From Acidimicrobiales bacterium (GTDB taxonomy: Bacteria; Actinomycetota; Acidimicrobiia; Acidimicrobiales; SHLQ01): a stretch of DNA of 64,000 bases. The notes under the pieces are model-generated. The model ran no database searches. It was not told where the DNA came from and worked only from the letters and a program-made list of their open reading frames with translations. The stretch is taken from assembly GCA_020629635.1 (NCBI GenBank), contig JAHDCX010000014.1, forward strand, positions 62,001 to 126,000, read 5' to 3'. This document shows, piece by piece, positions 1 through 64,000 of the stretch; positions within the stretch are counted from its first letter, which is position 1, and the number at the start of each line of letters is the position of its first letter. The position numbers and the translations under genes are program-made.

Positions 1-364
1 CCTCGAGATCTCGACAATCGATTGTCTGGCCGCCCATGAGGGTCAGTGAGATCGTTCGGTCGCCGGGCTGCCAGCCACCGCTGACGGTGCCGCCGCTCAT
101 CATCTGGAACAGCCAACGCCTCTGCTTCCGTACTGGCTCGGCCCGCATGGTCTCGACCGACCGCACCGAGGCGGAGGGGCGCGACACGGGAAGATCCGCC
201 GTCAGCTCGGCGAGCTCCGACGGGAACTTTGCGACGAGCGCGAGCTCCGTGCGTTCCTCGAACTCGTCGAGGGTGATCCGACCCTCCCCGGATGCGGTCC
301 GCAATCGTTCGACAACGGCATCGCGGTCAGCGTCGGAGACCCGGTGTTCGAATGCGTCGGCCAT
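1..364 (-). CDS. DUF1707 (SHOCT-like) domain protein, partial
   Basis: The gene runs off the left edge of the window; 121 residues are visible. The start is ATG at 362-364. The N-terminal half matches the DUF1707 pattern: an Arg/Asp-rich opening (HRVSDADRD), then EGRITLDEFEERTELAL and a PSELAELTADLP ending. The part after about residue 75 (RRWLFQMMSGG, then GDRTISLTLMGG) resembles the beta-rich C-terminal domain of cell-wall-stress proteins of the LiaF/DUF2154 kind. The family is common in actinobacteria and has no proven biochemical role. The start is supported by TACGTT at 372-377, seven bases upstream, which suggests a leaderless transcript. It diverges from the decarboxylase gene at 410. 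Confidence 0.7.
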   Translation of the reverse strand, partial: MADAFEHRVSDADRDAVVERLRTASGEGRITLDEFEERTELALVAKFPSELAELTADLPVSRPSASVRSVETMRAEPVRKQRRWLFQMMSGGTVSGGWQPGDRTISLTLMGGQTIDCRDLE

Positions 365-371
365 TGCAAAC

Positions 372-377
372 AACGTA
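372..377 (-). promoter_or_regulatory. -10 element TACGTT, leaderless
   Basis: Read on the minus strand, TACGTT stands 7 nt before the ATG at 364. No Shine-Dalgarno sequence lies between. Confidence 0.5.
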
Positions 378-409
378 CCGCGTGCGGCCGGTGGTGTTGA
401 CTGGTTGCC

Positions 410-1774
410 ATGCCCTCGACGTCCGAGTCCGAAGAAGCACTTCTCGCCGATGCTGCAGCCCGTGCTCTGCGGTACCGGCGCCGGCTGAGCGAACGAGCGG
501 TGATGCCCGGACCGGCCGAACTCGATGCGGTCCGCGGCTTTGTCGAACGGCTCCCTGATGCCTCGTCGGACCCGATGGAGACGCTGGAACGTCTCGATGA
601 GCTCGGCAGCCCGGGCACGGTGGCATCGACGGGCGGCCGGTACTTCGGCTTCGTGACCGGTTCGAGTTTTCCGGTGGCGACGGCTGCGTCGTGGCTCGGT
701 TCTACGTGGGATCAGAACGCCGCGCTTGGCGTGATGTCGCCTGTGGCGTCGGTTCTCGATGCGGTTGTCGGCGCCTGGCTCGGCGATCTGCTCGGTCTGG
801 GTGGCGCCCAGCACACCTTTGTGAGCGGGACGTCGGTGGCCAATGCGGTAGGTCTTTCTGCTGGACGGGATCGGCTGCTGGCCGACAGCGGCTGGAATTC
901 GGTCGAGGACGGGTTGTTCGGGGCCCCTGAGCTGCGGGTCGTGGTCAGCGACGCTGCGCATGCAAGCGTCACGAAGGCGTTGGGCTTCGTGGGTCTGGGT
1001 CGTCGTCGCGCCACGCAGGTCGCCTCCGACCGTCAGGGCCGGCTTGATCCATCGCAGCTCCCGATCGCAGGCGAACCCACGCTTGTCGTCCTGCAGGCCG
1101 GCAACGTCAACTCGGGCTCGTTCGATCCCTTCGACGAGGTTGCCGATCACTTTGCGGGAACCCCTCATTGGATACACGTCGACGGCGCTTTCGGCCTCTG
1201 GGCCGCGGCGAATCCTGCGACGGCAAACCTGACCGCCGGCATGGAGCGCGCCCACTCGTGGGCGACCGACATGCACAAGTGGCTGAACGTGCCGTACGAC
1301 TCGGCGGCGGCCTTTGTTCGAGATGGCGAAGACCTTGCCCGCACCTTCATGCTGGGGGCCTCGTACCTGGGGGATTCGACTCGGCTCGAGCCGATGCATC
1401 GGGGACCACAGATGTCCCAGCGTGCCCGGGCCATCGAGACGTGGGCGGTATTGCGCACCCTCGGTCGGGAGGGGGTCGCAGCATTGGTCGAGGGCAGTTG
1501 CAGGCACGCACGGGCCATCGCATCGGCGCTCGAGGGTGCTGGCCTGACGATCTGCAACGAGGTGGTGTTGAATCAGGTTCTCGTCGCGGACACCGATGAC
1601 GCAGCCACGGAGGCGTTGATTCGGAACGTGGCTTCGCAGGGGACTGTCTGGGCTGGTGGATCGACCTGGCGAGGTCGAGCGGTGATGCGTGTGTCGGTCT
1701 CGTCGTATGCGACGACAGACGAGGACGCGCAGGCCTTCGTGGACGCCGTGGTCCGCGCTCGTTCAGATCACTGA
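410..1774 (+). CDS. PLP-dependent group II decarboxylase-family enzyme
   Basis: A 454-residue fold-type I PLP enzyme of the group II (aromatic/glutamate) decarboxylase family. Key residues are visible: His184 in DAAHASVTK, expected to stack on the PLP ring; Asp258 in HVDGAFG, which pairs with the pyridine nitrogen; and Lys290 in TDMHKWLN, which forms the Schiff base. The length is normal for the family. The substrate cannot be read from the sequence; tyrosine, tryptophan, aspartate and glutamate enzymes share these motifs. It is only distantly similar to the second decarboxylase of the window at 34516-35871. The start is the first ATG; neither a TANNNT box nor a clear Shine-Dalgarno sequence precedes it. 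Confidence 0.85.
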   Translation: MPSTSESEEALLADAAARALRYRRRLSERAVMPGPAELDAVRGFVERLPDASSDPMETLERLDELGSPGTVASTGGRYFGFVTGSSFPVATAASWLGSTWDQNAALGVMSPVASVLDAVVGAWLGDLLGLGGAQHTFVSGTSVANAVGLSAGRDRLLADSGWNSVEDGLFGAPELRVVVSDAAHASVTKALGFVGLGRRRATQVASDRQGRLDPSQLPIAGEPTLVVLQAGNVNSGSFDPFDEVADHFAGTPHWIHVDGAFGLWAAANPATANLTAGMERAHSWATDMHKWLNVPYDSAAAFVRDGEDLARTFMLGASYLGDSTRLEPMHRGPQMSQRARAIETWAVLRTLGREGVAALVEGSCRHARAIASALEGAGLTICNEVVLNQVLVADTDDAATEALIRNVASQGTVWAGGSTWRGRAVMRVSVSSYATTDEDAQAFVDAVVRARSDH

Positions 1775-1861
1775 ACAAGTCCGGAACACGGCCGTCGGTT
1801 GGCATGGAGGCGGTTGGGCTGGGGATTTCCTTTCGTACCTACCCAATCGAAAGGACCCCCA

Positions 1862-2065
1862 ATGAACACTCGACTGCTCCGCCTCCTGGCGACGTTCTTT
1901 GCCCTCGGACTCGTTGCTGCCGCGTGCGGCAGCGACACCGACGTGGACTCGACCGAGACGCCTGACGCTCCTGCGGTCGTCGAAGACGATGCCATGGAGG
2001 ATGAGGACGCCATGGAGGATGAGGACGCCATGGAGGATGAGGACGCCATGGAGGACGACGGCTGA
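1862..2065 (+). CDS. small acidic lipoprotein with AMEDED repeats
   Basis: A 67-residue protein. An N-terminal signal peptide (MNTRLLRLLATFF) ends in the lipobox VAAAC with Cys22, so the product should be a membrane-anchored lipoprotein after signal peptidase II cleavage. The mature part is almost wholly acidic and carries four copies of AMED(E/D)(D/G), encoded by an 18-bp tandem repeat (1991-2062). A Shine-Dalgarno-like GAAAGGA lies eight bases before the ATG. No known domain is recognised. A longer lipoprotein at 47898 has a comparable signal peptide and acidic, repetitive linker, but the two are not clearly homologous. Confidence 0.7.
   Translation: MNTRLLRLLATFFALGLVAAACGSDTDVDSTETPDAPAVVEDDAMEDEDAMEDEDAMEDEDAMEDDG
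1991..2062 (+). repeat. 18-bp tandem repeat, four copies
   Basis: Unit GCCATGGAGGATGAGGAC, with the last copy diverged to end in GACGGC. It is in frame and encodes Ala-Met-Glu-Asp-Glu-Asp. Near identity at the DNA level suggests recent slippage expansion. Confidence 0.85.
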
Positions 2066-2085
2066 CCCTGAAGCTCGTCACTGAC

Positions 2086-2091
2086 TAGCGT
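2086..2091 (+). promoter_or_regulatory. -10 element TAGCGT, leaderless
   Basis: Seven bases before the ATG at 2099, in a 33-bp intergenic gap without a Shine-Dalgarno sequence. Confidence 0.5.
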
Positions 2092-2098
2092 CGAGCCC

Positions 2099-2998
2099 AT
2101 GGCAGATGTTGAGGTCGTGGGCTCGATCGTCGCCCAACTCGGCGAGGGTCCCGTGTGGGACTCTCGCCACGGGGCGTTGTGGTGGGAAGACATCGAAGGG
2201 CGGGCGCTTCACCGCTTCGACCCCTCCACCGGCGTCACCGACTCACGAACCACCCGCGGCCGCCCCGGGAGCTTTGCCCTCACCGAAGACCCGGACGCCC
2301 TGCTCCTCGCGACCGAACAGGAGCTCGGCTGGTTCGGCTGGAGTAGCGGCGACTTCACGCCGTGGATCGAGCTCGAGTCCGGCACCGGCACACGAATGAA
2401 CGATGGCCGGCCTGACCACGCCGGCCGGTTCGTCGTCGGATCCATGTGGCCCGAACCCGACGACGAACGCTACGAGGGTTCGCTGCACCGGATCTCACCC
2501 GATGGATCGCAGGAGATCCTCGAGACCGACGTCGGTATCGCCAACGGGCTCGTGTTCGACCCGGAACGAGGCCGAATGTACTGGGCGGATACGTTCCACG
2601 CGACCGTGTGGGTCTGGGACTACGACCTCGCGACCGGAGCTCGCACCAACCGGCGGGTCTTCATCGACTACACCGCCGAGCGGGGCCTGCCCGACGGTGC
2701 GTGCCTCGACGCCGATGGCTGCTATTGGTCGGCGTCGGTCACCGGATGGGCGGTCACCCGCTTCACTCCGGATGGGAAGGTGGACCGGATCATCGACGTG
2801 CCGGTTCGCATGCCCACGATGCCCGCATTCGGTGGCAATGACCTGTCCACCCTCTACGTGACTTCGCTTGCGGGAGATCCGGCTCGAGCGGACTCGTTCG
2901 CCAAGGACGGCGTCGCGCCAGGTTCGTTGCTCGCCATCGACCTCTCGGGCACGAACATTCGCGGCGTCGAAGAACCCCGGGTCGCGCCACCCGACTGA
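2099..2998 (+). CDS. SMP-30/gluconolactonase/LRE family lactonase
   Basis: A 299-residue six-bladed beta-propeller of the senescence-marker-30/gluconolactonase family, which hydrolyses sugar lactones using one divalent metal. The four metal and active-site positions known from regucalcin can be placed: Glu16 (LGEGPVWD), Asn101 (RMNDG), Asn149 (IANGLVF) and Asp199 (GLPDGACLD). Length is typical and there is no signal peptide, so it should be cytoplasmic. The sugar is unknown; the neighbours do not form a sugar pathway. The start ATG has TAGCGT seven bases upstream. The stop lies three bases from the end of the convergent ppk2 gene. Confidence 0.88.
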   Translation: MADVEVVGSIVAQLGEGPVWDSRHGALWWEDIEGRALHRFDPSTGVTDSRTTRGRPGSFALTEDPDALLLATEQELGWFGWSSGDFTPWIELESGTGTRMNDGRPDHAGRFVVGSMWPEPDDERYEGSLHRISPDGSQEILETDVGIANGLVFDPERGRMYWADTFHATVWVWDYDLATGARTNRRVFIDYTAERGLPDGACLDADGCYWSASVTGWAVTRFTPDGKVDRIIDVPVRMPTMPAFGGNDLSTLYVTSLAGDPARADSFAKDGVAPGSLLAIDLSGTNIRGVEEPRVAPPD

Positions 2999-3001
2999 GG
3001 G

Positions 3002-3814
3002 CTATTCGACGACGACGCCGTCAAGCTCGGGGTTGGGCGGAAAGGGCTCACCGGCGAGTCCCTCGAGCGTGTCGACCAGGATCTGGCTGATCACGAGGTT
3101 GCGATACCACTTGCGGTCGGCGGGCACCACGAACCACGGCGCGTCGGGCGTCGACGTCTCTCGGAGCATCTCCTCGAACGCCGTCTGGTAGTCGTCCCAG
3201 CGCTTTCGCTCTTCGAGGTCCCCAAAGCTGAACTTCCAGTGCTTGGCCGGCTCGTCGATGCGCGCTTGGAGACGTTCGCGCTGCTCGTCCTTGGAGATGT
3301 GCAGATAGATCTTGACGATCGTCGTGCCCTCGTCGGCGAGCATCTGCTCGAAGTTGCGGATGTGGTCGTAGCGCTTTCGCCAACGATCTTCCGGGACGAT
3401 GTCGTGTACCCGTACGACCAGTACGTCCTCGTAGTGGCTGCGGTTGAAGACGGTGATGTGACCGGCGGCGGGTGTGTGCTGATGGATCCGCCAGAGATAG
3501 TCGTGGGACAGCTCCTCTTCCGTCGGCTTCTTGAACGAGGCCACGTGCACACCTTGAGGGTTGGTGCGATCGAACACGGCCCGGATCGTGCCATCCTTGC
3601 CGCCGGTATCGGTCGCCTGAAGCACGACGAGCAGCCGCTCCTTGCCGTGGGCGTACAGGTTCTCCTGGAGTTCCTCGAGCCGCCGGTTGAGCGCCTTGAA
3701 CATCGGCTTGGCCGTGTCCTTGTCGAGTCCGCCGTCGGCGTCGGTCGGGACGGAGGAGAGCCCGGCGAACGTCGCGGGGTCGACAGGGGAGAGTGGTTGA
3801 GGTGCGTCGGCCAT
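3002..3814 (-). CDS. ppk2: polyphosphate kinase 2 family nucleotide phosphotransferase
   Basis: A 270-residue PPK2-family kinase, which moves phosphate between polyphosphate and nucleotides. The P-loop is DTGGKDGT with Lys73. The second conserved motif, FNRSHYEDVLV, begins at residue 123, and Arg-rich lid sequences (DRWRKRYDHIRNFE) follow. The single-domain length is typical of the short PPK2 forms that phosphorylate ADP or AMP; the sequence alone does not settle whether it acts on AMP, ADP or GDP. The ATG at 3814 has TACGCT eight bases upstream, supporting leaderless expression. It is convergent with the SMP-30 gene. Confidence 0.9.
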   Translation of the reverse strand: MADAPQPLSPVDPATFAGLSSVPTDADGGLDKDTAKPMFKALNRRLEELQENLYAHGKERLLVVLQATDTGGKDGTIRAVFDRTNPQGVHVASFKKPTEEELSHDYLWRIHQHTPAAGHITVFNRSHYEDVLVVRVHDIVPEDRWRKRYDHIRNFEQMLADEGTTIVKIYLHISKDEQRERLQARIDEPAKHWKFSFGDLEERKRWDDYQTAFEEMLRETSTPDAPWFVVPADRKWYRNLVISQILVDTLEGLAGEPFPPNPELDGVVVE

Positions 3815-3822
3815 GTCGGCCG

Positions 3823-3828
3823 AGCGTA
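3823..3828 (-). promoter_or_regulatory. -10 element TACGCT, leaderless
   Basis: Minus-strand hexamer 8 nt before the ppk2 ATG. It lies between the ppk2 start and the end of the HD-GYP gene at 3829. Confidence 0.5.
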
Positions 3829-6800
3829 CTAGTGGATCCAGTTGTGGGTGCCGAGCGTATTGACCTGGTCGTCTCCGGTGGTCCGGTCATCGTGATCGTG
3901 GGTGTCGTCAGCCCCCGGACACGTTGCAGCTGCGGTGCCAGAGTTGCTGATCTCCCAGCACTCGCTGAGGTGGGGGAAGCCGTAGTGCGCGAGTGCAATT
4001 GACTCACCCATGTTGATGTCCAGACCCGTACCAAGCGGGATCTGTCCGTTCGGATCCCACAAGCTCCATGCGGTGATCGGCGGTTGGTCGCCGATCTCGG
4101 GCGCTTCCAGACATCCCACGCAGTCGATGTCTCCCCACGCCATGTACGCGACGAGTCGATCGCTGTCGTCGTAGAGGTAGAGGTCGTCGACGCCGATGAG
4201 CTTGTCCCATTGTTCGTTCAGCCAGATCTCCGGAACACCTGGCGAGGCCCCGCGATTCTCGGCGTGGTTGAATGGCTCTGCCGCGGGTCCGACCCAGATC
4301 ACGGCCTCTTCATCTGGATCGACGGGGAAGGCGCCCCCTGGCGCGATGAGTCCGGTGTTGATCATGTTTGGTTCGGTCTGGCCGAGCTCGGTGTCACGTA
4401 TCTTCCACCCGGAGACGTCGATTGCGGTCCCTGTCGTGTTGTAGAGCTCGATCGCCTCGTACTGAGTCCAGTTGACCTCGGTGATGATGATGTCGCCGAA
4501 GAACGGGCTGAGCGTAAAGCGAGAGTTCACGTCGATCGTGACCGTGGCGGTGGCAGCGGCGCCTTCGGCATCGGTGACGCGGACGGCCAACGTGAACTGT
4601 TGGCCATTCGGACCGAAGTCCACGTCGTCGGGGTCTTGCAACATGATCCGGTACGTTCCGGTGACGAGATCGAAGGTGTGCTGGAACGCACGGGTGCCGT
4701 CGCCGTCGACATCGGGATTGCTGGCGTCGGGCAGCTCGACGTTGACGACGTTGTCGTCGGGGTCGTCGAACGTGCCGATGAACAGCACGGCGGTGGTGTC
4801 GGTCGAGTCTTCGTCGACGCTCGCGGTACCGCCGAGAACCGTCGGCGGTTCGTTCACGTCGAGGATGTTGACCGTGATCAACTCTTCGGTGATACCGCCG
4901 GCTCCGTCGCTCACCCGGACGGTGTAGGTCTCGACTGGCTGGGTCTCGAAGTCGGGCGTCCGATTGTTGGGGATGGTGAGCATGCCGGCCGAGGTGGTTC
5001 CGAAGTTGGTGCCGTTGATCGGTGCCACGAAGGCGTAGGTGAGATTCGCCCCCTCGGGATCGAAGGCCACGATCTGTTCGACCGGTCCTGGGGCTTGTCC
5101 TTCCGGCACGGCGAAGACGGTGGTCGTCACGATCGGTGGATCGTTGACCGGCGTGATCGTGACGGCGATGGCGCCCGAGACGACGAAGGTGCCGTCGCTG
5201 ATCTCATAGGTGATCGTGTCGAACTGCGTCTCGCTGCCATTGTGCACGTAGCGAATGGTGTCGGTCCCCGCAATCGTCGTGCCCACGGAGTTCGCTCCCG
5301 GACCCGTGATCGAGGAAATGAACCAGGCACCATCCTCCGGATCGTCGACGAAGGGGCTGATGTCGATGAGCGCTGTCCCGCCTTCGGCGACCGTCGTGCT
5401 GCTCGCGGACACGGTCGGCGTTTCGTTGACGTCGCCGACGATGATCGTGTGGGTCGTGTCGGTGGAGTCGAGGCCATCGAACGCCCGGACGGTGACGTCG
5501 AGTGTCGGCGTCGTCTCGTGATCGAGCGGTCCGGTCACCCACAACTCGCCGCTGGCGGCGTCGATGCTGACTGAGCCCGGGCCGGTCACGCTCCACGAGA
5601 TCGGGTCCGGCCCGTCAGCATCGGAGGCGATCACGAACCGATTGCTCGGACCGTTCGCGGAGTTCTCCGGGATCGTGAAGGTCTGCGGTAGATGTGTTGG
5701 GGCGTCGTTCGTTTCGGTGATCGCAACGGCGATCGTGCCCGACCGGGTGAGGCCCGAGGCGTCCTGCACGACGTAGTCGACCGTGTCTGAGGTCGTGTTC
5801 GACCCGTCGTGTCGGTATTCGACGGTGGAGGCGTTGATTGCCATGGCGGTGCCGTTCGTGCCGTTCTGAACGGACACGATGGTGACCGACTCGCCTTCGG
5901 GGTCCGGATGGACGAGTGCGAGGTCGATGCTCGCCGTCCCGCCTTCGAGGAGCGACATCGACGCGTTGCCGGGCGATGGCGGCTCGTTGACATCGGTGAT
6001 GGTGATGGTCACCTCAACGGCGGTCTGACCGCCGTTGCCATCGATGATCAATACGTCGAGGACGCCGGTCGGTGTGGTCTCGAAATCGAGCGGTCCGGTG
6101 ACCTCGAGTTGTCCGCTCTCGGACACGCCAACGCCCGTGAGGGACGAGGCGACGACGGAGTGATTCAGGGTGTCGCCGTCCGGGTCGTTCGAGGAGATCC
6201 ACAATCCGGCAAGCCCGACGGCGCGATCTTCGGCGATGCTGAACGATTGCGTGGCGTTCGCGATTGGTGGGTCGTTCTGTGGGGTGACGCTGATCGTGAT
6301 CGTGCCCGATGCCGTGTTGCCGGCTGGGTCTTCGATCTCGTAGGCGATCGTGTCCGTGAAGTTCTCGGTGCCGTCGTGGGTGTATTCGATCTCGTCGGTT
6401 GCAGCGATGGTTGCCGCGCCGTGAGCCGGGTCGGTGGTGATGCGGGTGACTTGGAGCGCCTGACCCTCGGGGTCGACATGGAAGGCGGCGATGCCGAACG
6501 TCGTGGTTGATCCCTCGGCGACCGTCACGGGCGTCGTCGCATCACGTGGCGCTTCGTCGACGTCTTCGATCGTGACCGTGACGGTGCTTGTGACAGAGAT
6601 GACGCTGTCGGTCACCGTCACCGGGATGTTCGGGTAAGAAGCAACCGTCTCGTGATCGAGGGTGGTGGTGAGGATCAGTTGGCCATCCGAGGTCAGTTCG
6701 AATGGTGAGAGGCCCGACATCTCGAAGGCGAGCGGCTGTGGGCCATCGGGATCCGTTGCGACGATGCGATGGCCGGTGTCGCCGATGGCGGCGTCCTCTC

Positions 6801-9012
6801 GGACGACGAATGTCTGGGCGGCAATTGCCGCTGGGTCGTTGACCGGGGTGATCTCGACCGGGAGCAGGAGCGTGCGGGAATTGCCGGTCTCGTCGACGAC
6901 GGTGTACTCGACGACGTCCTCGGTCGTCTCGGACCCATCGTGGAGGTAGGTCCAGGTGTTCCCGTTGCGGGTCACGAGTCCATGCGCGGGTTGGGAGACG
7001 CTGCTCAAGGCGACGGTCGAGCCCTCGGGATCCCAATGTGTGGTTTCGACGTCGATCGTTGTCGAGGAGCCTTCTGTCACGACCGGCGTCGATGCTTCGC
7101 CGAGCGGTGGCTCATCAACGTTGGTCACGATGATCGAGACCTCGGCAACCGTCGAGTTGCCGGCCGGATCGCTGGCCGTCACCTCGACCAGCAGATTCGG
7201 CGCCTGCTCGTAGTCGAGAAGCGTGGCGGTGGTGATCGCCCCACTGGTGGGATCGACCTCGACGGCGCCGGCGTCCGGCCCGCCGACGATCTCCCACGTG
7301 ATCTGTTCGCCTTCAGGATCGTCTGCGGTCAGCACTCGGACGACCGTCCCCGCTGGCGAGTCTTCGGAGATGAGGGTTGACGTTGCCTCGAAGACGGGCG
7401 TCTCGTCGACGTCGAGAACCTCGATCGTGTGATCGATCGTCGTGGAGGTCTCACCGTCGCCGACCGTCACCCGGACGATGTACGTCTGGGCTTGTTCGTA
7501 GTCGACGATGGAGTCGTCGACGACGCTGAGCACGCCGGTTCGAGCATCGATGACGAACGGATGGTCGCCGGGAGCAACGCTCCAGGTGAGGGGCAGGCCT
7601 TCGGGGTCGGACGCGACGAGGCCGGGTAGAGGCGATCCGACGAGCGCATCCTCACTCAGCACGAGTGTCTGGATCGCCATCACTGGCGCTCCGTTCTGTG
7701 GCGGCGGCAGGGTTGTGGTCGTCGTCGGCGCAACCGTCGTCGTGGTGGTCGTGGTGGTTGTGGTCGAGGTGGTTGTGGTCGTCGAAGTGGTTGTCGTCGG
7801 CGCAGTCGTCGTGGACGTGGGGGCGGTCGACGTCGTCGTCGGGGCGGCGGTCGTCGTGGTGGCCTCGAAGGCGATCGCGGCGGGTGGTTCAGCCGGAAGG
7901 GGAGCCGACCCGACGATTGCGGCGCTGACCGCCGTCGCCGTGCTGACTGCGGCGGTCGCCACCGGTTGGGTGATCTGGCCAATCGGGAGCTGCCGGACGG
8001 CAGGAACACTGGCGAGCCACGCGACCGGACCGCCGACCCGGCGGAGATCACCGATCCCGACGGACAGGAACGCCCGGACGATCTGCGGATCGAATTGGGT
8101 GCCGGCGTTGTCCGCGACCTCTCGGCGGGCGACCTCGGCGGGTAGCGGCTTCTTGTAGGAGCGGGTCGAGGTCATGACGTCGAATGCGTCGGCGACGGCG
8201 ACGATCCGCGCAGCCAGGGGGATGTCGATGCCGGCAAGGCCTCTCGGATAGCCGTTTCCGTCCCATCGCTCGTGGTGGCCGCTCGCGGCGTGGCGCCACT
8301 CACCGAGCCAATCAGCGACAGGTTCGAGGTGGCGTTCGGCCGCGGCGGGGTGACGTTGGAGGATGGCCCACTCTTCATCGGAGGGGCGGTCGGGCTTGTT
8401 CAGGATCTCACTCGGGACCTCGAGCTTTCCCATGTCATGGAGCAGCGCTGCCCACCGGAGCTTCCCGAGATCCTCACCGTCGATTCCCATCTGTTCGGCG
8501 ATGAGCTCGGAATACGCGCGAACACGTTCGGAGTGCCCCCGCGTCATCCGATCGTGGGTGGACAACATCGTGATCAGACTGAGCATCTGGTCCGCGACGA
8601 CGTCGTCTCGCGACAAGGCCAAACCACCTTGTTGGATCTCCTGGATTCGCTTCTTCGTCTTCGCGACTGATCCGGCACGAAGGGTCGAAGAGAAGCGGCT
8701 GGGCGTCTCGTCCGGAAAGATCAACGACAACTGAAACAACGCGGTCAACGGTGTCAACCGCTGCAGGCCCATGTCGAGGAGTCGTACGAGGATGGTGGCG
8801 CCCACGACGAGCGCGATCCACCAGGTCCAGACGCTGACGCCGAGCCGGTCGTGCGGGAAGCTCCGCGACATCCACATGCCGAACAGAATCGAAACGAGGA
8901 TCGGCAGGAGGAACAACCCGATGCGGATCGCACGAGACAGCGACGGCCGCCCCTCCCACGCCGCGCCCTCGTGCGCGGCGTAGTTCATTTGTGTTGGGCC
9001 GCGCGACGCCAT
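3829..9012 (-). CDS. HD-GYP membrane protein with cadherin/Ig repeats and lamin-tail domain
   Basis: A giant 1727-residue protein. Domain order is two membrane helices (about 31-47 and 61-79), an HD-GYP phosphodiesterase domain, a weak third membrane segment (about 349-373), a Thr-rich linker (384-437), about eleven beta-sandwich domains and a C-terminal lamin-tail-like domain. The HD-GYP motifs are intact: HDMGK at 192, the HP pair at 220-221, and HHERW followed by GYP ending near 256. Intact HD-GYP domains usually hydrolyse cyclic di-GMP. Six or seven cadherin-like repeats ending in DVDE or DVNE (calcium-linker type) alternate with four Ig-like repeats ending in PVND-type motifs. The three-helix topology would put the HD-GYP domain in the cytoplasm and the repeats outside. 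I chose ATG 9012 over an upstream TTG because the paralogue at 9088-11202 opens with the same GPTQM(N/D)YA motif. The function is inferred. Confidence 0.88.
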   Translation of the reverse strand: MASRGPTQMNYAAHEGAAWEGRPSLSRAIRIGLFLLPILVSILFGMWMSRSFPHDRLGVSVWTWWIALVVGATILVRLLDMGLQRLTPLTALFQLSLIFPDETPSRFSSTLRAGSVAKTKKRIQEIQQGGLALSRDDVVADQMLSLITMLSTHDRMTRGHSERVRAYSELIAEQMGIDGEDLGKLRWAALLHDMGKLEVPSEILNKPDRPSDEEWAILQRHPAAAERHLEPVADWLGEWRHAASGHHERWDGNGYPRGLAGIDIPLAARIVAVADAFDVMTSTRSYKKPLPAEVARREVADNAGTQFDPQIVRAFLSVGIGDLRRVGGPVAWLASVPAVRQLPIGQITQPVATAAVSTATAVSAAIVGSAPLPAEPPAAIAFEATTTTAAPTTTSTAPTSTTTAPTTTTSTTTTTSTTTTTTTTTTVAPTTTTTLPPPQNGAPVMAIQTLVLSEDALVGSPLPGLVASDPEGLPLTWSVAPGDHPFVIDARTGVLSVVDDSIVDYEQAQTYIVRVTVGDGETSTTIDHTIEVLDVDETPVFEATSTLISEDSPAGTVVRVLTADDPEGEQITWEIVGGPDAGAVEVDPTSGAITTATLLDYEQAPNLLVEVTASDPAGNSTVAEVSIIVTNVDEPPLGEASTPVVTEGSSTTIDVETTHWDPEGSTVALSSVSQPAHGLVTRNGNTWTYLHDGSETTEDVVEYTVVDETGNSRTLLLPVEITPVNDPAAIAAQTFVVREDAAIGDTGHRIVATDPDGPQPLAFEMSGLSPFELTSDGQLILTTTLDHETVASYPNIPVTVTDSVISVTSTVTVTIEDVDEAPRDATTPVTVAEGSTTTFGIAAFHVDPEGQALQVTRITTDPAHGAATIAATDEIEYTHDGTENFTDTIAYEIEDPAGNTASGTITISVTPQNDPPIANATQSFSIAEDRAVGLAGLWISSNDPDGDTLNHSVVASSLTGVGVSESGQLEVTGPLDFETTPTGVLDVLIIDGNGGQTAVEVTITITDVNEPPSPGNASMSLLEGGTASIDLALVHPDPEGESVTIVSVQNGTNGTAMAINASTVEYRHDGSNTTSDTVDYVVQDASGLTRSGTIAVAITETNDAPTHLPQTFTIPENSANGPSNRFVIASDADGPDPISWSVTGPGSVSIDAASGELWVTGPLDHETTPTLDVTVRAFDGLDSTDTTHTIIVGDVNETPTVSASSTTVAEGGTALIDISPFVDDPEDGAWFISSITGPGANSVGTTIAGTDTIRYVHNGSETQFDTITYEISDGTFVVSGAIAVTITPVNDPPIVTTTVFAVPEGQAPGPVEQIVAFDPEGANLTYAFVAPINGTNFGTTSAGMLTIPNNRTPDFETQPVETYTVRVSDGAGGITEELITVNILDVNEPPTVLGGTASVDEDSTDTTAVLFIGTFDDPDDNVVNVELPDASNPDVDGDGTRAFQHTFDLVTGTYRIMLQDPDDVDFGPNGQQFTLAVRVTDAEGAAATATVTIDVNSRFTLSPFFGDIIITEVNWTQYEAIELYNTTGTAIDVSGWKIRDTELGQTEPNMINTGLIAPGGAFPVDPDEEAVIWVGPAAEPFNHAENRGASPGVPEIWLNEQWDKLIGVDDLYLYDDSDRLVAYMAWGDIDCVGCLEAPEIGDQPPITAWSLWDPNGQIPLGTGLDINMGESIALAHYGFPHLSECWEISNSGTAAATCPGADDTHDHDDRTTGDDQVNTLGTHNWIH
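7700..7860 (-). repeat. Thr-codon-rich low-complexity tract
   Basis: ACC/ACG/ACA Thr codons run for some 50 residues inside the HD-GYP-cadherin gene, forming a likely extended, possibly glycosylated linker. It reads as a GTGGTCGTC-like microsatellite on the plus strand and is prone to slippage. Confidence 0.8.
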
Positions 9013-9087
9013 GGCCACAGGTTCGGCGGATTCGCCCCGACGATTGATCAAATACGGCCGTTCGCCCAGAGTGATGGGCCGAGCGAC

Positions 9088-11202
9088 CTACCAGTTCGGT
9101 TTGCCGGCAGACGACACGTTCGGAATGCCGAAGTCGTCGCCGTCATTGTCGTTGCTGAGTCGCCATCCGGCGCATCGTCCCGCCGCGTCTCCCGACGTCG
9201 TCCATTCCCAGCAGGCGCTCTGGCGAGCGCCGTCCGTGGTCTCGTTGGTGAGCGAAATCGATTGTCCCGCAAGCGTTGGCGATACACCGAATGAGGTCTG
9301 GACGGAGGCGTCCCACAGGTTCCACTCGGCCGACGGTGCCGTACCGATCTCTGATCCAGGGCTGTTCGGATCGCCCCATGCCATGTAGGCGACGACGTGG
9401 CCTTTGTCGTCGAGGAGCCAGAGATCATCGCTCGATGCCAACCCGGGACTGGCGAGGGCGGCTTCATGGTCGATGGCGCCGTGCTCGCCCCGGTCCCTGA
9501 GTGTCGTCCAGAGCAGCAGTCGTTGGCCCTGCGGGAGCGAGCCCACCGGGAGCGGGGCGACGATCGAACTGGCGTCCGGGGTCTCTTGCCCGATCCAGTA
9601 GTCAGAGAGAGTCCATCCGGTGAAGTCGACCGCGCCGTCAGCGACGACGATCATCTCGACGAATTCGGTGTCAGAGGCCCAATCGATCTCGGTGAAAATC
9701 ATCGTCCCGAAGTGCGGGCTCAGGGCGATCGCCGGAGGCAGCGGAGGCGGGTCGGCGATGTCGAAAGGGGGTGGATCGTCCAGCGTCGGCGGCTCTTCGA
9801 CCGGGTCCGGCGTTGGTTCGGGCGGCGCCGGTGGCTCGGGCTCGGGAGCGTCGTCGGCCGGTTCGAGGTCGGCGACCGTTGTCGTCGATGTCGTGTTGGC
9901 TGTTGTGGGCACGGCGACGATGGTCGTGGGGGCAGCAGTCGGCGCATCCGCGTCGTCAACCACCGGCACGGCCGTGGTGGCCACGAGAGTCGTCGTGGTG
10001 GTCGATGAGGCGTCGACCGGCGCCTCATCATCGACGAATGCGACGGCGTCGGGCTCGTCGCCCTGCCAGGGCATCTCGGCTGGGGCAAGCGTGGCAGCGC
10101 CGACCACGATCGCCGCACTCGCCGCCACGTTTGCGATGGGCTGTGCCGCAGCGACGAGCGGCTGCGCACTCGGGACGCCGATCTGGTGGACGCCCGGAAT
10201 GGCCGTAAACCACCCGATCGGGCCGGCGACACGGCGGATGTCGCCGATCGCGACCTGCATGAACGCTCGCACGACTGCGGGGTCGAACTGCTTGCCGGCG
10301 TTGTCGGCGATCTCGCGGCGGGCGATCTCGGGCGACAGGGCCGATTTGTACGAGCGTGACGAGGTCATGACGTCGAACGCATCCGCAACGGCAACAATCC
10401 GACCCGCGAGAGGAATCTCGTCGCCGCTCAGACCCTGTGGATAGCCAGATCCGTCCCACTTCTCGTGATGTGCGTCGGCAGCATGGCGCCAAGGGCCGAG
10501 CCACTCGGCAAGTGGGGCGAGGTGTCGCCGCGCGGTCGCCGGATGGCGCTGAAGGGTCAACCATTCCTTTCGGGAGGGCTTTCCCGGCTTGTTGAGAATC
10601 TCCTCGGGGACCTCCAACTTGCCGATGTCGTGCAGCAGCGCCCCCCAGCGCAGACGTTCGAGCGACGCCTCGCCAAGGCCGAGCTGTTCGCCGATCAACT
10701 CCGAATAGCCACGCACCCGTTCGGAGTGACCGCGGGTGCGCCGGTCGTGGGTCGAGAGAAGCGTGACCATTTCGATCATCTGTGCCGAAATCTTGTCGAA
10801 TCGATCGAGCGCCATGCCGCCGTTCTGGATCTCTTCGATCCGCTTCCGGGTCTTGGCAATCGACCCCGCCCGCAACGCCACGGAAAATCGACTGGGCGTC
10901 TTGTCCGGGAAAACCAGCGTCAGCTGCAGGAGCGCAGCGATTGGGATCAGGCGTCGTGCAACGAATTCTGCGGCCCGCACGAGGAGGACGGCAGCGCCGA
11001 CGAGGCCGGCCAACCACAGCCATCGGTTGATCCCGACCCGATCGGGCGGGTACCGGGTCGATGCCCACCATCCGAAGAGCAACGACATGAACACCGGCAG
11101 CAGGACTGCCACGATCCGCAAGGTTCGAGCGAAGACGCGTTGGCCTCGCCAGTGCGTCTCCGACGCGCCGGCGTAATCCATCTGAGTTGGACCCAACGCC
11201 AT
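9088..11202 (-). CDS. HD-GYP membrane protein with lamin-tail domain
   Basis: A 704-residue paralogue of the 1727-residue neighbour. Shared parts, in order, are the N-terminal GPTQMDYA motif, membrane helices at about 31-46 and 62-77, an HD-GYP domain with HDIGK at 191-195, RHP at 219-221 and HHEKWDGSGYP at 245-255, a weak third hydrophobic stretch (347-372), a Thr/Pro/Asp-rich linker (400-490), and a lamin-tail-like domain (about 492-680) containing IFTEIDW and VVAYMAWGD. The cadherin block of the neighbour is absent. The catalytic HD-GYP residues suggest cyclic-di-GMP hydrolysis in the cytoplasm; the C-terminal domain should face outside. The ATG at 11202 has no TANNNT box close by. The two genes are 75 bp apart on the same strand and look like a tandem duplication. 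Confidence 0.88.
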   Translation of the reverse strand: MALGPTQMDYAGASETHWRGQRVFARTLRIVAVLLPVFMSLLFGWWASTRYPPDRVGINRWLWLAGLVGAAVLLVRAAEFVARRLIPIAALLQLTLVFPDKTPSRFSVALRAGSIAKTRKRIEEIQNGGMALDRFDKISAQMIEMVTLLSTHDRRTRGHSERVRGYSELIGEQLGLGEASLERLRWGALLHDIGKLEVPEEILNKPGKPSRKEWLTLQRHPATARRHLAPLAEWLGPWRHAADAHHEKWDGSGYPQGLSGDEIPLAGRIVAVADAFDVMTSSRSYKSALSPEIARREIADNAGKQFDPAVVRAFMQVAIGDIRRVAGPIGWFTAIPGVHQIGVPSAQPLVAAAQPIANVAASAAIVVGAATLAPAEMPWQGDEPDAVAFVDDEAPVDASSTTTTTLVATTAVPVVDDADAPTAAPTTIVAVPTTANTTSTTTVADLEPADDAPEPEPPAPPEPTPDPVEEPPTLDDPPPFDIADPPPLPPAIALSPHFGTMIFTEIDWASDTEFVEMIVVADGAVDFTGWTLSDYWIGQETPDASSIVAPLPVGSLPQGQRLLLWTTLRDRGEHGAIDHEAALASPGLASSDDLWLLDDKGHVVAYMAWGDPNSPGSEIGTAPSAEWNLWDASVQTSFGVSPTLAGQSISLTNETTDGARQSACWEWTTSGDAAGRCAGWRLSNDNDGDDFGIPNVSSAGKPNW

Positions 11203-11368
11203 GATCGGGCGGTTCGGTTCCTCGGACGGTTGGATTGAGGCGAAACGTCCAGACGGGCCATCCGTCTAGGGCGATTGGACTGGTCGCCCGCGAGGTTCGC
11301 GCCGAGTCAGGGGCGATTCGGGGTTTTCCCCAATTGCTGCATTGTCGAACGGTCCTCACTCTCGTGAC

Positions 11369-12337
11369 ATGAGAACCGCGACCGCACCACCACCGCCCGC
11401 ACCCGATCAGCAAGCGACATCCCACGCACCGCCTCCGATCCCCCCACACATGAGGCGCCGGGCCTGGCTGCTACGCGTCGGCGGCGCAGCCGTGATTGCG
11501 ACTTCACTGGTGTTCGACGCCTCGCCGCTCGCTCTGCTCGCCGTCCTGTTCGTCCTCGTCGTCCCGTTCGAGCGGTTGTTTCCGCGACATCAACAGCCGT
11601 TCCGTCGGCAGCGGCTACTCCAGGATGTCGGCTACGCCCTGGCCCAACCGGCGTTCGCGGCGGTCGGAGTCTTCGTCGGCGCGATCATTGGCGCGCTCAG
11701 CCTGTTCTGGCTGCCCGGCCTCGCGACGCGACCCATTGTCGAATCGCTCTCACCGTTCACCCAAACGATCGTCGCGTTCGTCATCTTCGACTTCCTGATC
11801 TATTGGGCGCATCGATGGAGCCACGAGATTCCGCTCCTGTGGCGGTTCCATGCGCTGCACCATTCGATCGAACGCATGGACTGGGTCTCGGCGTTCCGCA
11901 ACCATCCAATCGACGGAATCATCCTGGCGCCGCCCGTCGCCTTCCTGATCGGTGCCGGCGTGCCGCTCGAGACCACCGGTGCGTTGGCGGTCCTCCAGGC
12001 GCTCGTCGGCATCTTCCTCCACGCAAACGTGCGGTGGCGGCTTCGACCACTCCAACGGCTGATCATCACCCCGGAGTTCCACCATTGGCATCATGCCAAC
12101 GACACCGAGGCGATCAACTCCAACTATTCGGTATTCCTGCCGCTCTGGGACATCATTTTCGGGACGTGGTTCATGCCCGAGGACCGGCGCCCCGAGCGCT
12201 ACGGCATCGACGAGTACGTGCCGCCGACCATGGTGGGCCAGCTGGCGCACCCCTTTCGGGGGCTCAGATCTTGTCGACTTTCTCGGTCTGGTGGACGGCG
12301 TCGACGAGACGAACCGTCCCGGAGCGCGAACGCATGA
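11369..12337 (+). CDS. sterol desaturase / fatty acid hydroxylase family membrane protein
   Basis: A 322-residue membrane di-iron oxygenase of the fatty-acid-hydroxylase superfamily. The histidine clusters that bind the two irons are present: HRWSH at 148-152, HALHH at 161-165 and HHWHH at 238-242. Hydrophobic helices occupy about residues 40-70 and 85-140, and another lies near 190-225. The substrate (sterol, hopanoid, carotenoid or fatty acid) is unknown. CACTCT six bases before ATG 11369 supports this start over an upstream TTG. The last 25 residues are Arg/Ser-rich and are encoded in the 74 bp that overlap the 3' end of the convergent glpX. Relatives normally end near the preceding AHPFRG, so this tail is probably a read-on into the neighbour. 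Confidence 0.87.
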   Translation: MRTATAPPPPAPDQQATSHAPPPIPPHMRRRAWLLRVGGAAVIATSLVFDASPLALLAVLFVLVVPFERLFPRHQQPFRRQRLLQDVGYALAQPAFAAVGVFVGAIIGALSLFWLPGLATRPIVESLSPFTQTIVAFVIFDFLIYWAHRWSHEIPLLWRFHALHHSIERMDWVSAFRNHPIDGIILAPPVAFLIGAGVPLETTGALAVLQALVGIFLHANVRWRLRPLQRLIITPEFHHWHHANDTEAINSNYSVFLPLWDIIFGTWFMPEDRRPERYGIDEYVPPTMVGQLAHPFRGLRSCRLSRSGGRRRRDEPSRSANA

Positions 12338-13238
12338 CCAGCGACTGCGTGCGCGCCGTGTCTCGTTCGTAGCGGACGCCTTGCAGGAGGTCGCCGTCCG
12401 TGATCCCGGTGGCCGCAAAGAAGCAGTTGTCGGACGAGACGAGGTCGGCGATGTGCAGGACTCGCTTCAGGTCGTAGCCGGCGTCGATCGCCGCGTTGCG
12501 CTCAGACTCGTTCCGAGGCCACAGCAGGCCCTGGAACTCCCCACCCATGCACCGCAACGCCGCGGCGGTGATGACGCCCTCGGGCGTTCCGCCAATGCCG
12601 AACAACACGTCCGCGCCAGCCTCGGGCCACGCAGTCGAGATGGCGCCGGCGACGTCACCATCAGGAATCAGTCGGATCCGGGCGCCCGCAGTCCGGACCT
12701 CCTTGATCAGCTCGGCGTGGCGATCACGGTCGAGGATCACCGCGGTGAGGTTTTCGATCGGCTGGTTCTTTGCCTCGGCGATCGAGTGGAGGTTCTCGGT
12801 CGGAGACTTGCGCACGTCGATTGCGCCAGCGGCGTCCGGGCCGACGGCGATCTTCTCCATGTACACGCACGGCCCCGGATCGAACATCGATCCGGACTCG
12901 GCAGCAGCGATCACGGCGATCGCATTGCCGCGGCCCAACGCCGTCAATGTCGTGCCATCGATCGGATCGACGGCGATGTCGACGTGAGGTGGTTCGCCGT
13001 TGCCGATGCGTTCGCCGTTGTACAGCATCGGCGCTTCGTCCTTCTCGCCCTCGCCGATGATCACCGTGCCGTCCATGGCCACGACGCTCAACTGGTGCCG
13101 CATGGCATCGACGGCAGCCCCGTCGGCGGCCTCCTTGGCGCCGCGTCCCATGAAGCGGGAAGCGGCGATGGCCGCGACCTCGGTCACTCGCACGAGCTCG
13201 AGGGCAAGGTTGCGTTCTGGATTGGTTCGCTCAGACAC
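12264..13238 (-). CDS. glpX: class II fructose-1,6-bisphosphatase
   Basis: A 324-residue GlpX-type phosphatase, which removes the 1-phosphate of fructose 1,6-bisphosphate in gluconeogenesis. Metal and active-site motifs are clear: IGEGEKDEAP near residues 61-70 and VDPIDGTT near 90-97, followed by GNAIAVIAAAE. Many actinobacteria have GlpX as their main fructose bisphosphatase. The start is GTG 13238 with an AGGAG Shine-Dalgarno seven bases upstream, so this gene is leadered, unlike many neighbours. Its 3' end overlaps the convergent hydroxylase gene by 74 bp. Confidence 0.95.
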   Translation of the reverse strand: MSERTNPERNLALELVRVTEVAAIAASRFMGRGAKEAADGAAVDAMRHQLSVVAMDGTVIIGEGEKDEAPMLYNGERIGNGEPPHVDIAVDPIDGTTLTALGRGNAIAVIAAAESGSMFDPGPCVYMEKIAVGPDAAGAIDVRKSPTENLHSIAEAKNQPIENLTAVILDRDRHAELIKEVRTAGARIRLIPDGDVAGAISTAWPEAGADVLFGIGGTPEGVITAAALRCMGGEFQGLLWPRNESERNAAIDAGYDLKRVLHIADLVSSDNCFFAATGITDGDLLQGVRYERDTARTQSLVMRSRSGTVRLVDAVHQTEKVDKI

Positions 13239-13310
13239 GGGGACTCCTGTTCGGCGCGTCAGCGAGTCCCCATCGGCACTTTCGGCTCTGACGTGACTCG
13301 TCGGAGACAG

Positions 13311-13316
13311 TACCGT
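13311..13316 (+). promoter_or_regulatory. -10 element TACCGT, leaderless
   Basis: Eight bases before ATG 13325, in the 86-bp gap that diverges from glpX. Confidence 0.45.
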
Positions 13317-13324
13317 TCCGAGTC

Positions 13325-14140
13325 ATGTCGTCCATGTATTGCTTTCAGTGCGGCCGCGAATACGTCGCCGAGGTCTCCGAATGCGTCGAATGCGGGGTGG
13401 AGCTCGTCGACGAGAAGCCGACGCCTCCTGAAGAGGTGGGCGGCGAGAACGAGCCTCAAGTCGCCTACGAGCTCTTCGAATGGTCATTCGAGGCTCGGCG
13501 AATGGTCGACCAGCTCCTCACGGGCGAGGGGATTGCGCACGGCTGGCAGGGCGCAGTCCTGATCGTCCGCGAAGCGGACGAAGATCGTGCGGACGCGCTG
13601 ATCGAACAGGCGGAGACGGCAGAGGGACCTCGTCTGGACCCCGACATCGACAAGGTTGCCTACGGCATGGAGGAGTGGTCGGCGGAGGCACAGTCGGCGC
13701 TCGTCGACGCGCTCGGCCTCGCCGGGGTCGCGCACGAGTTCGACGCCGACGGGGACCTGGTCGTGGCGGAGGAGGACGAAGAGCGGGTCGACGAAATCGT
13801 CGAGCAGGTGGCCCGACGGATCGCGATCGAGGACGAGCTCGGTGAGGCGGGGACCGAGCTCGAAGGACTTGCGTTGTCGGATCTGATCGGCGAGGTCCAT
13901 GGGCTCGCCCGCAAGCTCGACCGGAACCCGGGCGATGCGAAGTCCACTCTGGCGATGGTGAAGCAGGCCGGCACGCTCGCCGACGTCAGAACGCCGTTCG
14001 GCTTCGACAGCGAGCGCTGGGCGGCGATTCGCCAGTCGTCGTCCGCGATGGTCGGGATTCTGTCCACGGAGGACCGCGACGAGGACGACGTGCGCGGTGC
14101 GGCCTCGGCACTCCACGAACAACTCGCTGGCGTGATCTGA
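13325..14140 (+). CDS. zinc-ribbon protein with two DUF2007-like repeats
   Basis: A 271-residue soluble acidic protein of unknown function. An N-terminal zinc ribbon uses Cys6, Cys9, Cys20 and Cys23 (YCFQCG and ECVECG). Two similar segments of about 70 residues follow (ELFEWSFEARRMVDQLL and GMEEWSAEAQSALVDAL), each continuing with VREADEDRADALIEQ-type helices. They resemble the ferredoxin-like DUF2007 'putative signal transducing' fold. The C-terminal third is helical. Start ATG 13325 has TACCGT eight bases upstream. Confidence 0.6.
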   Translation: MSSMYCFQCGREYVAEVSECVECGVELVDEKPTPPEEVGGENEPQVAYELFEWSFEARRMVDQLLTGEGIAHGWQGAVLIVREADEDRADALIEQAETAEGPRLDPDIDKVAYGMEEWSAEAQSALVDALGLAGVAHEFDADGDLVVAEEDEERVDEIVEQVARRIAIEDELGEAGTELEGLALSDLIGEVHGLARKLDRNPGDAKSTLAMVKQAGTLADVRTPFGFDSERWAAIRQSSSAMVGILSTEDRDEDDVRGAASALHEQLAGVI

Positions 14141-14199
14141 GCCTGCGGCCGCACGGGTTTTCGGCGCCGTCCGATCCCGGCTGACCGTCGTCGCGTCGG

Positions 14200-14205
14200 T
14201 ACGAT
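14200..14205 (+). promoter_or_regulatory. -10 element TACGAT, leaderless
   Basis: Six bases before ATG 14212 of the J-domain gene, with no room for a normal 5' leader. Confidence 0.5.
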
Positions 14206-14211
14206 CGAAGG

Positions 14212-14922
14212 ATGGCCCTGGCGACCCTCGAGGTCTGGCATTCGCGCCCCATCGCCCCGACTCGCCGAGTTGCCCTCGGAGATTCGACGCTTCCCGTCGA
14301 TCCTGCACCCGGACCCGGCGGCCTGTTGCTGGGCGCGGTGATGGCGAGATTCAGCGACGATCTCGACGGCGACCTCCGCACCGACATGCTCGGCCTGATG
14401 TCGGAGGTCGAACGCGGCGTCCCCATTGGTCAGCCGCGGTTGCGTCACCGCCTGCAGGCGGACCGAGTCGGCTTGCTCCGAAGTCAGCACCGGCTGATCG
14501 CGGGAGCAGACGGGTTGCGCTTCGAGCTCGAGACGGCCAAGGGACTGCCAGCGCAGTCGGCGCTCGCCGCGGTCTACGCGGTCGGCGAAATGCCCCTCGC
14601 CGCTCGCCCCGCCGTCATGAGCGTGTTGCGCCGCGGCATGGAATGGGTCGGGCCGGTCGGCGCGGGATTGATCGACCACCTCGTGGGAGCGGACGTGGCG
14701 ATGCGGATGCGAAGCGGGGCGTTCGCGACCGCATCCGACCCGACGATCTGGGCACTGGGCGTGCTCGGAATCGACGAGGACGAGCCGGGGACCGGCCTGA
14801 TCCAGAAGCGGTACCGAGCACTGATCCGCGACGCGCACCCGGACCACGGCGGGGGAGAGGACGACGCCGCCGATCGAATCGCCGAGCTCACCAGAGCCCG
14901 AGAAATTCTCCTCGCGACATGA
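14212..14922 (+). CDS. C-terminal J-domain protein
   Basis: A 236-residue protein. The last 60 residues form a J domain with helix II (KRYRALIRDA), the obligatory HPD at 209-211 and a helix III (AADRIAELTRAREILL), so it should stimulate an Hsp70. The N-terminal 170 residues have no recognised domain, are mostly helical, and contain no Gly/Phe or zinc-finger region; this is not a classical DnaJ. The start ATG has TACGAT six bases upstream. The stop overlaps the next gene's ATG by four bases (ATGA), so the two are probably translationally coupled. Confidence 0.75.
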   Translation: MALATLEVWHSRPIAPTRRVALGDSTLPVDPAPGPGGLLLGAVMARFSDDLDGDLRTDMLGLMSEVERGVPIGQPRLRHRLQADRVGLLRSQHRLIAGADGLRFELETAKGLPAQSALAAVYAVGEMPLAARPAVMSVLRRGMEWVGPVGAGLIDHLVGADVAMRMRSGAFATASDPTIWALGVLGIDEDEPGTGLIQKRYRALIRDAHPDHGGGEDDAADRIAELTRAREILLAT

Positions 14923-15455
14923 CACCGGCTGCCGTCTCCGGGATGGTGATCACGCCGGGCGCGTCGGCCGACCGGGATCATCGGACCCTTGTCGCCGTCG
15001 AGGACGGCCTCGCTCCGTTTGCGGTCGAGCGGCTCACGCTGGCGACCACATCGATCCCTCGCGCCGTCACCAAGGTCGTCGATGCCACGAACGCCCTCGC
15101 CGAACGGCTTGGTGTAGCGACCGCCGATCTCGTCATCGGCGGCCGCTCCTTCGGGGGGCGAGCGTGTTCGGTCGCCGCTGCCGAGGGTTTGGAGGTCGCG
15201 GGGTTGGTGCTGCTGTCGTATCCGCTGCATCCACCGGGCAAGCCAGATCGCCTCCGCACTGACCATTTCGGAGACATCACCGTCCCGACGCTGTTCGTCT
15301 GCGGCGACCGTGATCCGTTCGGTTCGCCGGACGAGTTCGACGAGCAACTGCCGCAGATCAACGGTCCAGTGACCATGTCGTGGGTGTCGGGAGCGCACGC
15401 GCCACCCGATGACGCTGCCGTGGTCGCGGCGATCCGCGACTGGCTGCCAGCCTGA
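14919..15455 (+). CDS. alpha/beta hydrolase, Tex30/KANL3-like
   Basis: A 178-residue compact alpha/beta hydrolase. The nucleophile elbow is GGRSFGG with Ser77. The acid is in CGDRDPFG (Asp130 or Asp132) and the base is His160 in SGAHAP, giving a complete triad. It lacks a lid domain and resembles the small dienelactone-hydrolase-like Tex30/KANL3 group, whose substrates are mostly unknown. The ATG at 14919 overlaps the J-domain gene stop (ATGA), which fixes the start; the reading frame stays open further upstream but lies inside that gene. Its stop abuts the stop of the convergent L,D-transpeptidase gene within a palindrome. Confidence 0.8.
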   Translation: MTPAAVSGMVITPGASADRDHRTLVAVEDGLAPFAVERLTLATTSIPRAVTKVVDATNALAERLGVATADLVIGGRSFGGRACSVAAAEGLEVAGLVLLSYPLHPPGKPDRLRTDHFGDITVPTLFVCGDRDPFGSPDEFDEQLPQINGPVTMSWVSGAHAPPDDAAVVAAIRDWLPA

Positions 15456-15461
15456 TCAGGC
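15450..15461. terminator. palindrome at convergent stops, GCCTGATCAGGC
   Basis: A perfect 12-bp palindrome formed by the two abutting stop codons (TGA on plus, TCA on the plus strand for the minus gene). It could act as a short bidirectional terminator, but there is no T-tract. Confidence 0.3.
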
Positions 15462-16271
15462 GACGACCACCGGCACCCCGAGCGGCAAGAACTCGGCCAG
15501 TCGGGCGATGTCGTCGTTGTGCAGGCGAATGCATCCGGCGCTGACCGGCGTGCCCAGCGTCGACGGGTCGTTGGTGCCGTGGATGCCGAGCTGCCCGGGT
15601 CCGCCAGCGAACGTCTCGAACGTTTCGCTGAATCCGGAGAGTCCGTAGGCGAATCGCCCGTACACCGAATCCGGCTGGACTGGAGCGATCAGTTCGGTGA
15701 TGTAGTACGTGCCGCCCGGCGTCGGCGAGTTGTCCGCCGCCACACCGGCGACGGTTTCGAAGATCGGTTCGTCCTGCTCGGTGACCCGAAGACGGAACTC
15801 GTCGAGGTCGACGAAGATCCGGTAGTTGTGGGCGGCGAGTTCGACTTCCTCGGCCCGGATCCACCCCGTGCTTCCGTTGGGTCGTACGGGAAGGAGCACC
15901 CGGTGCCAGTCTGGACGGTTCTCCTCGGTCAAGAAGACGAGAGGACCGTTGGTCGGTGTCGGATTGTCCATCACGTGGGTCAGCGCGCCATCGGGCTCGT
16001 CGAGCACCTCGATCGTCGGAACGATTGCGGTCGCGATGATGGAGCGGTCGCGCGTCGTCGACGGGGCAGCGGCCTCCTCGGCGTCGATCGGTTCGAGCGA
16101 GCGGGGCTCCTTCAGGACCTGACCGAAGGGGGGACGCGTCGTCGTGGTCGTCGATCCCTGCACGAGACTCGGCCGTCCACCCTCTGGCGGACTGCACGCG
16201 GTGAGACCGACCATGGCTGCACCCGCAAGGCTGCGAAGCGCTTCCCGACGCGTCACGGGCCGTTCGATCAC
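15456..16271 (-). CDS. L,D-transpeptidase (YkuD) Tat lipoprotein
   Basis: A 271-residue cell-wall enzyme that makes 3-3 peptidoglycan cross-links or anchors proteins. The N-terminus is a Tat-type signal (TRREALRSLAGAAMVG) ending in lipobox LTAC with Cys26. A Thr-rich linker and an SH3-like region precede the YkuD domain (about 150-271). The domain carries HGTND (His231) and SAGCIRLHN, with catalytic Cys247. The start GTG 16271 overlaps the stop of the upstream MFS gene by four bases (GTGA), which decides it: the longer open frame upstream is only the antisense-free shadow of the transporter. The two genes should be co-transcribed. Confidence 0.92.
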   Translation of the reverse strand: MIERPVTRREALRSLAGAAMVGLTACSPPEGGRPSLVQGSTTTTTRPPFGQVLKEPRSLEPIDAEEAAAPSTTRDRSIIATAIVPTIEVLDEPDGALTHVMDNPTPTNGPLVFLTEENRPDWHRVLLPVRPNGSTGWIRAEEVELAAHNYRIFVDLDEFRLRVTEQDEPIFETVAGVAADNSPTPGGTYYITELIAPVQPDSVYGRFAYGLSGFSETFETFAGGPGQLGIHGTNDPSTLGTPVSAGCIRLHNDDIARLAEFLPLGVPVVVA

Positions 16272-17872
16272 GTCAGGAGCGTACCGCCGCCGGTTTCCTC
16301 GTCGAGTTCGGGTTCGTCGTTGAGCTCTTCGAGCGTCATCGATGCAGTCTCGGGGTACACGGTGATGATGAGGACCACGAGCAGGAGAGGGCCGATGATC
16401 ACACACGCGAGCGCCGGTCCGAACCCGCCCAGCGACTCGGCCAGCCGTCCGACGAGTTGGAGGCCGATCACGCTCCCCATGACCCCGGCCGCGATGATGA
16501 GGCCGTTCGCAGTGCTCCGGAGCCGGGTCGGGAACAATTCGGGTCCGTAGACACTCAGCGCCGGCACGGCGATGCCGGCACCGAGGATCACGCCGACCGC
16601 CCGAATGAACCAGATCGAGATTCCGCCGGAGAAGAAGCTCGCAAGCGTCAAGACGGCGCCGATCGTGGTGCCGATGGCGCCGACTGGTCGCCGTCCGAAT
16701 CGATCGGCGAGCACACCGCCGGCGAGCACTCCGATCCCGATCGGGGTCGAGGTGGTGACCGTGAAGAGACTGATTCGGGCGGCGCTGAATCCGAGCTCGT
16801 CTCGGAGAAACTGGTTGTCGAACTGCGAGGCAGGGGTCGAGAACAGCGCTCCCAGGGCGGCCCCCGCGGCCAACATGAGGAGCCGTTTGCGCAAGGTGGG
16901 GTTCGATCCCAGTTCGGCGAGCGACTCTCGCAGGGGCCGAGGTGCGTTTGCCGCGAATCGACGCGTGGTGGGAAGGCGGCGAGCCACCCCGACGGCAAAG
17001 GGAAGGAACACGGCGCCGATCGCGTACACGATGCGCCAACCGCGAGGGTCGAGGTCTGCAAGCGGGAGCACCCAGACGACCATGCCGCTTCCGAGTCCTG
17101 CGAGCAGGACGAGAATGCTGACCCCGTAGGCCCGGCTTCGTGGTGGCAGCTCTTCGGCGGCGACCACGAGGATGAGGATCGCCATCCCGGTCGCCAGACC
17201 ACGAGCAACGATCTGGGTGCCCGCGACGAACCACAGCGAGGGGGCGAGCGCGCCGAGCGCCGTTGCCCCGCAGGCCGCGGCGATGGCGATCGTGATCGCT
17301 CGTCGGCGTCCCTGACGATCGGCGAACACCGTGAGCGCCAGGGAGAGGACGATCGAGATCCGAGCGATCGTGAAGATGTCGGCTCGGACACTCGTGTCTG
17401 CGGACGGATCAATACAGGTGCGGCGGCCAGCGTCGAGCGCGAACTCGCCACAGAACTCGTCCGCCGCAAAGGTCAGTGTCTGGCCGATCACCGTCCCGAC
17501 GTAGCCGTTGACCACGGCGAGTACGCCGAGGAGGCCGATCACCCGGACCGCTCGGGCATCGAGCCGTCCCGTCGGCGCCCACCAGGGCTTGGCCACCGGA
17601 AGCCCTCGGCGGACGTGGCGACGGATCAGCGGCGTGATGAGAAAGCCGAACACCGGGATCACGATTCGCCATGCGACAGACTCGGACACTTCGTGTCGAT
17701 CCGTTCCAGACGAAACGACGGTGACGTGGCGGTCCCACTCGACGAAGGGACCGTCGGCTTGCTCGAAGCGTCCGTCGGCGACCTCGCGCTCGCGCACGAT
17801 TCCGTCGTGAGGCGTATGGAGCTCGAGGAGTCCCTGATCATCGACCACGAGGGTGCGTCGCTGCACTGGCAC
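16268..17872 (-). CDS. MFS transporter with N-terminal extension
   Basis: A protein of about 534 residues. An unusual N-terminal segment of about 65 residues (LVVDDQGLLELHTP, VEWDRHVTVV) looks soluble and beta-rich. One hydrophobic helix follows (about 67-83), and a major-facilitator core of about twelve helices begins near residue 110. The MFS loop motifs ADRQGRRR and ADRFGRRP are present in the two halves, and PETASMTLEE closes the protein as in sugar/organic-anion porters. The substrate is unknown. The start is uncertain: GTG 17872 and GTG 17866 both fit in the short gap to the divergent murA; I chose 17872, with CAGTAT seven bases upstream. It is coupled to the L,D-transpeptidase gene downstream. 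Confidence 0.8.
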   Translation of the reverse strand: MPVQRRTLVVDDQGLLELHTPHDGIVREREVADGRFEQADGPFVEWDRHVTVVSSGTDRHEVSESVAWRIVIPVFGFLITPLIRRHVRRGLPVAKPWWAPTGRLDARAVRVIGLLGVLAVVNGYVGTVIGQTLTFAADEFCGEFALDAGRRTCIDPSADTSVRADIFTIARISIVLSLALTVFADRQGRRRAITIAIAAACGATALGALAPSLWFVAGTQIVARGLATGMAILILVVAAEELPPRSRAYGVSILVLLAGLGSGMVVWVLPLADLDPRGWRIVYAIGAVFLPFAVGVARRLPTTRRFAANAPRPLRESLAELGSNPTLRKRLLMLAAGAALGALFSTPASQFDNQFLRDELGFSAARISLFTVTTSTPIGIGVLAGGVLADRFGRRPVGAIGTTIGAVLTLASFFSGGISIWFIRAVGVILGAGIAVPALSVYGPELFPTRLRSTANGLIIAAGVMGSVIGLQLVGRLAESLGGFGPALACVIIGPLLLVVLIITVYPETASMTLEELNDEPELDEETGGGTLLT

Positions 17873-17891
17873 GCCGGTAATACTGGCAAGA
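17873..17891. promoter_or_regulatory. divergent MFS/murA promoter with near-palindrome
   Basis: The 19 bp between the two starts hold GCCGGTAATACTGGC (17873-17887), an inverted repeat with one mismatched pair. It contains possible -10 hexamers for both directions: AATACT seven bases before murA, and CAGTAT on the minus strand. It is tight enough that one regulator or RNA polymerase could exclude the other gene. Confidence 0.4.
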
Positions 17892-19157
17892 ATGTCTCCA
17901 CAAGCTGCGACACGGTTCGTGATCACGCCCGCGGGCCCCCTCGAGGGGGAGATCACGATCTCGGGTGCGAAGAACTCGGTGCTCAAGTTGATGGCTGCAA
18001 CCACGCTGGCCGCGGGGGTGCACACGATCTACAACGTGCCCGACATCCACGACGTCGACGTCATGTGTCGCCTTCTCGAATCGATGGGGGCCCGGACCGA
18101 ACGTCGTGACGGCCTGGTCGAGATCGAGATCGGGGACCTCGAGCCCGTGGCCCCGTTTGCGCTCGTCGAGCAGATGCGTGCGTCCACGGCGGTCCTGGGT
18201 CCGCTCATTGCACGTTTTGGTCGGGTGGAGCTCGGTATCCCGGGCGGTGACGATTTCGGTCATCGGCCGATCGACATGCACCTCACCGGGCTCGAGACGC
18301 TCGGCGCGCAGTTCGAGGCTCGACCGGAGGGCGTGATCGGTACGACGCCGGGGCTCAAGGGCGCGGTCGTGACCCTCGCGTTTCCGAGCGTTGGCGCAAC
18401 CGAGAACCTGATGATGGCGGCAACGCTCGCCACGGGGACCACCGTCATCGACAACGCTGCCCGCGAGCCCGAGATTGCCGACCTTGCGTCGATGCTCAAC
18501 AAGATGGGTGCCCGGATCACGGGGTCGGGAACACCGCAGATCACGATCGAGGGCGTCGATCGCCTCGAAGCGGTCACGCACCGGGTCATTCCGGACCGCA
18601 TTCATGCCGCGACCTACATGGCCGCGACCGGGCTCGCCGGCGGCGAAGTGGTGTTGCGCGAGGCGCGCTATGACCAGATGGACATGGTCTGCCAGAAGTT
18701 CGGCGAGATGGGGGTTCGCACCTCCCCGTGTCGCGACGGCATCTGGGTGATGGGTCGGGAGCGTCCGACCGCGGTCGACCTTTCGACGCTGCCGTATCCC
18801 GGGGTTGCGACGGACTACAAGCCGTTTCTCGTGGCTCTGCTGACCGTCGCCGAAGGCACGAGCATCGTCACCGAGAACCTCTTTGCTGGCCGTTTCAAGT
18901 ACGTCGACGAGCTGGTCAAGCTCGGTGCCAAGGTGCGAACCGATGGCAATCACGCCATCATTCGTGGGGTCGAACGTCTCAGCGGCGGCGAGGTGGTCAG
19001 CCACGACATTCGGGCTGGGGCCGCGCTCGTCATCGCGGCGCTCGGGGCAACGGCGGAAACCGTGGTCCTCGACGACGGGCACATCGCTCGTGGCTACCCA
19101 GACCTTGCGGGCGATCTCCGGTCGCTCGGGGCCGACGTGCGCGTCTCTGCCGGCTGA
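17892..19157 (+). CDS. murA: UDP-N-acetylglucosamine 1-carboxyvinyltransferase (Asp type)
   Basis: A 421-residue EPSP-synthase-fold enzyme, the first committed step of peptidoglycan synthesis: enolpyruvyl transfer from PEP to UDP-GlcNAc in the cytoplasm. Family landmarks are ISGAKNSVLKLMAATTL at residues 23-39 and RFKYVDELVKLGA near the C-terminus. The active-site loop reads IPGGDDFGHRP, with Asp120 where most bacteria have the Cys of GGCTIG. That Cys-to-Asp change is known from mycobacteria and chlamydiae and makes MurA insensitive to fosfomycin. Start ATG 17892 is chosen for its position relative to AATACT. The gene diverges from the MFS/L,D-transpeptidase pair, which also includes a wall enzyme. 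Confidence 0.95.
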   Translation: MSPQAATRFVITPAGPLEGEITISGAKNSVLKLMAATTLAAGVHTIYNVPDIHDVDVMCRLLESMGARTERRDGLVEIEIGDLEPVAPFALVEQMRASTAVLGPLIARFGRVELGIPGGDDFGHRPIDMHLTGLETLGAQFEARPEGVIGTTPGLKGAVVTLAFPSVGATENLMMAATLATGTTVIDNAAREPEIADLASMLNKMGARITGSGTPQITIEGVDRLEAVTHRVIPDRIHAATYMAATGLAGGEVVLREARYDQMDMVCQKFGEMGVRTSPCRDGIWVMGRERPTAVDLSTLPYPGVATDYKPFLVALLTVAEGTSIVTENLFAGRFKYVDELVKLGAKVRTDGNHAIIRGVERLSGGEVVSHDIRAGAALVIAALGATAETVVLDDGHIARGYPDLAGDLRSLGADVRVSAG

Positions 19158-19240
19158 GCCGACGAGCGAATCCCGCATGGGCGTGATTGCCCACGCGCGG
19201 GGCGCGACTCCGCGTGACCGCCATCCGTCCTTGACTCGTG

Positions 19241-19381
19241 ATGACGATGGACGGAGAACTGACCGAGACGCCACGGAAGCGGCGTCCGATCTTGCTGATC
19301 GTGGTGGTGATCGCGGCCATCGTGGCATCCGTGCTGCTCGCCCTGTCGCTCAGCGATCCACTCGTCGGTGCACTCGGCTGA
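19241..19381 (+). CDS. small single-span membrane protein
   Basis: A 46-residue ORF. A charged N-terminus (MTMDGELTETPRKRRP) is followed by one hydrophobic helix (ILLIVVVIAAIVASVLLALSL) and a short tail. The Lys/Arg cluster before the helix predicts N-in topology. It is not recognisable by family. ATG 19241 and ATG 19247 are both possible; no clear -10 box or Shine-Dalgarno sequence. It lies in the gap after murA. Confidence 0.45.
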   Translation: MTMDGELTETPRKRRPILLIVVVIAAIVASVLLALSLSDPLVGALG

Positions 19382-19401
19382 TTCGGGCGGCGTTTCGCCG
19401 G

Positions 19402-19407
19402 TACCCT
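19402..19407 (+). promoter_or_regulatory. -10 element TACCCT, leaderless
   Basis: Seven bases before GTG 19415, supporting the reality of the 49-residue ORF. Confidence 0.45.
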
Positions 19408-19414
19408 CGGCGAT

Positions 19415-19564
19415 GTGGAACCACTTCTGGCGCACCAGGGAGGATGGGACGAGATCCTGCTCGTCGTCGGCCCGATCCTGGTGCTCGGCGGACTCTTGAA
19501 ACTGGCCAATCGGCGGGCCGACCGGCTGGCGGCCGAGTCGACGGAGTCTCGCTCCGACTCGTGA
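19415..19564 (+). CDS. small single-span membrane protein
   Basis: A 49-residue ORF starting at GTG. A short N-terminus (VEPLLAHQGGWDE) leads into a hydrophobic helix (ILLVVGPILVLGGLLKLA) and an Arg/Asp/Ser-rich tail. The helix-then-positive-charge order predicts N-out topology, opposite to the small protein 34 bp upstream. TACCCT stands seven bases upstream. The stop lies three bases from the end of the convergent NifU-like gene. Function unknown. Confidence 0.5.
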   Translation: MEPLLAHQGGWDEILLVVGPILVLGGLLKLANRRADRLAAESTESRSDS

Positions 19565-19567
19565 GCC

Positions 19568-19909
19568 TCAGAGGGTGACCGCGGTCCCGTCGTCGAAGTA
19601 CAGCTGGCCGACGTTGACGACCTCGGTCACGCTCGGCACGCGGTCCTTCATGATCCGTTCGACGCCGGCCTTGAGCGTCTGGGAGGACGCCGGGCAACTC
19701 GTGCACGCCCCCTGAAGCTCGACCTCCACAACGCCGGAATCCGGGTCGACCGAAATCAACTCGATGTCGCCCTTGTCGGCCTGCACGGCCGGCCGGACAG
19801 CGGCGATCACCTTGGCGACCTCGGCTCGCATCGCCTCCGCATCGGTCGCGACAGCATCGTCGGCGTCGATCGAGGTCGACTCGACGGCCGCAACGGGGGA
19901 CTGCTTCAT
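19568..19909 (-). CDS. NifU C-terminal-like iron-sulfur scaffold protein
   Basis: A 113-residue protein with a NifU/Nfu-type domain, which carries or transfers an iron-sulfur cluster. The cluster ligands are Cys69 and Cys72 in GACTSCPASS. The surrounding EVELQGACTSCP and LKAGVERIMKDRVP are typical. The N-terminal 30 residues are acidic and not conserved. Two nearby ATGs are possible (19915 and 19909). Only the second has TACACT at the standard seven-base distance, so I take 19909 (MKQSPVAAV). A cysteine desulfurase gene lies 13 kb away. Confidence 0.85.
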   Translation of the reverse strand: MKQSPVAAVESTSIDADDAVATDAEAMRAEVAKVIAAVRPAVQADKGDIELISVDPDSGVVEVELQGACTSCPASSQTLKAGVERIMKDRVPSVTEVVNVGQLYFDDGTAVTL

Positions 19910-19916
19910 GGTCATG

Positions 19917-19922
19917 AGTGTA
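19917..19922 (-). promoter_or_regulatory. -10 element TACACT, leaderless; decides NifU-like start
   Basis: Minus-strand TACACT stands one base before ATG 19915 but seven bases before ATG 19909, favouring the second ATG. Confidence 0.45.
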
Positions 19923-19958
19923 CGAACGACCGGGCGAGTCCGGATGTTCCCGCGGGGA

Positions 19959-22526
19959 TCAGCGCGACAGATTGAGCGCGTTGTTGATGACTCCGAGATG
20001 CGAATACGCCTGCGGATGGTTGCCCAGGGATCGATGGGCGACGGGGTCGTATTCCTCGGCGAGCAATCCCGTCTCGCCGGCCGTCGCGAGCAACTTCCGG
20101 AACAGGCTGTGCGCCTCGTCGAGTTCGCCGAGCAGCGCATAGGAGTCGATGAGCCACGAGGTCATGAGGTGGAAGCCGCCCTCGACCCCGGGCAGGCCGT
20201 CGTCGTGGTGATACCGGTACACGGTCGGGCCGTCGCGCAACTGCGCCTCGACACCGCGGACCGTCCCCTCGAACCGGGGGTCGTCGGGCGCCACCAAGCC
20301 GGCCAGGCCGACCATGAGTACCGATGCGTCGAGGTCGGTGCCGTCGTAGGCGGCCGTGAAGGAGTTGACCGTCTCGTTCCAGCCGTTCTCGAAGATGTCT
20401 TCGGCGATCTGGTCTCGGAGCCCGACCCAGTCGTCGCGGGTCCGCCCGAACACGTCGTTGCCGATGCGGATCGCTCGATCGACCGTCACCCAACACATCA
20501 CCTTCGAATAGACGTGATGCCGAGGCGCCGCACGGATCTCCCAGATGCCGTGGTCGGGTTCGTTCCAGCGCTTCTCGACCGCGCCGACCATGGCCTCGAC
20601 CAGTCGCCAGTGTTGGGTGGACAGCGGTGCACCCCGTTCTCCGAGCAGGTGGACGAGATCCACGATCGGCCCGAACACGTCGAGCTGCACCTGATTGTCC
20701 GCCGCGTTGCCGACTCGGACCGGGCGGGACCCGCCGTAACCCGCGAGCTCGGTGATGTCGGCCTCCGGAGGGAGCTTGCCGCCATCGAGCGCGTACAGCG
20801 GGTTGAGGCGCTCGGGTTCGCCGTCGCCGCGCTCGAGAACGCCAAAGACCCAATCGAGGTAGTCCATGGCCTCGGTGTGGCTCCCGAGCCGTACGAGTGC
20901 GGCGGCCGACAGCGCAGCGTCGCGCAGCCAGCAGTACCGATAGTCCCAGTTGCGAATGCCGCCGAGATGTTCGGGAAGCGACGTCGTCGGGGCGGCGGCG
21001 ATGCCACCGCTCGGGCCGTACACCAACGCTTTGAGCACGAGCGCCGAGCGGCGGACGAAGTCGGGGGCCTCGCTCGGCAACTCGAGCAGCCCGGCCCAAT
21101 CTGCCCAGAAGCGGGTGGTGTGGGCCCTCCTGCGCGACTCGTCCGACTCGCCGCGCAGACTCGCCGTGCCAACCCGCAGCTCGAGGGTGACGTCACCAGC
21201 GGACAGATCGACCGTGGCGTACGCCGTCTGATGCGGTCCGGAGGGTTCGATCTCCCAGTCGACACCCGGCGAGCGAAGCACGATCAGGTCGCGGGCGTTC
21301 GCCAGCTCGAGGCCGTCGTCGCGCACCTCGATCTGCGTCGGAAACCGCCCGAAATCGAGGCGTGGCGCGAACTCGATCGTCGCCGTCCCAGTGCCCGAGA
21401 GGTGGCGGATGAGATCGGACCGGCCAGCGATCAGGTTCGGGCGGCCGTCGGAAACGTCGAGATAGTCGGTGACGACCACCTGGCCATCGCCGAAGGTCGA
21501 TTCGAGGATCATCGTCTCGTCGACGTACCGCTGAATCGGAGCGTCGCCGGTCGCTGACGACACGGTGAAGTGGCCTGCGGTCGGTCCGCCGAGCAGCTCG
21601 GCAAAGATCGCGGGATCGTCGAGGCGTGGTGCGCAGAACCAGGTGATCCGAGCGTCGGGAGTCACGATTGCAGCGGTGCGTTGGTCCGACAGGAGGCTGT
21701 GTTGCTCGATCGGGACGAGCCCGGCGCCGGCAAGCCAGTCCGCCCGCATCGTGGCCAGGTGTTCGAGCATCGTGGCGACGTCGCTCGTGTCGCCGACCCG
21801 GTACGGGGCAGCGGTCTCTCCTGCACCCACCTTGACGCCGACGTCGGGTCCGGTGAGCGTCGCGAACGCGTCTTCGTCGGTGACATCGTCGCCGACGAAG
21901 AGAACCGCACCCGCCCCAACACTGGACCGGAGCGTTTCGAGCGCGAGACCTTTGTTGGTCGACATCACGCCCAGCTCCGTGACCATTTTGCCCTTGCGCA
22001 CGATCACGTCGTCGAGCGTTGCGGCGAAGGCGTCGACCGCAGCCACCGCGGCGGGGGCCGAGTCGGGGTCCATCGCTCGCCAGTGGAATGCGACCGAGGC
22101 GGGCTTCTGCTCGAGCGACGCTCCGGGGTGATCCCGGACGATCGCCGCAAGACCTTCGCCGATCGCGTCCCGGCGGGCGGCCACGTCGGCGTCCATACGG
22201 ATGGCGAAGTCGACATCGAACTCGCTGCCGTGGCTCCCGACGAGGTGAATTTCGGCCGGAAGCCGACTCAACGCAGCCAGGTCACGCAATGCCCGAGAGG
22301 AGATCACGCCGACGTGCGTCTGGTCGAGTGTTGCGAGCGTCCGCAGGGCAACCGAGGTCTCGCGGTCGGGCACGGCGCGCATCGGGTCGTCGACGATCGG
22401 TGCGATCGTGCCGTCGTAGTCGGTTGCAACGAGCAACATCGGCGTGCGGGCGAGCTCGCCGAGCGCATCGAGCAGCGGCTCTGCGATCGGGCGGGCATCT
22501 CGAGACGGGGTGTTCGCGTCGGTCAC
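19959..22526 (-). CDS. trehalose-6-phosphate phosphatase / GH15 hydrolase fusion
   Basis: An 855-residue two-domain enzyme. Residues 1 to about 250 are a HAD-type trehalose-phosphatase (OtsB): nucleophile Asp36 and Asp38 in ATDYDGT, then SHGSEF and GDDVTDEDAF. From about residue 270 to the end it is a glycoside hydrolase family 15 protein (glucoamylase/GH15 trehalase type) with NWDYRYCWLRDAA and EGGFHLMTSWLID. Family knowledge: OtsB makes trehalose from trehalose-6-phosphate, and actinobacterial GH15 enzymes include trehalases. The fusion could therefore make and break trehalose or act on another alpha-glucoside; this is inference. There is no signal peptide. GTG 22526 has TACGGT seven bases upstream. 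No otsA lies nearby. Confidence 0.9.
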   Translation of the reverse strand: MTDANTPSRDARPIAEPLLDALGELARTPMLLVATDYDGTIAPIVDDPMRAVPDRETSVALRTLATLDQTHVGVISSRALRDLAALSRLPAEIHLVGSHGSEFDVDFAIRMDADVAARRDAIGEGLAAIVRDHPGASLEQKPASVAFHWRAMDPDSAPAAVAAVDAFAATLDDVIVRKGKMVTELGVMSTNKGLALETLRSSVGAGAVLFVGDDVTDEDAFATLTGPDVGVKVGAGETAAPYRVGDTSDVATMLEHLATMRADWLAGAGLVPIEQHSLLSDQRTAAIVTPDARITWFCAPRLDDPAIFAELLGGPTAGHFTVSSATGDAPIQRYVDETMILESTFGDGQVVVTDYLDVSDGRPNLIAGRSDLIRHLSGTGTATIEFAPRLDFGRFPTQIEVRDDGLELANARDLIVLRSPGVDWEIEPSGPHQTAYATVDLSAGDVTLELRVGTASLRGESDESRRRAHTTRFWADWAGLLELPSEAPDFVRRSALVLKALVYGPSGGIAAAPTTSLPEHLGGIRNWDYRYCWLRDAALSAAALVRLGSHTEAMDYLDWVFGVLERGDGEPERLNPLYALDGGKLPPEADITELAGYGGSRPVRVGNAADNQVQLDVFGPIVDLVHLLGERGAPLSTQHWRLVEAMVGAVEKRWNEPDHGIWEIRAAPRHHVYSKVMCWVTVDRAIRIGNDVFGRTRDDWVGLRDQIAEDIFENGWNETVNSFTAAYDGTDLDASVLMVGLAGLVAPDDPRFEGTVRGVEAQLRDGPTVYRYHHDDGLPGVEGGFHLMTSWLIDSYALLGELDEAHSLFRKLLATAGETGLLAEEYDPVAHRSLGNHPQAYSHLGVINNALNLSR

Positions 22527-22533
22527 GCGGACG

Positions 22534-22557
22534 ACCGTACTGCGACGTCGATACTCT
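22534..22557. promoter_or_regulatory. divergent leaderless promoters (TACGGT minus, TACTCT plus)
   Basis: TACGGT (22534-22539, minus) is seven bases before GTG 22526. TACTCT (22552-22557, plus) is eight bases before ATG 22566 of the leader ORF. The two -10 boxes are 12 bp apart. Confidence 0.5.
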
Positions 22558-22565
22558 TCCGTGGA

Positions 22566-22592
22566 ATGAACACACGACTGGTGGTGCTGTAG
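22566..22592 (+). CDS. putative 8-residue leader ORF before rhomboid gene
   Basis: ATG then MNTRLVVL and TAG. The ATG is eight bases from TACTCT, the position used by leaderless genes here. Its stop is five bases before the ATG of the rhomboid gene, which has no Shine-Dalgarno sequence. Translation of the rhomboid gene could depend on reinitiation after this peptide. Unproven. Confidence 0.4.
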   Translation: MNTRLVVL

Positions 22593-22597
22593 GTCAC

Positions 22598-23437
22598 ATG
22601 GAGACTGCTGAGGTCTGTTACCGCCACCCCGATCGTGCCGCCGGCGTGCGATGCCAACGATGCGAACGGATCATCTGCCCGTCGTGCATGCATCAGGCGT
22701 CTGTTGGCGTGCACTGTCCCGAATGCACGGCGAGCAACACGCAGAAGGTGTACACCGCAGCGACCCTCCCCGGCGCCCAAGGGCTCGTGACCCGAGCCCT
22801 GGTCGGCATCAACGCCGCAGTGTTCGTGCTTTCGATCGTCGCGCTCGGCGCGACGTTGTCGACGTCGGGACGTTCCGGGATCGACTATGGCACCTGGGCG
22901 CCAGCGATCGCTGACGGCGAGTGGTGGCGAATCGTGACCGGTGGGTTCATGCACAGCGGGGTCATCCACATCGGATTCAACATGTACCTGTTGTGGCAGA
23001 TTGGTCTGCGGCTCGAACGCATGCTCGGCGAGATCGACTTCGGCCTGGTGTACATGACCGCACTGTTCGGGGGCTCGGTTGGGGCAATGCTGCTCGACTG
23101 GAGTGTGCCGGTCGTCGGTGCCTCGGGCGCTGTGTTCGGGCTCCTCGGCGTGATGGTGATGGCGCTACGAAGCCAGGGCATCGGTCTCTTCGACACCGGT
23201 CTCGGGATGCTGATCGGTCTCAACGTGTTGCTGAGCTTCCGCTCGGGTGTCTCGCTCGGCGGTCACATGGGCGGTCTGGTGATCGGCGTGCTGCTCGGGG
23301 TCCTCTGGTTCGGGATCGGTCCCGGTCAACCAAGCCCGCTACCTGGCGGCAAGCAAACGGCGCGCTGGGTGACGCTCGGTCTCGGTGTCCTGTTGTTTGG
23401 CGCCGCGATCGCCGTCGCTCAACAACCAATTCTCTGA
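22598..23437 (+). CDS. rhomboid-family intramembrane serine protease with N-terminal zinc finger
   Basis: A 279-residue protein. The N-terminus (about 1-45) is a B-box-like zinc finger: CYRHP, CQRCERIICPSC and HCPEC give Cys/His ligands at 7, 10, 19, 22, 27, 30, 40 and 43. The rest is a rhomboid domain of six or more helices. It has HIGFNM (His124, Asn128), the catalytic GASG serine (Ser176) in helix 4 and GGH (His223) in helix 6, so the Ser-His dyad is intact and it should cut membrane-spanning substrates. The start is the ATG directly following an eight-codon leader ORF; upstream in-frame codons lie within the divergent gene. It is convergent with the SRPBCC gene across a strong palindrome. 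Confidence 0.9.
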   Translation: METAEVCYRHPDRAAGVRCQRCERIICPSCMHQASVGVHCPECTASNTQKVYTAATLPGAQGLVTRALVGINAAVFVLSIVALGATLSTSGRSGIDYGTWAPAIADGEWWRIVTGGFMHSGVIHIGFNMYLLWQIGLRLERMLGEIDFGLVYMTALFGGSVGAMLLDWSVPVVGASGAVFGLLGVMVMALRSQGIGLFDTGLGMLIGLNVLLSFRSGVSLGGHMGGLVIGVLLGVLWFGIGPGQPSPLPGGKQTARWVTLGLGVLLFGAAIAVAQQPIL

Positions 23438-23440
23438 CGA

Positions 23441-23459
23441 AACGCCTGATTCAGGCGTT
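23441..23459. terminator. bidirectional terminator-like palindrome
   Basis: AACGCCTGA, T, TCAGGCGTT is a perfect 9-bp inverted repeat around one base, between two convergent genes; it includes the stop of the SRPBCC gene. As RNA it forms AACGCC/GGCGTT with a seven-base loop. The core GCCTGA/TCAGGC repeats the junction at 15450. Confidence 0.5.
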
Positions 23460-23903
23460 GAGGGAGCCGTTGCGGTAGCGGCTGGCGAGGTTCTGCAGAT
23501 TCCGTTTCCAGATCTGGCGCAGGACGATCGATCCGAACGGTTCGCCAACCGGGCCCCCGAGCCACCACGGAAACGACAGCTCCTCCGCCCAACGGAACAG
23601 CGTGCGCTCGTTCGGCAGCGCCGAGAGAGTGAACGCGCCCGTCCCCGTCACGAGGCCGGTGTGGCGAACGCCCATCGTCTCCTCGTCGACCCACTCGGTG
23701 ATCTCCATGACGTCGGTGAGCCGGATCGGGCCAACACGGGTTTCGCACTCGAACGTGGTCCCGACGCCCTCCCGCTCCGCCGACACGAACCAGATCGACT
23801 CCGCATCGTGCATCCACTCGACGTGTGATGCGATGTTGCGGAGATCCGCCCACACGACCGAGGGCGGGGCATCGAGTTCGGTTTCGACGGTGATGGCGAC
23901 CAT
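23451..23903 (-). CDS. SRPBCC (START/polyketide-cyclase-like) protein
   Basis: A 150-residue helix-grip protein of the SRPBCC superfamily, which binds hydrophobic ligands in a central cavity. Typical features are the opening strand VAITVETELDAPPSVVWADLRN, VGTTFECETRVGP and a long C-terminal helix (SIVLRQIWKRNLQNLASRY). There are no catalytic residues to call an enzyme. ATG 23903 diverges from the thioesterase gene with 28 bp between starts. CAGACT eight bases upstream is a weak -10 candidate. Confidence 0.75.
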   Translation of the reverse strand: MVAITVETELDAPPSVVWADLRNIASHVEWMHDAESIWFVSAEREGVGTTFECETRVGPIRLTDVMEITEWVDEETMGVRHTGLVTGTGAFTLSALPNERTLFRWAEELSFPWWLGGPVGEPFGSIVLRQIWKRNLQNLASRYRNGSLNA

Positions 23904-23931
23904 TGGGGCCGAGTCTGCTACAACATCGCCG

Positions 23932-24351
23932 ATGGTCGCGCACCGAACCCGCTTTCCGGTTCGTTTCAACGAACTCGACCCCTACGACCACGTCAACCAC
24001 GCCGTGTACGTCACCTGGCTCGAGGTGGGGCGGGTCGTCGCACTCGACGACATCGGACTCGGGCTCGACACGCTCAAGACGGATGGGTACCAGTTCGTGG
24101 TGACTGCCATCGACGTTCGGTTCCGTCGAGCGGCAACGGCGGGCGATGTCGTCGAGGTCGTGACCGGGATCGCAACCTTCGGCCGGGCCTCGACGGTGTG
24201 GCGCCAACGGATCGAACGTGGTGACGACGTGCTCGTCACGGCTGACGTGACCGTCGGCGTGACGAATGCCGCCGGACGGCCGACCAAGCCCCCCGTCCAC
24301 GTGATGGAGGGGCTTCGGGCACTGGCACTCGAGGATCAGACGGCGACGTAG
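23932..24351 (+). CDS. acyl-CoA thioesterase, hotdog fold (4HBT type)
   Basis: A 139-residue hotdog protein of the 4-hydroxybenzoyl-CoA thioesterase/FadM type. The active-site motif RFNELDPYDHVNHAVYVTWLE begins at residue 11, with the catalytic Asp at 16. FRRAATAGDVVEVVT is the usual second strand. The substrate acyl-CoA is unknown. It starts at ATG 23932, with TACAAC or CAACAT just upstream as a weak -10. Its 3' end overlaps the convergent methyltransferase gene by 16 bp. Confidence 0.85.
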   Translation: MVAHRTRFPVRFNELDPYDHVNHAVYVTWLEVGRVVALDDIGLGLDTLKTDGYQFVVTAIDVRFRRAATAGDVVEVVTGIATFGRASTVWRQRIERGDDVLVTADVTVGVTNAAGRPTKPPVHVMEGLRALALEDQTAT

Positions 24352-25088
24352 ACGCTGACCGCAGCTCGAGCGTCGGGGTCCCAAGACTCGCCCTCCCACG
24401 AGGCGTACCGATCGCCGAGCCGAAATCGGGCGCGCACTGCCATCTCGTCGAGGGCGTCGATGTCGCTCATGCGGATCCGCCACGGTCGGAGTCGGATACC
24501 CGATTCGGTGATCTCGATGTGCTGGCCGGTGATGACACCGGCGTGCTCGGCCGTGGCGGTCAGCACGACCCGGTCGACGTCGACCGAACGAACCGTCAGC
24601 GGGTGGTCGTGATCGGACGGTGTGGTCGGTCGGACTGCCTCCACGACGAATCGTCCTCCGAGCCGAAGGAGGTCGCGTGCTGCCTCGAAGGCGCGCTGTT
24701 GAGACTCGACGGTGTCGAGATTGAACAGGGTGTTGGTGGCCACGATGACCAGATCGGCCCAGCCCCCGCGCAGTGGTACATCGGTCATCGATGCGCAGAC
24801 CGCGGGCCCGGCAACCTCGGGGTCGAGCTGCTCGAGCATCCGCCGGGAGGAATCGACCCCGACCACGTTGTGGCCCCCGGCCTGGATCGCTCGAGCAAGG
24901 CGACCAGTCCCGACGCCGAACTCGACGACGGTCTGGGCTGCACCGAAACGATCCACGAACCGAGCGGTGGCTTCGGCGTCCGAGACGTCGTCGTACCAGT
25001 CGTCGTATACGTCGGCGAAGGAGTCGCCGTAGGTCGCGGGCCCGAACTGGCCCTGAGGGTGGGGCATGGGCTTCGGAACGTCGTTCAC
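24336..25088 (-). CDS. class I SAM-dependent methyltransferase
   Basis: A 250-residue Rossmann methyltransferase. Motif I, VVEFGVGTGRLA, binds SAM, followed by GVDSSRRML at the end of strand 2 and LRLGGRFVVEAV as the post-motif. The C-terminal half (GQHIEITESGIRL, RARFRLGDRYASW) resembles small-molecule methyltransferases, but the acceptor is not identifiable. GTG 25088 is chosen because CATTCT lies six bases upstream; ATG 25067 (MPHPQGQFG) is the alternative. It diverges from the operon that starts at 25106, with overlapping -10 regions. Confidence 0.82.
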   Translation of the reverse strand: MNDVPKPMPHPQGQFGPATYGDSFADVYDDWYDDVSDAEATARFVDRFGAAQTVVEFGVGTGRLARAIQAGGHNVVGVDSSRRMLEQLDPEVAGPAVCASMTDVPLRGGWADLVIVATNTLFNLDTVESQQRAFEAARDLLRLGGRFVVEAVRPTTPSDHDHPLTVRSVDVDRVVLTATAEHAGVITGQHIEITESGIRLRPWRIRMSDIDALDEMAVRARFRLGDRYASWEGESWDPDARAAVSVYVAV

Positions 25089-25093
25089 TGCGC

Positions 25094-25100
25094 AAGAATG
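25094..25100. promoter_or_regulatory. overlapping divergent -10 elements
   Basis: AAGAAT (25094-25099) is six bases before GTG 25106, and its near reverse complement CATTCT (25095-25100, minus) is six bases before GTG 25088. The two hexamers share five base pairs, so only one polymerase could open this site at a time. Both keep the A2/T6 core but not the first T. Confidence 0.35.
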
Positions 25101-25105
25101 GCGTA

Positions 25106-26041
25106 GTGGAGGCATTCGAAGCCAACAGGCGCGGCGACTCGGCCGTTGACGACGAAGCGTCACGACAGGTCCGCAGCCGGCCGGTCGGTGCGCTTCCCGA
25201 GGTCGAGGCTCTGCCGCCGCTGTCCTCGTACCGGGCGCTCGGCGTGTTCGACGAAGCGATCCGGTTCCTCCGGGCGGCGCCGTCCACGTTGCTCGGGGTG
25301 ACGGTCGCCGTGCTCCTGCCGCTCCGACTGCTCGCCACCGCATTGCCGGGGTCACCGCTCCGCGACGCACGGCCGGATCAACTCCTCGACATCTTCGTCG
25401 GCAACCTGTCGTCGCCTGGAGCCGTCACCGCCGCCTTCGCGGTCGTCGCCGCCGACTCGCTTGCCTTGTTCACGGTCGCCACGGTGTACGGCGAGGCGAT
25501 CGCGTCGTGGTACTCCCGCCAGCCCGTGACCACCGCCGACCTTCTTCTCGGCTCGATCAAACGCTCTCCGAGCATCCTCCTGGCCTGGGTGCTCGTGCAC
25601 GTCATCGAGATCCTGGGCGCGCTGGCATCGTTCGGCTTTCTTGCCGTGCTGGCCGCGGTCTTCCTCGTTGCGACCGCCCCGGTGATGGGCGCCGAGGCGG
25701 CCGGGCCAATCGCCTCGATGCGACGAAGCAGCTTCCTTGCCCAATCCGCGCTCGGCCACACGTTCTTCGTCGTCGTCACCGTCGGTCTCGGGTCGTTGCT
25801 CATGCGGGTCATGATCGAAGGAGCGCCGTCGTTGCTCGGCTTCGAAGTGTTCCAAGTGCCGCTGTGGCTGCTCGCTGGCGTCATGGATTTCGTCGCTTCC
25901 GTCGTCGTCATCTCGTTCGTGGCCGCGTCGTCGTGCGTCGCCTACATCGGCCTCCGGGTCCGACGTGAGGGGATCGACCTCGAGATGCAGGCGGCGCGGG
26001 CTTTCGCTCCCCGAGCGCGCCGGCAACGAGGCCACCGATGA
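25106..26041 (+). CDS. multi-span membrane protein, first gene of DUF58/MoxR operon
   Basis: A 311-residue integral membrane protein with about six hydrophobic segments (for instance LLGVTVAVLLPLRLLATAL, LAWVLVHVIEILGALASF and VASVVVISFVAASSCVAY). The N-terminal 50 residues are soluble, and the architecture resembles YciC/DUF7847-like proteins often placed beside DUF4129 genes. No catalytic motif is visible. GTG 25106 is chosen by position after AAGAAT. Its stop overlaps the next ATG by four bases, opening a five-gene operon. Confidence 0.65.
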   Translation: MEAFEANRRGDSAVDDEASRQVRSRPVGALPEVEALPPLSSYRALGVFDEAIRFLRAAPSTLLGVTVAVLLPLRLLATALPGSPLRDARPDQLLDIFVGNLSSPGAVTAAFAVVAADSLALFTVATVYGEAIASWYSRQPVTTADLLLGSIKRSPSILLAWVLVHVIEILGALASFGFLAVLAAVFLVATAPVMGAEAAGPIASMRRSSFLAQSALGHTFFVVVTVGLGSLLMRVMIEGAPSLLGFEVFQVPLWLLAGVMDFVASVVVISFVAASSCVAYIGLRVRREGIDLEMQAARAFAPRARRQRGHR

Positions 26042-26682
26042 TGCGTTCTCAGCTCAGCAACGACGACGCGAACGACCTTGCGGACGAGATTCTCCTTCGC
26101 GAGGAGTTTCTGCCAGCGCGCGATCCGGGCTGGTTTCAACGGTCCGTCGATCGGGTGATCAGCGAGGTTCTCGAGGTGATCGGCCGGGTGCTCGAGGCCC
26201 TCTTCGGCGGTGCTGGGTCGGGGGTGGGCGTCGGGCTGGCCTACGTCTTGTTGGCGTTGGCGCTCGTCGTGCTGATCCTCGCGATCGCCCGGGCGTTCCG
26301 CGGTCGGATCACCGATGACCAGGACGAACGACAGGCACGAGTCGTGTTCGACGAAGTCGTCGACGCGGAAGACCTCGAGCGGGACCTCGCGGCAGCAACT
26401 GCGTCCAGAGACTGGCGCGCCGCCGTGATCGCTGGGTTTCGGCTCGCCGTGCTCGACCTCATCGACGCCCGCCTTGCCGTCGATCGACCGGGCGCATCGA
26501 TCGGCGACTTCGACCTCGACCTTCAGACGCGAGCCCCCGAACGCCTCGAGGCCTACCGACGCGCCTCGGACGGATTCGAGCGGGCGTTCTACTCCGATCT
26601 CGCGGTCGACGAGGCCGATCATCGTGCGGTCGTCGAACTGCGTCGTTTCGCCAGCGTCGTCGCCGGGGGAGGCACGAGATGA
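26038..26682 (+). CDS. DUF4129 membrane protein
   Basis: A 214-residue protein with a soluble N-terminal helix region, one membrane helix (VGLAYVLLALALVVLILAIARAF, about 61-83) and a cytoplasmic C-terminal DUF4129 domain with DWRAAVIAGFRLAVLDLID and RRASDGFERAFYSD. DUF4129 proteins sit beside MoxR and DUF58 genes in many actinobacteria and are linked by context to envelope or protein-complex assembly; the biochemical role is unknown. Starts with a four-base overlap (ATGA) with the previous gene and ends with a four-base overlap with the next. Confidence 0.8.
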   Translation: MMRSQLSNDDANDLADEILLREEFLPARDPGWFQRSVDRVISEVLEVIGRVLEALFGGAGSGVGVGLAYVLLALALVVLILAIARAFRGRITDDQDERQARVVFDEVVDAEDLERDLAAATASRDWRAAVIAGFRLAVLDLIDARLAVDRPGASIGDFDLDLQTRAPERLEAYRRASDGFERAFYSDLAVDEADHRAVVELRRFASVVAGGGTR

Positions 26683-27905
26683 CGGCGGTCGCGTCGTCCC
26701 GATCGAACCCACTGATGTGGGCTGGACTTCTCGCCGTCGCCGCGCTCGTCGTGCTGCTCTCGTTCACGTCGGACGACGACGCCGCGATCGGTGGGCGGGC
26801 CGACCCGAACGGCACGGGCCGAGAGGGGCTGCGAGCCCTCCGACTTCTGGTCGAGGAGAGCGGCGGCACCACGCAGTCGCTGAGCGTCCCCGATGACGAC
26901 ATCGAGGCCGCCTTGCTCGCGACTCGCGCCTACGACGACGTGCTGGCCGAGCTGAATGATGAGCCCGGCCAGACCGAGGCGAACTACGCGCCACTGCTCG
27001 CCTGGGTGGATCGTGGCGGCGTGCTCGTGACCGGTGTCGATGTCCCAGGCGGACCAACGATGACCGGCGACCTCACCGACGACGAAGACGCGATCCGCCG
27101 GGGTCAGTGCGACATCGATCAGCTCGACGGCGTGATGAGTCTCCGGGCCGAACTCTGGACTCCGATCGCCATCGCCCCGGCAGATCGATCCTGTTTCGGC
27201 GATGGCGAGACCGCTTTCGTCGTCCGCCGTCCACGCGGCGATGGGGCCGTCGTTCGTGTCGGGTCGCTCGATGTGTTCTTCAACCGCTTTCTGGACGACG
27301 CCGACAACGCCGCCCTCGCGGCGAGGCTCTTCGGGCTCGGCGATGGGGCGTCGCTCGCATTCCTGACTGGACCGGAGACCGGTCCGTTGTTCGGCGACGG
27401 CCCGGTGAACGAAGACGGCGAACCGGTCGGTGCCGGCGAATCGACCCTCTTGGATCTGCTCCATCCCGGAGTGATCCCGATGTTCGTCGGCCTCGCGGGC
27501 GCCGCCGTGTTGTTTGCGTTGGCGAGAGGTCGTCGACTCGGGTCGCCGGTGGAGGAGACCGTGCCGATCGAGCTCCCGAGTTCGGGCCACGTCGAAGCGG
27601 TCGGTCGCCTCTATGCCAAAGTCGAAGAGCCGCGCGCCCGCACCGCCGAACGCCTACGAGAAGACTTCCGCAGCGGAGCGTCGCGGCGATTCGGGCTGCC
27701 GCCTGACGCGCCCCTCGATGACCTCGTGCCGCTGATCGAGCCCGACCGGGATCGGCGACCGCAAACCCGAGAGCGTCTCACCGATGCGCCACTCGAGAAC
27801 GACGAGGCACTCATCGAGCTCGCTCGGGACCTCAACGAACGACGACGCGCCCTCGCCGGGCGCGACGTCACCGACCAGATTGCGACACAGGAGTCCACGA
27901 CATGA
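26679..27905 (+). CDS. DUF4350 membrane protein
   Basis: A 408-residue protein. A membrane helix near residues 12-28 (MWAGLLAVAALVVLLSF) is followed by an extracytoplasmic DUF4350 domain that opens GREGLRALRLLVEESGG and contains the glutamine-amidotransferase-like strands VLVTGVDVPGG and VVRVGSLDVFFN. A second helix lies near residue 265-285 (IPMFVGLAGAAVLFALARG), and an Arg-rich cytoplasmic tail ends the protein. DUF4350 proteins typically sit between DUF4129 and MoxR genes. Overlaps both neighbours by four bases. Confidence 0.8.
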   Translation: MTAVASSRSNPLMWAGLLAVAALVVLLSFTSDDDAAIGGRADPNGTGREGLRALRLLVEESGGTTQSLSVPDDDIEAALLATRAYDDVLAELNDEPGQTEANYAPLLAWVDRGGVLVTGVDVPGGPTMTGDLTDDEDAIRRGQCDIDQLDGVMSLRAELWTPIAIAPADRSCFGDGETAFVVRRPRGDGAVVRVGSLDVFFNRFLDDADNAALAARLFGLGDGASLAFLTGPETGPLFGDGPVNEDGEPVGAGESTLLDLLHPGVIPMFVGLAGAAVLFALARGRRLGSPVEETVPIELPSSGHVEAVGRLYAKVEEPRARTAERLREDFRSGASRRFGLPPDAPLDDLVPLIEPDRDRRPQTRERLTDAPLENDEALIELARDLNERRRALAGRDVTDQIATQESTT

Positions 27906-29107
27906 CCGACCTGCCCCCACCCCCCGCAGAACCCCCACACGTCCCGGACGCAAACGTCCCTCCCGTCCCACCGCCCCAACCCGCCGCCCCGGGCGCCCCG
28001 GTTTCTGGTGCCGGCTCCGATGGGCGGGGGCTTGCCGACGCGCCGGATGTTGCTGCGTCGGCGGGCGCCCCGGTTTCTGGTGCCGGCTCCGATGGGCGGG
28101 GGCTTGCCGACGCGCCGGATGTTGCTGCGTCGGCGGGCGCCCCGGTTTCTGGTGCCGGCTCCGATGGGCGGGGGCTTGCCGACGCAGTGCGCACCGAGGT
28201 CGGGAAGGCTGTGGTCGGGCAGGCCGAAGTCGTCTCGGGCTTTCTCGCCGCGTTGCTCGCCGACGGACACATCCTCCTCGAAGGGGTGCCCGGCGTCGCC
28301 AAGACGCTGCTGGTCAAAGCAATGGCGTCAGCGCTTCACGTCGACACCACGCGCATTCAGTTCACCCCGGATCTGATGCCTTCGGACGTGACCGGCCAGC
28401 TCATGTACGAGCAACACACGTCCACCTTCGTCTTCCGGAAGGGCCCGGTCTTCACGAACCTGCTGCTCGCCGATGAGATCAATCGCACGCCTCCCAAGAC
28501 CCAGGCGGCGCTGCTCGAGGTCATGGAAGAGCGACAGGTCTCGATCGGTGGCGAGATCCGCCCGCTGCCGGACCCGTTCATGGTGATCGCCACCCAGAAC
28601 CCTGTCGAATACGAGGGGACCTATCCGCTGCCCGAGGCGCAGCTCGACCGCTTCCTCGTCAAGATCCGAGTCGGCTACCCCGACCGAGACGCCGAACAAG
28701 AAGTCCTCGCCCGGCACCATCGGGGCGCGGGATTGCACGAGGTTGCCTCGACCCAGCTTCAGGCGGTGGCAGATGGCGCCGCGCTCGAACGGGCCCGTGC
28801 AGACGTCCGACGGGTCGGCATGGACGATTCGATCCTCGGCTACATCACCGAGTTGGTGCGCTCGACCCGCTCGTCGGGAGTCGTCGATCTGGGCGTGTCG
28901 CCGCGAGGCGGTGTGGCGCTGCTCGGCCTGTCCAAGGCCTGGGCGTACATGTCGGGTCGCGACTTCGTCGTTCCTGACGACGTGAAGGCCGTTGCGCTCA
29001 TGGGGTTGCGTCACCGCCTGCAGGTCCAGCCCGAGGCCGAACTCGAAGGCGTGACGCCCGACATCGTCCTCGCCGGGCTGCTCGACTCCGTGCCGGTTCC
29101 TCGCTGA
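27902..29107 (+). CDS. MoxR-type AAA+ ATPase with repeated N-terminal extension
   Basis: A 401-residue MoxR-family ATPase, a chaperone-like AAA+ protein working with the DUF58 (VWA-like) partner encoded next. Walker A is GVPGVAKT with Lys134; Walker B is LLADEIN with Asp191-Glu192; sensor 1 is IATQNP; the lid domain ends at the C-terminus. The usual family start corresponds to about residue 95 (ADAVRTEVGKAVVGQ). The first 90 residues are extra: a Pro-rich stretch, then 2.7 copies of a 24-residue Gly/Ala/Asp-rich repeat from identical 72-bp DNA repeats. The start overlaps the previous stop by four bases. Confidence 0.9.
   Translation: MTDLPPPPAEPPHVPDANVPPVPPPQPAAPGAPVSGAGSDGRGLADAPDVAASAGAPVSGAGSDGRGLADAPDVAASAGAPVSGAGSDGRGLADAVRTEVGKAVVGQAEVVSGFLAALLADGHILLEGVPGVAKTLLVKAMASALHVDTTRIQFTPDLMPSDVTGQLMYEQHTSTFVFRKGPVFTNLLLADEINRTPPKTQAALLEVMEERQVSIGGEIRPLPDPFMVIATQNPVEYEGTYPLPEAQLDRFLVKIRVGYPDRDAEQEVLARHHRGAGLHEVASTQLQAVADGAALERARADVRRVGMDDSILGYITELVRSTRSSGVVDLGVSPRGGVALLGLSKAWAYMSGRDFVVPDDVKAVALMGLRHRLQVQPEAELEGVTPDIVLAGLLDSVPVPR
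27991..28185 (+). repeat. 72-bp tandem repeat, 2.7 copies, inside MoxR gene
   Basis: Copies begin at 27991, 28063 and 28135 and are identical through the end of the third, partial copy. Each full copy contains a perfect 8-bp inverted repeat, GCCGACGC and GCGTCGGC, around a 13-base loop (28034-28062 in the first copy). The period is a multiple of three, so the frame is preserved. Confidence 0.95.
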
Positions 29108-29111
29108 CGAG

Positions 29112-30413
29112 ATGATCGTCCGCCCACGCCTCGCACTCTTCGCTGCGCTGCTCTCGCCCGGCGTCTTCGTGCTGGGCGACCGGCCTTGGGTGGCGCTGAT
29201 CGTGATCGGGCTCGTCGTGTTGGCCGTCGCGCTGCTCGACTGGTTCCTAACCACGCCACCCTCCCAGATCGGCCTCGCCCGGCGCATTCCGGGTTCGGTG
29301 ACTCTCGATCGGCCTGCGGTGATCGCGTGGACGCTTCGGAACAACCATCGGCGACCGGTCGAAGTGTCGTTCTCCGAGGCGCTGGCGCCGTCGTTGAACG
29401 CGGACGTGCGACGAGCCACGCTCGACCTCGCGCCCGGGCGTACGGCGACGGTGGAGACCGATGTGAACCCCACCAGGCGGGGTCGCTTCGGGCTCGGCGA
29501 ACTCGTCGTCCGGACCCACGGACCGCTGGGCTTTGCGGGACGGCAGCAGACGAGGTGGATACCGAGTGAGCTCCGAGTCCTCCCAAGGTTCCCGAGCCGC
29601 GCCGAAGCCGAGATCCGGATCCGGCGCAGTCGACTCGAGCTCGGTGTCCGCGCCGCCCGGATGCGCGGCGGCGGCAGCGAATTCGACCAACTCCGGGACT
29701 TCACCATCGACGATGAGTTCCGCAAGATCGACTGGTCCGCGACGGCGCGCTCGGGCCGAACGATCGTGCGGACGTATCGGGCCGAGCGCAACCAGACGGT
29801 GATCAACGTGCTCGACAACGGGCGAACCATGGCGGGTCAGGTCGCGGGCGTGCCGCGGGTCGAGTACGCGATGGACGCGATCATGGCGGTGACCACACTG
29901 GCGACACGGCTCGGCGACCGGGCGGGTCTCCTCGTGTTCGACCGGGAGGTGCGTGCGTCGGTGCCGTCCTCGGCGAGAAACAACCAGCTCGGGCGGGTCA
30001 CCGAGGCGATGTTCGACATCGAGCCGGCGCTCGCCGAGAGCGACTACCGCGCCGCCTTCACCGAGACACTGGTACGGTTCAGCCGTCGCACCATGCTTAT
30101 CATTCACACCGAGCTGGTCGAGCAGGCCGTCGGCGAGTTCCTGCTCCCCGCTCTGCCCCTCCTGACCCGATCCCACCTCGTCGTCATCGCCGCAGTCCAG
30201 GATCCGCAGGTCGCCTCGTGGGCCGACGCCACCCCGACCACCATCGACGAGACCCACCGCCACGCGGCCGCCCGTCAGGCCCTGATCGAACGACAGCGAA
30301 CGATCGCGATGTTGCGGCGCGCGGGTGCCACCGTCGTCGACGCAGTACCCGGCACGCTCGCGAGTCGGCTGATGGACCAATACCTCGACGTGAAGGCGAC
30401 CGGTCGGCTCTGA
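29112..30413 (+). CDS. DUF58 domain membrane-anchored protein
   Basis: A 433-residue protein. Two membrane helices at the N-terminus (about 6-22 and 27-44) are followed by a beta-sandwich region and the DUF58 domain, a VWA-related fold. The DUF58 signature GGGSEFDQLRDFTIDDEFRKIDW and the following TYRAERNQTVINVLDNGRTM (a degenerate MIDAS: the usual DxSxS reads DNGRT) are clear. The pair MoxR-DUF58 is a classic AAA-plus-VWA partnership. It begins four bases after the MoxR stop and ends six bases from the convergent SpoIIM-type gene. Confidence 0.88.
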   Translation: MIVRPRLALFAALLSPGVFVLGDRPWVALIVIGLVVLAVALLDWFLTTPPSQIGLARRIPGSVTLDRPAVIAWTLRNNHRRPVEVSFSEALAPSLNADVRRATLDLAPGRTATVETDVNPTRRGRFGLGELVVRTHGPLGFAGRQQTRWIPSELRVLPRFPSRAEAEIRIRRSRLELGVRAARMRGGGSEFDQLRDFTIDDEFRKIDWSATARSGRTIVRTYRAERNQTVINVLDNGRTMAGQVAGVPRVEYAMDAIMAVTTLATRLGDRAGLLVFDREVRASVPSSARNNQLGRVTEAMFDIEPALAESDYRAAFTETLVRFSRRTMLIIHTELVEQAVGEFLLPALPLLTRSHLVVIAAVQDPQVASWADATPTTIDETHRHAAARQALIERQRTIAMLRRAGATVVDAVPGTLASRLMDQYLDVKATGRL

Positions 30414-30423
30414 GAAGCCTCAG
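30410..30423. terminator. short hairpin between convergent genes
   Basis: CTGAG, loop AAGC, CTCAG. Five GC-rich base pairs spanning the DUF58 stop and the SpoIIM-type gene stop. Weak and without a T-tract. Confidence 0.25.
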
Positions 30424-31439
30424 CCGACGGGGACGTCGGCGTCACGGACTCGGGCTCGCTCGTTGACCCGCCCCGTGTGTCCGGCCGCTGCGGCGGACGG
30501 GCCGTACGCGAGCACGTACGCCCAGAACGCCACGAAGGCCGCGACCCCAATCGAGACCCGCGCACTCGTCGGGAGTGACGACGGCGTGACGAAGCCCTCG
30601 ATCAGGCCGGCGAGCACGAACACGATCATCAACCCGATGATGATCGAGACGGACCGCTCGGCTTCCTCGACCAGTGCCCGGCTCCTCGACCGGTCACCGG
30701 GTGCCACGATCGACCATCCGAGCCGGATACCCGCGCCACCGGCGACGACGATGGCGGTCAGTTCGAGCAACCCGTGGGGGAGGATCAACCCCCAGAAGCG
30801 GTCAGCCTGGCCCGCGTCGTGGAACAGCCCCGCCGCAACGCCGATGTTGGCGCCGTTGTAGGCCAACAGGAGCAGCGTCGGCACGGCAAAGACGATGCCG
30901 ACCACAAAGGCAAGGAAGCTCACCTGAATGTTGTTGGTGAGCACTTGTGTCGAGAACTCCGCCGCCGGCGCCGACGAGTAGTAGCTCTCGAAATCTTCGT
31001 TGATGTACGCCTCCCGAAGCGCGTCAGGAGCCAGTGCCTCGACGGCAGCCCGCGAGTTGGCGAGCCAGATGGCGACGCCAGCGAAGGGAGCGAGGAGTGC
31101 GACCGTCGAGATCGCGATCTGCGCACGCGCCGTCCAGATCGCCGCCGGAAAAGTCTCCGCGAAGAACGTCCGAAGCGCACCTCCCGCACGCGCCTGAGTT
31201 CCGTAGATGACGGCCCGGGCCTCGCTCACCGCCCGAGTCAGACGCCGGGTCAGCGGCGGATCCTCGAAGGTCGACCGAACATGCGACAGGTGAGCGCTGG
31301 TCCGCTCGTACCGGACCAGCAGCTCGTCGAGTTCGTCGCCGGTCAGGCGCTGACGAGGACGTTGGGCCTTCTCGACGAGCTCCTCGAGCCGAGCCCACTC
31401 GGCCGCGTTGTCGTGGACGAACCGGTCGAGCGACTGCAC
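30420..31439 (-). CDS. stage II sporulation protein M (SpoIIM/DUF95) family membrane protein
   Basis: A 339-residue protein. A helical soluble N-terminus (LDRFVHDNAAEWARLEELV, then DELLVRYERTSAHLSHVR) is followed by about five or six membrane helices, with the family pattern NNIQVSFLAFVVGIVF and LPHGLLELTAIVVAGGAG. In non-sporulating actinobacteria this family occurs with RDD, DUF58 and MoxR genes, as here; the function there is unknown. GTG 31439 is chosen over the upstream GTG 31472 because TACGGT lies exactly seven bases before it. It is divergent from the RDD gene and convergent with DUF58. Confidence 0.85.
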   Translation of the reverse strand: MQSLDRFVHDNAAEWARLEELVEKAQRPRQRLTGDELDELLVRYERTSAHLSHVRSTFEDPPLTRRLTRAVSEARAVIYGTQARAGGALRTFFAETFPAAIWTARAQIAISTVALLAPFAGVAIWLANSRAAVEALAPDALREAYINEDFESYYSSAPAAEFSTQVLTNNIQVSFLAFVVGIVFAVPTLLLLAYNGANIGVAAGLFHDAGQADRFWGLILPHGLLELTAIVVAGGAGIRLGWSIVAPGDRSRSRALVEEAERSVSIIIGLMIVFVLAGLIEGFVTPSSLPTSARVSIGVAAFVAFWAYVLAYGPSAAAAGHTGRVNERARVRDADVPVG

Positions 31440-31446
31440 GCTCGCC

Positions 31447-31493
31447 ACCGTAGTGCCACACGGTCCAGCCACGGTCGCACCGGCGTCTAGCGT
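31447..31493. promoter_or_regulatory. divergent leaderless promoters for SpoIIM-type and RDD genes
   Basis: TACGGT (31447-31452, minus) is seven bases from GTG 31439. TAGCGT (31488-31493, plus) is six bases from GTG 31500. Both boxes help to choose between alternative starts. Confidence 0.5.
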
Positions 31494-31499
31494 GTGGAC

Positions 31500-32282
31500 G
31501 TGACCGGAATTGTGTCCACGGGACGTGGCATCGTCACGCCGCAGGGCGTGATCCTCGACCTGCAGGCGGCTGGGGTCGGATCGCGCGGGATGGCTCGGGT
31601 CATCGATCTGATGGTGTCGATCGTCGTGCTCGGTGCCGTGAGCGGCATCGGAAACCTCATTGGTGGTACCGGTGGACTCGTGTTTCAGCTGTTGTTCGGT
31701 TTCGGAGTCATCTTCGGCTATCCGCTGATCAGCGAGACATGGTTCCGGGGACGCACGCTCGGCAAGTGGGTGCTCGGCCTACGAGTCGTCACGCTCGAAG
31801 CCGGACCGATCGGGTTTCGAGAAGCCATGATTCGCTCGCTGTTCCAGCTGCTCGACATCCTGATGAGTCTCGGAACGGTGGCCCTGATCTGCGGAATGCT
31901 CACCAACCGAAGTCAGCGACTCGGCGACGTCGCTGCGGGCACCTTCGTCATCGAAGACCCGCGCACGACACGGCACATCCCGCCAATTCCCTTCACGCCA
32001 CCGATGGGCACCGAAGACCTCGTCGCCGACCTCGATGTGTCCCGGCTCACCCCCGCCCAAGAACGGGTCATCCGCTCATTCCTGCTTCGGGTCGGCGACC
32101 TGTCTGCAGATGCCCGGGTGGCACTCGCCGCAAACCTCGCAGCACGGACCGGGGAGGCGTTGGGGCATGATCGCCGACCCTTCATCAACGATGAGGTCTA
32201 CCTGGTCGCGGTCATGGCGGCGCGACAGCTCCGCGAAGGTGGCCTCGCTCAGCTCGCGATCGACTCGCCGACAACCACCTGA
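31500..32282 (+). CDS. RDD family membrane protein
   Basis: A 260-residue protein. The RDD domain spans about residues 20-150: GSRGMARVIDLMVSIVVLG carries the conserved Arg-Asp pair, RGRTLGKWVLGLRVV is the second signature and NRSQRLGDVAAGT the third, with three membrane helices. The C-terminal 110 residues are soluble and helical, ending RQLREGGLAQLAID. Role unknown; RDD proteins are proposed transporters or regulators. GTG 31500 is preferred to GTG 31494 because the TAGCGT box ends directly against the latter but is six bases from the former. Confidence 0.83.
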   Translation: MTGIVSTGRGIVTPQGVILDLQAAGVGSRGMARVIDLMVSIVVLGAVSGIGNLIGGTGGLVFQLLFGFGVIFGYPLISETWFRGRTLGKWVLGLRVVTLEAGPIGFREAMIRSLFQLLDILMSLGTVALICGMLTNRSQRLGDVAAGTFVIEDPRTTRHIPPIPFTPPMGTEDLVADLDVSRLTPAQERVIRSFLLRVGDLSADARVALAANLAARTGEALGHDRRPFINDEVYLVAVMAARQLREGGLAQLAIDSPTTT

Positions 32283-32315
32283 TTCGGCCACCGATCCGGG
32301 TCGGTGCGGGGTCGG

Positions 32316-32321
32316 TAACCT
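32316..32321 (+). promoter_or_regulatory. -10 element TAACCT, leaderless
   Basis: Seven bases before GTG 32329 of the cysteine desulfurase gene. Confidence 0.5.
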
Positions 32322-32328
32322 CGACAAC

Positions 32329-33456
32329 GTGTCCGCCTACCTCGATCACGCCGCATCGTCGCCGCTTCGTATCGAAGCGCTCGACGCGATGATGCCGTGG
32401 CTCGAACACCACGACGCACACGCCAACCCGACCGCGTCGCATCGCCGGGGTCGTCGGGCCCGTCAGGCGCTCGATGACGCGCGTGCGATCATCGCCGACT
32501 CCGTTGGTTGCGGGCGCGGTGACGTCGTCTTCACCGGCGGTGGGACGGAGTCCGACAACGTCGCTGTCGGCCGAGGACGTCCCCCCGGAGCGTTGGTCGT
32601 CGGCGCCACGGAGCATCCGGCTGTGCTCGAACCGGCGCAGCGCCAAGGGGCGAAGGTCGCCCCCGTGAATGACGCGGGCATCGTGGATGCCGACACCGTC
32701 GAACCGCTCCTCGACGACACCACGGAGTTGGTCTCAGTGATGACCGTCAACAACGAAACCGGGGTCATCCAGCCGATCCGCGAGATTGCCGAGGTGGTTC
32801 GCCGCCGGACGAATGCGCTGGTCCACACCGATGCGGTCCAGGCGCTTCCGTGGCTCGACCTCGCGGTGCACGCTCCGGCGGACCTCCTCTCGGTGACCGG
32901 TCACAAACTGGGTGGCCCGCAAGGAGTCGGTGCACTCGTGATACGCAACGGATCAGATGTCGAACCGCTCCTCGTGGGGGGAGGCCAGGAACGGGACCGG
33001 CGCGCCGGCACCCAGAACGTCGCCGGCATCGTCGGTTTCGCCGCCGCCGTCCAAGCCTCGGCCGACGACCGCGCTGAACGTCTCGCCCGTATCGACGCCC
33101 TCGCCACCGCGCTGCTCGACGGGGTGACCGAGGCGATCTCTGGGGTCGAGCGCACCGTCTCGCGCGACGTTCGGGTCCCCGGCATCATTCACCTCACGAT
33201 CGACGGCGTGCAGAGCGAACCGCTGCTCTTCCTGCTCGACGACGCAGACCTGGCGTGCTCCGCCGCGTCCTCGTGTGCGTCGGGGGCGCAGGGTGCTTCC
33301 CACGTCCTTTCGGCGATGGGCCTCGACACCGCCAACTGCGCGCCGCTCCGGCTCTCGCTCGGATGGTCGACGACCGAGGCCGAGATCGATGAAGCGATCC
33401 AGACCCTCACACAGGCGGTCACGACGCTTCGAGAACGGGCGGCGGTCCATGGCTGA
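32329..33456 (+). CDS. cysteine desulfurase (IscS/NifS family)
   Basis: A 375-residue fold-type I PLP enzyme that takes sulfur from cysteine as a persulfide. The N-terminus AYLDHAASSPL, the PLP lysine Lys193 in VTGHKLGGPQGVG, and the persulfide cysteine Cys316 in SSCASGA are present. Its gene overlaps mnmA by eight bases, so the likely main role is sulfur delivery for tRNA 2-thiouridine; it may also serve the NifU-like protein at 19568. GTG 32329 lies seven bases after TAACCT. Confidence 0.93.
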   Translation: MSAYLDHAASSPLRIEALDAMMPWLEHHDAHANPTASHRRGRRARQALDDARAIIADSVGCGRGDVVFTGGGTESDNVAVGRGRPPGALVVGATEHPAVLEPAQRQGAKVAPVNDAGIVDADTVEPLLDDTTELVSVMTVNNETGVIQPIREIAEVVRRRTNALVHTDAVQALPWLDLAVHAPADLLSVTGHKLGGPQGVGALVIRNGSDVEPLLVGGGQERDRRAGTQNVAGIVGFAAAVQASADDRAERLARIDALATALLDGVTEAISGVERTVSRDVRVPGIIHLTIDGVQSEPLLFLLDDADLACSAASSCASGAQGASHVLSAMGLDTANCAPLRLSLGWSTTEAEIDEAIQTLTQAVTTLRERAAVHG

Positions 33457-34498
33457 ACGGGTACTCGTCGCAATGTCAGGCGGCGTCGACTCGTCCGTGG
33501 CGGCCGCCCTCATGGTCGAGGCCGGCCACGAGGTCGTCGGCGTCACCATGAAGTTGTGGGGAGGTGAGTCGGACTCGGGCTGCTGCTCCGTCTCCGACGT
33601 CGACGACGCCCGGTGGGTGGCCGCCCAGCTCGACATCGAACACCACGTGTTCAACTTCGGCGAAGAGTTCCTCGAACACGTCGTCCAACCCTTCGTGACC
33701 ACCCATCGCTCCGGTGGCACTCCCAACCCGTGCATCGAGTGCAACCGGCACATCAAGTTCGATCTCTTCCTCGATCGGGCGCGGGTGCTCGGCTTCGAAC
33801 GGATCGTGACCGGGCACTACGCCCGAATCGTCACGACCGCAGACGGGTCGCGTCGGCTGGCGAGAGGGGTGGATCATGCCAAGGACCAGAGCTACGTCCT
33901 GCACATGCTCGACCAGGCTGCGCTCGCCCGGACGATCCTTCCGGTGGGGGAGTGGACCAAACCGGATCTCCGCGACGCGGCGCACGCCCGCGGGCTGCTC
34001 ACCGCGGCCAAGCCCGATTCCCAGGACGTCTGCTTCATCACGAAGTCGGGAGGGCGAGAGTCCTTTCTTCGAGACCGTGGAGGGCTGACCCCTGGTCGGA
34101 TCGTCGACGCAGCAGGGCGCGAAGTCGGGACGGTCGAATCGACCGAGCTGGTCACGATCGGGCAGCGCAAAGGCCTCAATGTGTCGGGGATGTCCGAACC
34201 CCAGTTCGTGGTCGACGTCGACCGCACGGAATCCGTGGTGACGATCGGGCCGCGTCGAGACCTCCGTGTCGAGGAGTCCCGGTTTGTCGATCCGGTTTGG
34301 GCGAACCTCGGCCACACGGGTCCGGCGCTCGTCCAGGCGAGCGCCCACGGCGAGGCGTTGCCGGCGGTTGTTCACGGCGATCGTGTGGTGTGGGACCAAC
34401 CGAGAGATCGGGTCGCGCCGGGCCAGTCACTCGTGTTCTACGAGGCGGCGCCGGCGCTCGCCGATCAGACGATCATCGGTGGAGCGATCGCCACCTGA
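33449..34498 (+). CDS. mnmA: tRNA-specific 2-thiouridylase
   Basis: A 349-residue enzyme that thiolates U34 of Glu, Gln and Lys tRNAs, using ATP and persulfide sulfur. The PP-loop is SGGVDSS near residues 10-16. The catalytic cysteines are Cys98 in NPCIECNRHIKF (aligned with the NPD-x-x-C-N of other MnmA) and Cys195 in DVCFI. An extra Cys95 sits in the same motif. The adenylate-recognition region GHYAR is present, and the C-terminal beta-barrel is complete. The ATG lies inside the end of the desulfurase gene, giving translational coupling with its presumed sulfur donor. No TusA-E relay is visible here. Confidence 0.95.
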   Translation: MAERVLVAMSGGVDSSVAAALMVEAGHEVVGVTMKLWGGESDSGCCSVSDVDDARWVAAQLDIEHHVFNFGEEFLEHVVQPFVTTHRSGGTPNPCIECNRHIKFDLFLDRARVLGFERIVTGHYARIVTTADGSRRLARGVDHAKDQSYVLHMLDQAALARTILPVGEWTKPDLRDAAHARGLLTAAKPDSQDVCFITKSGGRESFLRDRGGLTPGRIVDAAGREVGTVESTELVTIGQRKGLNVSGMSEPQFVVDVDRTESVVTIGPRRDLRVEESRFVDPVWANLGHTGPALVQASAHGEALPAVVHGDRVVWDQPRDRVAPGQSLVFYEAAPALADQTIIGGAIAT

Positions 34499-34515
34499 CG
34501 GGCAGGACCGACAGA

Positions 34516-35871
34516 TCAGGCGAGCGCGGAGAGGATTTCGTCGATCTCGGCCGTGGTCGTTCGAGGGTTGACGAAACAGAACCGGAAGATCGGCGCTCGA
34601 TCGAGCCGAGACGGCGTCACGAACGCCAGACCCGCCTCCAACGTGGCTTCAGTCCACGCCTGGTATTCCTCCGCGGTCCAGCCGATCCGTCGGAAGGCGA
34701 CGACCGACAGCGACGGCTCGTGGGCCAGCTCCACGTAGTCGAGCCGGGAGATTGCGTCTGCAGCGTAGGCGGCCAGGTCGAGGGTGATGTCGACCGCCTC
34801 GGCGTACGCATCGGTGCCATGCGTGGCCAGCGAGAACCAGAAGGGCAGTCCGCGGACCCGGCGCGTGAGGTGAATGGCGAAGTCGCTCGGGTTCCAGTCG
34901 CCGTACGCATCGAGAAAGGCGAGGTAGCCGGCGTGTTGGGCGTGAATCGCCCGAGCAGCGTCGGGATCGCGGTAGAGAAGCGCACAACAGTCGAACGGGG
35001 CGAAGAGCCACTTGTGCGGATCGACGATGAAGGAGTCCGCATGTTCGAGGCCCGCGAAGAGCGGCCGTGTGCGTTCGGTCGCGAGGGCCGCTCCGCCGTA
35101 CGCTCCGTCGACATGGAGCCAGATGTCGGCTGCTCGACACACGGGTCCGAGCGTGGCGAGGTCGTCGACGACGCCGAGGTTGGTGGTGCCCGAGGTGGCG
35201 ACGACGCCGCACACCCGGTCGCCGTGCTCGGCGAGGGCTCGCTCGACCGCAGGCCCGGCGAGGCGACGCTGCTCGTCGGTCTCCACGGCGATCACGTCGG
35301 CGCCCATCACCTGGGCAGCTGCCTTCACGGACGAGTGCGCTTCGGCGGAAACGAGAAACGCCCACGGGCTGCCGGGATCGGGACGGGTCGTCTGCGCCGA
35401 ATGACGGGCGGCCACCATGGCGGCGAGGTTGCCGATCGTCCCCCCGGGCACGAACACGCCGCCGGTTCCTTCGGGCATCCCGGCGATCGAGCGGACCCAA
35501 TCGAGCGCCTGGTTCTCGGCCCAGATGGCACCCGACCCCTCGAGCCACGAGCCGCCGTAGATCGAGCAGGCGCCGACGACGAGGTCGAACAACACGGCGG
35601 CCTCGGTCGGGGCCGCCGGTACGAACGACAGGTACTTCGTGTAGTCGACCGACAGTGACGCCGGCTCGAGCACGTCGGCGAACAGCTCGAGCGCTCGGGG
35701 GCCGCCGATCCCGTCTGCGGTGATCGTCTGTCCGCAGATCGAGTCGAGCTCTTCGGAAGTTCGTGGCGCGTTGAGTGGAATCGGATCGAGACGGGTTCGG
35801 GCCCGGGCGTACGCGATCACCTGCTCGGCGAGAGCGTCGGTCTCTTCGGTCCAGTCGTGCATCCCAGCCAT
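34516..35871 (-). CDS. PLP-dependent aromatic-L-amino-acid-decarboxylase-like protein
   Basis: A 451-residue group II decarboxylase. Landmarks are GGVFVPGGTIGNLAAM (phosphate binding), SAEAHSSVKAAA (ring-stacking His), WLHVDGAYGG (Asp pairing with the PLP nitrogen) and VDPHKWLFAPFDC (Schiff-base Lys). The family includes aromatic amino acid, tyrosine, diaminobutyrate and glutamate decarboxylases; the substrate is not determined. The gene is last in a three-gene minus-strand operon after the GlnX-like sensor and a PotD-like binding lipoprotein, with one base between stop and start. This suggests a link to amino acid or polyamine supply. Start ATG 35871; ATG 35862 is possible. Confidence 0.88.
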   Translation of the reverse strand: MAGMHDWTEETDALAEQVIAYARARTRLDPIPLNAPRTSEELDSICGQTITADGIGGPRALELFADVLEPASLSVDYTKYLSFVPAAPTEAAVLFDLVVGACSIYGGSWLEGSGAIWAENQALDWVRSIAGMPEGTGGVFVPGGTIGNLAAMVAARHSAQTTRPDPGSPWAFLVSAEAHSSVKAAAQVMGADVIAVETDEQRRLAGPAVERALAEHGDRVCGVVATSGTTNLGVVDDLATLGPVCRAADIWLHVDGAYGGAALATERTRPLFAGLEHADSFIVDPHKWLFAPFDCCALLYRDPDAARAIHAQHAGYLAFLDAYGDWNPSDFAIHLTRRVRGLPFWFSLATHGTDAYAEAVDITLDLAAYAADAISRLDYVELAHEPSLSVVAFRRIGWTAEEYQAWTEATLEAGLAFVTPSRLDRAPIFRFCFVNPRTTTAEIDEILSALA

Positions 35872-35872
35872 C

Positions 35873-37003
35873 TCAGCCGGCGCCCACGACGTCGAAGAGC
35901 AGCTCGAACTGGACGTCGATGGCGTCCTCGGCGTCTTCGTCCATCGTCCCCCACGTGATCAACTTGTTGCGGGTCGAGTCGTCGGGGAACACGAAGCGGT
36001 TCTCTGCCAGCCCGCTGCTGTTTCGTTCCGCCTCCGCCTGGACGCCGAGGACGGGGGTCACGTACTGGACCCAATCGGCGATGGCGACGGCGTTCGATGG
36101 CTCGTACACCCAGTTCATCCACGCGGCAGCCGCTCGAACGTTCGGTGCCCCACGCGGGATCACCATCGTGTCGAACCAGAAGATCGCGCCTTCGTCGGGG
36201 ATGACGAACTCGAGATCCGGGCGCTGGTCGATCATCCCGACGGCGTTTCCGGACCAGGCCATCGAGGCAGCGATCTGGCCAGCTTCGAGGAGGTCGACGA
36301 AATCGTCGAAGACAAGTGCCGTGATCTGGCCGGACTCCACGGCCCGTTCGATCGTCGCCAGCCCGGCCGCGGCGGTCGCCGGTGTGGGTCTCGAGGGGTC
36401 GTCGCCATTGGCCAACATGCCAAAGCCGACCGCCTCGCGCATCTCGCCGATCAAGGCGACGCGGCCCCGGAGGTCGGCTCGGAACAACAGGTCCTCGATC
36501 GACGTGAGACCGCCCGTCTGGGCGGGGTCGTGTGCGATACCGGTGATGCCGGCCTGCCAGGGCATCTGGAACCGGGATCCACGATCCCAATCGTTCGTGG
36601 CGAAGACGGGGTCGATGTTGACGTGGTTCGGGATGAACTCGAGCGGGAGCGGCTCCGCGGCACCGGCGCGGATCATTCGTGCCGCAAGCCAGTTGGTCGG
36701 CGTGATGACGTCGAACGTCGGCATGAGCCCGGGATCGGCGAGAAGCGGTTTGATGAACGTCTCGAAGCCGCTGATGTTGTCCTCGTAGGTCTCCTGGTAG
36801 TCGAGACGGATGCCAGTGTCGGCTTCGAAGGAAGCGAGGAGATCGAGGTCGAAGTATTCGGGCCAGTTGACCACCCGAAGCTGATCGAGCTGGCCAGAAA
36901 CGGTGAGATCGCGTTGAACGCCGCAGCCGGCGGCGAGTCCGAGCGCCGTGACCGAGGCGCCTTGAAGGATCGAACGTCGGCTGAGCGTGCGTGGAGGAGT
37001 CAT
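35873..37003 (-). CDS. PotD/PotF-like polyamine-type substrate-binding Tat lipoprotein
   Basis: A 376-residue extracytoplasmic binding protein of the spermidine/putrescine (PotD) type. A Tat signal SRRSILQGASVTALG leads to lipobox LAAGC with Cys27. The mature start LRVVNWPEYFDLDLLASFE is the PotD/PotF opening, and FDVITPTNW, AITGIAHDPAQTGG-like and AIFWFDTMVIPRGAPN segments follow. No permease or ATPase gene is beside it. Instead it lies between a four-helix membrane sensor and a decarboxylase, so it may serve as a receptor rather than a transporter part, as GlnH does for GlnX in mycobacteria. Start ATG 37003, ten bases after the sensor's stop. Confidence 0.85.
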   Translation of the reverse strand: MTPPRTLSRRSILQGASVTALGLAAGCGVQRDLTVSGQLDQLRVVNWPEYFDLDLLASFEADTGIRLDYQETYEDNISGFETFIKPLLADPGLMPTFDVITPTNWLAARMIRAGAAEPLPLEFIPNHVNIDPVFATNDWDRGSRFQMPWQAGITGIAHDPAQTGGLTSIEDLLFRADLRGRVALIGEMREAVGFGMLANGDDPSRPTPATAAAGLATIERAVESGQITALVFDDFVDLLEAGQIAASMAWSGNAVGMIDQRPDLEFVIPDEGAIFWFDTMVIPRGAPNVRAAAAWMNWVYEPSNAVAIADWVQYVTPVLGVQAEAERNSSGLAENRFVFPDDSTRNKLITWGTMDEDAEDAIDVQFELLFDVVGAG

Positions 37004-37013
37004 GGGTGCCGTC

Positions 37014-38204
37014 TCAGTAGTACTCGTTGATGCGGGGCTGATAGCCAGCAAGCGCGGCGGCACTCGCCGCCAATGCCAGAAGAATCGAACCGATGAACAG
37101 CCACGCCGAACGGCGCGAGGCAGACTCGACCGCCGCGTCGAACTGATCGCGGTTCTCGAGGAGCGCGGCTTCCAGCGACGTCGTGAATCCCGTGAAGTCC
37201 GTCGTCGTCCCGTCGCCGAGAACGAATCGGTCCCATCGGGTGCGCAGCGACTGGGCGGCAGCGGCTTCACGTTCGTTGTCCGACGCGGCGAGGAGACCGT
37301 CGATCTGATCGGTGACCTGAGAGGCGAGCTCTCGTCGTGCGCCGTCGCCAAAGGACTGTGCCCCGACACGAGCCGCAGCGTCGCGGGTCTTGAACTCGAA
37401 CCCGACCCGTTGGATCTCTGCGGTCGTCTCGATCGCTTGGTAGCCGTCATCGCGTGCGGACTGGAGATCGACCGCTCGTCCGGCCGCAGCGAGGAGCAAC
37501 CACACCCCGAGCGCGATCACGAGCACGGTTGAGAACAGAAGCCCGAGGTTGAAGCGCCGGCGAGTTCGTGCGGCGAGCGACCGTTGAGCGATGACGAGGC
37601 CGATCACCGTGATGATGAGCAGCACGACAGCGATGCCGGTCGGGATCAGGCCGGCACTGATGTCGCCGTCGAGGCGGGCGGTCGCCGTCTCGGAAACGGC
37701 AGCCGCGTTGTCGATCATTCCTCCGTCTCCGCCGACGAAATCGATCGCCCGTGCGAGCTCGGCGACATCGTCGCCGACACCGTCGAGGGTGCCCTCGACG
37801 GACGCCGCATAGGTGATGAGATCGCCGCCGATCGCTTCGAGACGTTCGTGGTCGTCGGTGTCTTCGATCGGGGTTCGGGCGGCGAGACGCTCGATCTGGC
37901 GGGCGGCTCGGTCCATTGCCGTCTCGTAGGCGAGGCGGCTCTGGCGGTCTCCCGTTTCCCCGGCGAGGAACACCGACGTGTTCGATGCGTCGGCTTCGGC
38001 GAGGCTGGCGATCAGTTCCTGAGACCCGATCAGGAGCGGGCCCGTGCTGTCGCGAATGGAGTCGGTCGCGGATCCCATCCGGACGGCGGCGATGGCGCTG
38101 AACGTCCCGGACAGTGCGATGAGCGCGACGAGGGCGACCGACCAGGTGCGCAGGCGGGCGGGTGGGGAGTACAGGCGTTCGGGCGACAGAAAGGGCCGTG
38201 TCAC
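37014..38204 (-). CDS. GlnX-like four-helix membrane sensor
   Basis: A 396-residue membrane protein without a catalytic domain. A first helix (WSVALVALIALSGTFSAIAAV) leads to an extracytoplasmic helical bundle of about 130 residues that resembles chemoreceptor four-helix ligand domains (SATDSIRDSTGPLLIGSQELIA). A second and third helix (LIPTGIAVVLLIITVIGLVIA and FSTVLVIALGVWLLLAAA) flank a short Arg-rich cytoplasmic loop. A second bundle and a fourth helix close the protein. This twin-bundle plan is that of mycobacterial GlnX, which passes a signal from a binding lipoprotein to PknG. The genes for a binding lipoprotein and PknG are indeed here. GTG 38204 is seven bases from TACAGT. Confidence 0.7.
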   Translation of the reverse strand: MTRPFLSPERLYSPPARLRTWSVALVALIALSGTFSAIAAVRMGSATDSIRDSTGPLLIGSQELIASLAEADASNTSVFLAGETGDRQSRLAYETAMDRAARQIERLAARTPIEDTDDHERLEAIGGDLITYAASVEGTLDGVGDDVAELARAIDFVGGDGGMIDNAAAVSETATARLDGDISAGLIPTGIAVVLLIITVIGLVIAQRSLAARTRRRFNLGLLFSTVLVIALGVWLLLAAAGRAVDLQSARDDGYQAIETTAEIQRVGFEFKTRDAAARVGAQSFGDGARRELASQVTDQIDGLLAASDNEREAAAAQSLRTRWDRFVLGDGTTTDFTGFTTSLEAALLENRDQFDAAVESASRRSAWLFIGSILLALAASAAALAGYQPRINEYY

Positions 38205-38211
38205 GGCGCCC

Positions 38212-38230
38212 ACTGTAGGTGCGCCATGCT
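38212..38230. promoter_or_regulatory. divergent promoters of the PknG signalling island
   Basis: TACAGT (38212-38217, minus) is seven bases from GTG 38204 of the sensor gene. CATGCT (38225-38230, plus) is six bases from ATG 38237. The two arms of the island are therefore started from one 32-bp region. Confidence 0.45.
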
Positions 38231-38236
38231 GGTGGG

Positions 38237-39421
38237 ATGGACGACGCCCAGATCGCCCACAAGCTCGTCCAGCTACGCGCCGCCGAATCGCGCATCGCCG
38301 AGGACCTGCTCCAACTCGACGAACACCCGACGTACACGCTGCTCGTTGCGGGGGACATGGCGGGCACGACCGGGCGCAGGGTGAACGCAATCATGGCGGA
38401 CGCGCCCTTGCTGTGGACGTGGCTTGGCTCGCTACGAACCCACCTCGATCGGGCGGACGCACTCCGCAACGAGGACCGAGGCTGGTTCTCGGGCCCCCGA
38501 ACCGACGTCGGCGAACTCCTGGTCGGACGCACGCTGGAGCTGAACCGGGCGACGGTTCCGGCTCGTTTGACTCCCCCGGGTGTGTCGGTCGATGCCGATG
38601 GCACGCTGCGTGTGACGCCGGACGAGTGCATTGGGCTGATTCGCCAAATCCGCGAGCCCGTCCGGCGAGCGGTCGCTGACGTGGATGCGGTGTGGAGCGA
38701 TCTGATTCCGCGTCTGGAGGCTGCCGAGACATCGCTCAGGCACGCCGAAGCTGTCGCGGAGCGACTGGCGATGGATGTCCCGGAGTTGGTCCCTGCTCGC
38801 CAACGCCTCGAGGCCGTGCGGGCGTCGGTTGTCGAAGACCCCTTGGGTCTTGCCTCGTCGGTCGGGCGTGATCTGGATTCGCTCGTGGCCAGGGCGGCCG
38901 CCAAGGTCGGGTCGGTCGAGCGCGCGCATGATTCGTTGTCCAGCGACGTTGCACGCGCCGAGGGGCTGGTGACCGAGTTGCGGGCTTTGCGGGCACGTGC
39001 GGCTGCGTCGTGGTCCGAGGCCAACGCCAAGGTTCGACCGGCTTGTCGTCTCGTCCGTGTGCCGTCCGCCGCGGCCATCGACGGGCCCAACGGGCTCGCG
39101 CACCGGCTCGCGGCGATCGTCGACGAGAATCGTGACTGGCGCGACGCCCGAGCCGAACTCGATCGGTGGCTCACCTCGGCCGGGAGACTCCGCGCACAAC
39201 TCGAACGCTCGGTCGCCTCGAATCGCGCGCCGCTGGAGCGACGCGACGAGCTCCGCGGGCTCTGGCGGGCGTACGCTGCCAAGCTGGCGACGATCCCCGA
39301 ACCCCGTCGCCAGGCGCTGCAGGAGCTCGGCGATCAGATCCATCACGAGCTGCATCGGACGCCGACCGATCTGGCTCGAGTCGAATCGCTGCTCGAGGAG
39401 TTCGTCACGTCATCGAGGTGA
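38237..39421 (+). CDS. long helical protein of the PknG island
   Basis: A 394-residue, almost wholly alpha-helical soluble protein with heptad-like stretches (for instance AERLAMDVPELVPARQRLE, AKVGSVERAHDSLSSDVAR). It has no membrane helix and no recognised catalytic domain. It opens the plus-strand arm ahead of PknG, 20 bp upstream. By position it could be a scaffold or adaptor between sensor and kinase; this is inference. ATG 38237 is preceded by CATGCT at six bases. Confidence 0.55.
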   Translation: MDDAQIAHKLVQLRAAESRIAEDLLQLDEHPTYTLLVAGDMAGTTGRRVNAIMADAPLLWTWLGSLRTHLDRADALRNEDRGWFSGPRTDVGELLVGRTLELNRATVPARLTPPGVSVDADGTLRVTPDECIGLIRQIREPVRRAVADVDAVWSDLIPRLEAAETSLRHAEAVAERLAMDVPELVPARQRLEAVRASVVEDPLGLASSVGRDLDSLVARAAAKVGSVERAHDSLSSDVARAEGLVTELRALRARAAASWSEANAKVRPACRLVRVPSAAAIDGPNGLAHRLAAIVDENRDWRDARAELDRWLTSAGRLRAQLERSVASNRAPLERRDELRGLWRAYAAKLATIPEPRRQALQELGDQIHHELHRTPTDLARVESLLEEFVTSSR

Positions 39422-39428
39422 CCGCCGC

Positions 39429-39434
39429 TACTGT
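39429..39434 (+). promoter_or_regulatory. -10 element TACTGT, leaderless start of pknG
   Basis: Seven bases before GTG 39442. It gives the kinase its own internal promoter inside the arm. Confidence 0.45.
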
Positions 39435-39441
39435 GCACGTC

Positions 39442-41874
39442 GTGGCGAACTGCACCGAAATCGGCTGCGACGGCAGCTACACCGCCGACGGGTACTGCGA
39501 CACCTGCGGAATGGCGAGACGGGCGACGTCGTCGACGACGACCCCCGCCGCCACCAATTCACCCGCAGCCCCACCGCCACCGCTGGCTGCAGCCGCAACC
39601 GGCTCGTGCCCCGACGCCACCTGTACTGGCTCGATCGCAGCCGACGGGTATTGCGACACCTGCGGACTCGAGGGTGGTGCGGCGATGCGCACCGGGGCCA
39701 TTGCGCAGCCAGACCCGTCGGGCCCGATCGTCGAGCCGACGATTGCGGCCCCGGCGGCCCCCACGACGTCTCGACGCTTGAACCCGGCCGGTGGCTCAGG
39801 CGTCACGCGGCGAACGAGCTCCACCGGACGAGCCGTCGGTTCGGGTCTCGGTGCCGGGCTGGTCTCGGTCCCACCGACGACTGCAGGCGACCCGGCAGCT
39901 GCGGTCATGTCGCAGGAGAAGATCGCGGCCGTGCTCGGGGAGAAGCCCGAAGACGAGCGCTTCTGCTCCGCATGTGGGCAACCGGTGGGGAGAGCCAGCG
40001 GCGACAAGCCAGGCCGCGTCACTGGTTTTTGTTCCAACTGCCGGACGCCGTTCGACTTCGTGACGAACATGCCGTCGCTGAGTGCGGGAGAGCTGGTCGG
40101 TGGCCAATACGAGATTCTCGGTCCGATCGCCCACGGCGGCATGGGCTGGATCTACCTCGGTCGTGACCGCGCCGTCTCGAACCGATGGGTCGTGCTGAAG
40201 GGGCTCCTGAACGAGGACGACCCCGACGCGGTCGCGTCGGCGGTCGCCGAGCGACAGTTCCTCGCCCGCATCGAGCACGGAAGCATCGTCAACATCTACA
40301 ACTTCGTCACCTGGCGAGGCGCCGGGTACATCGTGATGGAGTTCGTCGGTGGGCAATCGCTCAACTCGAAGCTCAAGGACCGACGTCGTTCGAACGGAGG
40401 GACGCCCGACCCGCTGCCGCTGACCGATGCGATCGCCTACATGCTCGGCGTCCTGCCGGCGATCGGCTACCTCCACGAGCAGGGGCTCGTCTACAACGAC
40501 CTCAAGCCGGCCAACATGATGGCGGTCGGTGACGGCGTGAAGCTGATCGACGTCGGCGGGGTCATGGCCGCAGACGATCAGGCCGCCGCGATCTTCGGGA
40601 CCCAGGGGTTCCAGGCTCCGGAGGTCGCCGAGGTCGGACCGTCGGTTGCGTCCGACCTCTTCACGGTCGGGCGAACCTTGGCCGTGCTCACGCTGAACTT
40701 CGTGTACCACCAGGGTCCGTACCTCCACACGCTGCCACCGGTCGGCGACCAGCCCGTATTCGGTCGGTTCGAGTCCTTCCATCGATTCCTGTTGAAGGCG
40801 ACGGCGCCTCATCCCGACGACCGTTTCCAGTCCGCCGACGCCATGGCGGAGCAGCTGACCGGTGTGCTTCGCGAAGTCGTGGCGATCTCCACCGGTTCTC
40901 CCAAGCCCACCGTTTCCAGCCATTTCAGCGGCGACCGGTTGGCCGCGCGACTGCTCGACGACGAGTCCGATGGGGGCCCAGACTGGCGAACGCTGCCCGT
41001 TCCGTCGGTCGACCCGAACGATCAGGCCGCGCCATTCCTGGCCGACCTGGCCGAGGACGAACCCCCATTGGTGCTGAGTGCCATCGCCGCCGCCCGCCGA
41101 GAGGGGCTCATCGAGGCGACGCAGGAAGTCCGATTCCAGATGGTCGCCGCCCTGGCGGCGACAGGGCAGGACGCATCCGAGGTGCTTCGAGAAGCGGCGG
41201 AACACGACCCGTGGGACTGGCGTCTGCGCTGGTACCGAGGCCTGCTCGGCCTCCGGATCGCGAAACCTGCCGAGGCGGCAGAGGACTTCAGCGCCGTCTG
41301 GACCGAGCTTCCCGGCGAACTCGCGCCGAAGGTCGCCGTCGGCCTGGCCGCGGAGCTCGCCGGTGAGTTCGATCGAGCCGCCGAAGTGTACGGAGAGGTG
41401 ATTGCGGTGGATCCGAGCTTTGTTTCGGCAGCGTTCGGCCTCGCCCGGTGTCGGAGCGCGGCCGGCGATCGTCGTGGCGCCGTGGATGCCTACCTCGCCG
41501 TGCCGGAGAGTTCTGCTGCCTACACCGAGGCCCGAGTCGCATCGGCGCGAGCGCTCGTGGACACGGTCGTCAGCAAACCGAGCGCCGACGACGTGCACGC
41601 CGCCGCGGCGACCATTGAGTCGGCCAGGCTGGACGCCGCCGCAGAGTCGCTTCTGGCGGCGGAGGTCCTCGAAGGGGCACTCGTCGCGATCGAAGCCGGT
41701 GCGTTGGCCGAGGACCCCCAGGTCCGTGTCTTCGATCAGCCGATGACGGCCAACGGACTTCGATCGGCGCTCGAACGAACGTATCGGGCCCTCGCTCGTG
41801 TGGCGTCGACGCCCGAAGAGCAGTTCGCCCTGGTCGACAAGGCCAACGCCGTCCGGGTCCCGAGTCTGTTCTGA
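39442..41874 (+). CDS. pknG: PknG-type serine/threonine protein kinase with three zinc ribbons
   Basis: An 810-residue soluble kinase. Two short N-terminal ribbons (CTEIGCDGSYTADGYCDTCG type, from residue 4 and about residue 57) precede a rubredoxin-like ribbon with FCSACG and FCSNC (about 173-200). The kinase domain starts near 215 with GPIAHGGMGWIYLG. It has Lys253, the PknG-type YNDLKP catalytic loop instead of HRD (Asp353, Lys355), DVG in place of DFG (Asp370) and FQAPE (Glu394). A TPR-rich C-terminus follows. YND and FQAPE are PknG hallmarks. In mycobacteria PknG phosphorylates the FHA protein GarA to steer glutamate and TCA-cycle flux; an FHA gene closes this operon. The two additional ribbons are not in mycobacterial PknG. 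GTG 39442 follows TACTGT by seven bases. Confidence 0.93.
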   Translation: MANCTEIGCDGSYTADGYCDTCGMARRATSSTTTPAATNSPAAPPPPLAAAATGSCPDATCTGSIAADGYCDTCGLEGGAAMRTGAIAQPDPSGPIVEPTIAAPAAPTTSRRLNPAGGSGVTRRTSSTGRAVGSGLGAGLVSVPPTTAGDPAAAVMSQEKIAAVLGEKPEDERFCSACGQPVGRASGDKPGRVTGFCSNCRTPFDFVTNMPSLSAGELVGGQYEILGPIAHGGMGWIYLGRDRAVSNRWVVLKGLLNEDDPDAVASAVAERQFLARIEHGSIVNIYNFVTWRGAGYIVMEFVGGQSLNSKLKDRRRSNGGTPDPLPLTDAIAYMLGVLPAIGYLHEQGLVYNDLKPANMMAVGDGVKLIDVGGVMAADDQAAAIFGTQGFQAPEVAEVGPSVASDLFTVGRTLAVLTLNFVYHQGPYLHTLPPVGDQPVFGRFESFHRFLLKATAPHPDDRFQSADAMAEQLTGVLREVVAISTGSPKPTVSSHFSGDRLAARLLDDESDGGPDWRTLPVPSVDPNDQAAPFLADLAEDEPPLVLSAIAAARREGLIEATQEVRFQMVAALAATGQDASEVLREAAEHDPWDWRLRWYRGLLGLRIAKPAEAAEDFSAVWTELPGELAPKVAVGLAAELAGEFDRAAEVYGEVIAVDPSFVSAAFGLARCRSAAGDRRGAVDAYLAVPESSAAYTEARVASARALVDTVVSKPSADDVHAAAATIESARLDAAAESLLAAEVLEGALVAIEAGALAEDPQVRVFDQPMTANGLRSALERTYRALARVASTPEEQFALVDKANAVRVPSLF

Positions 41875-41886
41875 GTTGATGAGTCG

Positions 41887-42834
41887 GTGACGATGTTGGT
41901 GTGTCCCGCGTGCGGCGAGGAAGCTGCGTCCGACCAGGCGACCTGGTGTGAGGCCTGTGGCGCCGACCTCGGCGGCTCGGTCGGCGCCGTCGGCGGTCCC
42001 TCGTGCGTCGAATGCGGAGCCTCGTCGGACCTGATCATGGATGGCTTCTGTGGTCAGTGTGGCCGCAAGCAACCCGGGCCTCGTGACCACCTGGCCGAAG
42101 CGCTCGACGGCGTGGCCGCAGTGACCGACAAGGGCCTGCGCCACCACCACAACGAGGATGCGTTTGCCATCGGTGTTGTCGAGCAGGGCTGGGTCGCCGT
42201 CGTCTGCGATGGCGTCTCGAGCACCGACCACTCCGATGACGCTTCTCAAGGCGCGGCGGACGCAGCGCGGGATCGGCTCGTCGGCGACCTCGCAGGAATC
42301 GACGTCGGCGACGCCGCTTCCCTGGAGGCGGCGATGGTGGCCGCGGTTGATGCCGCGCAGGCCGCGGCGGCGCGCGTGGAGTATGTGGAGGACGGCCGAG
42401 GACCCGCGTCGACGACCATCGTTTCGGCAGCGCTCCTTCAGACCACGGACGGATTTCGTTCTGTCGTCGGATGGCTTGGCGACAGTCGCGCCTACTGGGT
42501 CGACGCCGACGAGACGGTGCAGCTCACAGTGGACGACGAGATCGATGGCAGCATCAGTCGGTGGCTCGGCCGCGATGCGGGCGACGTGACGCCCTCGGTG
42601 CACATCGCCGATCATCCGGCCAATCGCGCAGAACGCGGACGCCGGCACCTTCTCGTCTGCACGGACGGACTCTGGCGTTACGCCGACACCACCGATGCCA
42701 TGGAACAGTTGGTCGCCGACTCTGCAGGGGAGAACGTTGATCCTGCGGGCCTGGCGGAATCGCTCGTGGACCATGCAGTGGAGGCCGGCGGACACGACAA
42801 CGTGACCGTCGCGGTCATCGCTGCTGCTCGCTAA
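41887..42834 (+). CDS. zinc-ribbon PP2C protein phosphatase
   Basis: A 315-residue protein. The N-terminal 65 residues hold two zinc ribbons (CPACG and CEACG; CVECG and CGQCG). The rest is a PP2C phosphatase with NEDAF (residues 89-93), VVCDGVSS (Asp108, Gly109), GDSRAYW, CTDGLW and HDNVTV, so the metal-binding aspartates are complete. It should reverse phosphorylation by the PknG encoded 12 bp upstream. The start is GTG 41887 or ATG 41893; no TANNNT box is present, consistent with read-through from pknG. Confidence 0.92.
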   Translation: MTMLVCPACGEEAASDQATWCEACGADLGGSVGAVGGPSCVECGASSDLIMDGFCGQCGRKQPGPRDHLAEALDGVAAVTDKGLRHHHNEDAFAIGVVEQGWVAVVCDGVSSTDHSDDASQGAADAARDRLVGDLAGIDVGDAASLEAAMVAAVDAAQAAAARVEYVEDGRGPASTTIVSAALLQTTDGFRSVVGWLGDSRAYWVDADETVQLTVDDEIDGSISRWLGRDAGDVTPSVHIADHPANRAERGRRHLLVCTDGLWRYADTTDAMEQLVADSAGENVDPAGLAESLVDHAVEAGGHDNVTVAVIAAAR

Positions 42835-42871
42835 CCAACGTCGCGAGGCGGCCGTCGGCAAGAATGCAGAC

Positions 42872-44152
42872 ATGACGAGTTTCGAGGCCAACGTCTTCCA
42901 GAACGAGTACCTTCTGCCCGGCGGTGAGGTCGTCGATGCCGTCGTCACGGTCACCGCGTTCGAGGGCACGGCAGTCGGTGCGGCCGCCGACGTCGTCGAG
43001 GTGATCGTCGTCGATGTCTCCGGCTCGATGAACGAGGACGGCGGATCCAAGATTCGAGCCGCCCGGACGGCGACCGCGGCCGCGATCGACGTGCTCCGCG
43101 ATGGCGTCAAGTTCGCGGTTGTCGCCGGCAACCACGAAGCCAAGGCGCTCTATCCGCCGCACGGTCGAGTCATCGAGGCTGACGACCGCAGTCGCGCCGA
43201 AGCCAAAGCGGCGGTCTCCCGAATCGTTGCCGACGGCGGTACGGCCATCGGATCGTGGCTCCGGGGGGCGCGTCGTCTTCTCGCCGACCATCGCGACTCG
43301 ATCGCTCACGTCATCTTGCTCACCGATGGTCGCAACGAACATGAAGAACCCTGGGAGCTCGACAAGGCGATCGCAGACTCGGTCGGCTTGTTCGAGTGTG
43401 ATTGCCGCGGGTTGGGTGCCAACTGGGAGGTCGACGAACTTCGGAAGATCTCCGACGCTCTGCTCGGCACGACGGACATCATTCCGCGCCCCGACCAGAT
43501 GGAGGCGGCGTTCCGCGAGCTCACCGAGCAGACGATGGCCAAGCAGGTCGCCAACGTCGGGCTCCGGCTGTGGACGCCGAAGGGGTCGACGATCGAGTTC
43601 GTCAAGCAGGTGGCGCCGACGCTCGAAGATCTGACGGACCGCCCCGTCGATGTCGACGCGCTGACACGGGACTTTCCGCTGGGCTCCTGGGGCGACGGTG
43701 AGACCCGTGACTACCACGTGCGGATCAGGGTTCCGACGGGAGCGATCGGCGACGAGCGGTTGGCGGCGCGTGTCATGCTCGCGGTCGGCGAGACGACGAT
43801 TCCCGTTGCGCTCGTCAAGGCGATCTGGACCAGCGACGAAGGGCTGTCGACTCGAATCAATCGGGAGGTCGCGCACTACACCGGCCAAGCAGAGCTCGCG
43901 GACGTCATCGCTGACGGACTTGCGGCTCGTGCCGGTGGCGACGATGCCACGGCGACGGTGAAACTCGGGAGGGCGGTCCAGCTGGCACACGAGGCTGGCA
44001 ACGACGACACCGTGAAGCTGCTCCAGAAGGTCGTTGACGTCGATGACCCGAAGACCGGAACCGTGCGGTTGCGCCGACAGGTAGAAGCCGTCGACGAGAT
44101 GGCGCTCGACGTGCGTTCGACCCGCACGGTCCGAGTCCAACGGAAGGGCTGA
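42872..44152 (+). CDS. von Willebrand factor A domain protein
   Basis: A 426-residue cytoplasmic protein. A short beta N-terminus is followed by a VWA domain with an intact MIDAS: DVSGSM (Asp48, Ser50, Ser52) and LLTDGRNEHEE. A C-terminal region of about 200 residues looks like a beta-sandwich followed by helices (GRAVQLAHEAGNDDTVKLLQKVVD). A VWA protein beside a PP2C phosphatase and a protein kinase recalls the TerY-P triad of tellurite and stress systems. AAGAAT lies six bases before the ATG. The stop is two bases before the FHA gene start. Confidence 0.88.
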   Translation: MTSFEANVFQNEYLLPGGEVVDAVVTVTAFEGTAVGAAADVVEVIVVDVSGSMNEDGGSKIRAARTATAAAIDVLRDGVKFAVVAGNHEAKALYPPHGRVIEADDRSRAEAKAAVSRIVADGGTAIGSWLRGARRLLADHRDSIAHVILLTDGRNEHEEPWELDKAIADSVGLFECDCRGLGANWEVDELRKISDALLGTTDIIPRPDQMEAAFRELTEQTMAKQVANVGLRLWTPKGSTIEFVKQVAPTLEDLTDRPVDVDALTRDFPLGSWGDGETRDYHVRIRVPTGAIGDERLAARVMLAVGETTIPVALVKAIWTSDEGLSTRINREVAHYTGQAELADVIADGLAARAGGDDATATVKLGRAVQLAHEAGNDDTVKLLQKVVDVDDPKTGTVRLRRQVEAVDEMALDVRSTRTVRVQRKG

Positions 44153-44154
44153 TC

Positions 44155-44823
44155 GTGGCCGTCATCTGCCCGAACGGACACGAGTCCGAATGGGACGACT
44201 ACTGCTCGGTGTGCGGCGTGGCGATCGCTGGCACTGCAGCCTCAAACCAATCACCAACACCAGACCCGCCCTCACCGCCGTCGGCGGGAGAGGGGGAAAT
44301 CTCCTGCGCCAACTGTGGAGAGCCGGCGAGCGAGACCGACGTGTTCTGCGAGAACTGCGGCTACGACTTCTTGTCCGGGAGTCTCCCGGACGTAGTCGAG
44401 ACGCCAGCCGAGCCATCAGCATCAGGCGCGGATCGGGTGCGTGTCTCGGTGGACCTGGCGTTCTTCGACCGGATGGGCTTCGAGGGCGTCGACCCGCCGT
44501 CGACGATTCCGGACCCGGTCGAGGTGGAGCTCCCGCCGACCGACATCCTCATCGGCCGAGCGAGCGAATCGCGTGGGACCTTTCCCGAGATCGACCTACA
44601 CGGGCTCTTCGAGGACGCGTCGGTCGAAGATCCGGCTGTGTCGTCGAGTCACGCACGGCTTCGCAAGAGCGGCGCCACGTGGACGATCACGGATCTCGGC
44701 TCCACCAACGGGACCTACGTCGACGGGGCGGACGATGCGATCCGCCCCGGAGAGCTCGTACCTGTGGCGCCGGGTGTGGTGATCAACGTCGGTGCGTGGA
44801 CTGCCATCACCCTCCTCGACTGA
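44155..44823 (+). CDS. zinc-ribbon FHA domain protein
   Basis: A 222-residue protein. Two N-terminal ribbons (CPNGHE with CSVCG; CANCG with CENCG, residues 5-68) are joined by a Pro/Ser/Glu linker to an FHA domain (about 130-222). The phosphothreonine-binding residues are present: Gly134-Arg135, Ser163-165 with His166, and Asn185-Gly186 in GSTNGTYVDG. A Thr83-Pro motif (VVETPAEP) before the domain could be a phosphosite, comparable in position to the ETTS site of GarA; that is inference. GTG 44155, two bases after the VWA stop, indicates co-translation. It is the probable read-out of the kinase. Confidence 0.88.
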   Translation: MAVICPNGHESEWDDYCSVCGVAIAGTAASNQSPTPDPPSPPSAGEGEISCANCGEPASETDVFCENCGYDFLSGSLPDVVETPAEPSASGADRVRVSVDLAFFDRMGFEGVDPPSTIPDPVEVELPPTDILIGRASESRGTFPEIDLHGLFEDASVEDPAVSSSHARLRKSGATWTITDLGSTNGTYVDGADDAIRPGELVPVAPGVVINVGAWTAITLLD

Positions 44824-44850
44824 TCGGGTGCGATCGCCGAGCTTCCGGAG

Positions 44851-47824
<2,974 letters not shown>

Positions 47825-47897
47825 GCCCTCAACGGTTTCGTGGCGGGTGCCGATAGACCAACCGGACCATCTGACCCGAGCGAAAAGGCATTCCGCC

Positions 47898-48803
47898 ATG
47901 AACATTCTCCGAGGCAACCCGACTGCTCGAACCGCGGCGCTCGTGCTTGCTGGCGCCCTTCTCGTGGCATCGTGCGGCGGCGAGGACACGGACGACACCT
48001 CGACGGACGCTCCGACGGCCACCGAGGCTGAGGTCACGACGACCGAAGCCGAGACCACGACGACAGAGGCCGAGGTCACGACGACGGAGGCGGAGACCAC
48101 GACGACCGAGGCGGACGACGACGCCGTCGTCGACGACGATGCAAGTGCGGGATCTGATCCTTCGGTCGACGTGATCGCGACGGGCGATGACCTCGAGTAC
48201 TGCCAGGCAAAGGTCAATGCCGAAGCCGCAGCGGACTCCATGATCGACTTCTCGACCGAAGGCACGCTTGCGATGTTCGATGATCAGCTCGATCGCATGT
48301 CGGCCGTATCGGTGCCCGCCGCCATCGCCGACGACTTCGGCGTCGTTTCGACTGGGTTGCAAGAGCTACGGGACATTGTCGCGGAGCGTCAACTGACCTT
48401 CGTGGCGTTCCTCGACGATCCGGAGATCCTCGCAATCATCGAGGCACCCGAGTACACGGCGGCCGAAGAGAACATCTCCAACTGGGAGACAACCAACTGT
48501 GTTGGGGTCGAGCCGACCGAAGTCTTCGACGAGTCCGACCCGGCTGACGTCGCCGCCTCGTTGTTCGAAACCGAGGAGGGACGCGAGCTGATGGTCGAGC
48601 AGATGATGCTTCTGGGGCTGACACCGGAGGATGCGGAGTGCTTCGTGAACGAACTCGATCCGTCGGTGCTCGAGCTGATGGCTCAGGCCGATCCCACGGC
48701 CGGTGCCGACGGCATGGATCCGGCGTTGATTGGCCCGCTGTTCGCCGCACTCGAGACCTGTGAGATTCCGCTCACGTCGCTCATGGCGGCGATCGGAAGC
48801 TGA
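47898..48803 (+). CDS. lipoprotein with Thr/Glu repeat linker
   Basis: A 301-residue lipoprotein. The signal peptide ends in lipobox LVASC with Cys26. A linker of about 50 residues repeats TTTEAE(V/T) four times and continues as an Asp-rich stretch. The remaining 230 residues are soluble and acidic with four conserved-looking cysteines (for instance EYCQAKVN, TNCVGV, AECFVNEL, ETCEIPL) that may form disulfides. No known domain. A Shine-Dalgarno-like AAAAGG precedes the ATG. Confidence 0.7.
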   Translation: MNILRGNPTARTAALVLAGALLVASCGGEDTDDTSTDAPTATEAEVTTTEAETTTTEAEVTTTEAETTTTEADDDAVVDDDASAGSDPSVDVIATGDDLEYCQAKVNAEAAADSMIDFSTEGTLAMFDDQLDRMSAVSVPAAIADDFGVVSTGLQELRDIVAERQLTFVAFLDDPEILAIIEAPEYTAAEENISNWETTNCVGVEPTEVFDESDPADVAASLFETEEGRELMVEQMMLLGLTPEDAECFVNELDPSVLELMAQADPTAGADGMDPALIGPLFAALETCEIPLTSLMAAIGS

Positions 48804-48810
48804 GGTCCCG

Positions 48811-48824
48811 GCGGCGAATGCCGC
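48811..48824. terminator. hairpin between convergent genes
   Basis: GCGGC, loop GAAT, GCCGC in the 25-bp gap between two convergent stops. Five GC pairs, no T-tract. Confidence 0.3.
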
Positions 48825-48828
48825 GGCG

Positions 48829-49257
48829 TCAGGTCACCTGAAAGCACCAACGGATCGTCTGTACGTCGGCGCGGTCGTCCTTCGGCCAGATCGTCGCCGT
48901 CACACAGTTCGACTGCGGTGGAAACACCTCGAGCACCTTGCCGTCTCCCGGCTTGAAGACGAACTGACCGAGATTCGCCTGAAAGTTCTCGTCGAGTTGA
49001 TTGGCCGGTACAGGAATCGTTTGGCCGTCGCTCGTCTCGATCGTCAGCGAGGCTTCGAATCCTTCGGCCAGGTCGATCCCGACCTGATCGCGGCGGAGGA
49101 TCTCTGACTCTCGGGCCGGGATCAGCGCGTCGATCGCGGGGTTGCCCGAAACGGTGATGTCGTCGCCGCCCCCTCCGCCGGACAGGCCGGCGAGGACGAG
49201 CATGCCGACGCCAAAGCCGAGCAATGCGGTGACGATCAGCCGTTCGTTTCGCTTCAT
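48829..49257 (-). CDS. secreted or membrane-anchored protein of unknown function
   Basis: A 142-residue protein with one N-terminal helix (LIVTALLGFGVGMLVLAGLSG, about 7-27) followed by a poly-Gly spacer. An extracytoplasmic beta-rich domain with two cysteines (SNCVTATIW, RWCFQVT) ends the protein. No family recognised. ATG 49257 follows TACGCT by six bases. It diverges from the PASTA kinase gene. Confidence 0.65.
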   Translation of the reverse strand: MKRNERLIVTALLGFGVGMLVLAGLSGGGGGDDITVSGNPAIDALIPARESEILRRDQVGIDLAEGFEASLTIETSDGQTIPVPANQLDENFQANLGQFVFKPGDGKVLEVFPPQSNCVTATIWPKDDRADVQTIRWCFQVT

Positions 49258-49263
49258 GATTTC

Positions 49264-49313
49264 AGCGTAATGAGCGTGGGTGGCGCTGCATGGCCCGGGC
49301 GAGCGCGTACCGT
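49264..49313. promoter_or_regulatory. divergent leaderless promoters (TACGCT minus, TACCGT plus)
   Basis: TACGCT (49264-49269, minus) is six bases from ATG 49257. TACCGT (49308-49313, plus) is six bases from GTG 49320 of the PASTA kinase. Confidence 0.5.
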
Positions 49314-49319
49314 GGCGCT

Positions 49320-51230
49320 GTGCCGGCTGACACCACCACAAGTCCCGAGTCGAAAGGCGGTGCGCCCGCGCCCCACGTCGGCCGGATCCTCGGCGGCCGG
49401 TACGCGCTGATCGCCCGGGTCGGTGCGGGCTCGTCGGCGACGGTCTGGCGTGCTCGGGACTCGTCGCTCGATCGCGATGTGGCGTTGAAGACGCTCCATC
49501 CGGGGCTCTCCGGCGATGAGGGCTTCCTGTCCCGTTTCCGAAGCGAGGCAAAATCGGCCGCGTCGGTTTCGCACAATCATCTCCTGGCCGTGCACGACTG
49601 GGGCGAAGACGACGGTCAGCCGTATCTGGTCACCGAACTGCTCGAGGGTGGTTCGCTGCGTGCGCTTCTGGATCAGGGGCTGGTGCTGACGCCGTCACAG
49701 ACGATCCGCATCGGCCTCGAGGCGTGCCGAGGACTCCATCACGCCCATTCGGCCGGCTTGGTGCACCGAGACATCAAGCCCGCCAATCTGCTGTTCGGTC
49801 GAGACGGACACCTTCGGGTCGCGGACTTCGGCCTCGCCCGCGCCCTTGCCGACGCCGGTTGGACCGATCCGAGCGGAAACGAGCTCTCCGGCACCGCGCG
49901 GTACGCCTCGCCTGAGCAAGCTCTGGGGCATCGACTGAGTGCGGTCTCGGACGTCTACTCGCTCGGACTGGTGCTCATCGAGAGTCTCACCGGCTCCGTG
50001 CCCTTCGCATCGGACACGATCGGTGGTGCATTGGCGGCGCGTATCGACAACGACGTGCCGATCCCGGACGTGCCCGACAAGCTCGCGGACGCACTGCGCG
50101 CCATGACGCGACGGATGCCCGACGAGCGGCTCAGTGCCGCCAAGGCCGGTGTCGCCCTGCTTCAGGCGGCCGACGGGCTGCCGCGCCCCCAAGCGCTGCC
50201 GCTCGCCGGCCTGCCGAGGCCCTCTGCCGTCGCCGACGCTGCCGCCCGGACGCAGCTCGCCCCGCTCCCGGAGCAGACGCAGGTGGCGCCCACGCGTGCA
50301 GGCGAGGCGGGAGACGGCCCCGAACGACGCTGGCCGTGGCTCCTGGTCGTGACGGCGTTCCTCGCCGCTGCCGCATGGTTCGCCTTCACCCAGATCGACA
50401 CGTCGGCGCCTGCGCTCGCCACGGTCCCTGACGTCGTTGGTCTCGACCGCACCGCTGCGCTTGCCGAGCTGGGAGCTCCCTGGGTGCTCGAGGAGAAGTT
50501 CGACCGAGTGGATGGCGTCGCAACCGGACTCGTCATTCGGACCGACCCGCCGGCAGGTGAGACACTCGCCGAAGGCGAGTCACTCAGCTACTGGCTGTCG
50601 CTCGGTCCGCCGCTCGTTCGGGTGCCCGTCGACGACATGGTGGGACGAAGCCAGGAACAGGCGGCCCTGACCCTCGAGGATCTCGGTCTCGTGGTCGGCG
50701 AAGTCACACGCGTCAACGACGAAACCGTCGGGGCCGGTCTGGTCATGGCCGTCGAATCGTCGTCGCCCGAGCTGATCGCGGGTGCGTCGGTTGACTTGGT
50801 GGTGTCGAGCGGACCGAGCCTGCGTCAGGTTCTGCAGCCCGTTGCTGGCGCGCTTCCGGAGACCTACGTTGCGGACCTGCAAGGTCTCGGGCTCGGGGTC
50901 GACTTCGTCGAAGAGTTCAACGAGGAGGTCGACGCAGGCGGCTTCATCTCCATCGAGCCCGCACCTGGCACGCCGATCGAACGCGGAGGCCAGGTCCGGG
51001 TTGTGGTGTCGTTGGGTCCCGAGCCGGTGCCGGTGCCCGACACGTCCGGGCAGAGCCTTGGCGACGCGATCGACGAGATCGAGGCCTTGGGCTTCTTGCC
51101 CGGAGAGCTGCTCGGATCCAACAATGGCCGATGCTCGGTCGTGGGGACCGATCCGCCAGCGGGCACGCCACTCCAGCCGGGGAATCCGATCGACATCGTC
51201 CTGTCCGATTGTGGGCTCGGCGAGGACTGA
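49320..51230 (+). CDS. PknB-like serine/threonine kinase with PASTA domains
   Basis: A 636-residue receptor kinase. The cytoplasmic kinase domain has Lys57 (VALKTL), HRD with Asp151 in VHRDIKPANLL, DFG (VADFGLAR) and SPEQ. A membrane helix lies near 339-360 (WPWLLVVTAFLAAAAWFAF). Four extracytoplasmic PASTA-like repeats follow, the first opening VPDVVGLDRTAAL and the last VPDTSGQSLGDAI; the third is diverged. PASTA domains bind peptidoglycan fragments and these kinases control wall growth. No pbpA, rodA or PP2C gene is adjacent, unlike the usual pknB operon. GTG 49320, six bases after TACCGT, is chosen over a GTG/ATG ten codons upstream. Confidence 0.93.
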   Translation: MPADTTTSPESKGGAPAPHVGRILGGRYALIARVGAGSSATVWRARDSSLDRDVALKTLHPGLSGDEGFLSRFRSEAKSAASVSHNHLLAVHDWGEDDGQPYLVTELLEGGSLRALLDQGLVLTPSQTIRIGLEACRGLHHAHSAGLVHRDIKPANLLFGRDGHLRVADFGLARALADAGWTDPSGNELSGTARYASPEQALGHRLSAVSDVYSLGLVLIESLTGSVPFASDTIGGALAARIDNDVPIPDVPDKLADALRAMTRRMPDERLSAAKAGVALLQAADGLPRPQALPLAGLPRPSAVADAAARTQLAPLPEQTQVAPTRAGEAGDGPERRWPWLLVVTAFLAAAAWFAFTQIDTSAPALATVPDVVGLDRTAALAELGAPWVLEEKFDRVDGVATGLVIRTDPPAGETLAEGESLSYWLSLGPPLVRVPVDDMVGRSQEQAALTLEDLGLVVGEVTRVNDETVGAGLVMAVESSSPELIAGASVDLVVSSGPSLRQVLQPVAGALPETYVADLQGLGLGVDFVEEFNEEVDAGGFISIEPAPGTPIERGGQVRVVVSLGPEPVPVPDTSGQSLGDAIDEIEALGFLPGELLGSNNGRCSVVGTDPPAGTPLQPGNPIDIVLSDCGLGED

Positions 51231-51236
51231 GGGCGT

Positions 51237-51242
51237 TAGCCT
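51237..51242 (+). promoter_or_regulatory. -10 element TAGCCT, leaderless
   Basis: Seven bases before ATG 51250 of the SCP2 gene; located 7 bp after the kinase stop. Confidence 0.45.
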
Positions 51243-51249
51243 CTGCGGA

Positions 51250-51696
51250 ATGGCTCATCCGTTCTTGTCGCCCGAGTGGATCGCTGCGGCACGCGAAATC
51301 CGTGCGGAATACGCGGATCGGATTCCCGACCCGGACGTGCCCATGCGGGCCAACGTCGTCGTCAAGGACATGCCCTTCGGTGCCTCGGAGCTGGCGGGGT
51401 ACGTCGACACGAGTGACGGGTCGTTGTTGCTCGAGGAAGGGTCGCTCGAGGACCCGGAGCTGACCGTCACGCTCGACTACGGAACCGCCAAGGCGCTCTT
51501 CGTGACCCAGGACATGGGCAAGATCATGGAAGCGTTCCTCGGCGGCAAGATCCTCGTCACGGGAGACGTGTCGCGGATACTGACGCTTGCCCCACCGACG
51601 GACCCCGAGCAGCTCGAGCTGGCCACCGAACTCGCCGGCCGGATCGACGCGATCACCCTCGACGAGACGGACCCGAGCGTCGACGAGAGTCAGTAG
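51250..51696 (+). CDS. SCP2 sterol-carrier domain protein
   Basis: A 148-residue SCP2-like lipid-binding protein. The features are EWIAAAREIRAEYADRIP at the N-terminus, LTVTLDYGTAKALFVTQD in the sheet and MEAFLGGKILVTGDVSRI as the typical final strand-helix. It probably binds or carries fatty acyl or sterol-like lipids in the cytoplasm; no partner is evident. ATG 51250 follows TAGCCT by seven bases. Its stop codon TAG is part of the -10 box of gatC. Confidence 0.8.
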   Translation: MAHPFLSPEWIAAAREIRAEYADRIPDPDVPMRANVVVKDMPFGASELAGYVDTSDGSLLLEEGSLEDPELTVTLDYGTAKALFVTQDMGKIMEAFLGGKILVTGDVSRILTLAPPTDPEQLELATELAGRIDAITLDETDPSVDESQ

Positions 51697-51699
51697 CCT
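51694..51699 (+). promoter_or_regulatory. -10 element TAGCCT overlapping a stop codon, for gatC
   Basis: The first three bases are the TAG stop of the SCP2 gene; the hexamer is eight bases before the gatC ATG at 51708. Confidence 0.45.
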
Positions 51700-51707
51700 C
51701 GATCCCT

Positions 51708-52004
51708 ATGTCCAAACTGTCCCGCGATGACGTCGCGCACGTGGCACGGCTGGCGATGCTCGACCTTTCCGAGGCGGAGATCGACACGTTCACGGCCCAG
51801 CTCGGCGACGTGCTCGAGACCGCTGACGCCATGGCCGAGCTCGATCTGGCTTCCGTCGAGCCCACCCATCACCCCCTCGGGCTCGTCAACGTCGTTCGCC
51901 CCGACGACGTGCGACCGAGCCTCGACCGCGACGAAGTGCTGTCGCAGGCTCCCGAGGCCGAGGACGGCCGGTTTCGTGTGCCACCGGCTCTGGGGGAGGA
52001 GTGA
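51708..52004 (+). CDS. gatC: glutamyl/aspartyl-tRNA amidotransferase subunit C
   Basis: A 98-residue GatC, which stabilises GatA and tethers it to GatB. The family pattern is clear: VAHVARLAMLDLSEAEID, QLGDVLETADAM and a C-terminal RPDDVRPSLDRDEVLSQAP. First gene of gatC-gatA-gatB, expressed from TAGCCT eight bases upstream. Its TGA shares one base with the gatA ATG. Confidence 0.95.
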   Translation: MSKLSRDDVAHVARLAMLDLSEAEIDTFTAQLGDVLETADAMAELDLASVEPTHHPLGLVNVVRPDDVRPSLDRDEVLSQAPEAEDGRFRVPPALGEE

Positions 52005-53485
52005 TGTCCGACTCTCCCGCGGCCCCCGCGGCGTTTGGTACCGCAGTCGAAATTGCGTCCGCGGTGAAGGCCGGCGAGCGATCGGCTTTGGGTGTGCTCG
52101 AGGAGCATCTCGGACGGATCGGCGCCCACGAGTCTTCGGTGCACGCATTCAACGCGGTGATCGAGGACGAAGCGCGTTCTCGCGCGATGGAGATCGATGA
52201 CGCGATCGCCTCGGGTGCAGAGGTTGGTGCCCTTGCCGGTGTTCCGGTCGCGATCAAGGACAACATGTGCACCCGAGGTGTGCCGACGACGTGTTCGTCA
52301 CGGATCCTCGACGGTTGGAAGCCGCCGTACGACGCCACGGTCGTGACGCGCCTGAGAGAAGCCGGAGCGATCGTCGTTGGCAAGACCAACCTCGACGAGT
52401 TCGCGATGGGCTCGAGCACGGAGAACTCGGCCTTCGGCCCAACCCACAACCCGTGGGACCTCACTCGTGTCCCGGGTGGGTCCAGTGGCGGCAGCGCAGC
52501 GGCGGTCGCCGCAGGCTTTTCCCCGATCTCGCTCGGATCGGACACCGGTGGCTCGATTCGTCAACCGGCATCGCTGTGCGGCGTTGTCGGGGTCAAGCCC
52601 ACGTATGGCGCAGTTTCTCGATACGGGCTGATCGCGTTCGGCAGCAGCCTCGATCAGATCGGCCCCTTCACCACCGATGTGCACGACGCAGCCGTGATCA
52701 TGGACACGATCGGCGGACACGATCCGTTGGATTCGACGTCGGCGACCGATGGCCACGGGTCGCTCGAATCCGTGCTGTCCGATGGAGTCGACGGTCTTCG
52801 CGTTGGATTGATCACCGAGATGACGGGCGGCGCGATCGACGGCATCGCCCCCGACGTGCTGGCTCGAGTTCGTGCTGCGGCGGAAGCACTCGCTGCAGCT
52901 GGGGCGACCGTGGGCGAGGTCTCGGTGCCGTCGAGTGTCTACGGGTTGTCCGCCTACTACATGGTCGCTCCCGCGGAGGCGTCGTCGAACCTCGCGCGTT
53001 TCGACGGCGTCCGGTACGGGCTCCGTGTCGATGGCTCCAACACCGCCGCGATGCACACGGCCACCCGTACCGAAGGCTTCGGCGACGAAGTCAAGCGACG
53101 GATCATGCTCGGCACGTACGCGCTGAGCGCGGGATATCGCGACGCGTACTACGGTTCGGCACAGAAAGTCCGAACCCTGATCATCGAGGACTTCGACCGC
53201 GCATACGCCGACTTCGACGTGCTGTTGTCGCCGGCATCGCCGACGACGGCATTCGAGATGGGTGCGAAGACTGCGGATCCCCTCGCCATGTATCTCAACG
53301 ACGTCTGCACGATTCCGTCGAACCTCTCGGGGCAGCCGGCCATGTCGGTGCCCTTCGGGACCGGTGATGATGGGCTGCCGATCGGCGTCCAGGTGCTTGC
53401 GCCGCTGATGGGTGAGCCCGTCATGTTCCGGGTCGCCGCCGCGCTCGAAGCCGCGCAACGTCTCGAGGACGGGGAGAGCCGATGA
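52004..53485 (+). CDS. gatA: glutamyl/aspartyl-tRNA amidotransferase subunit A
   Basis: A 493-residue amidase that releases ammonia from glutamine for conversion of Glu-tRNA(Gln) or Asp-tRNA(Asn). The amidase-signature triad is complete: Lys85 (VAIKDN), Ser160 (GGSSGGS) and Ser184 (GGSIRQP). ATG 52004 follows a strong GGAGGAG Shine-Dalgarno sequence within gatC; GTG one codon upstream is the alternative start. It overlaps gatC by one base and gatB by four. Confidence 0.96.
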   Translation: MSDSPAAPAAFGTAVEIASAVKAGERSALGVLEEHLGRIGAHESSVHAFNAVIEDEARSRAMEIDDAIASGAEVGALAGVPVAIKDNMCTRGVPTTCSSRILDGWKPPYDATVVTRLREAGAIVVGKTNLDEFAMGSSTENSAFGPTHNPWDLTRVPGGSSGGSAAAVAAGFSPISLGSDTGGSIRQPASLCGVVGVKPTYGAVSRYGLIAFGSSLDQIGPFTTDVHDAAVIMDTIGGHDPLDSTSATDGHGSLESVLSDGVDGLRVGLITEMTGGAIDGIAPDVLARVRAAAEALAAAGATVGEVSVPSSVYGLSAYYMVAPAEASSNLARFDGVRYGLRVDGSNTAAMHTATRTEGFGDEVKRRIMLGTYALSAGYRDAYYGSAQKVRTLIIEDFDRAYADFDVLLSPASPTTAFEMGAKTADPLAMYLNDVCTIPSNLSGQPAMSVPFGTGDDGLPIGVQVLAPLMGEPVMFRVAAALEAAQRLEDGESR

Positions 53486-54933
53486 GTGACACGACGACTG
53501 GCCGACGTGAACCGACGCTGCCGGACGGCTGGGAACTCGTGTGCGGTCTCGAAGTGCACGTCGAGCTGTCGACGGCCACGAAGCTCTTCTGCGGGTGCCC
53601 GAACGAGTTCGGGGCCGAACCCAACACCAACGTGTGCCCGACCTGCCTTGGTCTGCCGGGTTCGTTGCCGGTGATGAACGGTGCCGCCGTCACCTCGGCG
53701 ATGCGGCTCGGACGGGCGCTCGATTGTCGGGTGCAGCCGTCGGTGATGGCGCGCAAGAACTACTTCTACCCGGACATGCCGAAGGACTTTCAGACCTCGC
53801 AGTACGACCAGCCGACCAATGAGGACGGTCATCTCGATCTGCCGGACGGCACGACGATCCGGGTGGAGCGCGCCCACATCGAGGAGGACACGGGCAAGTC
53901 GACGCATGTCGGCGGCGATGGCCGAATCACCTCGGCGGAGTACTCGCTGATCGATTACAACCGGGCCGGAGTTCCTCTCCTCGAGATCGTCAGTCACCCC
54001 GACATCCGCACCGCCGAAGAGGCAAAGGCCTATGTCGCCGAGCTGCGTGGCATCGTGCTTGCCCTCGACGTGTCCGACGCACGGATGGAGGAGGGGTCGA
54101 TGCGTGTCGACGCAAACGTGTCGGTCCGACCGGTCGGTTCCGATGAACTGCGCACGCGCTGTGAGATCAAGAACATCAACTCGCTGTCGTCGCTCGGTCG
54201 AGCGATCGTTCACGAGGCCAATCGACACGTCGATCTCTGGACGACCGGCGAACGCCCGTTGCAGGAGACCCGTCACTGGGACGAGGAGGCGGGTCGCACA
54301 CGGTCGGGTCGATCGAAAGAAGACGCCGAGGACTACCGGTACTTTCCCGAGCCTGACCTCACGCCGCTGCAGCCCTCCGAGGTCGATCTCGAAGCGGTCG
54401 ACGCATCGATCCCCGAGCTGCCTGCGCAGACTCGGGCCCGTCTCGCGGATGTTGCGGGGGTCACCCCGCCAGAAGTCGGGTTGATCGTGGACCGTGGTCA
54501 GGCGAGTTTTGCGCTCGATGCGATCGACTCGGGAGCGGATGCCGGCCGAGTGCTCGTGCATCTGACAAACAATCTCGCGGATGGTGTCGGGGAGATGTCC
54601 AGCAGCGCATTCGCCGGCCTCGTCGCGATGGAGGTCGGCGGCGAGCTGTCGTCGACCCAAACCAAGGAGGTCCTCGCCGACATGGTGGCGACCGGTCGCG
54701 ATGCCCCCGTGGTCGCAGCCGAGAAGGGCTTCGAGGCGATGGACACGAGTGAGCTGGAGGGCTTGCTCGACGGGTTGATCGCGGATCACCCGGGCGAGTG
54801 GGAGCGCTTCTCGACCGGTGACGAGGGCGACGCCAAGAAGATGGCCGGCTTCTTCACGGGCCAGATCATGAAGGCCACTCGGGGCCAGGCCGATGGCAAG
54901 GTTGTCGCTCAGCTCCTCAACTCCCGCAAGTAG
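53482..54933 (+). CDS. gatB: glutamyl/aspartyl-tRNA amidotransferase subunit B
   Basis: A 483-residue GatB, which phosphorylates and amidates the mischarged tRNA. The N-terminal signature CGLEVHVEL is followed by the zinc-site cysteines in CGCPN and CPTCLGLPGSLPVMN. KNYFYPDMPKDFQ and EEDTGKSTH motifs are present, and the helical tail domain with GQIMKATRGQADGKVV ends the protein. The gatCAB operon implies that at least one of the glutaminyl or asparaginyl tRNAs is charged indirectly. ATGA overlap with gatA. Confidence 0.96.
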   Translation: MSDTTTGRREPTLPDGWELVCGLEVHVELSTATKLFCGCPNEFGAEPNTNVCPTCLGLPGSLPVMNGAAVTSAMRLGRALDCRVQPSVMARKNYFYPDMPKDFQTSQYDQPTNEDGHLDLPDGTTIRVERAHIEEDTGKSTHVGGDGRITSAEYSLIDYNRAGVPLLEIVSHPDIRTAEEAKAYVAELRGIVLALDVSDARMEEGSMRVDANVSVRPVGSDELRTRCEIKNINSLSSLGRAIVHEANRHVDLWTTGERPLQETRHWDEEAGRTRSGRSKEDAEDYRYFPEPDLTPLQPSEVDLEAVDASIPELPAQTRARLADVAGVTPPEVGLIVDRGQASFALDAIDSGADAGRVLVHLTNNLADGVGEMSSSAFAGLVAMEVGGELSSTQTKEVLADMVATGRDAPVVAAEKGFEAMDTSELEGLLDGLIADHPGEWERFSTGDEGDAKKMAGFFTGQIMKATRGQADGKVVAQLLNSRK

Positions 54934-54976
54934 CACCGCGTTGCGGATCGATTAACACCTTCATCGATCCGTCACA

Positions 54977-54982
54977 TAGGTT
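54977..54982 (+). promoter_or_regulatory. -10 element TAGGTT, leaderless
   Basis: Seven bases before ATG 54990; the main support for the 70-residue gene being real. Confidence 0.4.
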
Positions 54983-54989
54983 CGCGGGC

Positions 54990-55202
54990 ATGGGGTTCAG
55001 CGAGCTGGAGATCGAGGTCACCATTGCCCGGGCGAGTGAGCGTCGCCGCGTCTGGGTGTCTGCCGTGCCGGGCATGCGACCGGGGCGACGACTTCGCCTC
55101 GATGACAGCACCGCTTCGGGTGACTCCCGGTGGTGGCGAGTGATCGAAGTCGGTCAGATTCGACTCCGTGAGGCCATGCCGACCCTCGAGATGGCGACGT
55201 GA
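54990..55202 (+). CDS. small basic protein of unknown function
   Basis: A 70-residue soluble protein rich in Arg and Glu, predicted beta-stranded (ELEIEVTIARA, RRVWVSAVPG, RWWRVIEVGQIRL). No family recognised; the pattern of paired short strands and Trp pair could suit a small barrel. TAGGTT lies seven bases upstream. It sits between gatB and the convergent MATE gene, with a 6-bp-stem hairpin after it. Confidence 0.5.
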   Translation: MGFSELEIEVTIARASERRRVWVSAVPGMRPGRRLRLDDSTASGDSRWWRVIEVGQIRLREAMPTLEMAT

Positions 55203-55236
55203 CCAGACGCCGGACGGGGGTGCACCGGTACCGGCT

Positions 55237-55254
55237 CGTCCGGATGTTCGGACG
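55237..55254. terminator. hairpin between convergent genes
   Basis: CGTCCG, loop GATGTT, CGGACG, just before the MATE gene stop and 35 bp after the small gene stop. No T-tract. Confidence 0.4.
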
Positions 55255-55256
55255 GA

Positions 55257-56639
55257 TCAGGCGACGTTGGGCGCGTCTCGGTCTGCTCCGGTGACGATCC
55301 AGCTGTCCGAGCGATAGCGCCGGACGAGCATCGTCGCTCGAACGACCATCAGGACCCAGATCGACCCCCAGAGCCACCCGAGGCCGAGGCCACTGGCCGG
55401 GACGAGCAGCGCGAGCGGAACGAAGACGATTGCGGCGACCGCCATGGCCTGAGCAAGGAATCGCATGTCGCCCGCACCGATGAGGACGCCGTCGAGGGCG
55501 AAGACGAGCCCGTTCAGCGGTTGCATGAGCGCGAGATGGATCAGCGCAAGCACCGCGAGCGAACGAACGGCAGCATCGGTGGTGAAAATCGATGGGAGGA
55601 ATGGTGCCCCGAGCCCAAAGATGAGTAGGGCGACGACGCCGACGACGAGGCCCCACCAGACCACCCGGTCGCCGGCACGTCGAGCGCCCGCTGGATCGTC
55701 TGCGCCGAGGAATCGACCCATCATCGATTGGCCGGCGATCGCCACGGAGTCGAGGGCGAGCGCGGAGAACACGAAGAGCTGAAAGGCGATCTCGTGGGCG
55801 GCGAGCGCCTCGGTGCTGATACGGCTGGCCGCCGCAACGGAAATCGTGAAGGAGCCTCGGAGCGCGACGGTCCGGATGAAGAGGTCACCAGCGACGCGAA
55901 GCAGGCGGCGAATTTCGGCGGGCGAGGGCGCGAGTGAGACGCCATGGCTCACGACGTCTCGGCCAATCCACCACAGGTATGCGGCGGCGCCGAGCCATTG
56001 GGCGATGACCGTTGAGGCAGCGGAGGCGCCGATCTCGAGGTCGAGTCCGACGATGAGGACGAGTTCGATGACGAGGTTGAACACGGCCGTTGCGAGCGCA
56101 ACCACGAATGGTCGGGTGGTGTCCTGAAGGCCCCGGAGGTAGCCAACGCCGCTCAGGGTCAACAGCATTGCCGGCAGACCCCACAGGCTGATCAGGAGAT
56201 AGCGGCGAGCCTGGGAGAGGACGGCTTCGGCATTGCCGTCGTCGGTTTCGCCGATGAGCGCAAGGATCGGGTCGGCGAACGCCCAGAGCATGAGGGCGAG
56301 CACGATGCCGGCGGCGAAGGCGAGCCACAGCCCTTGGACGGCTTGGTCGGCGGCACGCCTGTGTTCGCCAGCGCCAAGGAGACGAGACACGGCAGCCGTC
56401 GTCCCGTATGCCAGGAAGATCATCACCGCATGGATCGTCAGCAGGGTCTGGCCAGCGACGGCGAGACCTGCCAGGGCGGTGGTGCCGAGGAGGCGTCCGA
56501 CGATGGCGGTGTCGGCGAGGATGTAGAGCGGTTCGGCGATGAGTGCGCCCAGCGCAGGCACGCCCAACCGAAAGATCTCGCGATCCATCTCACGGGTCTC
56601 GTCGCTCCGAGAGAAGTCGAATCGTCCGCCGAGCACCAC
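55257..56639 (-). CDS. MATE family efflux transporter
   Basis: A 460-residue twelve-helix exporter of the MATE (DinF-like) family, which uses a sodium or proton gradient to expel drugs or metabolites. Family marks are FRLGVPALGALIAEPLYILADTAIVGRLLG in helices 1-2, the RGLQDTTRPF loop and the second-half repeat beginning ALRGSFTISVAAASRIS. Substrate unknown. GTG 56639 is six bases after TAGCGT; the directly following GTG is less well spaced. Confidence 0.92.
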   Translation of the reverse strand: MVLGGRFDFSRSDETREMDREIFRLGVPALGALIAEPLYILADTAIVGRLLGTTALAGLAVAGQTLLTIHAVMIFLAYGTTAAVSRLLGAGEHRRAADQAVQGLWLAFAAGIVLALMLWAFADPILALIGETDDGNAEAVLSQARRYLLISLWGLPAMLLTLSGVGYLRGLQDTTRPFVVALATAVFNLVIELVLIVGLDLEIGASAASTVIAQWLGAAAYLWWIGRDVVSHGVSLAPSPAEIRRLLRVAGDLFIRTVALRGSFTISVAAASRISTEALAAHEIAFQLFVFSALALDSVAIAGQSMMGRFLGADDPAGARRAGDRVVWWGLVVGVVALLIFGLGAPFLPSIFTTDAAVRSLAVLALIHLALMQPLNGLVFALDGVLIGAGDMRFLAQAMAVAAIVFVPLALLVPASGLGLGWLWGSIWVLMVVRATMLVRRYRSDSWIVTGADRDAPNVA

Positions 56640-56645
56640 TGCTTC

Positions 56646-56665
56646 ACGCTAGCGACGCCTATCAT
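56646..56665. promoter_or_regulatory. divergent promoters: MATE (TAGCGT) and SDR (TATCAT)
   Basis: TAGCGT (56646-56651, minus) is six bases from GTG 56639. TATCAT (56660-56665, plus) is a good -10 for the SDR-ECH operon, which then has a leader of about 50 nt with a Shine-Dalgarno sequence. Confidence 0.4.
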
Positions 56666-56719
56666 CAGCGCCGTACCCGCCACCTCCCCGTGGTCGGCGT
56701 GTGGACGAAGGGATTGCTC

Positions 56720-57502
56720 ATGTTGGATCTGAACGGTGCCTCGGCGCTCGTCACTGGCGGCGCATCGGGACTCGGCTACGGCTGTGCGGCCAAGCTTGCC
56801 GCCAATGGCTGCAAGGTGCTCATCGCCGACCTGGACGAGGAGAAGGGCAACGCTGCAGCGACCGAGTTCGGCGGCATGTACGTCAAGGCCGACGTTGCCG
56901 ACGAGGAGCAGATGACCGCGGCGATCGACGCAGCGGGCGAGATGGGCCCGCTTCGTGCGGCAGTCAACGCCGCAGGCATCGGCCACGCAATGCGCACGGT
57001 CAACCGGTCGGGCGAGCCGTTCGATCTGGCGGCGTTCGAGTTCGTGGTGCGGATCAACCTGATCGGCACGTTCAACTGCACGCGCCTCGCTGCTGCGGCG
57101 ATGAGCAAGACCGACCCGCTCGACGACAACGAGCGCGGCTCGATCGTCAACTTCGCCTCGGTCGCAGCGTTCGACGGCCAGATCGGTCAGGCCGCGTACT
57201 CGGCGACCAAGGCCGGCATCGTGGGTATGACCCTGCCGATCGCTCGCGACCTGAGCTCGATCGGTGTCCGGCTCAACACCGTCGCGCCGGGCCTGTTCGA
57301 CACGCCGATCTACGACAAGATGGCCGCCGGCGGTCGTGACGTGCAGGAGTTCAAGGACACCCTCGGTCAGAGCGTGCTCTTCCCGAAGCGCCTCGGTTTT
57401 GCCGACGAGCTCGGATCGATGGTGTACGAGCTGTTGACCAACAGCTACATGAACGGCGAGACCATCCGTGTCGACGCCGGCGTCCGCCTCCCGCCCAAGT
57501 AA
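56720..57502 (+). CDS. SDR-family 3-hydroxyacyl-CoA dehydrogenase-like enzyme
   Basis: A 260-residue short-chain dehydrogenase close to the type-2 3-hydroxyacyl-CoA dehydrogenase (HSD10) group. The NAD site is TGGASGLG near residue 12, the structural motif NAAG and the catalytic Ser (NFASVAAF), Tyr and Lys (YSATK) are present. The HSD10-like stretches RTVNRSGEPFDLAAFEFVVRIN and LIGTFN support the call. ATG 56720 follows GAAGGGA. It is followed on the same strand by an enoyl-CoA hydratase gene after a 45-bp triple repeat; together they would catalyse two successive beta-oxidation steps. Confidence 0.88.
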   Translation: MLDLNGASALVTGGASGLGYGCAAKLAANGCKVLIADLDEEKGNAAATEFGGMYVKADVADEEQMTAAIDAAGEMGPLRAAVNAAGIGHAMRTVNRSGEPFDLAAFEFVVRINLIGTFNCTRLAAAAMSKTDPLDDNERGSIVNFASVAAFDGQIGQAAYSATKAGIVGMTLPIARDLSSIGVRLNTVAPGLFDTPIYDKMAAGGRDVQEFKDTLGQSVLFPKRLGFADELGSMVYELLTNSYMNGETIRVDAGVRLPPK

Positions 57503-57503
57503 C

Positions 57504-57638
57504 CCAATCCGCAGTGGGAGCCTGTTGCGACCCTGCGGCGACGAGAAGCCAATCCGCAGTGGGAGCCTGTTGCGACCCTGCGGCGACGAGAAGCCAATCC
57601 GCAGTGGGAGCCTGTTGCGACCCTGCGGCGACGAGAAG
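57504..57638 (+). repeat. 45-bp tandem repeat, three identical copies, each a hairpin
   Basis: Units at 57504-57548, 57549-57593 and 57594-57638. Within each, CCGCAG and CTGCGG form a 6-bp stem, extended by two GC pairs past a bulged T, around a loop of about 13 bases. The array fills the gap between the SDR stop and the Shine-Dalgarno AAGGAG of the hydratase gene; the last copy donates the first bases of that site. No spacers, so not CRISPR. Confidence 0.95.
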
Positions 57639-57646
57639 GAGCCCAC

Positions 57647-58414
57647 ATGGCCGATGAAGTACTGACCGAAGTTCGGGGCAAGGTGATGGTGATCACCCTG
57701 AACCGGCCTGATGCGATGAATGCCGTCAATCGGGATCTTGCCGAGCAGCTCGCCGCCGCGATGGACGAGCTCGATGCCAATCCGGAGCTGTCGGTCGGGG
57801 TCCTGACGGGCAACGGCCGCGGGTTCTGTGCGGGCATGGACCTGAAGGACTTCGCGAAGGGGTCGTTCCCGTCGGTGCCGGGTCGGGGTTTCGGTGGCAT
57901 CACCGAGCAGCCGCCGAAGAAGCCGGTCGTCGCCGCCGTCGAGGGATTCGCCCTTGCGGGCGGCCTCGAGTTGGCGCTGACCTGTGATCTGATCGTGTCG
58001 TCGGAGGGGGCGAAGTTCGGCATCCCCGAGGCTGGCGTGGGTCTTTTCGCCGGCGCAGGTGGGCTGCTTCGTCTGCCTCGCGTGCTTCCGTACGCGGTGG
58101 CGATGCGCATGGCGCTGACGGCCCGCCCGATCACCGCCGAGCAGGCGATGGAGCACGGCATGATCGCCGAGATCACGCCGAAGGGCGAGGCGCTCGACAA
58201 GGCGATCGAGTTGGCGGAGGCGATCGCCAAGAACGCCCCACTCGCGCTGATTGCCTCGAAGGCGTTGATCCGGGAGATGCAGGGCCGCACCGAGGAGGAG
58301 TTCTGGGCGTACCAGGCCGAGCACTACTTCGACATGGTCTTCAAGAGCGAAGACGGCATCGAGGGCGCGACGGCGTTTGCCGAAAAGCGCGAACCCAACT
58401 GGCAAGCCAAGTAG
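57647..58414 (+). CDS. enoyl-CoA hydratase/isomerase (crotonase) family protein
   Basis: A 255-residue crotonase-fold enzyme. ITLNRPDAMNAVN opens the fold; the two oxyanion-hole regions are GFCAGMDLKDF and AGGLELALTCDL; GIPEAGVGLFAG follows. At the usual catalytic Glu positions there is Glu in GIPEAG, consistent with hydratase activity, but close relatives also do isomerase or thioester hydrolysis reactions. Start ATG 57647 has AAGGAG five bases upstream. It is presumed co-transcribed with the SDR gene through the hairpin repeat array. Confidence 0.9.
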   Translation: MADEVLTEVRGKVMVITLNRPDAMNAVNRDLAEQLAAAMDELDANPELSVGVLTGNGRGFCAGMDLKDFAKGSFPSVPGRGFGGITEQPPKKPVVAAVEGFALAGGLELALTCDLIVSSEGAKFGIPEAGVGLFAGAGGLLRLPRVLPYAVAMRMALTARPITAEQAMEHGMIAEITPKGEALDKAIELAEAIAKNAPLALIASKALIREMQGRTEEEFWAYQAEHYFDMVFKSEDGIEGATAFAEKREPNWQAK

Positions 58415-58429
58415 TCGGTTCGCCGGCGG

Positions 58430-59038
58430 TCAGCCGACGCTGCCGCCGGCGGCTTGCACTTTGAGGGACAGAAAGCGGATCGGCAGTTCGAGGAGGGCCG
58501 TGGGTCCGTGGGCAACTTCGCCGCGGATCTGCATGGTGTCGCCGGGGTCGAGGCGGTAGCGCTTGGAGCCGTAGCCGTATTCGAGGCTGCCCTGGAGCAC
58601 GTGGATCATCTCCACGCCCGGATGCTGGAAGAGGGGGAAGACCTCGTCGGGCTCGGTGATCGTCACGAGGACGGGTTCGATCTCGCGCACCGGGCCGCGC
58701 AGGGACCCGAGGTCCTGGTAGAGGCGGCCGGGGTTGCCGCCCACGTGTTCGATCGTGAGGCCGTGGCCCGCGCGCACGATGACGGCGTCGTGCTCCTCGT
58801 CGAGTCCCCGAAAGAACGACGTGAGCGGCACCTCGGTGGCGTGCGCGATTGCGGTGAGTGTGCCGATGCTCGGCTGGGTCTGGCCGTGCTCGATCTTGGA
58901 GAGCATGCCGATCGAGAGCCCGGCGAGTTCGGCGAACTTCTCCATGGTGAGGCCCATGGACTGGCGGAGTTCTCGGACGCGGGCACCGATGGCGCGGCAC
59001 ACTTCGTCCGCGGTGAACGGAACGGCCTCGTCGGTCAT
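58430..59038 (-). CDS. XRE-cupin (PuuR-like) transcriptional regulator
   Basis: A 202-residue regulator. A helix-turn-helix domain of the XRE type lies at about 14-70 (VRELRQSMGLTMEKFAELAGLS, then SIGMLSKIEHGQTQPS). A cupin domain at about 110-185 (HPGVEMIHVLQGSLEYGYG, LDPGDTMQIRGEVAHGP) would bind the effector. This plan is that of PuuR and related regulators of amine and amino-acid catabolism. It lies 30 bp downstream of the glutamine-synthetase-like gene on the same strand and probably controls it through the palindrome at 60490. Confidence 0.88.
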   Translation of the reverse strand: MTDEAVPFTADEVCRAIGARVRELRQSMGLTMEKFAELAGLSIGMLSKIEHGQTQPSIGTLTAIAHATEVPLTSFFRGLDEEHDAVIVRAGHGLTIEHVGGNPGRLYQDLGSLRGPVREIEPVLVTITEPDEVFPLFQHPGVEMIHVLQGSLEYGYGSKRYRLDPGDTMQIRGEVAHGPTALLELPIRFLSLKVQAAGGSVG

Positions 59039-59068
59039 CGGGGCGGGCGCTCTCGGACTCGTCGGACC

Positions 59069-60427
59069 TCAGACGAGGCTGAGGTAGGTGTCGATCTCGC
59101 CTTGGGTCACCTCATGGTGATGGGCGAGGAACTCGGCTCGCTTCACCGACGCGAAGTAGTCCGAGTAGGGGCCTTCGGCGGTCATGCCCAGCCCGGCCTT
59201 GAGGACGTCGTTCGTGGCGAGGTTGTCGGCCGCGTGGAGCAACGTCGGGGGGATTGCGGTGATGCCCCGAGCCGCGATCTCTTCGGCTGACGCCTCGTAG
59301 AGGTTTGACGTGTTGACGTCGCCGGGGCTCGTCTGGTTGTCCATGCCGTCGAGTCCGCACGCGAGCATGGCGGCGAACATCAAATAGGGGTTGGCCGATC
59401 CGTCGCCGAGGCGGACTTCGATGCGGTCCGGTTCGGGGACGCGGATCATCTGGGTGCGGTTGTTGCCGCCAAAGGCGGCGTAGGCGGGCGCCCACGTGGA
59501 GCCCGACGTAGGGGCACCGACACCCATGCGCTTGTAGGAGTTCACGGTCGGGTTGGTGAGGGCGACCATCGCGGGAGCGTGTTCGATCAGGCCACCGGCG
59601 AAGTGGTACGCCATGTCGGACAGGCCGAGGCCGAGCGAGTCGGTGTCGCCGGCGGGGAAGAGGGGTTCGTCGCCATCTGCGCTCCACAGGCTGAGGTGGG
59701 CGTGGAGCCCGTTGCCCGTCTTGTCGGCGAAGGGCTTGGGCATGAAGGTCGCCCAGCGGCCGTCGCGTTGAGCCATCGTGTGGATCATCAGTCGGAACAG
59801 GATCAGTCGGTCGGCGGTGGTCATTGCGTCGGCGTACTGCCAGTTCTGTTCGTACTGGCCGTTGGCGTCCTCGTGGTCGTTGGCATAGTTGCCCCAGCCC
59901 ATTGCGTCGAGGTTCTTCGACACGGCCGAGAGGTGCGGGAGCATGCGGGTGAGGCTGCGGGCGTCGTAGCAGGGGAGCGTGTCGGTGTCGCGTTCGTCGG
60001 CGACGGTGATCGTGCCGTCGTCGTTGCGGGTGACGAGGGAGTATTCGGCTTCGACTCCGGCCTTGAGGACGAGGTTTCGCTCGGCGAGGTCTTCGAGCGC
60101 CTTCATCAAGATGACGCGTGGGGCGTAGGGCCAGAGCTCGCCCTCGACGGTCGGGTTGCATTGCATGGCCGCAACGTTCGGCTGCCAGGGCATGACCGTG
60201 TAGCTGGCGGGGTCGGGGAGGGCGAGCACGTCGGGGCTCGACGCGTCGTGGCCCATCGGCCCGGCAGCGAAGCCGGCGAATCCGGCGCCGTCGGCCATCA
60301 GCCCTTCGAGGGCGCTGACCGGCACGAGCTTGGCGCATGGCTTGCCATGCATCTCGACGAACATCGCGTAGATGAACTCGACGCCGTCTTCGTCGACTCG
60401 TGCCTTGATCTCGTCGTACCCGGTCAT
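59069..60427 (-). CDS. glutamine synthetase family ligase (GlnT / gamma-glutamylmethylamide synthetase type)
   Basis: A 452-residue member of the glutamine synthetase superfamily. The ATP-grasp-like motifs are GVEAEYSLVTR (metal Glu), NWQYADAMTTADR (Glu/Gln site), KTGNGLHAHLSLW (GNG-H loop), NPTVNSYKRMGVGA and NRTQMIRVPEP. It belongs to the GlnT/GlnA3-like group rather than the main nitrogen enzyme; the group includes gamma-glutamylmethylamide synthetase (GmaS). The divergent neighbours encode the three subunits seen in N-methylglutamate synthase, which fits a methylamine or related amine pathway. Start ATG 60427; the promoter is TTGACA (60508-60513) and TACAGT (60483-60488). Confidence 0.85.
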   Translation of the reverse strand: MTGYDEIKARVDEDGVEFIYAMFVEMHGKPCAKLVPVSALEGLMADGAGFAGFAAGPMGHDASSPDVLALPDPASYTVMPWQPNVAAMQCNPTVEGELWPYAPRVILMKALEDLAERNLVLKAGVEAEYSLVTRNDDGTITVADERDTDTLPCYDARSLTRMLPHLSAVSKNLDAMGWGNYANDHEDANGQYEQNWQYADAMTTADRLILFRLMIHTMAQRDGRWATFMPKPFADKTGNGLHAHLSLWSADGDEPLFPAGDTDSLGLGLSDMAYHFAGGLIEHAPAMVALTNPTVNSYKRMGVGAPTSGSTWAPAYAAFGGNNRTQMIRVPEPDRIEVRLGDGSANPYLMFAAMLACGLDGMDNQTSPGDVNTSNLYEASAEEIAARGITAIPPTLLHAADNLATNDVLKAGLGMTAEGPYSDYFASVKRAEFLAHHHEVTQGEIDTYLSLV

Positions 60428-60482
60428 TGCGTGCCCTCTCTCCCGATCGCATCGCCTGTCTGCTCGACGACAGCGTGTTTGC

Positions 60483-60552
60483 ACTGTAGGTGAAAGAGTT
60501 TCACTGTTGTCAAACTTCTGAGCCGGGCGCTACGGTGCTGCTCGGACCGTAG
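60483..60552. promoter_or_regulatory. divergent promoter with 15-bp palindromic operator
   Basis: Minus: TTGACA (60508-60513), 19 bp, TACAGT (60483-60488). Plus: TTGTCA (60507-60512), 18 bp, TACGGT (60531-60536). The -35 boxes overlap. GTGAAAGAGTTTCAC (60490-60504), a 6-bp perfect inverted repeat with three central bases, lies between the minus -35 and -10. A second inverted repeat, CTACGGT and ACCGTAG (60530-60552), covers the plus -10 and start region. The XRE-cupin regulator is the obvious candidate ligand. Confidence 0.6.
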
Positions 60553-60593
60553 CGAAGGGCGTGCGGCCAGAGGTTTCGGGAAGATCAACTCTC

Positions 60594-61493
60594 ATGTGCG
60601 GAATCGTCGGACTCTTCATGAAGACGCCTCGCTACCGGCCCGAGCTGGGGCGATTGACCGAGGTGATGCTGCACGAGATGCGCGAACGCGGGCCCGACAG
60701 TGCCGGCTTCGCCGTGTACGACGGAGACCGCGACGACGTCTCTCGCCTCACGCTTCTGGCCGAGGGGCACGACCCGGATTGGTCGGCCACTGCGGCGGCG
60801 CTCGAAGCGGCGCTTGGCGCGGGGGTGGATGTGCGGGTCACGCATGACCATGCCGTGTTCGAAACGTCAGGCGATGGGCGGGCGGCACGTCAGTGGGTCA
60901 TCGACAATGCCCCCGGCGTCGACGTGCTCTCCTATGGCCGCCGGATCGAGCTGTACAAATCCGTCGGGGACCCGGCTCTCGTCGCCGAGCGGTACGACCT
61001 CGCCTCCCGGCAGGGCACCCACGCCATCGCCCACACCCGCATGGCGACCGAATCCGCCATCACCACCAACGGCTCGCATCCGTTCGTGACCGGCGCCGAC
61101 ACCTGTCTCGTCCACAACGGTTCGTTGTCCAACCACAACCAGCTCCGCCGCCAGCTCATCGCCGAGGGCGAGAGCTTTCAGACCGAGAACGACACCGAGG
61201 TGGCCGCCGGCTATGTGTCGTGGCGGCTGCGCTCCGGCGACACGATCGACGAGGCGCTCGTTCGAGGGCTGGCTGATCTCGACGGGTTCTACACGTTTGC
61301 GATCGGAGTCGAGAACGGCTTCGCCATCCTGCGCGACCCGATCGCGTGCAAGCCGGCCGTCGTTGCGGAGACCGACGACTGGGTGGCGATGTCGTCGGAG
61401 TATCGGGCGATCGCCAGGCTCCCCGACGTGGGGGACGCCGAGATCTTCGAACCCGAACCGTCACGCATCTACAGCTGGAGCCTCGCCGCATGA
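60594..61493 (+). CDS. class II glutamine amidotransferase, GlxB/MgsA type
   Basis: A 299-residue N-terminal-nucleophile amidotransferase. Initiator Met removal would expose Cys2 (MCGIVGLF), the catalytic residue. RGPDSAGFAVYDGD, HTRMATESAITTNGSHPF and NDTEVAAGYVSW are the family motifs. It corresponds to the glutaminase domain of glutamate synthase as a separate protein, as in GlxB and N-methylglutamate synthase subunit A. First gene of a three-gene operon, overlapping the next by four bases. The promoter is at 60507-60536. Confidence 0.9.
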   Translation: MCGIVGLFMKTPRYRPELGRLTEVMLHEMRERGPDSAGFAVYDGDRDDVSRLTLLAEGHDPDWSATAAALEAALGAGVDVRVTHDHAVFETSGDGRAARQWVIDNAPGVDVLSYGRRIELYKSVGDPALVAERYDLASRQGTHAIAHTRMATESAITTNGSHPFVTGADTCLVHNGSLSNHNQLRRQLIAEGESFQTENDTEVAAGYVSWRLRSGDTIDEALVRGLADLDGFYTFAIGVENGFAILRDPIACKPAVVAETDDWVAMSSEYRAIARLPDVGDAEIFEPEPSRIYSWSLAA

Positions 61494-62185
61494 CCACGTT
61501 CGACCTCGCATCCACGACGCTGCGCGAGCTCAACTCGGCGTTGCATGCGGCAAGCGACGGGACGTTCACCATCGTCAATCCCCAGGGCGCCCACGCCGTT
61601 GCGGCGGGTATCGACTCGCCGATCGACGTCACCGTTCGTGGGTCGGTCGGATACTACTGCGCTGGCATGCACCAGCAGGGCACAGTTCGGATCGAGGGCA
61701 ATGCGAGCACGGGTTTGGCCGAGAACATGATGTCGGGGCGAGTGCACATCACCGGCAATGCCACCATGTCGGCAGGCGCCACGGCCCACGGTGGCCTGTT
61801 GGTGATCGAGGGCAATGCGGGGTCTCGTTGCGGCATCTCGATGAAGGGCGTCGACATCGTCGTGGGCGGCAACGTCGGGCACATGAGCGGGTTCATGGCC
61901 CAGGCCGGCAACCTCGTCGTGCTGGGCGATGCCGCCGGTGACCTCGGCGACTCGATCTACGAGGCGGAGATCTTCGTTCGGGGCTCCGTCGAGTCCCTCG
62001 GTGCGGATTGCATCGAAAAGGATGTCGAGGCTGAGCACCTCGCAACACTCGAGCGGTTGATCGGCGAGAGCGGCCTCGACGCCGACCCCGCAGAGTTTCG
62101 CCGATACGGCTCGGCGCGAACCCTCTACAACTTCGCGGTCGACGACATCGATGCCGAGCTCGCTGCTGCTGGAGGTGCGTCGTGA
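61490..62185 (+). CDS. GXGXG-motif protein, GlxC/MgsB type
   Basis: A 231-residue single-domain homologue of the C-terminal GXGXG beta-helix of glutamate synthase. The regular turns are visible as repeated short strands with Gly-Asn: RIEGNAST, HITGNATM, VIEGNAGS, VVGGNVGH and VVLGDAAG. In GlxBCD and MgsABC complexes it is a separate structural subunit. It overlaps both neighbours by four bases (ATGA, then GTGA), so subunits should be made in equal amounts. Confidence 0.9.
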   Translation: MTTFDLASTTLRELNSALHAASDGTFTIVNPQGAHAVAAGIDSPIDVTVRGSVGYYCAGMHQQGTVRIEGNASTGLAENMMSGRVHITGNATMSAGATAHGGLLVIEGNAGSRCGISMKGVDIVVGGNVGHMSGFMAQAGNLVVLGDAAGDLGDSIYEAEIFVRGSVESLGADCIEKDVEAEHLATLERLIGESGLDADPAEFRRYGSARTLYNFAVDDIDAELAAAGGAS

Positions 62186-63498
62186 CCGAACGCTGGAACC
62201 TTCGTGAGTCCTACACGTACGACCGCAACGTGATCGCCGAGATCCAACGGGCGGCCAACACGGGGATCTACCGAATCCGCGGGTGGGGAGCGAAGCGCGA
62301 GCTGCCGACGCTCGACGACCTCGTGGTGCTCGGCGCATCCATGTCTCGTTACCCGTTGGAGGGCTACCGCGAAGCGTGCGGTACCGACGTCGTGATCGGT
62401 GCGGAGACGTCGGAACGTCCGGTGCAGCTCGACATCCCGGTCACGATCGCAGGGATGAGCTTTGGCTCGCTGAGCGCGCAAGCCAAGGAGTCTCTGGGTC
62501 GTGGCGCCAACGCGGCCGGTACCTCGACGACCACCGGTGACGGCGGGATGACGCCCGAAGAGCGCGGCCATTCGAAGACGCTCGTCTACCAGTACCTGCC
62601 GTCTCGTTACGGCATGAATCCCAACGACCTGCGCAAGGCTGATGCGATCGAGGTCGTCGTCGGCCAGGGCGCCAAGCCCGGTGGCGGCGGAATGCTCATG
62701 GGGCAGAAGATCAACCAACGTGTCGCCGAGATGCGCACGCTCCCCGAAGGCATCGATCAGCGTTCGGCGTGCCGACATCCCGATTGGACCGGCCCCGATG
62801 ATCTGGAGATCAAGATCATCGAGCTCCGCGAGATCACCGATCATCAGGTGCCGGTGTACGTGAAGGTTGGGGCAGCGCGCCCGTACTACGACACGGCGCT
62901 TGCGGTGAAGGCTGGTGCCGACGCCGTTGTCGTCGACGGCATGCAGGGCGGTACCGCAGCAACGCAGGACGTGTTCATCGAACATGTCGGCATCCCGACG
63001 ATCGCCGCGATCCCGGAGTCGGTTCGAGCGCTTCAAGAGCTCGGGGTGCATCGTGGTTCGGTCAAGCTGATCGCCGCAGGTGGCATGCGTTCGGGCGCTG
63101 ATGTTGCGAAGTCGCTTGCCCTCGGCGCCGATGCGGTGTCGATCGGTACGGCGGCGCTGATTGCCATCGGCGACAACGATCCGGCGTACGAAGACGACTA
63201 CCGAGCCCTCGGAAGCTCGGCCGGGTACTGGGACGACTTTCAGGCGGGCAACGACCCGGCAGGCATCACCACCCAGGACCCGGAGCTCGCTTCACGTCTC
63301 GACCCCGAGATCGGCGGGCGTCGCCTCGCCAACTACCTGCGGGTGCTCACCCAGGAGACGCAGATCATCGCCCGAGCGTGTGGCAAGTCGCACGTGCACA
63401 ACCTCGAGCCCGAAGATCTCGCCGCCCTCACGGTCGAAGCCGCCGCGATGGCCAAGGTCCCCCTCGCCGGCACCACCTGGATTCCCGGAGTCAGCTGA
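62182..63498 (+). CDS. FMN-binding glutamate synthase domain protein, GlxD/MgsC type
   Basis: A 438-residue TIM-barrel FMN enzyme, the synthase domain of glutamate synthase as a separate subunit. Motifs are PVTIAGMSFGSLSAQAKESLGRGA, TTTGDGGMTPEE, QGAKPGGGGMLMGQKI (FMN/2-oxoglutarate site), VVVDGMQGGTAA and SVKLIAAGGMRSGADVAKSLALGADAV. Together with the two upstream subunits it matches N-methylglutamate synthase (MgsABC) or the related GlxBCD. Later steps (N-methylglutamate dehydrogenase) are not in the window, so the exact amine is open. Start GTG 62182 in a GTGA overlap. Confidence 0.9.
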   Translation: MTERWNLRESYTYDRNVIAEIQRAANTGIYRIRGWGAKRELPTLDDLVVLGASMSRYPLEGYREACGTDVVIGAETSERPVQLDIPVTIAGMSFGSLSAQAKESLGRGANAAGTSTTTGDGGMTPEERGHSKTLVYQYLPSRYGMNPNDLRKADAIEVVVGQGAKPGGGGMLMGQKINQRVAEMRTLPEGIDQRSACRHPDWTGPDDLEIKIIELREITDHQVPVYVKVGAARPYYDTALAVKAGADAVVVDGMQGGTAATQDVFIEHVGIPTIAAIPESVRALQELGVHRGSVKLIAAGGMRSGADVAKSLALGADAVSIGTAALIAIGDNDPAYEDDYRALGSSAGYWDDFQAGNDPAGITTQDPELASRLDPEIGGRRLANYLRVLTQETQIIARACGKSHVHNLEPEDLAALTVEAAAMAKVPLAGTTWIPGVS

Positions 63499-63541
63499 GC
63501 GGCTCGCTCAGGTTCTCGAGTCGTCGGATCGACAGGTCGCC

Positions 63542-64000
63542 GTGGCGAAGTTCGGAGACTGGTTCTCGGCGTTCTTTGGCGTCGGCTTCGCGGTTGCGGC
63601 CTTCATCGTGGTGCCGGTGCTGCTCCTCGCAGGATTGTTGTCTGCGCTGGGGTTGCCGCCCGCATACGGGCTACTCGTATGGGGCCTCGTGGCCTTGGCC
63701 GCGGCCGCGGTGATGGCGACCAACGTTCGCAACGAGCGAAGGCATCGGGAGCGTGTTCCCGAGGAGCTTCTCGTGGTGCGGACCGACGCATTCCTCGACG
63801 ATGCCAGCGGTGAAGACAACGTCAACGGACATCCCGGTCGGGAGCTCGCCAGTCGACTTGCCGAGTCGATCGCAGCCGAGGTCGAAGACAGCGAGCTCGA
63901 CGAGGTATGGGCTGAGGACTTCGGGTGGTGTTTCTGGGTCCGCAATCGTCGTACCGATGGGGCGTTCCGGATCTCGGTGGGGTTCGCCGGCGACGCCGAC
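63542..64000 (+). CDS. membrane protein of unknown function, partial
   Basis: 153 residues are visible; the gene runs off the right edge. GTG 63542 is the probable start. Two membrane helices (FFGVGFAVAAFIVVPVLLLAGLL and YGLLVWGLVALAAAAVMA) are followed by an Arg-rich stretch and an acidic soluble domain (LASRLAESIAAEVEDSELDEVWAEDFGWCFWVRN). The frame stays open to the window end. No family recognised; no clear -10 box or Shine-Dalgarno sequence. Confidence 0.6.
   Translation, partial: MAKFGDWFSAFFGVGFAVAAFIVVPVLLLAGLLSALGLPPAYGLLVWGLVALAAAAVMATNVRNERRHRERVPEELLVVRTDAFLDDASGEDNVNGHPGRELASRLAESIAAEVEDSELDEVWAEDFGWCFWVRNRRTDGAFRISVGFAGDAD

Follow-up and report, generated by a model that had tools for sequence, protein, structure and literature searches.

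The window, the whole 64,000-nucleotide stretch of contig JAHDCX010000014.1 that was analysed, comes from a draft genome (4.45 Mb in 37 contigs, completeness 96.5%) whose closest relatives found are metagenome-assembled genomes of Acidimicrobiales. A sequence-only reading of this DNA had placed a single 1727-residue chain at positions 3829-9012, and both coordinates and length proved right: the gene lies on the minus strand (9012..3829) as a single open frame of 1727 aa, and the plus strand across the same interval has many stops. The minus-strand frame is open through 3829 from either a TTG at 9051 (1740 aa) or an ATG at 9012, with no stop and no frame break. The ATG is favored as start because the neighboring paralogue (11202..9088) opens with a matching MA-x-GPTQM. 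The encoded protein combines an HD-GYP enzyme, membrane segments, a Thr-rich stalk, an array of cadherin- and Ig-type repeats and a lamin-tail domain, all described below in minus-strand coordinates.

A PPK2-type polyphosphate kinase gene (3002..3814, minus strand) starts 15 nt past the end of the HD-GYP gene. It was considered as a functional partner and rejected: gene order differs in relatives with the same protein layout, where a methyltransferase (two relatives) or a sulfate permease (a third) lies downstream, and the adjacency is probably incidental. The genome itself is a heavy user of c-di-GMP, with 28 GGDEF, 20 EAL and 12 HD-GYP proteins.

Domains of the encoded protein

The HD-GYP domain (Pfam HD_5) spans residues 146-311 (8080..8577) and is predicted to be cytoplasmic (E 3.6e-37, 128 bits against a cut-off of 27.2). 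It has the same fold as PmGH (4mcw) and PA4781 (4r8z). For PmGH the metal ligands have been established by structure and mutation (PMC4159591), and seven of the eight are kept in the window protein (H189, H221, D222, H250, H276, H277 and D305 in PmGH numbering), together with the equivalents of D183, K225 and the GYP triplet. Among 44 family sequences (see below), the seven ligands, K225 and GYP are unchanged in all scored members; H189 is kept in 43, the remaining one having an alignment gap that spans D183, E185 and H189, and the D183 position holds E in four members and D otherwise. The intact phosphodiesterase domain described in the sequence-only reading is therefore borne out as a site kept across the family, with seven of eight reference ligands. 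The eighth, E185, is replaced in every member (M in the window protein; R, L, M, K, V, A or I elsewhere), which places the family outside the trinuclear (E/D-T-G) HD-GYP subgroup.

HD-GYP domains split quasi-equally into subgroups with and without E185, a binuclear site being predicted for the latter, and the E185A mutant of PmGH is weaker, still active (PMC4159591). A binuclear site lacking E185 may thus be expected family-wide, and the loss of this residue possibly alters substrate preference. Judged from its residues the enzyme should be active, with c-di-GMP as the probable substrate. An attempt to choose between c-di-GMP and 3'3'-cGAMP from sequence was abandoned, since V-cGAP3 is the enzyme's top match in the PDB by sequence, and the core model is matched best in Foldseek by the bi-metallic HD-GYP protein PA4781 (4r8z). 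The active-site motif reads HHC instead of HHE at the loci L026, L027 and L028.

Two N-terminal membrane helices are clear, at residues 31-48 (8869..8922), where hydropathy is accompanied by conservation of the helix across the family, and at residues 62-79 (8776..8829). The second is followed by a motif, LxPLxxLxxLSLxFPDxxPSRF, that is strongly conserved in the family between this helix and the HD-GYP domain. A third helix (TM3) is predicted after the enzyme at residues ~349-371 (7900..7968); it is weak and rich in Ala, Val and Thr, with a hydropathy of 1.5 (1.4-2.1 in other family members having the full core), and the predicted structure model has a helix there at low confidence. Hydropathy and uncharged-run statistics were tried as proof of TM3 and set aside: in the window protein hydropathy alone does no better than a shuffled composition, and only 17 of 42 members differed from shuffles at p<0.05. 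Of the membrane helices proposed from the sequence, the two N-terminal ones are thus clear and the third is weak. The Thr-rich stalk was found as proposed, over 57 residues (379-435; 7708..7878), Thr content reaching 52% over residues 379-447. O-mannosylation of this stalk by a Pmt enzyme was considered and dropped: the genome has no match to PF02366, in a search whose controls gave matches.

The stalk leads into eleven tandem domains (residues 436-1495; 4528..7707). Cutting at the conserved linkers DVxExP and TPxNDP set the repeat borders and gave ten clear units of 91-104 aa, six cadherin-type and four Ig-type, and a divergent eleventh of 105 aa (R11), in the order cadherin, cadherin, Ig, cadherin, Ig, cadherin, Ig, cadherin, Ig, cadherin, R11. 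The count of about eleven domains given by the sequence-only reading holds in this form; strict alternation does not, because repeats 1 and 2 are both cadherin-type. Every domain type it named was matched in Pfam: besides HD_5 and the lamin-tail domain, Big_9 was found in 11 stretches, Cadherin_4 in 10 and Cadherin (PF00028) in 5 (125 bits against a cut-off of 28.8), with overlap between the Big_9 and Cadherin stretches. The four calcium-ligand positions (E, DxxG, DxE and DxxExP) are all present in 6/6 cadherin-type repeats, which would be expected to bind calcium. Identity among units of the same class is 28-43%, so the array is old and not a recent tandem expansion. The repeat region also matches the NCBIfam tandem-95 repeat (NF012211; 137.7 bits against a cut-off of 90). 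The likeness to tandem-95 proteins goes no further than the annotation of the repeats: the plasmid genes that match best, named tandem-95 repeat protein, cover in their alignment the repeats and the sequence after them, not the HD-GYP domain.

A lamin-tail domain (LTD, PF00932) occupies residues 1506-1627 (4132..4497). The lamin-tail-like end noted from the sequence is confirmed both by Pfam (41.2 bits against a cut-off of 34.3) and by fold, as the top 15 PDB matches of a Foldseek search with a modest-confidence model are all lamin Ig domains (best E 5e-5). The only four Cys residues of the ectodomain (1631, 1634, 1685 and 1698) sit just past the LTD match. Bacterial lamin-tail domains have been predicted to bind extracellular DNA or surface polysaccharide (PMC11488536), and in the nuclease ExeM the domain is largely dispensable (PMC6085458).

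A common core with differing ectodomains

The query in the search for relatives was an alignment (A1) restricted to the N-terminal part that is specific to the family. It gave matches in 34 of 296 class genomes, in 21 of 396 phylum genomes and in 7 of 301 genomes of the phylum sampled around a Chloroflexota locus; among 199 genomes sampled around a Bacillota locus, a set without positive control, there was none. The window genome holds 11 copies, compared with 1-3 in other matching genomes of the class; its 12th HD-GYP protein (L025) has a different N-terminus. With a few cut or broken frames excluded, family members range from ~400 to 2625 aa. They share a core of two helices, HD-GYP domain and third helix, to which are joined ectodomains that are cadherin/Ig, lamin-tail, CBM6/35, PKD or Cys-rich.

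Four homologues of 2171-2263 aa from four other Acidimicrobiales genomes (L031, L032, L033 and L040) have the same layout as the window protein, with cadherin/Ig repeats and lamin-tail domains, and at least 13 further members from several families carry a cadherin/Ig ectodomain on the same core. That an assembly or sequencing error had fused two genes, a concern raised by the 37-contig draft and by the low complexity of the Thr-rich tract, is refuted by these relatives: the same order of parts recurs in at least four independently assembled genomes and in many more cadherin/Ig members, and the frame is unbroken, so we give this explanation practically no weight. The combination of an HD-GYP domain with an adhesin-like array had been singled out as an unusual layout; the fusion is real and recurrent, but it is not isolated, and the array is one ectodomain type among several. 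In the ectodomains scanned, cadherin/Ig domains occur in about twenty members, and several members have no Pfam match. LTD lies above or near the cut-off in nine members, including P0002, L155 and L145; the last (G273:C66:37000-46000; 2625 aa, from another family of the same order) has eight LTD copies along with cadherin/Ig repeats. Two paralogues in the window genome carry CBM6/CBM35 carbohydrate-binding ectodomains (L026:3321-5720 and L027:3530-5707), and one member (L169) carries PKD.

Several members deserve separate mention. In L167 and L168, from the phylum sample around the Chloroflexota locus, the ectodomain is a Cys-rich repeat of the CxxCTNxxPGCTxxC type, read by eye and with no Pfam match. 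A 445-aa paralogue in the window genome (L030:4361-5695) has no readable ectodomain and no third helix; around the first metal-binding His its frame is missing a segment, and after SKRS it runs into Pro/Arg-rich nonsense, so that it looks like a decayed copy, probably a pseudogene or a frameshift. The core of L036 (JADFOM010000238.1), in a record titled Acidobacteria, nests among Acidimicrobiia-type cores, and a phylum sample centered on it had its matches where the window's own sample also had them; the record is apparently mislabelled.

The paralogue next to the window gene (9088..11202, minus strand; 704 aa) consists of the TM-TM-HD-GYP-TM core, a Thr/Pro linker and a lamin-tail end, with no repeats; its LTD score is 27-31 bits, below the cut-off of 34.3. 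In a tree of 44 cores the two genes are sisters (support 99/94), and the pair lies inside a clade (100/98) of which all other members are cadherin+LTD proteins of 2171-2263 aa. Since the repeat-less paralogue nests within this clade, the simplest history is one in which it lost the repeats and retained the tip. The converse, a lamin-tail form as ancestor with later insertion of repeats, was rejected on the same ground, loss being simpler. Because the sister dropped all repeats and kept the lamin-tail end, the tip seems to be the working part, with the repeats serving as a spacer; an adhesin is one option for the protein.

Contig C24 of the window genome carries, near one end, two adjacent HD-GYP paralogues (L024, G000:C24:24000-30013; genes 3928-5946 and 1852-3927, minus strand) whose DNA is identical over 988 bp from TM1 to TM3, with N-tails and ectodomains that have diverged strongly. 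Unless the pair reflects misassembly so close to a contig end, it is the kind of trace expected from gene conversion, or from an exchange of ectodomains on a constant core.

Topology and proposed mode of action

Averaged over 38 members, net charge is +2.2 before TM1, +0.7 in the loop between TM1 and TM2 and +2.6 after TM2, then turns from +2.3 before TM3 to -4.6 after it. The ectodomain of the window protein has 204 acidic and 27 basic residues, compared with 34 and 31 in the cytoplasmic part. This charge pattern, together with the three hydrophobic segments, argues for an N-terminus and HD-GYP domain inside and an ectodomain outside, and hence for repeats and enzyme on opposite sides of the membrane. 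An outside location also fits the Cys-rich ectodomains of the Chloroflexota members and the CBM6/35 ectodomains of the paralogues. Where the function of an HD-GYP enzyme is known, it works in the cytoplasm. This, the positive-inside flanks of the two clear N-terminal helices and a sharp charge reversal that comes only past TM3 make it very improbable that the whole protein lies outside, with extracellular nucleotides or surface phosphodiesters as its substrates, in the manner of ShfP-type surface phosphoesterases, even if the joining of LTD, Ig and cadherin domains to extracellular phosphoesterases is a known theme (PMC11488536).

An enzyme that stays constant while its outside parts are exchanged is what characterizes a receptor family. 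We lean, with some reserve, toward a receptor-type membrane phosphodiesterase, probably for c-di-GMP, that would read the matrix, the wall or neighboring cells in an outside-in direction. With two helices before the enzyme and a third after it, the HD-GYP domain would be cytoplasmic and the C-terminal ectodomain would face the exterior. The Thr-rich stalk would span the cell wall, and the eleven beta domains, stiffened by calcium, would form a rod presenting the lamin-tail domain, its tip kept off the wall. Tip or rod may bind matrix polysaccharide, extracellular DNA, the wall or a neighboring cell; binding or tension would then change the geometry of TM3 and of the HD-GYP domain, which is probably dimeric, and so alter the local rate of c-di-GMP breakdown. 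Several differently tipped receptors per cell could in this way feed one messenger.

Coupling through TM3 is a guess, given that the ectodomain is C-terminal to the enzyme, unlike the usual sensor-first order. The weakness of this Ala/Thr-rich helix and the paralogue L030 with neither readable ectodomain nor third helix both speak against a receptor. They would suit instead a tethered phosphodiesterase whose ectodomain does no more than hold the enzyme where contact is made or fasten it to the wall, with no signal crossing the membrane. TM3 is of no obvious signal-transducing type, and the ectodomain varies widely on an unchanged core; the conserved membrane-proximal motif between TM2 and the HD-GYP domain, however, suggests more than an anchor, and we hold such an uncoupled fusion to be improbable.

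Signaling might also run in the opposite direction, the HD-GYP domain binding, and perhaps hydrolyzing, c-di-GMP so as to control the conformation or display of an adhesin. Cadherin/Ig arrays are frequent in adhesins, and DvhD, an HD-GYP c-di-GMP receptor, governs adhesin retention by an inside-out change (PMC13090378). In DvhD, however, both the HD motif and the double His have been lost, and a protease mediates its action in trans, whereas all catalytic residues except E185 are kept family-wide here. Short CBM, LTD-only and Cys-rich ectodomains are no adhesin arrays, and there is no C-terminal anchor or sortase motif for a switch to act on: a check of 38 members, of which two or three are truncated at contig ends, found neither a C-terminal TM nor LPxTG. 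An inside-out adhesin is accordingly an unlikely reading, if a less improbable one than the uncoupled fusion.

Relation to known systems

The separate elements are already known: HD-GYP domains, cadherin repeats and lamin-tail domains, one-component membrane c-di-GMP enzymes, and fusions of LTD or Ig domains to phosphoesterases with the enzyme outside. In PmGH and PA4781 a sensor or receiver domain is N-terminal to the enzyme, whereas here the enzyme lies between membrane helices and the ectodomain is C-terminal. PASTA Ser/Thr kinases such as PknB and PrkC, with a cytoplasmic enzyme, a TM helix and a C-terminal wall-sensing repeat ectodomain, are the closest parallel in layout; they differ in that their enzyme is unrelated (protein phosphorylation as opposed to cyclic dinucleotide hydrolysis), and the present family has two extra N-terminal helices and much longer, exchangeable ectodomains. 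DvhD and LapD, the nearest parallel for adhesin control in trans, are likewise membrane proteins with a cytoplasmic c-di-GMP domain tied to a large adhesin system (PMC13090378). The HD-GYP domain of DvhD has degenerated to a non-catalytic form that regulates a protease in trans, for a separate adhesin system; the enzyme here looks active and shares a chain with its ectodomain. The degenerate c-di-GMP domain that marks LapD/DvhD-type receptors is thus absent, the catalytic residues of the window protein being intact. ShfP-type calcineurin-like phosphoesterases resemble the window protein in joining LTD and Ig domains (cadherin in relatives) to a phosphoesterase (PMC11488536), but theirs is extracellular and of another fold, and the HD-GYP domain is predicted to be inside.

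Our search of the open literature found no description of a family joining HD-GYP to cadherin, lamin-tail, Ig-like or carbohydrate-binding domains, nor of a family in which an inside HD-GYP enzyme is followed by C-terminal ectodomains that are swapped between members. The main text of a 2022 census of c-di-GMP sensory domains makes no mention of cadherin, lamin, immunoglobulin or PASTA (PMC8846402). The same layouts may be present in domain databases as unremarked architectures. We put forward, tentatively and as a proposal we rather doubt, that these proteins form an undescribed family of receptor phosphodiesterases that turn contact with matrix or neighbors straight into c-di-GMP breakdown, a functional counterpart of the animal receptor phosphatases with Ig ectodomains, present here in 11 copies whose core stays fixed while the ectodomains diverge.

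The change from free to attached life and back is under the control of c-di-GMP. To our knowledge, most c-di-GMP enzymes have no identified input, and examples in which outside contact is tied directly to turnover are few. With contact device and enzyme on one chain, the relation between outside binding and c-di-GMP hydrolysis is testable with a single protein; the repeat-less sister is a natural deletion control, and the paralogues offer tips that are recognizably carbohydrate-binding.

Follow-up and report, generated by a model that had tools for sequence, protein, structure and literature searches.

The window, a 64,000-nucleotide stretch of an Acidimicrobiales contig, contains a locus of eight genes arranged in two divergent arms. 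The arm on the minus strand encodes a GlnX-family membrane sensor (37014..38204), a PotD-like lipoprotein with an RR signal and a lipobox (35873..37003; SBP_bac_8, NCBIfam PotD 90.7 bits) and a group II PLP-dependent decarboxylase of 451 amino acids (34516..35871; Pyridoxal_deC, 6.6e-55). The arm on the plus strand encodes a helical protein of a conserved family without a Pfam model (38237..39421), PknG (39418..41874), a PP2C phosphatase with a double zinc ribbon at its N-terminus (41887..42834), a VWA protein (42872..44152; VWA and VWA_3_C domains) that is an orthologue of 4FX5, and an ArnA-like zinc-ribbon FHA protein (44155..44823). Strands and domains, as judged by ORF positions and Pfam/NCBIfam matches, agree with a preliminary description of the locus for all eight genes. 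The plus-arm gaps of 2–37 bp given there apply to the last three junctions (12, 37, and 2 bp, in order) but not to the helical protein and PknG genes, which overlap by 4 bp. The same description had called the locus an island, which is correct as to the genes but loose as to the word: the G+C content equals that of the flanks and the locus lies between mnmA and a ligA-like gene. The two arms are separated by a gap of 32 bp (38205..38236, assigned to neither strand), as previously described, provided that the sensor starts at GTG 38204. This start is supported because a leaderless-type −10 element (TACAGT, 38212–38217, minus strand) lies seven bases upstream of the GTG and relatives share TACGAT (read by eye); a leaderless glnX has been reported for Corynebacterium glutamicum (PMC6069109, PMC9769921). 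The open reading frame of the helical protein extends from GTG 38219 and contains the ATG at 38237.

The identification of the minus arm as a GlnX-type receptor arm was upheld by the sensor's match to NF058618 (161.6 bits, E = 3e-47, which is under the family cut-off of 250 bits), its four transmembrane helices and the substrate-binding lipoprotein alongside. A structural model of the sensor (AF2 pLDDT 94) consists of the four transmembrane helices and two periplasmic helical domains; a PDB search with this model returned TTYH channels and PilJ, both with low TM-scores, and was uninformative. The best-conserved regions of GlnX are the cytoplasmic loop and the cytoplasmic C-terminal tail, which follows the pattern R[LIRV]x[ED][YF] in 85 out of 85 GlnX proteins and reads RINEY in the window (37020..37034, minus strand). 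The tail is the same in mycobacteria-like genomes, and a tail of this type is also found on a shorter membrane protein encoded beside a PknG-like kinase and another substrate-binding protein. The communication between GlnX and PknG has been described as “still elusive” (PMC9769921), and the pattern of conservation leads us to propose the GlnX tail as a candidate coupler to PknG.

The kinase matches PknG_rubred, Pkinase, and PknG_TPR in Pfam and scores 455.9 bits against PknG of Mycobacterium tuberculosis (2pzi). Two zinc-ribbon motifs at the N-terminus are followed by the rubredoxin, kinase, and TPR domains, and the catalytic K, D, N, and D residues are invariant across 81 aligned PknG proteins. 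The core metal site of the PP2C phosphatase is also conserved (N89, E90, D91, and D108 in 73 out of 73 proteins; D260, D304, and N305 in 72), and the phosphothreonine-binding residues G134, R135, S163, and N185 of the FHA protein are present in 66 out of 66. The earlier claim that kinase, phosphatase, and FHA reader are encoded in one operon was thus borne out, with catalytic and binding residues intact. The helical protein is modeled as an EzrA/spectrin-like bundle (AF2 pLDDT 95). It has no match in Pfam, NCBIfam, or PADLOC and none below 0.001 in Foldseek, and its sequence profile retrieves coiled-coil noise only; the best VIA-align Z score, 9.6 to EzrA, is common for helical bundles. As modeled, the protein is probably a scaffold.

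Most of what is known about PknG comes from Mycobacterium and Corynebacterium, whose pknG operons contain no dedicated phosphatase or reader. The organization found here was compared with 80 GTDB loci that were picked by PknG similarity, so that all operon frequencies are biased toward close relatives; ten genome stretches identical to contigs of these loci were dropped before counting. Outside the mycobacteria, the comparison covered 56 distinct PknG loci with full flanks; 54 of them contain the complete helical-PknG-PP2C-VWA-FHA set and 48 additionally contain GlnX. In the 54 loci the four extra genes lie on the PknG strand throughout, with a single PP2C exception, and they adjoin PknG with small gaps across the Actinomycetota (the gap figures still contain the ten identical stretches). 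The same gene order is found in Actinoplanes, Nocardioides, Cellulomonas, Streptomyces-sized genomes, and one cyanobacterium, and since the same neighbors recur in the same order across the Actinomycetota, the neighborhood is far beyond chance. Shuffled neighbors in related genomes, named in the preliminary description as an argument against the circuit, were looked for, and the neighbors proved to be conserved in these 54 loci. The mycobacterial glnX-glnH-pknG organization is the short form, with mycobacteria-like genomes retaining only GlnX-GlnH-PknG, and the long operon is the common and widely conserved form. The combination, in which the preliminary description saw two themes merged, is thus not special to this genome. 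In line with the view that it is undescribed, a literature search found no publication on the long PknG operon.

The window shares with the glnX-glnH-pknG systems of Mycobacterium and Corynebacterium (PMC6069109, PMC9769921) a four-helix GlnX, a substrate-binding lipoprotein and a PknG with TPR domain, and the rubredoxin domain of PknG is common to the window and the mycobacteria. It differs from them in that PknG is flanked by the helical, PP2C, VWA, and FHA genes, the receptor arm is divergent, a decarboxylase is added, and the lipoprotein is PotD-like rather than an SBP_bac_3 GlnH. A canonical pathway could nevertheless operate here, in which PknG phosphorylates GarA and thereby releases 2-oxoglutarate dehydrogenase, while PP2C, VWA, and FHA proteins are passengers or serve another role. 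The genome encodes a GarA/OdhI homologue on another contig (141.9 bits) and, also outside the locus, a 2-oxoglutarate dehydrogenase of 1230 amino acids, so PknG may act mainly on the GarA branch, and the restriction to GlnX-GlnH-PknG in mycobacteria-like genomes points in the same direction. The operon FHA protein itself was rejected as GarA, given the better homologue on the other contig and its own ranking of 8S05 chain C and ArnA first. This canonical reading is rather unlikely, however, in view of the presence of the four extra genes with PknG in 54 out of 56 loci, at small gaps and throughout the phylum; the GarA homologue lacks a plain ETTS motif, and the GarA and VWA/FHA outputs are compatible with each other.

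The VWA protein has an intact MIDAS (69 out of 69) and matches 4FX5 over its full length (392 bits), a structure that shares the ArnB architecture of a β-sandwich and a C-terminal helix bundle (PMC6509490). The VWA and FHA profiles match chains A and C, respectively, of a single solved complex (8S05), and the FHA profile matches 8s05_C and ArnA (5a8i) over both the zinc and the FHA parts, ranked above GarA. Because of this two-chain match and the match between the FHA protein and ArnA, the pair appears closer to archaeal ArnA-ArnB than to TerY-P. The ArnA-ArnB pair of Sulfolobus likewise combines a zinc-finger FHA protein with a VWA protein that carries a β-sandwich and a C-terminal helix bundle, and it is nutrient-linked and controlled by a phosphatase as well as by Ser/Thr kinases (PMC6509490). 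The pair in the window differs in being encoded with PknG, PP2C, and a membrane receptor, and in the low sequence similarity of its VWA protein to ArnB (33 bits, a weak kinship). Binding between ArnA and ArnB relies on a phosphorylatable C-terminus of ArnB (PMC6509490). The VWA protein ends in the near-invariant motif MALDxRST[KR]TxR, and its tail (MALDVRSTRTVR, 44099..44134, plus strand), in which S416 and T419 are conserved in 77 out of 77 proteins and T417 in 76 out of 77, is proposed from this conservation as a candidate phosphorylation site to be read by the FHA protein.

The preliminary description had linked the kinase-PP2C-VWA set to the TerY-P triad, and a TerY-P/Ter stress or defense variant would respond to metal or nucleic acid and not to a nutrient. 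As in the triad (defined in PMC11090510), VWA protein, PP2C, and Ser/Thr kinase occur together with zinc ribbons, and the PP2C in the same operon is a TerY-P feature. TelA and a SpoVK-like AAA ATPase, a further likeness, are encoded upstream of GlnX in some lineages (∼22 loci in Nocardioides, Cellulomonas, Micropruina, and some Acidimicrobiia), but TelA is absent from the window's genome. The triad reading did not hold, since the kinase ends in TPRs and has no C-terminal zinc ribbon. A tblastn search with the VWA protein among 72,556 plasmids found no TerY. The VWA protein is of the 4FX5 type, the FHA protein and GlnX are additions, and the GlnX lipoprotein receptor faces outward. Anti-phage defense was also rejected, as the PADLOC matches are to generic kinase and phosphatase only. 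Overall, a Ter-type function is highly improbable.

The presence of a PotD-like receptor had been described before, but it was not recognized as the main difference of this lineage. Of the 58 co-directional loci, 42 have GlnH (SBP_bac_3) together with GlnX and none has a PotD-type protein, whereas 22 of the 24 divergent loci have a PotD-type protein and none has GlnH. The window lipoprotein is an SBP_bac_8 protein and not a GlnH. The GlnX proteins of the PotD type form one clade (support 100/100). Close relatives keep the PknG block but encode GlnX-GlnH at another genomic site, and their PknG proteins fall within those of the PotD-type loci. The decarboxylase is present in 21 out of 22 PotD-type divergent loci, the 22nd being cut by the contig end on that side, and the neighborhood maps, in which part of the neighbors are annotated, show no further recurrent gene family next to this arm. 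The replacement of GlnH by a PotD-like lipoprotein, together with the added decarboxylase and the divergent orientation of the arm, is peculiar to this Acidimicrobiales clade.

The lipoprotein shares its fold family and most pocket residues with the polyamine-binding proteins PotD and PotF but is paired with a kinase receptor, and no PotABC transporter genes are among the annotated neighbors. It is identical to Escherichia coli PotD at 8 out of 12 pocket positions checked; W34, Y37, R170, E171, W229, W255, and D257 (E. coli PotD numbering) are invariant in 21 out of 21 proteins of this type, and D168 is replaced by E and Y85 by W. Despite a low overall identity to PotD, the pocket looks polyamine-type. 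There is a lesser but real possibility that the swapped lipoprotein binds a non-polyamine (e.g., an amino acid, a small peptide, or a metal-amine complex) that the decarboxylase makes or removes. Ligands vary within the PotD family, the differences at Y85 and D168 would fit such a change, and the substrates of the decarboxylase's nearest solved relatives are lysine-like, aromatic, or acidic amino acids. Against this stands the retention of the three tryptophans, Y37, E171, and D257 in all 21 proteins, Glu171 and Asp257 being among the spermidine contacts of PotD (PMC4096761). Assigning the decarboxylase substrate by nearest structure failed because the two best solved relatives, the amine-forming decarboxylases 5o5c (desferrioxamine pathway) and 4obu, are tied.

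Taken as a whole, the locus is fairly probably a long-form PknG locus with a swapped receptor that signals through the VWA, FHA, and PP2C proteins. The PotD-like lipoprotein would bind a polyamine or a related amine outside the cell and dock on the periplasmic domains of GlnX. GlnX would relay this state across the membrane, with the invariant loop and the RINEY tail on its cytoplasmic side engaging PknG, probably at the TPR domain. The VWA protein would then be phosphorylated by PknG on its conserved Ser/Thr tail and bound in that state by the zinc-ribbon FHA protein, and PP2C would reverse the modification. The helical protein would probably act as scaffold, and a second output would probably run through the GarA-KGD branch, whose genes lie outside the locus.

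More broadly, we put forward the view, plausible if somewhat short of probable, that SBP-GlnX-PknG is a modular receptor-kinase family in which three or more types of binding protein (GlnH-like, PotD-like, and SBP_bac_1-like) are interchangeable and the short cytoplasmic GlnX tail couples universally to PknG. Its ancestral output would mainly be a VWA/FHA phospho-switch of the ArnA-ArnB type, erased by a dedicated PP2C and lost in the mycobacteria. In the present lineage, to our knowledge, no Ser/Thr kinase pathway known earlier would have sensed polyamines outside the cell, so that this one would be the first of its kind if the view is true. The PknG system in the window far exceeds in size the mycobacterial one of the textbooks, and the natural receptor swap separates the input side of the PknG pathway from its output side. 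With the GlnX and VWA tails at hand, receptor-kinase coupling and the target of the kinase become single-mutant questions.

The locus at 34516-44823 consists of eight genes in two arms separated by a 32-bp gap. The minus-strand arm encodes a GlnX-like sensor (37014-38204), a PotD-like binding lipoprotein (SBP, 35873-37003) and a PLP decarboxylase (34516-35871) with gaps of 10 and 1 bp, and the plus-strand arm encodes a helical protein (38237-39421), PknG (39418-41874), a PP2C phosphatase (41887-42834), a VWA protein (42872-44152) and an FHA protein (44155-44823) with a 4-bp overlap followed by gaps of 12, 37 and 2 bp. The domains were confirmed with Pfam and NCBIfam; the gene set and strands of the preliminary description likewise stand, and its gaps of 2-37 bp are corrected by the overlap at the helical-PknG junction. 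The genome (4.45 Mb, closest relatives uncultured Acidimicrobiales) encodes one GlnX and a single protein with the PknG rubredoxin domain, the operon PknG. The G+C content of the locus is the same as that of its flanks and there is thus no sign of recent acquisition; the earlier term "island" is loose. The locus is bordered on one side by an aminotransferase class V/mnmA pair (32035-34498) and downstream by a ligA-like gene (approximately 45413-47824), a neighbor common to several close relatives. A further Hanks-type kinase ORF 4.4 kb downstream (49260-51227, plus strand; kinase domain, 247 bits to the PknG profile) is also found in close relatives.

A total of 80 loci were retrieved from GTDB genomes with the window PknG as query, and 26 stretches from genomes of the same genus, family, class and phylum and 8 more around relocated sensors and PknG loci were added. 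Profiles of all eight window proteins were searched against every frame. Ten duplicates were dropped, which left 97 different PknG loci, 61 of them with complete flanks, and five mycobacteria-like loci, so labeled because the PknG of these genomes scores top against the Pfam TPR model, were set aside to give 56 full-flank loci for the counts. The genomes of the window clade are mostly MAGs. The helical, PP2C, VWA and FHA genes were present at 54 of the 56 loci, a proportion that describes relatives of the window PknG since the GTDB loci were picked by similarity to it. The neighbors of PknG are thus kept and not shuffled, the alternative raised in the preliminary description. All four genes lie on the PknG strand at these loci with the sole exception of one PP2C, and GlnX is additionally present at 48 of the 56. 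The order GlnX-SBP-helical-PknG-PP2C-VWA-FHA also occurs in Actinoplanes, Nocardioides, Cellulomonas, other Acidimicrobiia and three Streptomyces-sized genomes, and GlnX is placed at the end of an otherwise identical block in one cyanobacterium and one Actinomadura. Among cyanobacteria, Synechococcales C42_A2020_086 (locus L086, 8555-16972) reads helical-PknG-PP2C-VWA-FHA-GlnX and Chamaesiphon (L074) carries PknG without these neighbors. Mycobacteria-like genomes contain either GlnX-GlnH-PknG or a solitary PknG, and lack the helical gene genome-wide.

Where GlnX is co-directional (58 loci), GlnH (SBP_bac_3) adjoins it at 42; where GlnX is divergent (24 loci), GlnH adjoins it at none. The PotD-like protein is present at 22 of these 24, accompanied by the decarboxylase at 21; the divergent loci without one or the other are situated at contig ends. 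In a tree of 85 GlnX proteins, all 23 PotD-type proteins and one from a cut contig form a single clade (support 100/100). Three Acidimicrobiales genomes (G013, G016 and G431) carry the helical-PknG-PP2C-VWA-FHA block without an adjacent sensor and encode a GlnX-GlnH pair at a separate site, in G017 the contig stops inside the GlnH gene of such a pair located away from the PknG block, and in G014 a GlnX-PotD-decarboxylase unit lies ~12 kb from the block. Because the relocated-receptor genomes keep the block and their PknGs nest within the PotD-type PknGs (quick FastTree), the receptor unit has been exchanged and the kinase block retained. At 16 loci, chiefly of Propionibacteriaceae and Micropruina, no SBP was detected adjacent to GlnX; in these taxa (L060, L064, L068, L081, L093 and others) GlnX immediately precedes the helical gene, and no GlnX proteins are more divergent than theirs.

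The window SBP matches PotD and PotF structures. Twelve pocket positions of E. coli PotD were compared among the 21 clade proteins: W34, Y37, R170, E171, W229, W255 and D257 are identical in all 21, Y293 is kept in 20, D168 is replaced by E in all and Y85 by W in 20. In PotD, Glu171 and Asp257 contact spermidine (PMC4096761). No recurring transporter genes were seen next to the PotD-like gene at the compared loci. The decarboxylase belongs to the group II PLP enzymes, and its best solved relatives, one decarboxylase from the desferrioxamine pathway and another decarboxylase, tie at 160 bits; that its amine product might be linked to the SBP ligand is an attractive idea.

The best-conserved stretches of GlnX are the cytoplasmic TM2-TM3 loop and the C-terminal tail (2.7-2.8 bits versus a mean of 1.75), and the tail motif R[LIRV]x[ED][YF] is found in 85/85 proteins irrespective of SBP type. 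As the periplasmic parts differ according to the SBP, loop and tail are natural candidates to touch PknG; how GlnX communicates with PknG has been described as "still elusive" (PMC9769921). The tail also occurs on a shorter membrane protein adjoining a second kinase in two Streptomyces-sized genomes. Their paralogous loci (L138, 5783-12123, minus strand; L140, 8060-14294, plus strand) encode a PknG-like kinase, a VWA protein with a C-terminal zinc ribbon, the short membrane protein (tails GYRPRLSEYR and AYRPRIDEYR) and an SBP_bac_1-type lipoprotein. NF058618 covers just the last 29 residues of the membrane protein, weakly (E 0.008) and in one of the two.

Catalytic or binding residues are intact in PknG (the lysine, the catalytic Asp-Lys-Asn and the DFG-like Asp, 81/81), in PP2C (metal residues, 72-73 of 73), in the VWA protein (MIDAS, 69/69) and in the FHA protein (G134, R135, S163 and N185, 66/66). 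The VWA profile matches chain A of 8S05, presumably an ArnA-ArnB type complex, and the FHA profile matches best chain C of 8S05 and then ArnA, both well above GarA. The VWA protein is an orthologue of 4FX5, which shares a vWA domain, beta-sandwich and C-terminal four-helix bundle with archaeal vWA2, an ArnB homologue (PMC6509490). ArnA, the zinc-finger FHA protein of Sulfolobus, requires the phosphorylatable ArnB C-terminus for binding, not pinned to one phospho-residue, and two kinases and PP2A take part with nutrients as input (PMC6509490). The VWA proteins studied here end in MALDxRST[KR]TxR, with S416 and T419 in 77/77 and T417 in 76/77 of those reaching the end. In the simplest reading, PknG would phosphorylate this tail, the FHA protein would read it and PP2C would remove the mark; tail-dependent binding is known from Sulfolobus, and the conserved tail and FHA residues of the present proteins from sequence.

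At ~22 loci, genes for TelA, a small uncharacterized protein and a SpoVK-like AAA ATPase come before GlnX, which links the PknG operon with Ter-type clusters. The three are immediately upstream at L046 (2993-6608) and others (Nocardioides, Cellulomonas, Micropruina, L153-L155). Judged by how PMC11090510 defines it, the TerY-P triad, a theme of the preliminary description, does not include this locus. The window's genome has no TelA. GarA and 2-oxoglutarate dehydrogenase are the canonical targets of the PknG pathway. Outside this locus, the genome encodes a GarA/OdhI homologue and a 1230-aa 2-oxoglutarate dehydrogenase, and a metabolic branch through GarA therefore likely exists alongside the proposed long-operon output. 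The homologue (contig C19, 108668-108859, minus strand, L098; ~164 aa, N-terminal zinc ribbon) reads EPTASIPV at the site of GarA ETTSVF.

No description of the long operon (helical-PknG-PP2C-VWA-FHA), or of VWA, PP2C, TelA or PotD with PknG, was found in the open-licence literature, in agreement with the earlier suggestion that the kinase-phosphatase-VWA-FHA combination is undescribed; a description may exist behind a journal subscription or solely as annotation. The broad NCBI GlnX family model already recognizes long-operon members. Overall, the pathway is already known; what appears to be new is the long operon, together with the receptor swap and both tail motifs.
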